Below are positions 1 through 32,032 of a stretch of 32,032 nucleotides of DNA, piece by piece. Where the stretch lies: positions 1 through 32,032 of the IMG/VR virus record IMGVR_UViG_3300028392_001695; one strand, written 5' to 3'. Within the stretch, counting starts at the first letter, position 1, and each line of letters begins with the position of its first letter. This DNA is from a virus. Under the pieces are notes generated by a model, which did no database searches, was not told the origin of the DNA, and saw only the letters and a program-made list of their open reading frames with translations. The translations under genes were made by a program, and so were the position numbers.

Positions 1-2
1 CA

Positions 3-707
3 ACATACAATCAATGGCTTAGTTTGATTTGTATATCTAAAAAAGATATACAAAAAATGCTTAACATTGAAGATGAAGTGTCTAGTTTTGAATTTTTATA
101 TTATAATTGTTTGAATGAAGCTGTAAATGAAGTGGAATCAGGCATTATAAATAATGATTCAGATAGTATAAAAAATATAATTTTAACTGCATTATCTTAT
201 TTTTTTAAAGAAAATGTTCTTATCGGTAATAATTGTTTTTATGTGAAAACAGAAGATAGAATTATTGATAAAGATATTTTTGATGATATTGTTTTTATTT
301 TAAAAAAGGTTAATTTTATTAAAGAAAAAGATGATAGAAAATTCAAAAGTGATTTAGCAAAACAGAGATATGATGAACTTTTAAAAATAAGAGAAAAAAT
401 TGCCAATGCTGGTAAAAAAGAAAATACAAGAGAAAATATTTATAAAAAAAGTGAATGGGTGAATATAATATCATCTATAAGTTCTAAACATGCATCTATA
501 AATTTATTTAATTCTGGAAATTTAACTATTTATCAATTAATAGACCAATTTAAAAGAATTAATATGATTGATGAATATTATATAAGTATAAAATCTTTAT
601 TGGCTGGTGCTAGTAAGGATGATGTTCAAATTATTCATTGGTCTGATGATATAAAAGATAAAGATGAAGAATTTAAAAAACTTTCAGAATATGAAGGTTT
701 AATTTAA
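3..707 (+). CDS. Tail-assembly/connector protein, 5' partial
   Basis: The frame is open to the left edge of the window (residues ...NQWLSLICISKKD). The TTG at 24 has no ribosome binding site in front of it, so the true start is most likely outside the window and this is the C-terminal part, about 234 residues. The protein is acidic, Lys/Asn/Ile-rich and predicted helical. It ends in a segment (HASINLFNSGNLTIYQLIDQ, then LLAGASKDDVQIIHW) that resembles the Gp15-like or tail-chaperone proteins found beside major tail genes in Gram-positive phages. That assignment comes from general resemblance and position only. The stop is followed after 15 nt by the next gene with an AAGGAGG site, so the two are co-transcribed. 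Confidence 0.6.
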   Translation, partial: TYNQWLSLICISKKDIQKMLNIEDEVSSFEFLYYNCLNEAVNEVESGIINNDSDSIKNIILTALSYFFKENVLIGNNCFYVKTEDRIIDKDIFDDIVFILKKVNFIKEKDDRKFKSDLAKQRYDELLKIREKIANAGKKENTRENIYKKSEWVNIISSISSKHASINLFNSGNLTIYQLIDQFKRINMIDEYYISIKSLLAGASKDDVQIIHWSDDIKDKDEEFKKLSEYEGLI

Positions 708-722
708 TAAGGAGGAAATGAA

Positions 723-1505
723 ATGTCAAAACAATTTGGTTTTAAGGAAGTTATGAACTTCGTTATGTATGATTTTACAACTGGAGATGTAATTCTTCGT
801 TGTGATTATGCGACAGATACATCTATAGAAACAACAGCAGAAAGAATTCAAGTTCGTGGAGGTCAAGGTAATTATAAATTATTAAGTTTCGACCATACAA
901 AAGACAATGTAATGAAAGGTGAATTAGCATTACTTGACTTAAATGCTATAGCACATTTAACTGGTAAATCTTTATATACTGGAGCTGTAAGTGTTGCTAA
1001 ATTTGAAGATTTAACAGTAAGTGCAGGAAATCAAATAACTTTAGCTGCAACACCAACAGCTAATTTAAGATTGTATATTAAATCAGGTTCAAGAGATAAT
1101 GGAACTGAACAAATATTAGGAAATGCTTCTACTCCTAATCAATACTCTATTACAGGAAATTTAGTTACATTAAATAGTTCGACTTGTGCATCAGGTTCAG
1201 GAATTCTTGCATATTATGATTATTCTTCAAGTGCAACTTCAAGAACTATAACTTTTACTGCCGACAAATTCCCAAGTTATGTAAGAATCACTGGAGATAG
1301 CTTCGGAACTGATGCTGTAACTGGTGAAGTTAATTATATGAAAATTGATATAAAGAAAGCTAAAGTTAAAAATAACTGGAGTTTAACACTTAAAAGTACA
1401 GAAGTTTCAAAACTCTCGTTCGAGGCTGATATATTTAACGTAGATATGCCAAGTCCAGATGGTAATGGAACAGATAAAGTAGCTGTAAAATTAACATTAC
1501 TTTAA
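723..1505 (+). CDS. Putative major tail (tube) protein
   Basis: This 260-residue protein has a strong ribosome binding site (AAGGAGG) in front of ATG. The N-terminal part (FGFKEVMNFVMYD, then ERIQVRGGQGNYKLLSFDH) and the C-terminal part are predicted beta-rich. A Ser/Thr/Gly-rich segment of about 90 residues (roughly 95-185) between them looks like an inserted surface domain. Size, position two genes after the left edge and well upstream of the tape measure, and a strong terminator directly after the stop all fit an abundantly made tail-tube or other major structural protein. I did not see a family-defining motif, so a different major virion protein is possible. Codons such as TTC, CGT and GCG are more frequent here than in neighbours, which fits high expression. 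Confidence 0.6.
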   Translation: MSKQFGFKEVMNFVMYDFTTGDVILRCDYATDTSIETTAERIQVRGGQGNYKLLSFDHTKDNVMKGELALLDLNAIAHLTGKSLYTGAVSVAKFEDLTVSAGNQITLAATPTANLRLYIKSGSRDNGTEQILGNASTPNQYSITGNLVTLNSSTCASGSGILAYYDYSSSATSRTITFTADKFPSYVRITGDSFGTDAVTGEVNYMKIDIKKAKVKNNWSLTLKSTEVSKLSFEADIFNVDMPSPDGNGTDKVAVKLTLL

Positions 1506-1512
1506 TAAATTT

Positions 1513-1543
1513 AGAATACAAGTAATTACTTGTATTCTTTTTT
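1513..1543 (+). terminator. Intrinsic terminator after the major tail gene
   Basis: GAATACAAG (1514-1522) and CTTGTATTC (1529-1537) form a 9-bp stem with a short loop, followed by six T residues. It lies directly after the stop of the putative major tail protein and separates it from the endonuclease gene. Confidence 0.8.
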
Positions 1544-1585
1544 AAGCTTATAAAAATTAAATTATAAGCTTAAAAAAGAATACAA
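1530..1585 (+). repeat. 24-bp perfect inverted repeat overlapping the terminator
   Basis: Bases 1530-1553 are perfectly complementary to 1562-1585 with an 8-nt loop. The first arm contains the 3' half of the terminator stem and its T tract, so the RNA can form either the terminator hairpin or this longer hairpin, but not both. It ends three bases before the -35 box of the endonuclease promoter. Confidence 0.8.
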
Positions 1586-1587
1586 TA

Positions 1588-1616
1588 TTGACAATATTAA
1601 AAATATATCATATACT
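1588..1616 (+). promoter_or_regulatory. Sigma-A promoter of the free-standing endonuclease
   Basis: TTGACA (1588-1593), a 17-nt spacer and TATACT (1611-1616) match the vegetative consensus almost perfectly. The expected start of transcription, near 1623, falls just before the AGAGGTG ribosome binding site (1624-1630) of the gene starting at 1638, giving a very short leader. Confidence 0.75.
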
Positions 1617-1637
1617 TAATATAAGAGGTGATAATAA

Positions 1638-2387
1638 ATGAATAAAAAAACAAATGAAGAATTTATTAATGAAATTTATAACTTAGTAGGAGATGAATAT
1701 TCTATTTTAAGTGAATATGTAAATGCTAAGACTAAGGTTCTAATAAGACATAATGATAAATGTGGATATGAATATTTTATAATTCCTAATAGTTTCACGT
1801 GTGGAGTAAGATGTCCTAAATGTGCGAAATGTATTAAGAAAACAACAGAACAATTTAAACAAGAAATTTATGATTTAGTTGGAAATTCTTATACCGTATT
1901 AGGAGAATATATTGGTGCTAAGAATAAAATAAAGATAAAACACAATGATGGTTGTGGACATATATATGAGGTAAATCCTACTAACTTTATACATTCTTTA
2001 AATAAATGTCCTAGACACAAAGAGTCTAAAAATGAAAATATAATATCTAAATATTTAAATAATTTAAATATAAATTATAAAACTCAATATAAATTTGAAA
2101 ATTGTAAAAATAAAAGGTGTTTGCTATTTGATTTCGCTTTGTTTGATAATGAAGAAAATTTAATTTGTTTAGTTGAATATGATGGAGAACAACATTTTGA
2201 TGTTATGAGATTTTCTAAAAATATAAATAAACAAAATTCTAAATTTACTCAAGTTAAAGAGCATGACAAAATCAAAAATGATTACTGTAAAGCAAACAAT
2301 ATCACGCTAATAAGAATACCATACTTTCAAAAATCTAAAATTGAAGAAATATTAAATCGCAGATTAAATAGACTAATAAATAACTAA
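1638..2387 (+). CDS. Free-standing EDxHD (Vsr-like) homing endonuclease
   Basis: This 249-residue protein has two tandem N-terminal repeats of about 57 residues (5-62 and 69-124), each with the pattern Glu-Phe-x(3)-Ile-Tyr, an Ala-Lys-x-Lys strand, HND-x-CG and a cysteine-rich end. These resemble the DNA-binding repeats that accompany phage endonucleases (DUF723-like). The C-terminal half holds a nuclease domain with E133, D165 in FDFAL, the EYDGEQHF motif (180-187) and the HDKIKNDYC helix (209-217). This layout fits the EDxHD homing endonucleases typified by I-Bth0305I. The gene has its own promoter and terminators on both sides, is not inside an intron, and separates the major tail gene from the sugar cassette, so it looks like an independent mobile unit. 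Its target is unknown. A site in an endonuclease-free allele of this intergenic region is the usual expectation. Confidence 0.85.
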   Translation: MNKKTNEEFINEIYNLVGDEYSILSEYVNAKTKVLIRHNDKCGYEYFIIPNSFTCGVRCPKCAKCIKKTTEQFKQEIYDLVGNSYTVLGEYIGAKNKIKIKHNDGCGHIYEVNPTNFIHSLNKCPRHKESKNENIISKYLNNLNINYKTQYKFENCKNKRCLLFDFALFDNEENLICLVEYDGEQHFDVMRFSKNINKQNSKFTQVKEHDKIKNDYCKANNITLIRIPYFQKSKIEEILNRRLNRLINN

Positions 2388-2402
2388 ATAACTAAATAAA
2401 TC

Positions 2403-2436
2403 AATATAGGGCAAAATTTTAAGCCTTATATTTTTT
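2403..2436 (+). terminator. Intrinsic terminator after the endonuclease gene
   Basis: ATATAGGGC (2404-2412) pairs with GCCTTATAT (2423-2431, one G-U pair) and is followed by T residues to 2436. It ends the transcript of the free-standing endonuclease gene. Confidence 0.7.
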
Positions 2437-2438
2437 AA

Positions 2439-2464
2439 TCCAATAAAACGAAAATTTTATTGGA
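2439..2464 (+). repeat. 10-bp perfect hairpin in the sugar-cassette leader
   Basis: TCCAATAAAA (2439-2448) and TTTTATTGGA (2455-2464) form a perfect stem with a 6-nt loop. No T tract follows, so it is not a clear terminator in either direction. It may be an operator or an RNA leader structure. Confidence 0.5.
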
Positions 2465-2473
2465 AATAATCTC

Positions 2474-2500
2474 AAACCCTTTTAAATAAAGGGTTTATTT
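2474..2500 (+). terminator. Hairpin with T-rich tail before the first glycosyltransferase
   Basis: AAACCCTTT (2474-2482) pairs with AAAGGGTTT (2488-2496), followed by ATTTTA. It is the third consecutive hairpin between the endonuclease gene and the gene at 2525, so that gene either depends on read-through or has a weak promoter that I could not identify. Confidence 0.55.
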
Positions 2501-2524
2501 TACGTGTGAAAAGGGGAAATTATA

Positions 2525-3430
2525 ATGAATAAATTTTCAACTATATTTTTGACTGCACCTATACATAATAGAGCATGGATTCTTCCAGATTGGTTAAAAC
2601 ATATTTTAAACCAGAATTATCCAAAGCAAAATATAGAAATGTATTTTTTAGTAAATAATTGTACGGATAATTCACTCGAAATATTACAGGAATTTAAATT
2701 TAAATATGAAAATGAATATAAAAAAATCACAATAGATATAATGAATAATAAAAACTCTATAAAAAAACAATATAAAGATGAGAGAACTACTGAAACAAGA
2801 GATAAAATGTATCATTGGTTATCTGAATTAAGAAATAAAACATTGGATAAATTTGTAGAATCCGATTGTGATTTATATTTTAGTTTAGATTCTGATATAT
2901 TAATTAAAGAAGATTGTATTACTAGATTTTTAGAACATGAATTTGACTATTTAAGTAATTTAATTTATAATGGTTATAAGCATGAAAATATGGATTATTT
3001 AATACAAGAATCAGATGGAAAAGATTTAGAATCAAAGATTAATAATGCAAGAAAAAAATATATGAATATACTTCAAAATTTTAATTTTGAAACAGCATAT
3101 AAATTTCCAAACGTATTAAAAAGAGTAGGAATAGATAATTACCAACATATATGTAATAATAGAATAAAAAATCCACATAAATGTGATAGAAATTATAAAA
3201 TGGAAGTAGATTATACTGGTGCTATATTTATGGTAAATAGAAAGATTGCAGAGAATAAAAATTGTAGATTTAATTATCATAAAACTGGAGAAGATGAATA
3301 TTTTTGCAGGATGGTTAGAAAAGAAGGTTTCAAAATAGAATGTTTAGTTTCAAGTTTTCAATGTCATATAATGGATAAAGGATTATTGCCATTATATTAT
3401 CAAGGTAAACTAAACATAGAAAATAATTGA
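2525..3430 (+). CDS. Glycosyltransferase, GT-A fold (GT2-like)
   Basis: This 301-residue protein is expected to be a cytoplasmic nucleotide-sugar transferase. The N-terminus (FLTAPIHNRAWILPDWL) and the VNNCTDNS strand-turn around 43-50 fit the donor-binding half of a GT-A fold. A DSD metal-binding motif (122-124) lies in SLDSDIL. The C-terminal TGEDEYFCR (about 254-262) looks like the acidic catalytic segment of such enzymes. No membrane segment is visible. It is the first gene of the sugar cassette. The start is preceded by an AAGGGG ribosome binding site. Donor and acceptor cannot be read from the sequence. The promoter for the next gene overlaps its stop codon, so it may be expressed separately from the rest of the cassette. 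Confidence 0.8.
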   Translation: MNKFSTIFLTAPIHNRAWILPDWLKHILNQNYPKQNIEMYFLVNNCTDNSLEILQEFKFKYENEYKKITIDIMNNKNSIKKQYKDERTTETRDKMYHWLSELRNKTLDKFVESDCDLYFSLDSDILIKEDCITRFLEHEFDYLSNLIYNGYKHENMDYLIQESDGKDLESKINNARKKYMNILQNFNFETAYKFPNVLKRVGIDNYQHICNNRIKNPHKCDRNYKMEVDYTGAIFMVNRKIAENKNCRFNYHKTGEDEYFCRMVRKEGFKIECLVSSFQCHIMDKGLLPLYYQGKLNIENN

Positions 3431-3455
3431 TATTGATTAATCAATATAGTATAAT
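3427..3455 (+). promoter_or_regulatory. Sigma-A promoter of the main sugar cassette
   Basis: TTGATA (3427-3432), a 17-nt spacer and TATAAT (3450-3455) form a near-consensus promoter overlapping the stop of the first glycosyltransferase. The predicted start lies near 3462. A hairpin (3453-3459 with 3467-3473) would sit at the start of the leader, ahead of the AAAGGGG site of the gene at 3497. Confidence 0.7.
3430..3447. promoter_or_regulatory. 18-bp perfect palindrome inside the promoter spacer (possible operator)
   Basis: ATATTGATTAATCAATAT is a perfect palindrome filling almost the whole spacer between the -35 and -10 boxes. This is the classic place for a dimeric repressor to block RNA polymerase. 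No such regulator is encoded in the window. The role is inferred from position and symmetry. Confidence 0.5.
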
Positions 3456-3496
3456 TAAGGTAAGAACTTAATTTAGAGAGAAAAGGGGAACTAAAA

Positions 3497-4522
3497 ATGA
3501 ATAAAAAAATAAATATTACCTATTGTTTGACTATCCCATTTTTGTTTGAATATCAGCAAAGACCTCATCACATAATGAAATTATTATCTCAGACAGGAGA
3601 TTATAATGTGCATTGGGTAAACAATATACAAGTAAAAGGTAAACGCAAAGATGAAATTAACGAAAATCTTACAGTTTGGCATGATTACGATATATTTAAA
3701 AAAAGAGTTCCAAATATAGATGTTCTATTTTCAAGCTGGAGTAAAACACATATATTAGTAGAAGATTTAAAACCTAAAATAGTTTTATATGATTCATTAG
3801 ATAATTTTCCTGAGAATCAAAATGAAGAAGAGGATATGATTTCTAAAGCAGATATATTATTAACAACATCTCAACCTCTTTATGATTTAAGAAAAAATCA
3901 GCATGAAAACATTCATATGTGTAGAAATGCTTGTTTTCCAGAGTTAGGTGAAAAGCAATATGATGTTCCAGATATTATTACACAAGCTAGAAAAATGGGA
4001 CAACAAATAGTTTTATTCTCAGGTGCAATTGGTAGTTGGGTTGACTTAGAAATATTAGAACATGTATCACATTCAGACAAATATGTTGTTATGATAGTAG
4101 GAAGTTCATTTGGAGTTCCACAAAATTTATTACCTAAGAATTTAGTTTATCTTGGCACAAAGAAATATGAAGAATTACAAGCATATTATCAACATTGTGA
4201 TGTTACATTATTACCATTTAAAAGAAATGTAGTTGCAGATTTTTCTAATCCGATTAAAATGTTTGAGTCATTGAGTTTTGGAAAACCAGTAATAGCAACT
4301 AATATACCTGAAGCTTGTATATTTCCAGATAACACAATATTTGTAAGTAGAAATAAAGAAGAGTTTAGACAAAATGTAAATAAAGCTTTAAAGGTTTGTA
4401 AAAATGAAGAAGTAATTAATAAATGCAAAGAAGTAGCCAGAGAAAACTCATGGAAATCAAGAGTAGATATAATTGACAGAGAAATAAAAAGATTTATAAA
4501 TGCTAAAGGAATTGCGATATGA
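3497..4522 (+). CDS. Glycosyltransferase, GT-B fold (GT4, TuaH-like)
   Basis: This 341-residue protein has the two-domain layout of GT4 enzymes. The N-terminal domain has YQQRPHHIM (19-27), typical of TuaH-like transferases, and VLYDSLDNFPE (96-106). The C-terminal domain has the donor-binding FSGAIGSWVD (174-183) and the EX7E-type region SNPIKMFESLSFGKPVIATNIPE (250-272), with E257 as the likely nucleotide-sugar ligand. No signal peptide or membrane segment is seen, so it should work in the cytoplasm. It has its own promoter and leader and overlaps the next gene by 4 nt (ATGA), showing translational coupling. Donor sugar and acceptor are unknown. Confidence 0.85.
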   Translation: MNKKINITYCLTIPFLFEYQQRPHHIMKLLSQTGDYNVHWVNNIQVKGKRKDEINENLTVWHDYDIFKKRVPNIDVLFSSWSKTHILVEDLKPKIVLYDSLDNFPENQNEEEDMISKADILLTTSQPLYDLRKNQHENIHMCRNACFPELGEKQYDVPDIITQARKMGQQIVLFSGAIGSWVDLEILEHVSHSDKYVVMIVGSSFGVPQNLLPKNLVYLGTKKYEELQAYYQHCDVTLLPFKRNVVADFSNPIKMFESLSFGKPVIATNIPEACIFPDNTIFVSRNKEEFRQNVNKALKVCKNEEVINKCKEVARENSWKSRVDIIDREIKRFINAKGIAI

Positions 4523-5499
4523 AAAAGGTATTATTTCTTAATCCATCAGCACTTATAAGATATGGTATTAGATGGGGATTTGAAAAGTTAAATTGGGAAA
4601 CTTATGTATTATCTGGTGATGATTTTATAGCAAGTAAATCAATTCAATTTCAAGTTGGTACGATAAATAAATATATAGAAACCTATAAAATTGATTTGGT
4701 ATTTGTGGAATTTATGGCAGGATTAGATTATGAATCAATACATAATCTATGTAAATCTAAGGGTATACCATTTTATGTTTGGCTTATAGAGGATGTTCCT
4801 AGCTATACGGATTTTGGTTCTAGTGTAATTGATTGTACCGATTATGTATTTACAACATGTATTGAGTTAATTCCATTTTATAAATCAAGACATAATAGAG
4901 ATTGTAAGTTATTAACATTTGGAGTTAATCCAGAATTTCACAAACCATCAAATCCAAATAAAGATTTGTATAAATCTGATATAGTAGCTATAGGAAACAA
5001 TTATCCATCAAGATATGATAAAATGAAATGGTTCTTAGAAACATTAATAAATCATAAATATGATATAAGTGTATATGGTGGAGCTTGTTGGATAGAAAGC
5101 CATAGATGGTTTAATATATTTAATCACAAAGAATTGTACAAAGGTTATTTATCTTATGAACAGTTACCTGTGATATATAATACTTGTAAAATAGCACTTG
5201 GCATGAATTGTAATGATAAATCTATGACTCAAATGTCAATGAGAATGTATGAATTTATGGGTTGCACAGACAATTCCTTAATGTTATCTTTCTATACTAA
5301 ATCACAAGAAAATGTATTTGGTGATAGAATATATTTACCTAAGAACGAACAAGAAACAATTGATATGGCAAATGAAATTCTGAATATGAAAGACGAATAT
5401 AGAATACAAAAAGCAAAAGATAATAGAGAATGGGTATATAAAAATCATTCTTATATTGATAAAGCTAAAACTGTAATTGATACATTTGAAGGGAGATAA
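4519..5499 (+). CDS. Glycosyltransferase, CgeB/YkvP-like
   Basis: This 326-residue protein resembles the CgeB family of GT-B transferases. Visible features are the N-terminal strand KKVLFLNPSALIRYG, the WLIEDVP motif (88-94) where this family has an Asp-rich Pro motif, SDIVAIGN (153-160) opening the second domain, YKGYLSYEQLPVIY (207-220) and the conserved RMYEFMGC stretch (242-249). In Bacillus, CgeB is linked to glycosylation of the spore crust. In phages such proteins are usually annotated as glycosyltransferases of unknown acceptor. It overlaps the previous gene by 4 nt and runs into the next gene, whose ribosome binding site (GAAGGGAG) lies in its last codons, so the three are translated together. 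Confidence 0.8.
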   Translation: MKKVLFLNPSALIRYGIRWGFEKLNWETYVLSGDDFIASKSIQFQVGTINKYIETYKIDLVFVEFMAGLDYESIHNLCKSKGIPFYVWLIEDVPSYTDFGSSVIDCTDYVFTTCIELIPFYKSRHNRDCKLLTFGVNPEFHKPSNPNKDLYKSDIVAIGNNYPSRYDKMKWFLETLINHKYDISVYGGACWIESHRWFNIFNHKELYKGYLSYEQLPVIYNTCKIALGMNCNDKSMTQMSMRMYEFMGCTDNSLMLSFYTKSQENVFGDRIYLPKNEQETIDMANEILNMKDEYRIQKAKDNREWVYKNHSYIDKAKTVIDTFEGR

Positions 5500-5503
5500 T
5501 AGT

Positions 5504-6175
5504 ATGAAGAAAATTTATATGCTATTTGCTACTATTAGACCTAAGATGTTTAGAGAAACTTATGAACATTGGATTAATACAGCTAAAAACAAAGACAATA
5601 TAATAACAAAAGTAGCTGTGACAAGTGAAGAACAAAAAGAAGAATTATCAGATTTTGATGTAATAGTTGTAAATGATAAAAAAGGTTACAATCATGCTAG
5701 TTGTGTTTTACTTAAAAGCATAGATGTAAATGATGATGATATAATTATATTACCTTCAGATGATTTTTATTCACCTCAAGACTGGGATGAATTTTTATTA
5801 AATCAATTTGAAAACTATGATGGATGTATGTTTTTAAATGATGGCTACCAAAACCCTGATATTAAAGAAGGTATGTTGTCAATAACAATTGCATGTATGA
5901 CATTTGCAACGGTTAAAAAACTTAATAGAAGTTTATTTAGTTCTGCATATAGACATTTCTTTTCTGATACTGAATTATATGCTACTCTAAAAGAATTAAA
6001 TTTATTAAAAGATGATAGAGATAAATATAAAGATGTTATATTTGAACATAAACACCACGTATTAGGTAAAAGAAAACAAGACGAACATGATATTAATAAT
6101 ATGAGCAATTGGGATGTTGACCACAAGACATTTCAAGATAGAATGGCTATGAAAGTAGAAGATAGATTAAAATAG
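5504..6175 (+). CDS. GT-A-like glycosyltransferase (short)
   Basis: The ATG at 5504 (MKKIYMLF) is chosen because GAAGGGAG lies about 10 nt upstream; the earlier in-frame ATG at 5477 would lie inside the previous gene without a site. The protein has 223 residues. FATIRPKMFRETYEHWI and the DDDIIILPSDDFYSP segment (77-91), with an SDD metal-type motif at 85-87, suggest a GT-A fold. The C-terminal part, with an EHKHHVLGKRKQDEHD segment, is charged and could hold the acceptor site. It is shorter than most GT2 enzymes. The function as a transferase is likely but less certain than for its three upstream neighbours. Confidence 0.65.
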   Translation: MKKIYMLFATIRPKMFRETYEHWINTAKNKDNIITKVAVTSEEQKEELSDFDVIVVNDKKGYNHASCVLLKSIDVNDDDIIILPSDDFYSPQDWDEFLLNQFENYDGCMFLNDGYQNPDIKEGMLSITIACMTFATVKKLNRSLFSSAYRHFFSDTELYATLKELNLLKDDRDKYKDVIFEHKHHVLGKRKQDEHDINNMSNWDVDHKTFQDRMAMKVEDRLK

Positions 6176-6190
6176 AGAAAAGGTGATTTT

Positions 6191-6655
6191 ATGAGTCCAA
6201 TAGTAAGTTTTATAGAAGATGAATTATATAAGAAAATCAAAGCATCAGTTCCAATATTTTGTATGGATTTAATAATTAGATGTGATAATAAAATTCTATT
6301 AATTAAAAGAGATAGAGAACCAGCTAAAAATGAATTTTGGACTCCTGGTGGGAGATTTTTATATGGTGAATCTATTAGTCAAGGTGCAGTAAGAAAAGCT
6401 AAAGAAGAAACTGGATTAGATTGTAATTTTATAAAAATGTTAGATATTTGTAATATGTATTTTACTAAAACAGGAAATATGACATCTGATGTTCATACTC
6501 CTAGCTTAATAATAGAAATGGAAGTTGCATTAGGTAATCAAAAAGTTCAATTAGATAATCTTCATTTAGATTATAAATGGGCAGAAAAAAATTCTATTAA
6601 ATATCATTTATATGTACAAGAAATATTAAATAAGGCAGGTTTATCATATGAATAA
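6191..6655 (+). CDS. Nudix hydrolase, GDP-mannose mannosyl hydrolase-like
   Basis: This 154-residue protein has the N-terminal signature of the GDP-mannose mannosyl hydrolases (Gmm/WcaH): a VPIFCMDLIIR strand, LLIKRDREPAKNEFW and then TPGGR. The Nudix box runs from G54 to L76 (GX5EX7R...EEXGU). Its first glutamate after Arg68 is replaced by Lys69, while E72 and E73 are kept. Gmm enzymes also deviate from the canonical box at that place, which supports the assignment. The known reaction is release of mannose or glucose from the GDP-sugar. In E. coli the gmm gene lies beside fcl, as here, where the stop overlaps the start of the fcl-like gene by 8 nt. It could control GDP-sugar pools for the cassette. 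Confidence 0.75.
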   Translation: MSPIVSFIEDELYKKIKASVPIFCMDLIIRCDNKILLIKRDREPAKNEFWTPGGRFLYGESISQGAVRKAKEETGLDCNFIKMLDICNMYFTKTGNMTSDVHTPSLIIEMEVALGNQKVQLDNLHLDYKWAEKNSIKYHLYVQEILNKAGLSYE

Positions 6656-7580
6656 AGATTCTAAAATCTATGTCACAGCAAAAGATGGAATGGTTGGAAG
6701 TGCAATAATAAGAGAATTATTAAAACAAGGATATTCTAATATTATAACACGTTCTAAAAATCAATTAGATTTGTTGAATAAAGAAAAGGTTAAAGAATTT
6801 TTATCATATGAAAAACCAGATTATATATTTTTATGTAGTGCTAAAGTAGGAGGTATTGTCGCAAATAATACTTATCCTGTTGATTTTCTTTATGATAACA
6901 TGATGATAGAATTTAATGTAATTAAATCGGCGTATGAATGTGGTATTAATAATTTAATGTTCTTTGGTTCTAGTTGTATATATCCTAAATTTTGTGATAT
7001 TCCTATTAAAGAATCTTATTTAATGACAGGAAGTTTAGAGTCTACAAATGAAGCTTATGCACTAGCTAAAATAAGTGGAATTAAATTATGTCAAGCATAT
7101 AATAAACAATATGGAACTAAATATATAACAGTTATGCCATGTAGTTTATATGGTGAAGGTGACAATTTCCATCCTGCAAATAGTCATTTAATACCAGCTC
7201 TAATTCAAAAAATACATAATGCTAAAAAAAATAATTTAGATAGCGTTGAACTTTGGGGAACTGGTAATCCATTAAGAGAATTTTTGTATATAGATGATTT
7301 AGCGAATGCCTGTATATTCTTAATGAAAAGACATTTAACTTTAGAAAATGATATAATTAACATTGGAAGTGGAATTGATTATACAATCAAGAATATTGCT
7401 AATTTAATTAAATATATGATAGGTTATGAAGGTGAAATTAAATTTGACACTACTAAACCAGATGGAACATTTAGAAAGTTAATAGATTCAAATATAATAA
7501 AAAGATTAGGATGGAAATATCAAATTTCTTTAAGAGATGGATTAGAAAAGATATATAAGTTCTGGTTGACAAAGGAGTGA
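6648..7580 (+). CDS. fcl: GDP-L-fucose synthase homologue (Fcl/WcaG family)
   Basis: This 310-residue short-chain dehydrogenase/epimerase has nearly all family signatures: SAKVGGIVANN, GSSCIYPK, NEAYALAKISG, NFHPANSHLIPALI, GTGNPLREFLYIDDLA, NIGSGIDYTI and KPDGTFRKL. By alignment to the E. coli enzyme, the catalytic residues S108, C110, Y137, K141 and H180 are present, so 3,5-epimerisation and NADPH reduction of a GDP-4-keto-6-deoxy sugar should be possible. The dinucleotide-binding loop reads AKDGMVG instead of the usual GHRGMVG, so the first glycine of GxxGxxG is Ala11. The expected partner Gmd, which makes the substrate from GDP-mannose, is not in the window. The host or another part of the genome must supply it, or a related GDP-sugar is used. 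Confidence 0.88.
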   Translation: MNKDSKIYVTAKDGMVGSAIIRELLKQGYSNIITRSKNQLDLLNKEKVKEFLSYEKPDYIFLCSAKVGGIVANNTYPVDFLYDNMMIEFNVIKSAYECGINNLMFFGSSCIYPKFCDIPIKESYLMTGSLESTNEAYALAKISGIKLCQAYNKQYGTKYITVMPCSLYGEGDNFHPANSHLIPALIQKIHNAKKNNLDSVELWGTGNPLREFLYIDDLANACIFLMKRHLTLENDIINIGSGIDYTIKNIANLIKYMIGYEGEIKFDTTKPDGTFRKLIDSNIIKRLGWKYQISLRDGLEKIYKFWLTKE

Positions 7581-7585
7581 AAAGG

Positions 7586-8431
7586 ATGCCATTTGTAGAA
7601 ATTTCTCTAGAGGAAATACATAAAAAATTAACAGGTATATATAATGATATGAAGAATGACATTAAAGAATTAAAAATTAAAATGCTGAAAATGTCTTATA
7701 AATCCCAAGAAGGACATCTCGGAAGTTCATTTTCAATCATTGATATTTTATATGTTTTATATAATGGTGTTTTAAATATTGACAAAGATAATGTTAAAGA
7801 TGAAAATAGAGATAGATTTATATTAAGTAAGGCTCATGCAAGTTTAGCATTGTCAGTAATTTTAGAATCTAAGGGATTTATAACACAAAAGGATTTAGAT
7901 GAATTTTGTACTTTTAATGGAAAATTAGGTGGACATTTAAGTAAAAAAGTAAAAGGTGTAGAATTTAGTGGAGGAAGTCTAGCACATGGACTACCTTATT
8001 CTGTTGGTATTGCAAAAGCACTTAAAATTAAAGGCGATAATGATTCAAGAGTTTATTGTTTAATAGGTGATTGTGAACTACAAGAGGGAAGTAACTGGGA
8101 AGCTATGTTATTAGCTAGTCATTATAAATTAGATAATTTAGTTTTAATTATTGATAATAATAAATCTCATAATAAATCTCCACATGTAGATAATATAAAA
8201 TCTAAAATAGAATCATTTGGATTTGATGTAGATAGTATAGATGGACATAATTTAATTGAAATAAAAGGTTCTTTAAAAGATAAAAGTGATAAGCCAAGAT
8301 GTGTTATATGTAATACTATAAAAGGCAAAGGAATTAAAAGAATGGAAAATAATCCTGAATGGCATCATAAATCAATAAAGTCTGAAGAAGAATTAAATCA
8401 ATTAATATTAGAATTGGAAGGTGGCAAATAA
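7586..8431 (+). CDS. Transketolase, N-terminal (thiamine diphosphate-binding) subunit
   Basis: The ATG at 7586 is chosen because AAAGGAG ends about 9 nt upstream. The GTG at 7577 overlaps that site's spacer and the previous stop. The 281-residue protein matches the split transketolase N-subunit in length. It has QEGHLGSS (41-48), SKAHAS (81-86), GSLAHGLPYSVGIAKA (130-145) and the diphosphate-binding motif GDCE...NN (161-192). It should pair with the product of the next gene to bind thiamine diphosphate and Mg2+ at the interface and transfer a two-carbon ketol unit. The two genes overlap by one base (TAATG), so equal synthesis is likely. The sugar substrate cannot be deduced. Neighbouring GDP-sugar and epimerase genes suggest a special sugar rather than the pentose phosphate pathway. 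Confidence 0.9.
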   Translation: MPFVEISLEEIHKKLTGIYNDMKNDIKELKIKMLKMSYKSQEGHLGSSFSIIDILYVLYNGVLNIDKDNVKDENRDRFILSKAHASLALSVILESKGFITQKDLDEFCTFNGKLGGHLSKKVKGVEFSGGSLAHGLPYSVGIAKALKIKGDNDSRVYCLIGDCELQEGSNWEAMLLASHYKLDNLVLIIDNNKSHNKSPHVDNIKSKIESFGFDVDSIDGHNLIEIKGSLKDKSDKPRCVICNTIKGKGIKRMENNPEWHHKSIKSEEELNQLILELEGGK

Positions 8432-9324
8432 TGAGAAAACAATTTGCTTTTACAATGGAACAAATGATGGCGATTGATGATAAAATTGTGATTTTATTAG
8501 GGGATATTGGTGTTCATTCTTTTAAGAATTGTTTTGAAAAGTTTCCCAATAGAACTTATAATATAGGCATACTTGAACAAAGTATGGTGGGAATGGCTAG
8601 TGGCTTAGCATCTGAAGGATTTATACCAATTATTCATACTATTGCTCCTTTCTTAGTAGAAAGAGCATACGAGCAGATAAAACTCGATTTCGCCTATCAA
8701 AAATTAAATGGAAACTTTGTATCAGTAGGAAATAGTTATGATTATTCTGCTTTAGGTATAACACATCAATGTCCAAATGATGTTTCTATATTAAAACAAA
8801 TTCCTAATTTTGAAATTGTATGTCCAGGAAATTCTAAAGAATTTGATATGTTATTTAAACAATCTTATTATAGTGGTAATCCTACTTATTTTAGATTGAG
8901 TGAATATGAAAATTCAATTGAAATAGATGATATTGAATTTGGCAAGGCTAGTATAATTAAAAGAGCAGAAGAATCGAAAGCTACAGTTATAGCAGTAGGA
9001 AATTTATTAGATAAAGTGGTCGAAACTTGTAAAGATTTAGATGTTACCATATTGTATTATCATACAGTAAAACCTTTTGATTATGAAACTTTATTTTATA
9101 ATTGCAATAGTAATAAAATATTATTATGTGAACCATATACAAAAGGTGGGTTAAGTTTTGAAATAATGGAAGCTATGAGAAGTAAAGGTGGATGTATAAT
9201 AGATTATATTGGTGTGGAAAATACATTTACAACTCATTATGGCGACAAAGAAAGTCATGATTTAATTCATGGAATAAGAGAAAATAAAATTAGAGAAAAG
9301 GTGTTGAATTTAATATATGTGTGA
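8431..9324 (+). CDS. Transketolase, C-terminal subunit
   Basis: This 297-residue partner of the preceding protein holds the pyrimidine-binding and C-terminal domains. NIGILEQSMVGMASGLA (44-60) contains E49, the glutamate that activates thiamine diphosphate in this family. SYDYSALGITHQCPND and GNPTYFRLSEYE follow in the expected order. The last third (from about 185) is the small Rossmann-like domain with VIAVGN and LYYHTVKPFD. Length and order match split transketolases. Start at ATG overlapping the previous stop. Its own stop overlaps the start of the epimerase gene by 8 nt, so all three genes form one translational unit. Alternative: a related split enzyme such as a 1-deoxyxylulose-type synthase, but the motifs fit transketolase better. 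Confidence 0.9.
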   Translation: MRKQFAFTMEQMMAIDDKIVILLGDIGVHSFKNCFEKFPNRTYNIGILEQSMVGMASGLASEGFIPIIHTIAPFLVERAYEQIKLDFAYQKLNGNFVSVGNSYDYSALGITHQCPNDVSILKQIPNFEIVCPGNSKEFDMLFKQSYYSGNPTYFRLSEYENSIEIDDIEFGKASIIKRAEESKATVIAVGNLLDKVVETCKDLDVTILYYHTVKPFDYETLFYNCNSNKILLCEPYTKGGLSFEIMEAMRSKGGCIIDYIGVENTFTTHYGDKESHDLIHGIRENKIREKVLNLIYV

Positions 9325-10366
9325 AGAATTAGGCTTATTATTAAAAGATGCGGGATTAACTTTAAAGAATTTAGATTTAAGTGAGTTGAATAATAAAAAG
9401 ATTTTAGTAACTGGTGCTAGTGGTTTGTTAGGAGTTAATTTTTTAAGTTGCTTAAAGTATTTGAGTTTATTAGGAAATAATTTTATAGTCCACGCAACTA
9501 TTTATAGTGAGCCTGAGAATTACTTTAATGAATTAATGAATTATAGATTGTCTAATAAAGATAATAGAGTTTTTAAGGGCGATTTGACTGATATAAATTT
9601 TTGTAATCAGTTAGATAATGATTATGATTATATAATACATTCTGCTACTTATGGACAACCTGCACTATTCTTAAAGAATAGTATAAAAACAATAACATTA
9701 AATACAACTATAACTAATTTGCTTTTACAAAAATTAAATAAAGATGGTAAATTTTTATTTATAAGTTCTAGCGAAGTTTATAGTGGGTGTGAAAGTGACA
9801 AATATAAAGAATCAGATATAGGATATACAAATACTAATCATCATAGAGCTTGTTATATTGAAGCTAAGAGATGTGGCGAAGCTATAGTTAATGAATATAG
9901 AAAGAATGGATATAATGCCAAGTCTGCAAGACTATGTTTAGGGTATGGTATAGGTATTAAATCTAACGACAATAGAGTTTTAAACGAATTTATTAAAAAA
10001 GGATTATTACAAGGGAAAATAGAATTACTTGATGATGGTTTATCTATAAGACAATATGGATATATTACAGATGTAATAGAAATTATGTGGAATATATTAT
10101 TAAATGGAAAAGAAGATGTATATAATGTAACAGGCCAAAGTATATTGACTATAAAAGATTTAGCAAATACAATTGGTAAACTTTTAAATGTTCCAGTTAT
10201 AATACCAGATAATAATGATAATAAATTAAAATCATCGCCAAATCAAGTTAATTTAGATATAGATAGAGTTAAAAAAGAATTTAACAAAACTAAATTCGTT
10301 AATATTAAAAATGGTTTGCAAAGGGTTATAAATTGGTATAGATTAATTTTAGAAAGGAATGATTAA
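9317..10366 (+). CDS. NAD-dependent sugar epimerase/dehydratase (extended SDR)
   Basis: This 349-residue protein has an N-terminal extension of about 27 residues, then the Rossmann loop VTGASGLLG (31-39), an acidic GDLTD segment (88-92), SSSEVYS (150-156) and the catalytic YIEAK (Y180, K184). Further on it has RLCLGYG and IRQYGYITDVIEIMW, typical of nucleotide-sugar 4,6-dehydratases, decarboxylases and 4-epimerases. The second Gly-x-x-Gly loop is intact, unlike in the fcl-like neighbour. Its overlap with the transketolase subunit suggests that it acts on the sugar that the transketolase makes or uses. The exact reaction cannot be told from sequence. It is the last gene of the cassette and is followed after 3 nt by a structural gene. 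Confidence 0.8.
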   Translation: MCEELGLLLKDAGLTLKNLDLSELNNKKILVTGASGLLGVNFLSCLKYLSLLGNNFIVHATIYSEPENYFNELMNYRLSNKDNRVFKGDLTDINFCNQLDNDYDYIIHSATYGQPALFLKNSIKTITLNTTITNLLLQKLNKDGKFLFISSSEVYSGCESDKYKESDIGYTNTNHHRACYIEAKRCGEAIVNEYRKNGYNAKSARLCLGYGIGIKSNDNRVLNEFIKKGLLQGKIELLDDGLSIRQYGYITDVIEIMWNILLNGKEDVYNVTGQSILTIKDLANTIGKLLNVPVIIPDNNDNKLKSSPNQVNLDIDRVKKEFNKTKFVNIKNGLQRVINWYRLILERND

Positions 10367-10369
10367 GAG

Positions 10370-10666
10370 ATGAGTGGTTTTTTTAATCCAAAGGGTTCAG
10401 GAATAATAGGAAGTGATGGAATAAAGACTTCAGTTGCAGGAGCAGAAATAATTCCTGATGCTATCGCTACAAAAGGATGGACAGAAGGATATGAAATTAG
10501 ACAATTTTCACTTTTAAATAATCAAGCTTGTACAATATCAATAAATGGAATGAGTGCAGTTTATTTATCTGCTGGTCAAGGATTGAATATAGACGATAGT
10601 TTATTAGTTTCAAGCGTAAAAATAATAGAAGGTGGAATAACTTATAATTGGATTGGGGTGTATTAA
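10370..10666 (+). CDS. Small virion-associated protein, unknown
   Basis: This 98-residue, glycine-rich protein is predicted beta-rich (GSGIIGSDGIKTSVAGAEIIPDAIATKGW, cut here for length, then TISINGMSAVYLSAGQGL). It has no catalytic motif, signal peptide or membrane segment. The pattern suggests a small beta-sandwich such as a decoration or fibre-base protein. It lies 3 nt after the sugar cassette and 3 nt before the fibre-like gene and is certainly part of the same transcript. No family recognised. Confidence 0.55.
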   Translation: MSGFFNPKGSGIIGSDGIKTSVAGAEIIPDAIATKGWTEGYEIRQFSLLNNQACTISINGMSAVYLSAGQGLNIDDSLLVSSVKIIEGGITYNWIGVY

Positions 10667-10669
10667 GAA

Positions 10670-13057
10670 ATGGCGTTATTTAGTAATGACCCAAATACAC
10701 TGGTGAGTAAGACAAATACAGATGAAATATTAAAGTCTATAGAAGGAACTTATGACTCCTCTAGTACAATAGCAAGTAAAGCAGGTAATATACTTGAAAG
10801 ATTAGAATATATTACACAAGTTTCTGAAGGTGCTAAAACTGTAAATACAGAAACTTTTGATGCAGGTAATCATACTATAGGAAGTTATGATGTACATAGT
10901 GTTTTAATTACAGATATAAATAATATGCCAATAGCAGTAGGAAATATAGATATTTCTAGTGCCACTGTATTATTAGAACGTAAATATGATGGTTTGCCAT
11001 TTTCTACAAATGGAGTAGATGGAAATCCATTACAACAACCAACGCTTTCTAAAACATCAGGTCTGGTATCAACTGAGCATGTAATATCTAATGTTTCTTG
11101 GTTGGCAAATGATATATATAGACTTACTGTAAGTGGTATAAAAGTTACTGTAGACGCAGTAGTTCATAATCTTCAAAATTTTGTATGGGTTGGAACTATA
11201 TCTGCCGTAGGAGATATATCTGATACTGTAAATAATATATATACTGCTGTACAACTTCCAACTGCTGATGATTTAGAAAACACTACCATTGCACATATAG
11301 TTGGTAATAAAAATGATACTGTTGCTGGAACATCTATAATGGGTAAAGTTAAATTATTATTACAAAATCTCGGTTTAGTTAAGACTGAAACTGATAAAAT
11401 ACCTGCAACAATTACTAAAATAGATTCAATCAAAACTACTGTTGAAGCAATTACAGGATATGCTTTGAATAGTACAGTTGCAAAAGATGCTACTGTTGCG
11501 AAAGATAGTACGGTTGCTAAGGATTCTACGGTAGCCAAAGATAGTACAGTAGCTAAAGCAAGTACATTGTCAACAGTTTCAACTAATGTTGATACAATTA
11601 ATACGAATGTTGGATTAGTAAAAGTTCAGACAGATAAGATACCAAGCATTAAAACTACAGTCGAAGCAATAACTGGTTATGCTTTGGATTCTACTGTAGC
11701 GAAGGACTCTACGGTAGCAAAGGATTTAACAGTTGCTAAAGCAAGTGCATTATCTACAGTATCTACGAATTTAGATACAGCTAATTCAAATATAAGTTTA
11801 ATTAAAACACAAACAGATAAAATCCCTAGTATTAAAACAACAGTAGAGGCTATTACAGGATATGCACTTGATAGTACAGTAGCTAAAGATTCAACCGTAG
11901 CTAAAGCAAGTGTGTTATCTACAGTTGAATCAAAGGTAGATACTACTAATTCAAATGTATTACTCGTAAAAGCTAAAACTGATACTTTGCCAAGTAATCC
12001 AGCATCGCAAACTAATGTAGATTTAATTAAAACTCAGACAGATAATATACCTTCTATGATAACTACTATTAATAATATTAATAGCACAATGGCGTTAAAT
12101 AGTACGGTTGCCAAAGATGCGACTGTAGCAAAAGCAAGTGTATTAGGAAGTCCAGTATCATCTACTATTTCAGCAGATATACAAACGATTAATACATCTG
12201 TAAATGCTATTAAAACAAATACAGATACTATTCCTGCTACTATTACAAAAGTAGATGATATACAAACTAAAGCTACATTAATGTATGAATCACATTTCCC
12301 AACTGGATTTATAGGTAATGCCCCTAGAGCAAGACAAAAAATAGCGGCTATACAAATAACTGGAATAGCTAATAATAATAATATCGTCGCTGATGGTATA
12401 ACTTATATATTTGTTACTACGCTTGGAAGTCCTGGAGCTAATCAAGTTCATATAAGAATACAAGGAACAATTGCAGATAGTTGTAAAAAATTTGTAAATG
12501 CTACTTATGGAGTTTCAGACCCAACTAATATAACTTATGGTTCAGGCGTTGGAGCTAATACAACATTTCAAACTGGATTTACAACATCTAAACTAAATTC
12601 ATCTGTAAATGGATTAACTGCTGGAAACAATATATATTTACAACAGTATGTGTTAGACTCAGTGGCACAAACATTAACTTCAACGACAACTAGAACGCTT
12701 ATTTCTCCGTTTAGACCCTTCCACTATAGATACAACTTTGAACTCAACTCAACATCCGCACCAAGTGGATTACAGTATATGTATATAAATACTTCTACTA
12801 CTAAGCAATTAGTAATTGTAAATATTAATGTTATGACGGTAAGTGCAAATACTGATAAACAAATGGATATATTAATTAGTAATGATGAAATAACTTATAC
12901 CATAATATATTCAGGTTTAGATATTACAAACATTGGAATATATCCATTGGTTGAATATAAAATTCCACCAGGTTATACGGTTTATGCTCAATGCTCAAGT
13001 TCTGGTTCATCAAATAATGAATATATAGACTTCTCAATAGTGGGTAAACTTATCTAG
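10670..13057 (+). CDS. Repeat-rich fibre-like structural protein
   Basis: This 795-residue protein has three parts: a beta-rich head (about 1-235), a central repeat region (about 235-535) and a beta-rich C-terminal domain (about 540-795). The central part has repeats built from a helical heptad-like segment (VKTxTDKIP, IKTTVEAITGYAL) and short TVAKDS runs, seen in four clusters (about 11468-11574, 11685-11755, 11867-11918, 12096-12140). This fits a trimeric shaft. The C-terminal domain is rich in Ser, Thr, Asn and Gly and could bind a ligand or serve as sugar acceptor. The gene lies between the sugar cassette and the tail chaperone, an unusual place for a fibre. Successive repeats use different synonymous codons. 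Role as a tail or neck fibre is inferred. Confidence 0.65.
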   Translation: MALFSNDPNTLVSKTNTDEILKSIEGTYDSSSTIASKAGNILERLEYITQVSEGAKTVNTETFDAGNHTIGSYDVHSVLITDINNMPIAVGNIDISSATVLLERKYDGLPFSTNGVDGNPLQQPTLSKTSGLVSTEHVISNVSWLANDIYRLTVSGIKVTVDAVVHNLQNFVWVGTISAVGDISDTVNNIYTAVQLPTADDLENTTIAHIVGNKNDTVAGTSIMGKVKLLLQNLGLVKTETDKIPATITKIDSIKTTVEAITGYALNSTVAKDATVAKDSTVAKDSTVAKDSTVAKASTLSTVSTNVDTINTNVGLVKVQTDKIPSIKTTVEAITGYALDSTVAKDSTVAKDLTVAKASALSTVSTNLDTANSNISLIKTQTDKIPSIKTTVEAITGYALDSTVAKDSTVAKASVLSTVESKVDTTNSNVLLVKAKTDTLPSNPASQTNVDLIKTQTDNIPSMITTINNINSTMALNSTVAKDATVAKASVLGSPVSSTISADIQTINTSVNAIKTNTDTIPATITKVDDIQTKATLMYESHFPTGFIGNAPRARQKIAAIQITGIANNNNIVADGITYIFVTTLGSPGANQVHIRIQGTIADSCKKFVNATYGVSDPTNITYGSGVGANTTFQTGFTTSKLNSSVNGLTAGNNIYLQQYVLDSVAQTLTSTTTRTLISPFRPFHYRYNFELNSTSAPSGLQYMYINTSTTKQLVIVNINVMTVSANTDKQMDILISNDEITYTIIYSGLDITNIGIYPLVEYKIPPGYTVYAQCSSSGSSNNEYIDFSIVGKLI

Positions 13058-13068
13058 GAGGTGATAAT

Positions 13069-13143
13069 ATGTTTCCAAATACAGAGCCAATAATTATAAC
13101 ACCAAGTCAACCTGACAGTTTTAATGGTGGTTTAATAAAATAA
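13069..13143 (+). CDS. 24-residue mini-protein with a strong ribosome binding site
   Basis: The reading frame MFPNTEPIIITPSQPD followed by SFNGGLIK starts at an ATG preceded by AGGAGGTG (13056-13063) with ideal spacing, one of the best sites in the window. The site overlaps the stop of the fibre-like gene. The peptide is Pro/Ile/Thr-rich, without charge clusters or a membrane segment. It fills the gap before the tail chaperone gene. It may be a real small virion or assembly protein, or the start may serve only to couple translation. No family recognised. Confidence 0.5.
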   Translation: MFPNTEPIIITPSQPDSFNGGLIK

Positions 13144-13168
13144 ATAATAAGAGAAAAGGGGATAAAAT

Positions 13169-13723
13169 ATGGAAAATTTAATTAGCTTTGAAGAATTTAA
13201 AACTAGAATTGATAATGGCGAAAGAACTAAAAGTGTAATAGATATTAAAGATAATGTTTCACATGAAGACAAAATGTCTATTATAAGTTCAATGAAAGAA
13301 AATTGCATAGAAGAAATAGAAGGTTCTAATTTAAAAAGAATTAATTATTTAAGCAAAGATATATTATATACAATATTATTAATAAAACACCTTACTAATC
13401 TTGATTTAGATAGTGTTGAAAATAAATTAGAATTATATGATTATTTAAGTGATAATTATATAATTGATGATATTAAAATAGTTATCAAAGGATTGTGTAA
13501 GCTTGAATATATTATAGATGAAGAATTAGAACAAGAAATTAAAATCAATAATAGTTTCGAAAAAACAATTAAAACAATATTAGATGATTTAATGAAAAAG
13601 ATTCCTTCGGCAGATGAATTATCAAAGTTAGTTGATAAGGTTAAATCTGAAGTAGAAAATTTTGATTCTAGTAAATTGAATAAAATAAATGATTTAGTAA
13701 ATCTTACTAAAGGTAAGAATTAA
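13169..13723 (+). CDS. Putative tail assembly chaperone
   Basis: This 184-residue acidic protein is almost entirely helical (IDIKDNVSHEDKMSIISSM, ILYTILLIKHLTNLDLD, LDDLMKKIPSADELSKL). Helical acidic proteins of this size directly upstream of the tape measure are usually the gpG-type tail chaperones that coat the tape measure during assembly. I looked for a frameshift into the following gene, as in gpG/gpGT: the downstream frame has a stop at 13732, just before its own ATG, so none is possible in this form. Start is preceded by AAAAGGGG. The stop lies in the 5' stem of a hairpin that contains the next gene's start. Confidence 0.55.
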   Translation: MENLISFEEFKTRIDNGERTKSVIDIKDNVSHEDKMSIISSMKENCIEEIEGSNLKRINYLSKDILYTILLIKHLTNLDLDSVENKLELYDYLSDNYIIDDIKIVIKGLCKLEYIIDEELEQEIKINNSFEKTIKTILDDLMKKIPSADELSKLVDKVKSEVENFDSSKLNKINDLVNLTKGKN

Positions 13724-13748
13724 GGATGGTGTAAAATATGCCATCCTT
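13722..13748 (+). promoter_or_regulatory. Hairpin hiding the ribosome binding site and start of the next gene
   Basis: AAGGATGG (13722-13729) pairs perfectly with CCATCCTT (13741-13748). The Shine-Dalgarno bases are in the stem and the ATG at 13738 is in the 11-nt loop. The stop of the upstream gene (13721-13723) reaches into the stem, so a ribosome finishing that gene would open it. This is a good layout for obligatory translational coupling. Confidence 0.55.
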
Positions 13749-14223
13749 TTCTAATAAAAAAGAATTAGAAGATTTTATGAATGCAACCATCTTAAAAGTA
13801 GCATTAATTGACATTGCAAAACAAGTTGAAGTGTTGATAAGAGATTATATAAAGAAAAATTTATATGATACTTATGAACCCAAAAATTATGTAAGAAGTT
13901 ATGATTATATAAATTCTTTAACAATAGGCAAAGTTAAACCTGATGGAAATGGATTTAGTATAAGACTTTATTTCGATGCAAATAAGATAAAACCTCAAGA
14001 GATGGAAAGAGGATTGTGGAATCGACATATGACACAAAAAGGAGTTCCAACAAATGAGTTTATAGCTGACTGGATTGAAAATGGTGCTACAGATAGCGAG
14101 CATGCTAGGAAACCAATCCATGTTATGGCTAATATCAAAAAGGAATTAGAAGAAACAAAACTTCATGTTAGAGCTATAAAAAAGGCTCTTGGAGAGAAGG
14201 GGTTTAAGGTGGCAATTCTATGA
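13738..14223 (+). CDS. Putative tail-completion/neck protein (HK97 gp10-like)
   Basis: This 161-residue protein has a helical N-terminus (FMNATILKVALIDIAKQVEV), a YVRSYDYINSL segment, a short beta region and GLWNRH followed by ADWIENG. This order resembles the HK97 gp10-type head-tail or tail-completion proteins. The position after the chaperone rather than before the tail-tube gene is unusual for that family, so the assignment is tentative. Its last codons overlap the start of the recombinase gene (ATGA), so both are made from one transcript. Confidence 0.45.
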   Translation: MPSFSNKKELEDFMNATILKVALIDIAKQVEVLIRDYIKKNLYDTYEPKNYVRSYDYINSLTIGKVKPDGNGFSIRLYFDANKIKPQEMERGLWNRHMTQKGVPTNEFIADWIENGATDSEHARKPIHVMANIKKELEETKLHVRAIKKALGEKGFKVAIL

Positions 14224-15182
14224 GTGATAGAAAGTATACAGTATATGCAACAACAGAAAGACTTCATCAAGTTAATCCATTAAATTCTGATTTATGGAAG
14301 AAGTATTTAATGGGAAAGAGAACATTAAGTAAAACTACAAAAGATAGTTATGAATCTGATATAAACCAATTTTTTGTTTATATATTATTGAATCATGATA
14401 ATAAATTCATATTCGATATACCTATGGAAGAAATGGCTGATATATTAGATGATTATATTTGTATGTGTGCTTCTGTATTTGAAAATAATGATAGAAGATT
14501 GGCAAGAAGATTATCTGCAATTTCATCAATCTATTTATACTTTAAAAAGAAAAGAAAAATAAAAGACAATCCTGTTGAATTAATAGAAAGACCTAAAATT
14601 CAAAAGGGAAAGTTTGATATGAAACAAACCTTTTTAACAAAAGAACAAGTTGAAATTATAAGAGAAAAACTAGAAGATTATGGAAAGACTCAATTAAAAT
14701 TATTCTTTGAATTAGGTTTATACACAATGGCTAGAGTTAATGCTTTAGCTAATATAAAAATTGAAGATATAGATTTGGAAAAAAATAGAATAGAAAATGT
14801 AATTGAAAAAGAAGGATATGAAGTCGTTCTTATGTTTAATGAAAAATGTAAAGAATTAATTGTTAAATGGATAGAGGAAAGAAAAGAAGCTGGAATCGAA
14901 TGCGATTTGTTATTTATAACAATTACAAGAGATAAGAAAGGCAAGAATGCAAAATCTTCTATGCAGGAAACATGGATTAAAAGGATAGGAAGTTTTATTG
15001 ATTCTAATTTGCATTGTCACGATTTACGTCATAGTGGAGCTAATTTATTGTATCAAGCAGGTATGCCATTAGAAAGAGTTTCTAAGGCATTAAATCATAG
15101 AGGTACACAAGTTACACAAGACCATTATTTACAAATAAACCATGACGAATTACAAGAGGAATTGGAAAAATTTAGCGTATAA
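14220..15182 (+). CDS. Tyrosine recombinase (phage integrase family)
   Basis: This 320-residue protein has an N-terminal SAM-like core-binding domain (about 22-110) and a catalytic domain (about 135-315). The full active-site set is visible: R172 in TMARVNALAN, K197 in the beta-hairpin, H267 and R270 in HCHDLRHSG, H293 in LNHRGT and the nucleophile Y303 in DHYLQ. It should cut and rejoin DNA at short inverted sites through a 3'-phosphotyrosine. It overlaps the upstream tail gene by 4 nt and has no promoter of its own, so it would be made with late tail proteins. That is odd for an integrase. No matching recombination sites or excisionase were seen nearby. It could be a resolvase, an invertase or a captured mobile gene. 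Confidence 0.9.
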   Translation: MSDRKYTVYATTERLHQVNPLNSDLWKKYLMGKRTLSKTTKDSYESDINQFFVYILLNHDNKFIFDIPMEEMADILDDYICMCASVFENNDRRLARRLSAISSIYLYFKKKRKIKDNPVELIERPKIQKGKFDMKQTFLTKEQVEIIREKLEDYGKTQLKLFFELGLYTMARVNALANIKIEDIDLEKNRIENVIEKEGYEVVLMFNEKCKELIVKWIEERKEAGIECDLLFITITRDKKGKNAKSSMQETWIKRIGSFIDSNLHCHDLRHSGANLLYQAGMPLERVSKALNHRGTQVTQDHYLQINHDELQEELEKFSV

Positions 15183-15241
15183 AATGTGAATTTTATAGTA
15201 ATGGTTTCCTTTTAATTTAGGAAAGGAGAGTGAACAGAAAT

Positions 15242-16090
15242 TTGGCGGATAATATAGAACTTATAATTAAGGCAGCCTTAGACAAACAATCTATGCGAAA
15301 CATGGAAGATGATGTTAAAAAGGTTGCTAGTAAGATAGAAAAGCAAAGTCCAGTTAAAATAAAAGCTGATTTGAAAGTTTTTATAAATGAACAAGATATA
15401 AAAAACTATCAAACTAAAATGGACAACATGATGACCAACTTAAAAACTAAGTATGGTACTGTATTAGATAATCCTAAATTTAAATCTGATTTAGATAATT
15501 TAAATAAACAGTTAAGTAGTATGTCTATTGGTAAAACAATGAAGTCTGACTTAACATCTACTAATTCTCAGTTTCAAACTTTATCAACTAATGTAAAGAA
15601 AACGGCAAAAGAAGTTAAAGATGCTAAAGGTGCATTTAGTGATTTCTATGATGATATGGACAAGAACACATCGAAGATGTTATCTTGGTCAATTCTTGGT
15701 GGAGTTATCTATGGCGTTTTTAATCAGATTAAAGATGGTATTACATATGTAAGAGATATGGATTCTGCTTTAACTGACTTATCTAAAGTTGTAGATTTAT
15801 CAAGTTCTCAATTGAATATGATGAAAGATACTGCTATTAATTTAGGCAAAGAATTAGGTAAGTCTAGTATTGACATCATGAATTCTATGGCTGAATTTGG
15901 TCGAGTAACTAAAGATACTGCTGAAATCATTGAACTTACAAAATCTGCTGCAATTACTTCGAATGTAACTTCATTATCAGCAGCAGACGCAGCAAAAGCT
16001 TTAAATACTACAATGATAGCTTTTGGTATGGGTGCTAAAGATTCAATGAAGATTTTGGATTCTTGGAATGAGATTCAAAATAATTTCCGT
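15242..16090 (+). CDS. Tape-measure protein, exon 1
   Basis: The first exon encodes about 283 residues and ends exactly at codon CGT (R of NNFR). The TTG at 15242 (MADNIELIIKAALDK) is preferred, since the GTG at 15230 sits only one base after AAAGGAG; both are in frame. The N-terminal helices (coiled coil, about 1-130) and the DMDSALTDLSKVVDL...AFGMGAKDSMKILDSWNEIQNNF region are the conserved TP901-type tape-measure core. Without splicing, translation would run into the intron and stop at 16123 after 11 foreign residues. The spliced product of exons 1-4 has about 1,876 residues and sets tail length, and is injected or rearranged during DNA entry. The missing motif VSAED continues in exon 2 at 17689. 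Confidence 0.92.
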
Positions 16091-16207
16091 AAATTATGCG
16101 GAATAAAAATTCTTTCTAATTGACTTGGAGTTCCTATAGTAGGATAACAAGGGGCAAGGTTTAAAATTTTATTAATTCGATATTATAAAAAATTATTTTA
16201 TTTTATA

Positions 16208-16236
16208 TTTACAAAACAATTAAAAAAATATATAAT
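16208..16236 (+). promoter_or_regulatory. Possible sigma-A promoter inside intron 1
   Basis: TTTACA (16208-16213), a 17-nt spacer and TATAAT (16231-16236) precede the AAAGGAGGTG ribosome binding site of the intron endonuclease. The expected transcript would start just before that site, the same short-leader layout as for the free-standing endonuclease at 1638. The region is very AT-rich, so chance matches are possible. Confidence 0.45.
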
Positions 16237-16258
16237 TATATTAAAAGGAGGTGAAGTA

Positions 16259-17155
16259 ATGAGTAAAATGTCTTATGAAGAAATGTGTTCTAAAATAAAA
16301 TCTAAAAAATGTATTCCTATATTTTCACAGGAAGAATGGCAAGGTGTAAGGAAAAATGGCATTATATTAAAATACTGGTTTCAAGATGAATCAGGGCATA
16401 ATTTTTACGCTAGATATGATAATGTTGCATCTGGTCATAAGACTCAATGTAATGAATGTGGAAAATTAAATCAATTAAATAAACAAAAATTATCAGAATT
16501 AGAATATAAAAAATATAATGAATCTTTTATTTTAAATAAAAATATTAAAATATTAAGTAAATATGATGATTATAAAAATGTGGAACAAAAATTATTATGC
16601 AAGTGTTTAACATGTAATAATGATTTTTATGAAAATATAAATAATATTATAAAAAAATCTTCACATGGATGTATTAGAATGCCACATGGTGAAAAAATAG
16701 TTATTTCTATATTAGAAGAAAATGCAATAAAATATAATTATCAATCATATATTTCTGAATTAAATTTAACATCTGATTTTGAAATTTATTTAAAAAATGG
16801 AAATATTATTCATTTAGAAATAGATGGCGACCAACACTATGATTTTCCAAATGAATTTCATAAAACATATGAAGATTTTTTAAAATCAAAAAACAGAGAT
16901 ATTTTAAAAGATGAATGGTATTCTAAAAATAATAATATAAATATTCATATAAGATATAATTTAGGTGGAAAAAATAATGAAAATTTAGAAGAAATATTAT
17001 ATGATATTATAAAAGGTAAATATGGAAAATGTGAAAATAAAATAAAAAATTCAGATTTTAATATTATGGATTTTTCTAAAAATGATTCAAAATGCAAAAA
17101 AATAATAGCATATAATTTAGATGGTTATTTTTTAAAATATATAATAGTGCATTAG
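16259..17155 (+). CDS. Intron-encoded Vsr-like (EDxHD) homing endonuclease, 0-frame part
   Basis: This 298-residue product starts at ATG after a strong AAAGGAGGTG. It has cysteine pairs that may bind zinc (CNEC at 64-67; CKCLTC at 114-119), then a nuclease domain with SDFEIYL (172-178), LEIDGDQHY (186-194) and NRDILKDEWY (212-221). These are the same motifs as in the protein at 1638. From about residue 279 a NUMOD1 DNA-binding repeat begins (IIAYNLDGYFLK) but the frame breaks at 17128-17134 and ends after a short unrelated tail. The rest of the repeat continues in the -1 frame to 17475. If the frame is restored the protein has 405 residues. The expected target is the intronless NNFR/VSAED junction of the tape-measure gene. 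Confidence 0.85.
   Translation: MSKMSYEEMCSKIKSKKCIPIFSQEEWQGVRKNGIILKYWFQDESGHNFYARYDNVASGHKTQCNECGKLNQLNKQKLSELEYKKYNESFILNKNIKILSKYDDYKNVEQKLLCKCLTCNNDFYENINNIIKKSSHGCIRMPHGEKIVISILEENAIKYNYQSYISELNLTSDFEIYLKNGNIIHLEIDGDQHYDFPNEFHKTYEDFLKSKNRDILKDEWYSKNNNINIHIRYNLGGKNNENLEEILYDIIKGKYGKCENKIKNSDFNIMDFSKNDSKCKKIIAYNLDGYFLKYIIVH
17128..17134 (+). other. U UUU UUA slippery heptamer at the endonuclease frame break
   Basis: In the 0 frame the codons are TAT TTT TTA AAA, so the heptamer T TTT TTA is in the register needed for -1 frameshifting. Slipping back one base after TTA gives AAA ATA TAT AAT AGT, which continues the NUMOD1 repeat without loss. No clear stimulatory hairpin is visible downstream. 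A one-base deletion in the following A run would look the same. Confidence 0.5.
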
Positions 17156-17475
17156 AAGCTGAAAAAGATTTGAACGTAGATAATTCTTGTATCTCAACCT
17201 GTTTAAATGGTAGAAAAAATAGAGAAAAACAAGGAAGAGCAGGAAATTATATGTTTAGATTATATGAAGATAATTTTCCATTAAATATTGAACCATATAA
17301 AACATCAAGATGTAAAATTATATTAATTTATAAAAATGATGTAATTATAGAAGAATGTAATTCTTTAAATGAAGTTTCTAAAAAATATGAAATATCAAGA
17401 ACAAATCTTTGTAGATATATAAAAAAAGATTTTGAAAAAAAATACAAAAATATTTATAATTTTAAATATAAATAA
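17134..17475 (+). CDS. Endonuclease C-terminal NUMOD1 region in the -1 frame
   Basis: In this frame the sequence reads KIYNSALEAEKDLNVDNSC and then ISTCLNGRKNREKQGRAGNY, which completes the NUMOD1 helix-turn-helix-like repeat begun by IIAYNLDGYFL in the frame above. A second, weaker repeat follows (IILIYKNDVIIEECNSLNEV, then SKKYEISRTNLCRYIKKD). The TTG at 17170 could serve as a separate start but has no good ribosome binding site. This is therefore best read as the end of the endonuclease, reached by -1 frameshifting, or as the severed end of a frameshifted pseudogene. Confidence 0.6.
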   Translation, partial: KIYNSALEAEKDLNVDNSCISTCLNGRKNREKQGRAGNYMFRLYEDNFPLNIEPYKTSRCKIILIYKNDVIIEECNSLNEVSKKYEISRTNLCRYIKKDFEKKYKNIYNFKYK

Positions 17476-17688
17476 TATCGAATTAATAAAATTTTAAACA
17501 AGCCTGAACGACTAAACGAAAGAACTATATTTATATATAGATGTGATAGTCTGAACTCTCCTATAAACTATTTAAAAAGGGAGAGAGTTGTGGTCGAATG
17601 TAAAGACATTCTTAGAAGAACCATAACCACTTATATTAAAATATAAGTCAGTAGTCTAATAAAATATTAGACGAAAGTAACAGAAATG

Positions 17689-17703
17689 GTAAGTGCAGAG
17701 GAT
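17689..17703 (+). CDS. Tape-measure protein, 15-nt exon 2
   Basis: GTAAGTGCAGAGGAT encodes V-S-A-E-D, exactly the residues missing between NNFR of exon 1 and LAGAIGKVG of exon 3 in the conserved tape-measure motif. The first four bases can form P10 with intron 1. The last four (GGAT) form P1 of intron 2 with GTCC (17711-17714). Only seven bases of the exon are thus free of splice-site pairing. Confidence 0.88.
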
Positions 17704-18006
17704 AAATTATGTCCCATATGTTGGTGATGATATATGAAAACCCAGAATATGCGAGAAGTTCCTAAGAGCCTTGATTACTAAATTATATAAGAAATTATAT
17801 AATGGCAATGGGTAATGCCAAAGGTATAGTAAAAAGATTAAGGATTGGATAATTCGCAGAGATAGACCTAAGATGTTAAGTCATGGTAAGCTCCCAACGA
17901 CTACCAATGGGTATCTAAATATTATTTAGATAATGGTATAGTCTACTCCGATTTGTAAATTTTATTTATAAATGTTTAAAATATCTCGAAAGAGACGGTA
18001 TAAAGG
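17704..18006 (+). ncRNA. Group I intron 2 of the tape-measure gene
   Basis: This 303-nt intron has no reading frame. P1: GGAT (17700-17703) with GTCC (17711-17714), ending in a U-G pair. P7: GACTA (17899-17903) with TAGTC (17939-17943). P8: ATCTAAAT (17913-17920) with ATTTAGAT (17924-17931). A GCGA/TCGC pair upstream can form P4. A TCTC-GAAA-GAGA hairpin lies near the 3' end. The last base is G18006. Its first eight bases (AAATTATG) equal those of intron 1, but its short 3' end differs. Confidence 0.88.
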
Positions 18007-18117
18007 TTAGCAGGTGCAATAGGCAAAGTCGGAAGTGTAGCAAAACAGAGTGGTACAAGCCTTCAATCACTTGAAGGATATGTAACAGCCATCGTGTCAG
18101 CGAGTGGTGTAACGGGT
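18007..18117 (+). CDS. Tape-measure protein, exon 3
   Basis: This 111-nt exon encodes 37 residues, LAGAIGKVGSVAKQSGTSLQ, then SLEGYVTAIVSASGVTG. This is the central part of the conserved tape-measure domain and joins in frame to VSAED before it and DVAGTALKS after it. Both borders fall between codons. Confidence 0.92.
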
Positions 18118-18425
18118 TAATAAAAAATGGCTCGAGGATATAGTAATATATCTATGGAATCTCACTATATCGGTGAACATCCTACTGAAAAGTTCAGAGG
18201 ACAATACCGAGGTAAGGATTTAAAATTTAAATTCGCACCGTAACGACTACACGTGGGACATCCTGAATTATCAGGATGAAGATATAGTCTAAACTGTATA
18301 GTAATATACAGAAAAATGGTCGAGTGTAAAGACACTCAGTTTAATTTATTAAACGATAGAAGCACCATTTTCGCTATGATTATTAATCATAGTCAGTAGC
18401 CTTATTAGGTGAAAGTAATAGTTTG
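18118..18425 (+). ncRNA. Group I intron 3 of the tape-measure gene
   Basis: This 308-nt intron has no reading frame. P1: CGGGT (18113-18117) with GCTCG (18130-18134), with a U-G pair at the splice site. P7: GACTA (18245-18249) with TAGTC (18285-18289). P8: CATCCTGA (18259-18266) with TCAGGATG (18271-18278). The 3' domain (about 18316-18425), with a GGTCGAGTGTAAAGACACTC hairpin and AGTCAGTAG...GAAAGTAA, closely matches the 3' domain of intron 1. The last base is G18425. Confidence 0.9.
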
Positions 18426-21400
18426 GATGTCGCAGGCACAGCACTTAAATCAGTAATGTCAAGGATTTTCCAAGTAGGACAAGAAGGCGTTGATGATGCT
18501 GGGAAATCCGAGAAACTACTAAATCAACTTGGAATAACAACTAGAAAAAGTGCAACAGAATTTAAAACATTTGATGATATACTTAAAAGTGTACATGATA
18601 AATTCCCTAGTTTAACATCAGTTCAACAACAGAATTTATTGCAACAACTCGCAGGAATCCAACATGTAGGCAAATTAACTTCGTTAATGAATAACTGGGA
18701 TATAGCAACACAAGCAACAACGAAAGCATTAAATTCACAAGGATCAGAAATAAATGAAAATGAAAAATATCTAAATAGTATACAAGGCAAATATCAAACA
18801 TTAAAAACTACAGTTGATGGGTTATATGACAAATTAATTTCATCAGACGCTTTAAAATCAACAGTAACGGGAATGACAGATGTTTTAAATGTTGCTGATA
18901 GAGTTACAACTGTATTGGGTGGTTTAAATACCATTATATTAACTGTTGTTTCTAGTTTAGGAATATTAAAAGCACAAGGAATAATTAATTTCTTCACTAG
19001 TCTTGTAACATCAGTTGCAGGAGCAACATTTTCTTTGGCTGGATTAGGCACTGTACTCACAGCTATAATAAGCCCAGTGGGTTTATTAATAACGGTATTA
19101 GGTCTAGCAACAGCAGGAACAATTGCTTACGTTAATAGTACACAAAAAATTAAAGAACAAGCTGAATTAGCTACTAAATCTCAAGATGACTTTAACAAAA
19201 GTATAAAAGAGTTCACTGAAACTTTAGACCCAAATAAATTAAATGACGCCTCTACTGCTTTAGAAAAACTTAAAGAAGCGACTAATTATAAAGAAGCTAT
19301 CGAAAACGTAAAAGGTTTAGAAGCTGAAATAAAAAATCTTCAAGAAGCACAATCTAAAGAGATTATGCCAGAAGATATAAGTTCTATTAACGAAAAAATT
19401 AAAGAAAAAACAGCTTTATTACAAGAACAAAAAAAGATTATAGATGATGTAGCAGGTAAAGAAAAAGATTATGCACATCAAAAAGAAATATCTACAGCTA
19501 TAGATTATCAATCTATACAGGCAAAAGCTAAAACTGTAGCTCTTAAAGTTCAAGAAACTAATGAAAATTATAATCTAGTTCAAAGTTATAAGAATGTATA
19601 TGATAAATTATCTGCAAATAAAGAATTAACTGAGGATGAAAAGGCTTTAAACGAAAAGTTATTGCAACAATATCCTGAATATAGAACTGCATTAGGAGAT
19701 AAAGCTAAAGCATTAGGAGTGAATTATACTGCATTAAGTGAAAATTTAGATATACAAAAGAAAGTAGCTTTAGCAGAATTTAATAGTGCAAAAGTATCAG
19801 CTCAACAGGAAGTTATAAAAACAAATAATTTAATTGACGAAACTAAAAAAAGAATAGAAGCAATTCAATCTGAAATAAAAGCCAAAAGCAATCTGGCATC
19901 TGCTCAGGATAAATTAGAAGATAGTTTAGGTAAATCTTTTGAGATGATGCAACAGAAAACTCTTGATTGGGAAAAGTCTTTGGGTATAGTTTCTGACAAA
20001 AAGATAATAGATTTTACAACTCCAGGAAGAAAAAATGAAAATGAACAACTTAATCAAGCATTAGCAGATAACCAAAATTTATTAGACAAACTTGAATTAA
20101 GTAAATCTTCTAATAAGATATTGTCTGAAGCAAATATAAAAGACGTTTTAAGTATATCGGCAGATTCTAAAGCAAAAGGTTATAATACTCTTGAAGCTGA
20201 ACAAACAAGAAAAGAGCAAGAAAAAGCTGATAAAAAAGCAGCACAAGAAGCAGAGAGAGAAAGAAAAAAACAAGAAGCTGAAGCAGAAGCATATAGAAAA
20301 AAAGCAGAACAAGAAAAATATAATTCTGAAAGAGAAACGGCATTAGGAACAAAAGTAGATTTAGCTAGAGAAGCAGGATATGATAAATTAACACAAGCAG
20401 TAAAAAGTTATGATGTAGCATTATCTGAAAATCAAGCTAATCAGGAAAAAGACAATTTGTCATTGCAGGATAAATTATCTTTAATGGAAGAAGAAAAAGA
20501 TTTATTAAAAAGTAAATGGAAAGCCTATAATGATTTAATCTGGCAAAAAAGACAAGAGCGTGAAGAAACGGCTAAATCATTAGCTCAATTTGGAGTTGGT
20601 GTTGGTGGAAAAGGTGAATCATCTTATCTTACAAATGTAGATGAATCAGCAAAAGCACAACAAGAAAAAATTAGAAAATCGGCAGAAGATATACATGATG
20701 AAGCTTCTTTAAGAGCATATAAAACTGAAGTTGCAAGAGGAGAAGTTTTAAAAAGCTTAGTAAAAACCTTTGGCGATTTAAACCCTGAAATATCAGGTTA
20801 TAGTATAAATTTAAATAAAATAACTGGAACTATAAATAAATTAAATCCTGAAGTTGAAGTAGCAAATCAAGAGTTTAAAGATTTTGATAAAACCATAAAA
20901 TCTAATAATGAAAACATGGCGACATTAAAAGATAATTATGATTCAATATCTGATACTGATTTTGATACTAAGATAAAAGCGGGAAATGATTTACTTGATG
21001 CACAGACTTCTAGTTTAGATGTTGTAAATAAAAAGTTATCAGAATATGATGCTAAAATAAAATCAGCAATGACAACTGAAGCTAAGGAATTATATCAAGC
21101 TGAAAAAGATAAATATACTTCAACTGGAGCAGGAATATCAAAAGATATTGTATCTACAAAAAAAAATATATCACAGTTAACTTTTGAAAAAGGCGAAGCA
21201 CCTTTCAAAGAATCGGAAAAAGCATATGAAAAAGCGAGTCAAGATTTAGAATATAAATATGAGATGATAGACGAAAAGAACTATAAATCAAGAGCGAGGA
21301 ATTTAAATGTTCAAGCTAGTGTTTTAAAAGGTGAAACTAAATCTATATCTAGTGAAATAAAAAGACTCAAAGATGATTTAGCTAAAACAGAAGATAAAGA

Positions 21401-23081
21401 TGAACAGGCTAGAATAAATACAAGCATTGCAAATAATGAAAAACTTCTACAAGAAAAGAATGTTAAAATAAAAGATTTAACTAAGTCTGCTTTAGGAGAA
21501 ACTATATCTGGTTCATTTAAAAAATCTGATGACGAAGCTAAAAAATTTGACAAAACAATTAGTGGATTAGATAATAGTTTTCAATTATTAAGTGATAATG
21601 ATTTTGTAGGTAAGGGTAATATCCTTTCCGAAAAAATAAATAAAACTAATACTGAAATATCTAAGCAACAAAAAGAATTAACAGATTTAAATAGCATAAC
21701 GGATAAATCAGTCCTTAATTCACAAGAATATAAAGATAAATTAGAAAATCTTAAAAGTTCACTTGAAGCTAATAAAATAAGCGTAAAAGGATATAATGAT
21801 GAACTTAAAAGTTTAAATAAAACTCAAGAAGATAACATTCAAAATTTAATAAGAACTGGAATTGAAGCTCAAAAAAATATTGAAGAATCTCCTATTAAAT
21901 CTAAAGAAGAAGAATTAGCAACACAAACTAGAGTTATGGAGAGAGAATTTCATAAAGAAGAAGTAAAATTAAAACAGGATTTATTAAATTTAGAAAAAAA
22001 AATATATGGAACAACTAAAGCCAATTATGAAGATAACATTAAAAATATAACAACAGATTTACAAAATCAAATTGATGCTATGCAAACACAAGCAGATTTA
22101 CAAAAACAACAAGAAGAAAGGTCTGCTAAAATACTTGAAATCGAAAAGGAAAAGTTAAACCTATCTAATTTACAAGCTGAAAAAGACGTAAGAATTTTTC
22201 AAGATGGTAAATGGCAATGGGTGGCTGACCCTAAAAAGGTTACTGAACAAAAAGATAAGATTACTAAGCTAACTGATGATTTTAATAAATCTGAAGCTGA
22301 CAATACTTTAAAATCACAAGAAGATGCTTTAAAGTCTAAAATTGATAATTATAATAAAGAACTAGAAATTAAAAATAAAAATTATGATGACCAATCTAAG
22401 GCTTTGGAGGATTTGTTACAGAAATATAAAGATAGATGGGAAACGGAAAAATACGATAGAACCATTGCAATAGAAGATGAAAGAATAGCATTTGAGAATA
22501 GATATAAAAATCTTGACGTTATGGTTGCAAATTCTTTAGACCAATTAAAGAAAACCTATGGAACTAAATGGAATGAAATTTTAACAGTTGTAACAGATAA
22601 AACATCTAAAATTCAAATACAATATAATACCTTACAAGGATATTCAAATGTATTGACAGGAGTTGATGTTTCAACAGTTGCTACAAAAAGTGGAAATACA
22701 GGAGTTTCACAAGCTGAATTTAATGCACAACAAGAGAAAAACAAAGAAGCACAATCTGGAAAACATGGAGTAAGATATAATGTAGATGGAACTATTCAGG
22801 CTTATGCTACAGGTGGATTAAACGAAACTACTGGTATACATATGCTACATGGAACAAAAGAAAAACCAGAATTAGTATTAAATTCAGGCGACACACAAAA
22901 TATGTTAGAAATGTTAAAAGTTGCAAGACAAACAAATGTAAGTCAATCAAATATAGGTTTAAATTCAACTTCTACAACTTCAACAAAAGTTGAAAATTAT
23001 AATATAAATGTAGGCGAAGTAGTAACAAATGATGCAACAGCTTTTATACAAAATTTAAGGAATTTAGCAATAAAGAAATAA
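18426..23081 (+). CDS. Tape-measure protein, exon 4
   Basis: This exon encodes 1,551 residues and the stop. It begins DVAGTALKSVMSRIFQVGQ, completing the conserved domain. A hydrophobic stretch (about 18900-19130: IILTVVSSLGIL, SLVTSVAGATFSLAGL, ISPVGLLITVLGLATA) marks the membrane-active segments usual for tape measures. The remainder is long coiled coil rich in Lys/Glu/Gln, with a diverged internal duplication around FDKTIKSNNEN (about 20880) and FDKTISGLDNS (about 21550). The C-terminus (YATGGLNETTGIHMLHGTKE, then KPELVLNSGDT) is the typical tape-measure end. The TTG at 18423 is intron sequence, not a start. Tail length should be proportional to the spliced length of about 1,876 residues. 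Confidence 0.93.
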   Translation, partial: DVAGTALKSVMSRIFQVGQEGVDDAGKSEKLLNQLGITTRKSATEFKTFDDILKSVHDKFPSLTSVQQQNLLQQLAGIQHVGKLTSLMNNWDIATQATTKALNSQGSEINENEKYLNSIQGKYQTLKTTVDGLYDKLISSDALKSTVTGMTDVLNVADRVTTVLGGLNTIILTVVSSLGILKAQGIINFFTSLVTSVAGATFSLAGLGTVLTAIISPVGLLITVLGLATAGTIAYVNSTQKIKEQAELATKSQDDFNKSIKEFTETLDPNKLNDASTALEKLKEATNYKEAIENVKGLEAEIKNLQEAQSKEIMPEDISSINEKIKEKTALLQEQKKIIDDVAGKEKDYAHQKEISTAIDYQSIQAKAKTVALKVQETNENYNLVQSYKNVYDKLSANKELTEDEKALNEKLLQQYPEYRTALGDKAKALGVNYTALSENLDIQKKVALAEFNSAKVSAQQEVIKTNNLIDETKKRIEAIQSEIKAKSNLASAQDKLEDSLGKSFEMMQQKTLDWEKSLGIVSDKKIIDFTTPGRKNENEQLNQALADNQNLLDKLELSKSSNKILSEANIKDVLSISADSKAKGYNTLEAEQTRKEQEKADKKAAQEAERERKKQEAEAEAYRKKAEQEKYNSERETALGTKVDLAREAGYDKLTQAVKSYDVALSENQANQEKDNLSLQDKLSLMEEEKDLLKSKWKAYNDLIWQKRQEREETAKSLAQFGVGVGGKGESSYLTNVDESAKAQQEKIRKSAEDIHDEASLRAYKTEVARGEVLKSLVKTFGDLNPEISGYSINLNKITGTINKLNPEVEVANQEFKDFDKTIKSNNENMATLKDNYDSISDTDFDTKIKAGNDLLDAQTSSLDVVNKKLSEYDAKIKSAMTTEAKELYQAEKDKYTSTGAGISKDIVSTKKNISQLTFEKGEAPFKESEKAYEKASQDLEYKYEMIDEKNYKSRARNLNVQASVLKGETKSISSEIKRLKDDLAKTEDKDEQARINTSIANNEKLLQEKNVKIKDLTKSALGETISGSFKKSDDEAKKFDKTISGLDNSFQLLSDNDFVGKGNILSEKINKTNTEISKQQKELTDLNSITDKSVLNSQEYKDKLENLKSSLEANKISVKGYNDELKSLNKTQEDNIQNLIRTGIEAQKNIEESPIKSKEEELATQTRVMEREFHKEEVKLKQDLLNLEKKIYGTTKANYEDNIKNITTDLQNQIDAMQTQADLQKQQEERSAKILEIEKEKLNLSNLQAEKDVRIFQDGKWQWVADPKKVTEQKDKITKLTDDFNKSEADNTLKSQEDALKSKIDNYNKELEIKNKNYDDQSKALEDLLQKYKDRWETEKYDRTIAIEDERIAFENRYKNLDVMVANSLDQLKKTYGTKWNEILTVVTDKTSKIQIQYNTLQGYSNVLTGVDVSTVATKSGNTGVSQAEFNAQQEKNKEAQSGKHGVRYNVDGTIQAYATGGLNETTGIHMLHGTKEKPELVLNSGDTQNMLEMLKVARQTNVSQSNIGLNSTSTTSTKVENYNINVGEVVTNDATAFIQNLRNLAIKK

Positions 23082-23086
23082 TATGT

Positions 23087-23113
23087 AGAGGCTAGAGATA
23101 GCCTCTTTTAATT
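23087..23113 (+). terminator. Attenuator-like terminator after the tape-measure gene
   Basis: AGAGGCT (23087-23093) and AGCCTCT (23100-23106) form a 7-bp stem followed by TTTAATTT. It lies directly between the tape-measure stop and the ribosome binding site of the next gene, so it probably only reduces read-through. Confidence 0.6.
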
Positions 23114-23131
23114 TAGGAGGTGAAGGATTAA

Positions 23132-24268
23132 GTGATTTTTGCACCAAGCAATTTATTACCTCGAAATAGTTATATAAATGCAAGTGCCAATAATACCTTT
23201 ACATGGGATGTAAAAGGTGCTTTGCAAACTTATTATCAATTAAAGATATTAAATAACAATACAAGTGTCACAGTTTATGATTCAACTCAAACATTATCGA
23301 GTGACCATTCTGCTATATTACCAGCTTTCACATTAAGTAATGGAACTAATTATAAATATACTGTAAAAGTATGGGGTTCTGATAGTACAACTGCTACATC
23401 TACATATCAATTTATATCTTGTGCTTCGACACCTACAGCAACATTTACAACACCTATATTTGGTTCTACACCTGTAGAATTGAGTTCTCAAGATTTTACA
23501 TTTGTTTGTAATTACAGTCAAGCTGAAAGTATATCATTAAAAAAATATAAGTTTGTATTATATGATAGTACAGGAACTACAATTATTGAAGATTCTGGAT
23601 GGTTATATGATTTTTTATTACGATATGAATTTACTGGAATGGTAAGAGGAACAACTTATAAAGTTGAATGTACTGTAATTTCACAAAGTGACCAAGAATA
23701 TACTACTGATAAAAAATCTATAATAATTGCAAATTATGAAATACCTGATACTGTGCCAGATATAACTGCTATAGCAGACAATAGTAATGGAACAATAACT
23801 ATATCATGGGGAGATTTAAAAACTGTAACGCCTACTGTAACAGGAAGTTCTTCATATACAACTGGTAAATTTGGATATGGATTACAATTAAATAGTTCAG
23901 CTAATATAAGATATGATGAAAGTTTTACTTATGGAGATTATACATTTACATATTGGATAAAATTTACTTATGGTCAAAATGGTGATTTTATGCAATTAGG
24001 TGACTATATGTTTCTAGGTTATGAAAATAGTACAAGAAGATTTTATTTTAGAATAAATTCTTATTATGTTTATTCCGATGAATTTACATTGTATACTTGG
24101 GAAGATGTGGGTTCTGCTACTTGGGATTATTATAGTGGGAAAACATTTGCTGATTTAGGTTTTACTAGCACAGATTATATTTATAATTGGATATTTATAG
24201 GATTAACTTCAAATAAACTTGTACTAAAAGTACGTGATGAAATAAGAATAGATTTAGACTTATTATAA
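23132..24268 (+). CDS. Tail-tip protein with fibronectin-like and LamG-like domains
   Basis: The GTG at 23132 is preceded by AGGAGGTG. The 378-residue protein appears to have two immunoglobulin or fibronectin III-like domains (about 1-100 and 100-210; NGTNYKYTVKVWGSD and GTTYKVECTVISQ are typical edge strands). A LamG/concanavalin-like domain follows (about 220-378: TTGKFGYGLQLNSSANIRYD, then YTFTYWIKF). Such modules bind carbohydrate on the tail tip. The LamG-like part ends rather abruptly at the stop. The next gene continues the same theme, so an ancestral longer protein may have been split. Position directly after the tape measure fits a distal tail component. Confidence 0.65.
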   Translation: MIFAPSNLLPRNSYINASANNTFTWDVKGALQTYYQLKILNNNTSVTVYDSTQTLSSDHSAILPAFTLSNGTNYKYTVKVWGSDSTTATSTYQFISCASTPTATFTTPIFGSTPVELSSQDFTFVCNYSQAESISLKKYKFVLYDSTGTTIIEDSGWLYDFLLRYEFTGMVRGTTYKVECTVISQSDQEYTTDKKSIIIANYEIPDTVPDITAIADNSNGTITISWGDLKTVTPTVTGSSSYTTGKFGYGLQLNSSANIRYDESFTYGDYTFTYWIKFTYGQNGDFMQLGDYMFLGYENSTRRFYFRINSYYVYSDEFTLYTWEDVGSATWDYYSGKTFADLGFTSTDYIYNWIFIGLTSNKLVLKVRDEIRIDLDLL

Positions 24269-24293
24269 TTAATAAAAGAAAAGAGGTGATTAA

Positions 24294-26990
24294 ATGGCAA
24301 ATAGATATTGGGTTGGAAATGGTGGTAATTGGACAGATACATCTCATTGGTCAACTATAAGTGGAGGTTCTGGTGGTGCATCTATTCCTACATCAAGTGA
24401 TAATGTATATTTTAATGCGAATTCATTTTCTTTATCTGGTCAAACTGTAAATATAAATACGGGAGCTAATTGTCTAGATATGGATTGGACAAATGTATCT
24501 AATAATCCAAGTCTAAGTGGGAATAATTATATAAATGTATATGGAAGTTTAACTTTATCAAGTGGAATGTCAATGGCTAATATATATGCTGGAATTTTTT
24601 ATTTTTGGGCAACTACAAGTGTAAATATTACTTTAGCAGGAAAAACTTGTAATGTTTTAGGATTTTATTCAAGTGGAACCTGGACATTACAAGATGATAT
24701 TTATGTAAATGGATATTATGGCGAAATACAATGTGTTTTTGGAACATTAAATACTAATAATAAAAATATATCATGTAAAAAATTTACTTTTAACGGTGGA
24801 TATACAAGGGCGTTGACATTAGGAAGTTCTATTATAACAGTTAGTGGAGATGTAACCTGTGGTTCAAGTAATGCTACTTTTGATAAAGGAACATCAACAT
24901 TTATAATGACAGGACTTAATTCAACTTTTACTGGAGCTGGATTTACATTTTATAATTTAGAATTACAAAATAATATAGCAATAGTTAATTCAAATACTTT
25001 TAATCAATTAAAAATATATCCATCAACAACTATAACATTTTCAAATGGAACAACGCAAACTGTAACTGATTTATATTTAGGTAATAATTCTATAATACAA
25101 TCATCAACAAATTCTAATTTAATTTATAATGGAACATATATTCCCAGTTATATAGGTTATAATATATCAAAAACAAATATAACAGTAACAACTCCTAATG
25201 TAGTTACAAGTAATAGATATTGGGTAAGAGGAACTGGAAATTGGTCTAATATTGAAAATTGGAGTGTTTTTGGTGGATTTTATGGTGGAGCATCAGTGCC
25301 TATATTTAGTAATAATGTTTATTTTAATGAATATTCATTTACTGGAACTGGTCAAATATTAACAATTGATTTAGATACAAATTGTGCAAATATGGATTGG
25401 ACTGGAGTTTTATATTCTCCAACTATGTATAATATAGGAGGATATATTCAAAATATATATGGTTCATTATTATTATCATCTAATATGATAATGAATGGAA
25501 CTTATTCTGGTAATTTTTCATTTAATTCAACGAGTACAAATAAAACTATTACTACAGCAGGTAAAACTTGTTATTCTATGTATTTTGATGGTTCTGGTGG
25601 AGGTTGGACTTTACAAGACAATATTATTACGATTGATGGTATATCTTTAAATAAAGGTATTTTAAATACCAATGGTAAAAGTGTATTTTGTTCTTCGTTT
25701 TCGAGCATAGGAACAAATACAAGAACATTGACGTTGGGAAGTTCTATTGTTACTTCGAGTGGGAATATTTCATTTACATCAACTAATTTAACTTTTAACA
25801 AAGATACTTCTACTTTTATAATGACAGGTTCGACAACTACATTTACAGGTGTAGGATTGACTTTTTATAATTTAGAATTACAACAATCTATTGCAATTAT
25901 AACAGGAAATAATACATTTAATAATATAACATTATTAAAGGGAATAACTGTTAAGTTCTCGGCTGGAAGTACGCAAACAACATCTAGTTTTATAGCATTA
26001 GGCACGAGTAGTAATAATATTATAATTAAATCAACTATTGATGGAAATATATATACTTTATATAGTAATACCAATGATATTCCAGCAAAGTATTGTAATA
26101 TTAGAGATTGTGTTGCTTCGGGAAGTGCTAATTGGTTAGCATTTTATAGTACAAATTTATCAAACAATACTGGATGGCAATTTATAACTATAGGATTTTC
26201 TTTAGAATATGTGAAGTTTATGGGAAAATCAATTTTAGACAATGTTCATGCACAAAATAAAGAATTAAATTCAGCAGATATTGATTCTATAGATTCTACC
26301 AATCCTCAAACATGGGGAACTGATACAAATTTTTTAGCAGATTATGAAAATACTCTTGAAGCAGGAAATGTAATATCTTCAGCTCCTATTACTGGATGGA
26401 GATTAAAAAGAAAATTAAGTTCGGAAAGTACATTCACTACTTTAAAAGATTTTGAAAAATCTACACTATCTTATATTGATAAAACAACAAGAAATAATAA
26501 AGAGTATACTTATTCATTATTTACATTATCTAGTAGTGGTGAAGGATATGGATTAGAAGCCACTGGAACATCTGAATTCTGGGGATGGTTTTTGATTGAC
26601 CCAACCACAAATACTAGCTATAAATTTGATGCTATGAATCAAACAGATTCTATTCCTGTAAATATAGATATGAAAATATATAATAATTATACACAATATC
26701 CTTCAGTAAGTTACGGAAAAGCAAAATATAGAACAGGTAAATTAACAACTATGCCATATAGTTATAGCGATATAACTGGAGAATATACGATTGATGTTGA
26801 TTTATTAAATAATTTAAAAGATTTTATAAACAATAATAATAAAAAAGTCTTGAAAAATACTTTAGGTGAAATATTCTATGTAGAAACTTATAATTTTAGT
26901 TATAAATTTATGGATGAAATTAAAGAACAAATTTATACAATAAGTTTTGATTGGCTAGAAGTTGATACTGTTGAGAATGTTGGGGTTTAG
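24294..26990 (+). CDS. Large tail-tip protein with a duplicated beta-rich domain
   Basis: This 898-residue protein starts with RYWVGNGGNWTDTSHW; a second copy of the same domain starts about residue 307 with RYWVRGTGNWSNIENW. Each copy is about 300 residues, Gly/Ser/Thr/Asn-rich, and has the pattern of a beta-helix or stacked beta-sheet (for example GKTCNVLGFYSSGTWTLQDD and GKTCYSMYFDGSGGGWTLQD). The last part (about 640-898) has a fibronectin-like segment and a tail-tip domain with WGWFLIDPTTNTSYKFD and EIFYVETYNFSYKFMDEIKE. It probably anchors to the tail tip through the C-terminus and displays the repeats. The high Ser/Thr/Asn content makes it a possible acceptor for the phage glycosyltransferases, which is inference only. 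Confidence 0.7.
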   Translation: MANRYWVGNGGNWTDTSHWSTISGGSGGASIPTSSDNVYFNANSFSLSGQTVNINTGANCLDMDWTNVSNNPSLSGNNYINVYGSLTLSSGMSMANIYAGIFYFWATTSVNITLAGKTCNVLGFYSSGTWTLQDDIYVNGYYGEIQCVFGTLNTNNKNISCKKFTFNGGYTRALTLGSSIITVSGDVTCGSSNATFDKGTSTFIMTGLNSTFTGAGFTFYNLELQNNIAIVNSNTFNQLKIYPSTTITFSNGTTQTVTDLYLGNNSIIQSSTNSNLIYNGTYIPSYIGYNISKTNITVTTPNVVTSNRYWVRGTGNWSNIENWSVFGGFYGGASVPIFSNNVYFNEYSFTGTGQILTIDLDTNCANMDWTGVLYSPTMYNIGGYIQNIYGSLLLSSNMIMNGTYSGNFSFNSTSTNKTITTAGKTCYSMYFDGSGGGWTLQDNIITIDGISLNKGILNTNGKSVFCSSFSSIGTNTRTLTLGSSIVTSSGNISFTSTNLTFNKDTSTFIMTGSTTTFTGVGLTFYNLELQQSIAIITGNNTFNNITLLKGITVKFSAGSTQTTSSFIALGTSSNNIIIKSTIDGNIYTLYSNTNDIPAKYCNIRDCVASGSANWLAFYSTNLSNNTGWQFITIGFSLEYVKFMGKSILDNVHAQNKELNSADIDSIDSTNPQTWGTDTNFLADYENTLEAGNVISSAPITGWRLKRKLSSESTFTTLKDFEKSTLSYIDKTTRNNKEYTYSLFTLSSSGEGYGLEATGTSEFWGWFLIDPTTNTSYKFDAMNQTDSIPVNIDMKIYNNYTQYPSVSYGKAKYRTGKLTTMPYSYSDITGEYTIDVDLLNNLKDFINNNNKKVLKNTLGEIFYVETYNFSYKFMDEIKEQIYTISFDWLEVDTVENVGV

Positions 26991-27005
26991 AATAGAGGTG
27001 ATTAA

Positions 27006-28121
27006 ATGTCTAGTGTATCATATATAGAAGCATTAAGAAGTTCCATAAGAAAACAAAGATATAAAATTGAAATATGTGATAGTAATGAAAATACAATAGC
27101 CGATGTTACAGAATGGTTAATAGATGGTAGTGTAAGTATAGAATTAAAAAATGGAATTAGAAGAACATGTAGTATAACATTTGATAATTCTACTGGGATA
27201 TTTATACCCACTGATTCATATTCACTAATTGCAATTAATAATAGAATTAAAATATATTCAGGATTAGAAGTTAATGGAGAAGAGCTATTTAATCTTAGAG
27301 GTGTATTTGTAATGGGCAATCCTAGATTGTCAAGTAAATTATCAGAAAGTACAATTGTAGTAGAGGGTTATGATAAATTTGCTTTATTAGATGATACATT
27401 GGCAGGACAATTAGAAACTCAATATATAATTCCAGTTAGTACAAGTATAAGTAATGCAATTACAGGTATTTTCTTTGAAGCTGGGATAAATGCAACACCT
27501 GTTATATATCCAACAACAGAAGTTACACCATATACTTTATCCTTAAAACCCGGAGATACTTATTCAACTTTGTTAAATAAATTGGCAGATATGTTGAGTT
27601 GGAATATTTACTTTGATGCAAATGGGATAGGGAGATTTGAACCTCCTACGGACGAACAAACACAGGCTGAATCTTGGGAATTTTCAACTGATGAAATTAG
27701 TTATTTAGGAAGTGTTCGGAATATGGACTGGAATAAGATAAGAAATAATATAAAAGTAATAGGTGATTCTGTGAACGGAACAACGGTAACATCTACTGCA
27801 TCAGATACTTATATATTTTCTGAAACTAATATAGATAAAATAGGAAAAAGAAGTCAAGTTATTGAAGATGAATTAATAACTACTATAGCATTAGCGAATG
27901 AACGGTCAGCATATGAATTAAAGAAGGCTATACAAATACAGGAATCTATTGATTTGAGTTGTATTCCAATAGATATACTAGACGAAGGAAATATTGTATT
28001 ATTAACAAATGATAAACTTGGGATAGATAGACAAAGATATTTAATACGGAATATTACATATCCTTTAGATAATGGTCAAGAAATGTCTATGAAAATATGG
28101 AAAGTGAGGGAAGTAGTATAA
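27006..28121 (+). CDS. Tail hub/baseplate protein (gp27/XkdQ-like)
   Basis: This 371-residue protein follows the order of hub proteins: an N-terminal beta domain (EICDSNENTIADVTEWLIDG), FDNSTGIFIP, an RIKIYSGLEV strand with LRGVFVMGNPRLSS, a central KPGDTYSTLLNKLADMLSWN segment (typical of the hub family that reads a LysM-like turn before an aromatic strand), and a C-terminal barrel with VIGDSVNGTT and RYLIRNITYPL. It should form the ring at the end of the tail tube. Start has AGAGGTG with good spacing. The next gene overlaps its last base. Confidence 0.7.
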   Translation: MSSVSYIEALRSSIRKQRYKIEICDSNENTIADVTEWLIDGSVSIELKNGIRRTCSITFDNSTGIFIPTDSYSLIAINNRIKIYSGLEVNGEELFNLRGVFVMGNPRLSSKLSESTIVVEGYDKFALLDDTLAGQLETQYIIPVSTSISNAITGIFFEAGINATPVIYPTTEVTPYTLSLKPGDTYSTLLNKLADMLSWNIYFDANGIGRFEPPTDEQTQAESWEFSTDEISYLGSVRNMDWNKIRNNIKVIGDSVNGTTVTSTASDTYIFSETNIDKIGKRSQVIEDELITTIALANERSAYELKKAIQIQESIDLSCIPIDILDEGNIVLLTNDKLGIDRQRYLIRNITYPLDNGQEMSMKIWKVREVV

Positions 28122-28417
28122 TGAGCGATTTTAAAAAACAAATGGATTTTAGTGAAAACTTAGCATCTTTAAGAATGATAGAAGTTATTGAATGGATAGT
28201 TGATAAAAAATTACAAGAACAGAATTATCCTGAATTCTTGGTGGGAAAAGTTTCTGCTGTAAATGGAAGTTTGGTTGATGTATTACTTCCTGATTGTACG
28301 GCTCCTATTCCAGATTTAAAAAATAAAACAGGCTTAACTTTAAATATTAATGATGAAGTTTATATACTATTAATTAAAGGAAGCCTTAATAATGCAGTAG
28401 TTTTAATAAAGAAATAA
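28121..28417 (+). CDS. Small OB-like baseplate protein (DUF2577-like)
   Basis: ATG at 28121 overlaps the previous stop (TAATG). The longer frame starting at 28097 would lie inside that gene. The 98-residue protein has a helical start (MIEVIEWIVDKKLQEQ) and a compact beta domain, FLVGKVSAVNGSLVDVLLPD then LTLNINDEVYILLIKGSLNN, which has the strand pattern of an OB fold. Similar short proteins follow the hub gene in many Gram-positive phages and are thought to plug or cap the hub. Confidence 0.6.
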   Translation: MSDFKKQMDFSENLASLRMIEVIEWIVDKKLQEQNYPEFLVGKVSAVNGSLVDVLLPDCTAPIPDLKNKTGLTLNINDEVYILLIKGSLNNAVVLIKK

Positions 28418-28430
28418 AGGAGGTAAATAA

Positions 28431-28982
28431 ATGGCAAGTCAAACAACTAATTATTTATTAAACAAACCACAAACAACCGACCAAATGTCTGATACTGTAA
28501 ATAAATTAGCTAGTGATATGGACACACTTGATACTACAATACATACTGAAAAGGTTCGTATAGATAATTTAGTATTAGGAACAGGAACATCTACTGCTGA
28601 AACTGTGGATGCTAGAAGTTCTGCTGTTAGTGGAAGTTATAGTGTTTTAAAAGATAGATTAGATGCTATGGAAAAAAGATATTTTGTAGACACTGCTGTT
28701 ACAGATGCCTATGTAATAAATGCCTCTGCATCTGGTGTGACTCTATATACTGGATTGAAATTAAATATATTAGTAAACACAACAAATACAGGTGCATCAA
28801 CATTAAGTATAAATAATGGAAGTACATTTAAATCTCTTGTAAGAGATATAAATTCAACATTACACGATGGAGATATTGTAGCAAATAGAATTATAGAAGT
28901 TATATATGATGGAACAAATTGGAGATTAATAAACACAGCAATAACAGGAATTAGTGGTGGTTCACCAAGTACAGTATTTTAG
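28431..28982 (+). CDS. Tail appendage/fibre protein
   Basis: This 183-residue protein has a helical N-terminus that resembles the anchoring part of phage fibres (MSDTVNKLASDMDTLDTTIH, then GTGTSTAETVDARSSAVSGS and a LKDRLDAME coil). The rest is a beta domain with TLYTGLKLNILVNTTNTGAS and VIEVIYDGTNWRLI, a module common in tail fibres. The ending GGSPSTVF is shared in style with the next protein (GGTPSSF), so both may be parts of one fibre complex. Strong AAAGGAGG ribosome binding site. Confidence 0.65.
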   Translation: MASQTTNYLLNKPQTTDQMSDTVNKLASDMDTLDTTIHTEKVRIDNLVLGTGTSTAETVDARSSAVSGSYSVLKDRLDAMEKRYFVDTAVTDAYVINASASGVTLYTGLKLNILVNTTNTGASTLSINNGSTFKSLVRDINSTLHDGDIVANRIIEVIYDGTNWRLINTAITGISGGSPSTVF

Positions 28983-28995
28983 AAAGGAGTAATTT

Positions 28996-30429
28996 ATGAG
29001 TTTATTTTCAGGTTTAAAAGCAACAAGTTTAAGCGATAGTATAGTTACTCCTAGTAAATTAACAGTATCTTCAACACCAGTAAATGGATATGTGTTAGGA
29101 TATTATACAGGTTCTTTTGCATGGATTCCACAAGTCGGTGGAAGCGGAGGAAGTGTAATTACAGGTGATTTGACTGAATCTACATCTAATATATTAACTA
29201 TAAGTGGAGGAACTGGTTCAGTAGTTGGATTAGGAACTTCTATACAAGTTAAACAAGCAAGTGCAGGACAATCAGGTTATTTAAGTTCAAGTGATTGGTC
29301 AACATTTAATGGTAAGCAACCTGCATTAGGTTATACACCAGTGCCAGATACTAGGACAATTAATTCAACACCTTTAACATCTAATATTACAATAACAAAA
29401 TCAGATTTAGGATTATCAAATGTAAGTAATGATGCACAATTAAAAATTGCTAGTAATTTAAGTGATTTAAACAATAATACAACTGCAAGAAGTAATCTTG
29501 GATTAGGTAACAGTGCAACTAAAGACATTGGAACTACAACTGGAACAGTTTGTGCAGGTGATGATAGTAGACTTAGCGATGCTAGAACTCCATTATCGCA
29601 TACTCAAGCTTTTTCAACTATAACTTCAACACCTACTACATTGGCAGGTTATTCAATTAGCGATGCAGTTCCTAGTTCTAGGACTATCAACTCTACACCA
29701 TTGAGTTCAAATATAACACTTACAACTGCTGATATAGGCGATAGCATAGATAAGAGATATTGCACAGATGCACAAAAGACTATAATTATAAATACAAGTG
29801 GAACAAATACAGGTAATGAAACTACTACATCTATTGGAACATTAATAAATGGTGCAACTGTAAAAGCAACGCCAGTGGACGCTGATATGGTTGGATTGAT
29901 GGATAGTGAAGCGACCAATATAATTAAGAAGTTATCTTGGAGCAATATTAAAGCTACTTTAAAGACTTATTTTGATACAGTTTATACATTGGCTTTATTA
30001 GGCGGTTTAGCAAAAACAAGTAATTTAAGTGATTTAAATAATACTTTAAGTGCTAGAAACAACTTAGGATTGGGTAATAGTGCGACCAAAGACGTTGGGA
30101 CTAGTGCAGGTGAGATTTGTGCAGGAAATGACAGCAGATTGTCAGATGCCAGAACACCTTTGGCTCATAATCAAGCGTTTAGTACAATAACATCTACACC
30201 AACGACATTGGCTGGATATTCAATATCTGATGCCGTACCTACGAGTAGAACTGTAAATGGACATGCTTTAAGTTCAGATATAACAGTAACGGCCACAGAC
30301 GTAGGATTAGGAAATTGCAATAATACAAGTGATGCTAACAAACCAGTATCAACCGCAACGCAAACAGCTTTAAATTTAAAAATAACAGCATCTACTGGCA
30401 TAACGGGAGGAACACCTAGTTCATTTTAA
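28996..30429 (+). CDS. Tail fibre with two 93-residue repeats
   Basis: This 477-residue protein has the phage side-fibre pattern: an N-terminal beta module, a SGYLSSSDWSTFNGKQPALG turn and repeats of the LGLGNSATKD...SDARTPL...TPTTLAGYSISDAVP type. Two long copies (29461-29739 and 30028-30306) are very similar in protein but differ at many third codon positions. This kind of repeat forms a trimeric shaft. The ending ITASTGITGGTPSSF probably connects to the next fibre protein. Host range would depend on neighbouring distal proteins. Confidence 0.75.
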   Translation: MSLFSGLKATSLSDSIVTPSKLTVSSTPVNGYVLGYYTGSFAWIPQVGGSGGSVITGDLTESTSNILTISGGTGSVVGLGTSIQVKQASAGQSGYLSSSDWSTFNGKQPALGYTPVPDTRTINSTPLTSNITITKSDLGLSNVSNDAQLKIASNLSDLNNNTTARSNLGLGNSATKDIGTTTGTVCAGDDSRLSDARTPLSHTQAFSTITSTPTTLAGYSISDAVPSSRTINSTPLSSNITLTTADIGDSIDKRYCTDAQKTIIINTSGTNTGNETTTSIGTLINGATVKATPVDADMVGLMDSEATNIIKKLSWSNIKATLKTYFDTVYTLALLGGLAKTSNLSDLNNTLSARNNLGLGNSATKDVGTSAGEICAGNDSRLSDARTPLAHNQAFSTITSTPTTLAGYSISDAVPTSRTVNGHALSSDITVTATDVGLGNCNNTSDANKPVSTATQTALNLKITASTGITGGTPSSF

Positions 30430-30456
30430 TTAATATAAATTAAAGGAGATGATTAA

Positions 30457-31671
30457 ATGGCTTTAACAACAACGCAAATACAAATGAGAAATGGAACAAC
30501 TACTCAATGGGACACAGCTACGCCTACGATGTTAGCTGGTGAAATTGGTTATAATGCAGATACTAGAAAAATTAAAATTGGAGATGGAAGTAATAACTGG
30601 AGTGCATTAAATTATTATAATGACATGTTAGATAATAATTACATAATTGATGGTAATTTCCAAGTGGCGCAGGTCAATCCTGTTGTAGGTACTGAAATTA
30701 CTAATCCAGCAGCAAGTATATATCCTGTATTTGATTTATGGAAGTATGCCATAACAGCAGATGGAGGAACTTTACCAACTATTAAATTATCACAACAACT
30801 TATTACTACTGGTAGTGTTCCAGGAAGTAAATATTGTTATAGGATAAATATTAATGGAGCAGGCAGTAGTTACGGAGCAAATACTTTTGGATTTTTTGAA
30901 CAACCAATGGAACATGGAACACAAAATCTTTGTGGATTAAATAAGAAAGTAACATTATCTTTTTGGGCAAGAACTTCTATATCTGGAACTAAAAGACTTG
31001 GTTGTTATCTATATCAATCTTATGGAACTGGTGGAAGTCCAAGTGCTGGTGAAGTTATTAATGGAACTAATTTTACTTTAACTTCTACATGGACAAAATT
31101 TACAACTACATTTACTACAAATACACTATCTGGAAAAACTTTTGGAACTAGTAATGATGATGCATTATTCCTAAATTTTGGTCATATATGGGGTAGCACT
31201 AGACAATCTTGGTATGGAGCATCAACAGCCGAAACATTTGTTGGTAGTGGTGATATAGAAATTGCCCAGGTTAAATTAGAGCCTGGTGATACTGCTACCT
31301 CATTTTTACCTAGACTTTATGAAGTTGAATTAGGTCTTTGCCAAAGATATTTACAAGGATTTATTTCAGATTCATCCGAAGCTATAATTGGGATGGGATA
31401 TTGTTATTCTACAACACAAGTTCATATATTTTATCCATTTAAAACTACAATGAGGATAGCCCCAACTTTATCTGCTACTGCTGCGGATTGGAAAACAGCT
31501 GATGGAGTAACAGAAATAACGCTATCAGCATTAGCACAAGTAACCGCATATAATTCCAAGTATTCACAAATGATTAGAGGGACGGTCGCAAGTGGATTAA
31601 CTCAATATAGAACGGTAAGTATAAATTCAACAGCGAGTGGGAAAGCAATATTCTTTAGTGCTAGATTTTAA
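30457..31671 (+). CDS. Receptor-binding fibre with Mtd-like N-terminal domain
   Basis: This 404-residue protein starts with TTQIQMRNGTTTQWDTATPT then LAGEIGYNADTRKIKIGDG, a domain shared by the N-terminus of phage tropism proteins and fibres. A jelly-roll carbohydrate-binding domain follows (about 60-285, from IIDGNFQVAQ through LSFWARTSISGTKRL to IEIAQVKLEPGDTATSF). The C-terminal part begins YEVELGLCQRYLQ and has a compact beta pattern typical of the terminal head of such fibres. It is the last large structural protein in the cluster and the most probable receptor-binding protein. No reverse transcriptase or template repeat is nearby, so it is not part of a visible diversity-generating retroelement. 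Confidence 0.7.
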   Translation: MALTTTQIQMRNGTTTQWDTATPTMLAGEIGYNADTRKIKIGDGSNNWSALNYYNDMLDNNYIIDGNFQVAQVNPVVGTEITNPAASIYPVFDLWKYAITADGGTLPTIKLSQQLITTGSVPGSKYCYRININGAGSSYGANTFGFFEQPMEHGTQNLCGLNKKVTLSFWARTSISGTKRLGCYLYQSYGTGGSPSAGEVINGTNFTLTSTWTKFTTTFTTNTLSGKTFGTSNDDALFLNFGHIWGSTRQSWYGASTAETFVGSGDIEIAQVKLEPGDTATSFLPRLYEVELGLCQRYLQGFISDSSEAIIGMGYCYSTTQVHIFYPFKTTMRIAPTLSATAADWKTADGVTEITLSALAQVTAYNSKYSQMIRGTVASGLTQYRTVSINSTASGKAIFFSARF

Positions 31672-31682
31672 GGAGGAATAAT

Positions 31683-31949
31683 ATGAAACAATACATAATT
31701 ATTGACAATGTAAATTGGGTTATAAACGAAAACGAAAATGGTGAAATTACGGATATTGAAAGATTATACACTATAAGATTAATTCGCAATCAATTATTGA
31801 CCGATACGGATAAATATATGTTAGTTGATAAATATGAACTATTAACAGATGAACAGAAAATAGCAATTAAAACTTATAGACAAGAGCTTAGAGATTTACC
31901 TGAAATAGTTAATGTAAATAATCCAATATTTCCAGTTAAACCTATATAA
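31683..31949 (+). CDS. Tail-fibre assembly chaperone-like protein
   Basis: This 88-residue protein has the signature order of small tail assembly chaperones (PF16778-like): RNQLLTDTDKYMLVDKYELL, then TDEQKIAIKTYRQELRDLPE. The known family is encoded directly downstream of fibre genes, as here, and is thought to help fold or attach the fibre. AAGGAGG ribosome binding site. It is the last gene before a strong terminator and so closes the tail operon in this window. Confidence 0.75.
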   Translation: MKQYIIIDNVNWVINENENGEITDIERLYTIRLIRNQLLTDTDKYMLVDKYELLTDEQKIAIKTYRQELRDLPEIVNVNNPIFPVKPI

Positions 31950-31970
31950 AATATAACTTTTATCGGAATT

Positions 31971-32018
31971 TTGAGTCTTGAAACCCAGTAAAATCAAGGC
32001 TCAATTTTTGATTTTTTT
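31971..32018 (+). terminator. Intrinsic terminator at the end of the tail gene cluster
   Basis: TTGAGTCTTGA (31971-31981) pairs with TCAAGGCTCAA (31994-32004) with one G-U pair, giving an 11-bp stem with a 12-nt loop. T residues follow to about 32018. It marks the end of the tail transcript. Confidence 0.85.
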
Positions 32019-32032
32019 GCAGTACGGAGTGA

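Follow-up and report, generated by a model that had tools for sequence, protein, structure and literature searches.

A recurrent phage cassette of a split transketolase and a dedicated SDR as a candidate route to branched GDP-sugars

During yersiniose A branching the reductase YerF acts after YerE, a ThDP enzyme that, as proposed here for a phage system, puts a C2 unit on C4 of a 3,6-dideoxy-4-keto nucleotide sugar. YerE belongs to the decarboxylase superfamily and transfers acetaldehyde from pyruvate to CDP-3,6-dideoxy-4-keto-glucose (available text of a 2025 review, PMC12247030), whereas the phage cassette has a split transketolase and GDP-type companions. According to the same text, C2 ketone branches come from E1-type (alpha-keto acid dehydrogenase 2) enzymes and are in some cases reduced afterwards, and split transketolases have been proposed for hydroxyacetyl branches in antibiotics, with 13 candidates, all from Streptomycetes (PMC12247030). 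For miharamycin and amipurimycin of Streptomyces, a split transketolase is thus proposed to move hydroxyacetyl onto a sugar ketone, as we propose below; these are antibiotic clusters, in contrast to a cassette with GDP-sugar companions, a dedicated SDR and a place in phage genomes. The review text gives no transketolase for which use of a ketone acceptor has been demonstrated in vitro (PMC12247030). The aldgamycin, kibdelomycin and trioxacarcin enzymes share the domain make-up E1_dh plus Transket_pyr with an E1-type pair present in some of the phages. Unlike these alpha-keto acid dehydrogenase 2 branching systems, the locus studied here carries the transketolase type.

The split transketolase of Carboxydothermus hydrogenoformans (6YAJ/6YAK) has the same division into two chains and is the closest PDB sequence to both halves of the phage enzyme. 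The SDR shares with the Campylobacter jejuni CDP-6-D-glucitol synthase (8V4G/8V4H) an N-terminal helix before the Rossmann fold, the YxxxK motif and the Glu of a Ser/Met-Glu pair; identity is 24-26%, and the synthase differs in using CDP and linear CDP-6-fructose. In the open-access literature searched, we found no paper on phage-encoded branching transketolases; the available part of a Fonsibacter phage paper mentions a transketolase (PMC6811365). Relative to that literature, the cassette is a real, recurrent and hitherto undescribed phage variant of what is probably ThDP-dependent sugar branching.

The trio and its genomic setting

The stretch of DNA analysed here (the window) is a complete linear virus record of 32,032 bases. 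Its virion protein (723-1505) is 37.5% identical to a relative in Geobacillus virus E3 and 31.6% identical to relatives in Lactococcus phages of ∼125-133 kb, which makes it probable that the window is a fragment of a large siphovirus with a Bacillota (Gram-positive) host. A run of sugar genes, all on the + strand, separates the virion genes from the tape measure gene, and tail-region genes start at 10370.

Three of these genes form the trio considered here. TKN (7586..8431, +), identified by Pfam, PDB match and residues, is the ThDP-binding half of a split transketolase; TKC (8431..9324, +), identified by Pfam and residues, is the pyrimidine-binding half. The third gene (9317..10366, +) encodes an extended SDR, which we name SDR8 and which Pfam, a structure model and residues lead us to predict is a branch-ketone reductase. 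The first open frame can start at 7577 (GTG) or 7586 (ATG); we prefer the latter because a Shine-Dalgarno-like AAAGGAG precedes it, giving a TKN of 281 residues. The open frames bear out the overlaps of 1 nt (TAATG, TKN/TKC) and 8 nt (TKC/SDR) described in the earlier note, and the catalytic residues it reported as retained were all found: GDCE (161) and IDNN (189-192) in TKN, E49 in TKC, and Y180 and K184 in the SDR. Pfam scores were 119.6 bits for Transketolase_N, 78.9 bits for Transket_pyr and 114.4 bits for Epimerase; Transketolase_C fell under its cut-off (21.9 versus 25.9 bits). The best PDB match of TKN was the N chain of the split transketolase 6yak (E 2.4e-51). The window protein is thus split and matches Transketolase_N and Transket_pyr, rather than having the single-chain decarboxylase/AHAS make-up of the YerE type.

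Directly upstream lie a Nudix hydrolase gene (6191..6655, +; Pfam 48.5 bits), weakly GDP-mannose mannosyl hydrolase-like (NF011963, 38.9 bits where the cut-off is 146), and a gene for a GDP-L-fucose-synthase-like epimerase/reductase of the GFS/ColC type (6648..7580, +), which scores 448 bits against NF047922, below the 500-bit equivalog cut-off. No GMD or ColD gene was found within the 32,032 bases. At gathering thresholds Rfam gave no family in the window and therefore no intron.

SDR8 and its ThDP partners

When viral contigs were scanned with single sequences (TKC, the SDR and a virion protein of the window), no relative emerged; viral relatives came only from alignment-based scans. A TKC scan of genomes matched 102 candidates, of which 80 were kept. 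Here an SDR of the same type stood next to the transketolase pair in two loci (L007, L024) and nearby in a third (L009), so that the counterparts in bacterial sugar loci to which the earlier note had pointed do exist. The first viral-contig scan gave three loci, all with the order TKN-TKC-SDR. Alignment scans of viral contigs then yielded 75 loci with TKC and 78 with the SDR, on contigs partly common to both. At least some loci are certainly phage: L083 has clamp loader and head maturation protease genes, L085 encodes tape measure and distal tail proteins, and L087 has genes for a phage-type DNA ligase and a tRNA nucleotidyltransferase; for most others the viral label rests on IMG/VR.

Across 155 viral loci including the window, 132 SDR8 frames of at least 120 bits formed 64 clusters at 90% identity. 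Weaker matches, including a broken gene in L111/L233, were dropped, and one broken gene (L117/L232) counts twice among the 64. A split transketolase accompanied SDR8 in 49 clusters and an E1-type pair, E1_dh (PF00676) plus Transket_pyr (PF02779), in 11; four had neither by the rule used, and none of the 64 had both. In the transketolase-type clusters TKC lay within 60 nt of SDR8 in 41 of 49 and overlapped or touched it in 39. The E1-type pair occupied the transketolase's slot directly before SDR8 in 10 of 11 clusters; in the L178 group, one half of the pair is 7.2 kb away. Among the four unassigned clusters, the contig end cuts next to TKC in L214, TKC is 3 kb distant in L237, and L207 and L208 had no ThDP half in the available flank.

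The same association appeared when only loci from the SDR scan were taken, a scan in which transketolase sequences played no part: 77 of its 78 loci carried SDR8 at 120 bits or more, giving 57 clusters, and in 51 of these one half of a ThDP enzyme lay no more than 1 kb away (TKC in 41, E1-type in 10). As a control we took the best 80 of at least 540 viral loci found with a bacterial GMD profile, a selection that is no random sample; a transketolase pair was present in 0/80, SDR8 in 2/80 and an E1-type pair in 3/80. Because the trio recurs in other contigs, chance adjacency is ruled out. The trio is a recurrent phage cassette; the sequences themselves show its gene order and recurrence, the residue pattern and fold of its products, and the replacement of one ThDP enzyme type by another. 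The earlier note's tie between a split transketolase and a sugar SDR is therefore borne out, and the neighbourhood comparison that it had suggested places 49 of 64 SDR8 clusters near a split transketolase. The trio does lie among tail genes, which the note called unexpected, and it is no isolated case.

In a tree built from 93 TKC rows by the quick method, L087 is paired with the window (SH-aLRT 87, not starred), and both belong to a group made up of 34 virus and 2 bacterial rows (SH-aLRT 94, not starred). Many gut Clostridia loci combine the pair with CDP-sugar genes of the RfbF, RfbG and RfbH type, named by family resemblance and partly by NCBIfam (L011), and with a second transketolase pair. 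Their RfbH-type genes carry the motif HHMTMGEGG. Those gut Clostridia pairs in which the donor histidines are replaced (by N, Q, Q and F) were handled as a separate subgroup. INPHARED matches to TKN (37 records) and TKC (27) were set aside, many being short unannotated host-like contigs, with identities below 60%.

Genes around the viral clusters point to GDP-sugars. After PLP, GMD and GFS matches under set thresholds had been dropped, GMD was present in 21/49 transketolase-type, 6/11 E1-type and 3/4 unassigned clusters; a His-type (ColD-like) 3-dehydratase in 25/49, 10/11 and 2/4; a GFS/ColC-like gene in 22/49, 3/11 and 0/4; and an RmlC-like gene in 15/49, 4/11 and 2/4. At least one of GMD, His-type and GFS genes accompanied 39/49, 10/11 and 3/4, respectively. 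The His call was read at the alignment column that holds Lys in aminotransferase-like members, where 82 of 90 PLP-type genes of the relatives have His. Such a replacement of the PLP lysine is a known mark of ColD and RfbH. These GMD, His-type 3-dehydratase and GFS/ColC-like genes are also those of the colitose pathway, from which the cassette differs by the insertion of a ThDP C-C ligase and SDR8, and the window by having neither GMD nor ColD.

In L083 the nearest NCBIfam families were gmd (381 bits, cut-off 415), rmlC (108, cut-off 156) and RfbH-like (181, cut-off 423), all below cut-off. About 6-7 of the 49 transketolase-type clusters (including L085, L088, L104, L116, L131 and L213), and several clusters outside the 49, showed, apart from SDR8, no gene pointing to GDP-sugars in the available flank. 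Of 14 records without GMD near the cassette, 6 had a GMD-like gene of at least 360 bits elsewhere, all under the 415-bit cut-off. A ColD-like gene was present in 5 of 15 records searched and was not found in the L087, L124 and L104 records of 128-170 kb; the acceptor may therefore be a sugar that is not 3-deoxy, and may vary between phages.

Active-site residues and fold

Residues were counted against E. coli TktA; of the 49 transketolase-type clusters, 46 contributed one TKC each and 48 one TKN each, TKC below 150 bits and TKN below 120 bits being left out. The catalytic E411 was kept, like H473 and F437, in 46/46 TKC, and D155 and N185 of the ThDP/metal site, together with E160, in 48/48 TKN; H66, H100 and H261 were each kept in 47/48 and H26 in 46/48. 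The window's ThDP motif reads GDC, as against GDG in the other 47 of 48. Three positions had changed throughout: 461 was G in 44/46 and never H, 469 was L in 43/46 and never D, and 520 was E in 37/46 and never R, the window having G100, L108 and E158. By contrast, the canonical split transketolase 6yaj keeps the equivalents of all three (alignment read by eye). The loop around Ser385 is shorter and the alignment shifts (a gap in one alignment, G in another), and the positions near 358, 381 and 385, where alignment is unsure, were left out of the argument. The earlier note had made its reading depend on key residues lasting in relatives; this holds for the ThDP and donor-site residues and not for the equivalents of H461, D469 and R520.

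For a Lactobacillus transketolase the substrate residues given in the available text are His28, His263, Ser384, Arg357, Arg520, His461 and Asp469 (PMC4601599), and the E. coli variant S385Y/D469T/R520Q is described as having gained non-phosphorylated aromatic aldehydes (PMC6310800, available text). In view of this precedent, the retained donor and ThDP residues and the loss of H461, D469 and R520, the phage transketolase family seems adapted to a ketol donor and to a substrate that carries no phosphate. An auxiliary metabolic gene for a normal transketolase of the pentose phosphate pathway would also encode Pfam transketolase domains and have a split transketolase as its closest solved relative. 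With those three residues gone in 46 of 46 relatives, and with a constant SDR8 partner in a glycosyltransferase context, we regard that explanation as highly improbable.

In SDR8, TGASGLLG (32-39) fits TGxxGxxG and, like Y180 and K184, is invariant in 7/7 aligned sequences. Ser152-Glu153 is also invariant in 7/7, in the place of the Asp/Glu or Asp/Lys pair of 4,6-dehydratases. The model (pLDDT 84.2, pTM 0.88) has a helix at 3-16 before the first strand. Its best structural match was CDP-6-glucitol synthase 8v4h (Z 32.2, rmsd 3.0, 318 aligned, 24% identity), followed by human UDP-xylose synthase (Z 30.5, rmsd 2.8, 301 aligned). Sequence profiles reversed this order, with 159 bits for UDP-glucuronate decarboxylase versus 142 bits for the reductase. 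CDP-6-glucitol synthase reduces the ketone of CDP-6-fructose and has a helix preceding the first strand, and the Asp pairs of dehydratases contrast with the Ser/Glu of GDP-4-keto-6-deoxymannose reductase (PMC10918830, available text). The 8v4h match, the N-terminal helix and the invariant Ser-Glu pair lead us to favour a reductase; a 4,6-dehydratase is not favoured, and a decarboxylase or oxidase is possible.

Proposed branching pathway and its alternatives

On balance, we think it somewhat probable that the phage cassette, with the trio at its core, puts a C2 branch on a 4-keto-deoxyhexose carried by GDP. The chemistry that follows is inferred at every step, as are the donor and the acceptor, the sequence of steps and the target. 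A GDP-mannose 4,6-dehydratase, of phage or host, would give GDP-4-keto-6-deoxymannose; the 3-hydroxyl would be removed, in many of the relatives, by a His-type enzyme resembling ColD, and a GFS/ColC-type or RmlC-type epimerase would reset C5, or C3 and C5. The split transketolase would then take a hydroxyacetyl unit from a donor without phosphate, which may be hydroxypyruvate, and add it to the ketone at C4, creating a tertiary alcohol, and SDR8 would reduce the branch ketone. The proposed acceptor is less certain for the window itself, whose 32 kb carry neither GMD nor ColD. Tentatively, the design may be modular, a constant SDR8 being served in several phage lineages by a swappable ThDP carboligase that modifies GDP-4-keto-deoxyhexoses: a transketolase for hydroxyacetyl branches, an E1-type pair for acetyl branches.

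SDR8 might instead act before the transketolase, oxidizing or oxidatively decarboxylating a nucleotide sugar to supply the ketone acceptor, with the branch ketone staying or being reduced elsewhere. This order would agree with the higher profile score of SDR8 to UDP-xylose synthase, with the Ser-Glu pair and Arg equivalent common to both families, and with the oxidoreductase proposed, in the available text, to make the keto function before the miharamycin split transketolase (PMC12247030). We consider it unlikely, as the 4-ketone would already be formed where GMD and the 3-dehydratase are present, and the best structural match of SDR8 is a reductase. The earlier note had allowed for a branched or a chain-extended sugar. 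Chain extension would have the transketolase add its two carbons to the aldehyde of an open or oxidized sugar; aldehydes are substrates of ordinary transketolases, and several substrate residues are retained. The companions, however, are of kinds that yield 4-ketosugars and no aldehydes, and the pair can be exchanged for E1-type enzymes of the described ketone-branching type. We therefore favour branching and find a longer chain quite improbable.

If the modular reading is true, a transketolase would give phages access to branched GDP-sugars, and the cassette would supply unusual glycans for phage particles. The cassette hints at branched sugars of the phages' own making, with possible relevance to adsorption, to the way phages evade immunity and to tertiary-alcohol biocatalysis. 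With dozens of compact phage-borne candidates, a fixed partner and a predictable acceptor, the family makes the branching question directly testable.

The finished sugar would be attached by neighbouring glycosyltransferases, most likely to a virion protein and otherwise to the host surface; the virion is suggested because the cassette lies among tail genes and beside glycosyltransferase genes. These comprise an Anp1/GT-A type gene (2525..3430, +; Pfam Anp1 46 bits), a GT-B gene (3497..4522, +; PF13692/PF00534) and a GT-B-like gene (4519..5499, +; PF13524, 38.8 bits). A 232-residue protein (5477..6175, +) had no Pfam family at 0.01, its sole match at 0.07 being at chance level, and its structure model (pLDDT 54.6) was too poor for use; that it is a glycosyltransferase is a guess. 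It has relatives in the cassettes of L085 (42% identity) and L124 (two copies, 38% and 46%). By blastp, a 30% identical relative of the Anp1-type glycosyltransferase lies directly 3′ of the SDR in L085.

Catalytic and donor motifs of the split transketolases

The ThDP-binding half of the split transketolase (TKN, 7586-8431) carries GDCE at 8066-8077. Its ThDP motif reads GDC; the other 47 of the 48 viral relatives counted have GDG at this site. One subgroup of the gut-bacterial loci (four checked: L005, L006, L012 and L013) has N, Q, Q and F in place of the donor histidines, which suggests that these enzymes use another donor. Gut-bacterial polysaccharide loci (L006, L008 and L010-L033) combine two split transketolase pairs with CDP-sugar genes and an HMG-CoA-lyase-like aldolase.

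Variant viral cassettes

The phage-type cassette of L124 (7243-9897 of that locus) resembles that of the window and contains two copies of the 232-aa gene (5477-6175 in the window), a GDP-mannose 4,6-dehydratase (GMD), a GDP-fucose-synthase-like gene and an aldolase-like gene. Its TKN begins with the altered, non-histidine donor motif. Beside the extended SDR gene (SDR8), L207 and L208 encode GMD, RmlC-like and ColD-like (His-type PLP) proteins, with no ThDP pair within the flank examined. Six viral loci without SDR8 (L141, L147, L148, L149, L155 and L159) possess all or part of an E1-type pair (E1_dh and Transket_pyr), with a transketolase pair farther off, and are perhaps additional branching cassettes.

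Housekeeping-like transketolase genes also occur on many short contigs deposited as phage in the phage collection (Listeria phage LM 4-11-1 and LM 4-14-1 records); these contigs look like host DNA.

Mobile-element-like genes and the tape measure

Judged from its reading frames, the tape measure gene looks interrupted: a first frame (15230-16123) matches the start of PhageMin_Tail, a second (18423-23081) matches the remainder of a tape measure family, and an HNH-like frame (17170-17475) lies between them. A search of the window for an intron gave no Rfam match at the gathering threshold. The tail module also includes a tyrosine integrase-like gene (14220-15182). Immediately preceding the sugar cassette is an HNH/homing-endonuclease-like gene (1638-2387), which might have aided in moving the cassette.

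Follow-up and report, generated by a model that had tools for sequence, protein, structure and literature searches.

The tape-measure protein determines the length of the phage tail, and the question raised by this locus is how such a protein could be made from a gene whose conserved core is interrupted three times, with only five codons between two of the interruptions. The DNA analysed here (the window) is a whole 32,032-base IMG/VR virus record, classed as linear, which is probably a piece of a larger genome. In the reading that we favour, and which on sequence evidence we consider very probable, the tape-measure gene lies in four pieces divided by three separate group I introns, each of which would excise itself to allow synthesis of a 1,876-residue protein.

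Coding continuity across the three junctions

When the four exons (Table 1) are joined, they form an open reading frame of 1,876 codons with no internal stop, in which exon 4 is open over its full length. The exon lengths given in a preliminary description of the locus, 849, 15, 111 and 4,656 nt, proved exact (the first being counted from the TTG codon at 15242); all are divisible by three, and all three introns are in phase 0, i.e. between codons. Neither this phase nor the change of frame in the intron 1 nuclease gene figured in that description. It had also been claimed that joining rebuilds the tape-measure motif without a gap, and this is borne out by profile searches, where the joined core matches PhageMin_Tail with 112.6 bits over profile positions 2-201 of 201, as opposed to 38.5 and 29.4 bits for the pieces taken separately, and matches TIGR01760 with 150 bits. 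Exon 1 reaches position 724 of the PHROG 4211 profile and exon 4 resumes at position 768, leaving a gap of 43 positions that is consistent with exons 2 and 3, which together have 42 codons. Retention of introns 1, 2 or 3 would stop translation after 10, 7 or 0 codons, respectively. An intein was ruled out because every insert halts translation within 10 codons, and a programmed frameshift in place of introns was ruled out because it would need to cross about 2.2 kb containing group I cores.

Viral contigs were scanned with the joined protein, which identified three relatives (L003, L004 and L005); a search of genome contigs for a tape-measure relative found none. The tape-measure region is uninterrupted in L003 and L005, while L004 is uninterrupted at all three window intron sites and has an intron of its own further downstream. 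Comparison with such intronless proteins had been proposed as a check on the spliced product, and the exons of the joined protein align without gaps to all three relatives. Alignments made without exon 2, without exon 3 or without either score lower against every relative, which provides direct support for the 15-nt exon encoding VSAED. In the intronless relatives, conservation extends over exon 3 and the greater part of exon 2.

A side observation concerns a tyrosine recombinase (Phage_integrase) gene that is found in the tail module of the window (14220-15182), of L003 (1303-2313) and of L004 (2778-3782). In the window and L004 it directly precedes the tape-measure gene, and in L003 a few small genes lie between the two; an integrase conserved at this position of a tail module is unexpected.

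Table 1. Coordinates, in the window, of the exons, introns, helices and intron 1 cargo of the tape-measure gene
Feature	Position	Strand	Details
Exon 1, tape measure	15242..16090	+	TTG start, ends ..NNFR; PHROG 4211 tape measure, E 3.4e-34
Group I intron 1, 1,598 nt	16091..17688	+	Carries homing-endonuclease ORF; 3' half (17508-17686) matches L030-intron profile, E 9.4e-13
Intron 1 helices	P1 16085-16090/16098-16103; P10 16094-16097/17689-17692; P3 16110-16116/17518-17524; P6a 16160-16183/17475-17498; P7 17510-17514/17547-17551; P8 17525-17540
Perfect 24-bp inverted repeat (P6a)	16160..16183 (5' arm), 17475-17498 (3' arm)	+	Around ORF insertion
Intron 1 homing endonuclease, 298 aa	16259..17155	+	PHROG 559 (VSR-type group), E 1.2e-21, residues 32-278
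TTTTTTA heptamer, slippery phase	17128..17134	+	-1 shift joins nuclease to NUMOD1 tail, reading to 17475
Exon 2, 15 nt	17689..17703	+	GTAAGTGCAGAGGAT (VSAED); P10 and P1 pairing, joined ORF, alignment scores
Group I intron 2, 303 nt	17704..18006	+	RF00028 30.1 bits, E 4.8e-6; covariation; homologues
Intron 2 helices	P1 17700-17703/17711-17714; P3 17740-17744/17908-17912; P4 17750-17754/17854-17858; P7 17899-17903/17939-17943; P8 inside 17913-17931
Exon 3, 111 nt	18007..18117	+	LAGAIGKVG..SGVTG
Group I intron 3, 308 nt	18118..18425	+	RF00028 80.6 bits, E 3.8e-21 (18109-18311)
Intron 3 helices	P1 18113-18117/18130-18134; P3 18160-18165/18253-18258; P7 18245-18249/18285-18289; P8 18259-18278
Exon 4, tape measure	18426..23081	+	DVAGTALKS...; PHROG 4211, E 1.8e-31

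Group I cores and the cargo of intron 1

The preliminary description attributed to each intron a P1 ending in U-G, a GACTA/TAGTC P7, a P8 hairpin and a terminal G, and all of these elements were located. The P1 pairings of introns 1, 2 and 3 are UUCCGU/GCGGAA, GGAU/GUCC and CGGGU/GCUCG, all with U.G as the final pair, next to the 5' splice site; P3 and P8 occupy group I core positions around the common P7, and the last base of each intron is G (17688, 18006 and 18425). As regards a possible assignment to subgroup IA, a phage-type P7 and extra stems 3' of P7 are visible. The 15-nt exon was said to serve both of its neighbours, and it does so by pairing: its first four bases pair with bases 4-7 of intron 1 (P10, GUAA/UUAU), and its last four form P1 with intron 2.

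A mechanical P3-P4-P7-P8 descriptor, run on the window and on intron 1 with its ORF excised, found introns 2 and 3 and the ORF-less intron 1 with no other match in the window, as compared with a mean of 0.12 matches per strand in shuffled windows. The Rfam search that had been suggested gave a divided answer, in which intron 3 scores above the RF00028 gathering cut-off of 50 bits, intron 2 scores below it, and neither half of intron 1 alone has a match, as expected where 1.3 kb of ORF splits the core. Rfam scans of the whole window and of 2.5 kb gave no group I match, which is a filter effect, since intron 3 was recovered on rescanning 361 bases and intron 2 on rescanning 331 bases. For intron 2, covariation in P3, P4, P7 and P8 was tested using homologues from phage phiCDIF1296T and three contigs (L033, L034 and L035); in this family 97.2% of cells are paired and 5 pairs have changed on both sides, the covariation score was reached by 0 of 500 shuffles, and sliding the partners destroys the signal. 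A profile built solely from two introns of contig L030, which occupy other insertion sites, matches the 3' half of intron 1 and also matches intron 3 (E 0.0018). Rfam, covariation, homologous phage introns and intronless relatives support the central claim, namely that the tape-measure gene contains three group I introns.

Several features count against this reading. The P1 of intron 2 has just 4 bp, and the duplex energy of its guide is -4.7 kcal/mol with the end of exon 3 and -4.0 kcal/mol with its own site. P10, which has 4 bp in intron 1, has 2 bp in intron 2 and none in intron 3 by the pairing test, and this weakness or absence weighs on the same side, as do the sub-cut-off Rfam score of intron 2 and the lack of an Rfam match to either half of intron 1. 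The origin of the window as a 32-kb metagenomic fragment also counts against the reading, through the chance of a local assembly error.

Introns 2 and 3 contain no endonuclease gene. The endonuclease of intron 1 falls in PHROG 559, a family whose members in Bastillevirinae terminase introns have been described as VSR-type (PMC11878797), and related sequences are present in Staphylococcus phages; a pattern scan of viral contigs found no relatives of the endonuclease, comparison with PDB sequences gave no meaningful match, and a single-sequence structure model has a mean pLDDT of 33.8, too low for use. The nuclease gene is followed by a second ORF in the -1 frame (17116-17475), and the two joined match NUMOD1 (PF07453, E 6.1e-5) over positions 1-37 of 37, whereas neither ORF alone matches. 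The TTTTTTA heptamer belongs to a T6A4 run at 17128-17137. No stimulatory RNA structure is evident, and the change of frame may represent either a -1 shift, possibly programmed, or the loss of one base. The tape-measure intron of L004 also has cargo from PHROG 559, and its 3' end, like that of intron 1, matches the L030-built profile; together these likenesses point to one mobile intron family at two sites in related genes. The PHROG 559 nuclease gene could drive the spread of intron 1.

Multi-intron genes in other phages

The preliminary description treated three closely spaced introns as unusual for a phage gene, and this rarity was overstated, as there are precedents in ICP1, Twort and the Bastillevirinae and further cases in the databases. 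The tape-measure gene of the Vibrio phage ICP1 consists of four exons and three introns, as established by RNA-seq, RT-PCR and Sanger sequencing (Barth et al., 2023; PMC10448857), and resembles the window gene in having three introns, one of them with an endonuclease. When the ICP1 genome (NC_015157; L044, about 40175-41968) was re-read, two short exons, one of 8 nt (GAAGAACT) and one of 16 nt (AAAAGGTCAACTGGGT), were found to restore QVMAEELKGQLGEVMPNAM, from which we infer that these are the two middle exons. The stretch matching this junction is encoded without interruption in Vibrio phages 1.121.O and helene 12B3, and all three ICP1 introns have Rfam group I matches, one of them above the cut-off. 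The two systems differ in that ICP1 has a Gram-negative host and a tape measure of the TMP_3/TIGR02675 family, as opposed to PhageMin_Tail/TIGR01760 in the window, and in that its endonuclease is of HNH-3 type and lies in the middle intron, as opposed to the PHROG 559 VSR-type enzyme in intron 1. As to whether the same homologous codon has been hit in both, comparison of the profiles gave E 0.087, and the TMP_3 coordinates apparently do not coincide.

Another example is orf142 of the Staphylococcus phage Twort, where three group I introns are present and a 23-nt exon lies between two of them (Landthaler and Shub, 1999, as cited in PMC10136302 and PMC11878797); orf142 was later assigned to a tail tube protein, unlike the tape measure of the window. 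The window gene shares with Twort and ICP1 the pattern of a phage gene that has at least three group I introns and an internal exon shorter than about 35 nt. In the Bastillevirinae, genes have up to three introns, and some, e.g. SIOphi terL and phiNIT1 rNDPL, combine 2-3 group I introns with a small internal exon and a PHROG 559 endonuclease, although the introns of this group have been reported from genes for terminase, polymerase, thymidylate synthase and ribonucleotide reductase and not from the tape measure (PMC11878797). Sequence matches to window intron 2 were found in SIOphi. Mitochondrial exons of under about four codons occur regularly (PMC10352661), and the capsid gene of one crAss-like phage is split into five (PMC7886860), so that the number of introns, the gene invaded and the size of the mini-exon all have precedent.

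Phage introns homologous to those of the window were also found, including in the tape-measure gene of the Peptoclostridium phage phiCDIF1296T (CP011970), which has an intron homologous to window intron 2 (73%). In this gene, two introns, neither with an ORF, flank a 33-nt exon encoding EKVGTALKTIG (L007 2161-2750) and interrupt other codons of the core than those in the window. In L032 (IMGVR_UViG_2541047270_000012, 3-4050), which is related to phiCDIF1296T, the match to the tape-measure gene is broken at four points separated by short exons, which implies four introns. Three introns also interrupt this core in L030: the first lies within WNEL-Q (phase 2), the second within GTA-L (phase 1) and the third between LAG and TYH. 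The joined product is open and reads WNELQNNYRVSSED..GTALKSTLSR..LAGTYHYSK. The third of these introns and window intron 3 have similar starts and share CGGGU as their 5' target, located at different codons in the two genes; this fits guide-sequence-mediated spread to new sites, although the likeness is only suggestive. An intron at an upstream site is common to L024, L026 and L029/L005.

Two further observations were made in these records. The third L030 intron (4416-6779) includes a TnpB-like gene (OrfB_IS605, Cas12f1-like_TNB) together with another group I match, an arrangement resembling an IStron nested inside a group I intron. The 97-kb genome of Enterocloster phage CB457P1 (L009, OP172753) has several group I matches, including one of 93.6 bits and one beside nrdD.

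Splicing, its fidelity and its significance

In the mechanism that we propose, three separate group I introns would have invaded closely spaced positions in the conserved tape-measure core, and each would excise itself from the late mRNA by two transesterifications. The guide sequence would bind the last bases of the preceding exon to form P1 with its U.G, external guanosine would attack the 5' site, and the freed exon would then attack just after the terminal intron G, ultimately giving a tape-measure protein of the full 1,876 residues. For introns 1 and 3 their own exon is the best match to the guide, and in all three introns the strands of P3 pair longest with each other (5-7 contiguous pairs, as opposed to 1-4 in cross pairings). 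Cross pairing of guides is weak save for that of the intron 2 guide with the end of exon 3, which is downstream of intron 2. From this poor mutual match of guides and P3 helices we infer that each intron normally removes itself alone and that the 15-nt exon is kept.

The introns may nevertheless be real and their splicing unfaithful, such that some transcripts skip exon 2, exon 3 or both and encode proteins 5, 37 or 42 residues shorter, a possibility that we consider unlikely but deserving of some weight. Since the lengths of exons 2 and 3 are divisible by three and the introns are in phase 0, every skipped product would be in frame, and skipping is documented for the 23-nt exon of Twort orf142 and for the 34-nt exon of Coxiella 23S (PMC10136302) and is reported for SIOphi. 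The Twort exon lies between introns 2 and 3, which are highly alike, whereas the window introns differ in P1 and P3, and engineered tandem introns show less skipping where their splice-site recognition elements are unlike (PMC10136302). By analogy with these cases, splicing here would be mostly faithful and exon 2 retained; skipping would, moreover, remove a core that is conserved in the intronless relatives. That the phase-0 introns serve as a switch, with the same in-frame variants providing more than one tail form or dose, is highly improbable.

It is marginally harder still to credit that the gene is a degenerate, non-functional copy with splicing-dead introns, as the frame-shifted nuclease ORF of intron 1 and the short P1 of intron 2 might suggest, because exon 4 is fully open, the tiny exon 2 and exon 3 retain conserved residues, and three catalytic cores are intact. 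Least probable of all is an assembly artefact joining pieces of different phages; the record is indeed a metagenomic contig and a 32-kb fragment, but frames agree exactly at all three junctions, unrelated records have the same kind of architecture, and a chimera would not yield a restored, complete domain. Self-excision of three separate introns, to give one full-length protein, is the reading retained here.

The locus adds a further clear case in which group I introns have densely invaded a structural gene of a phage. Gene callers overlook such exons, as seen in phiCDIF1296T, where one tape-measure gene is annotated as two CDS for separate tail genes without intron annotation, and splicing of the ICP1 tape measure was recognised only from RNA data. 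The 15-nt exon serving two ribozymes offers a small natural system in which to ask whether neighbouring group I introns have to be removed in a set order. Taken across unrelated phages, the positions of these introns suggest that the conserved tape-measure core may be a recurrent landing zone for group I introns.
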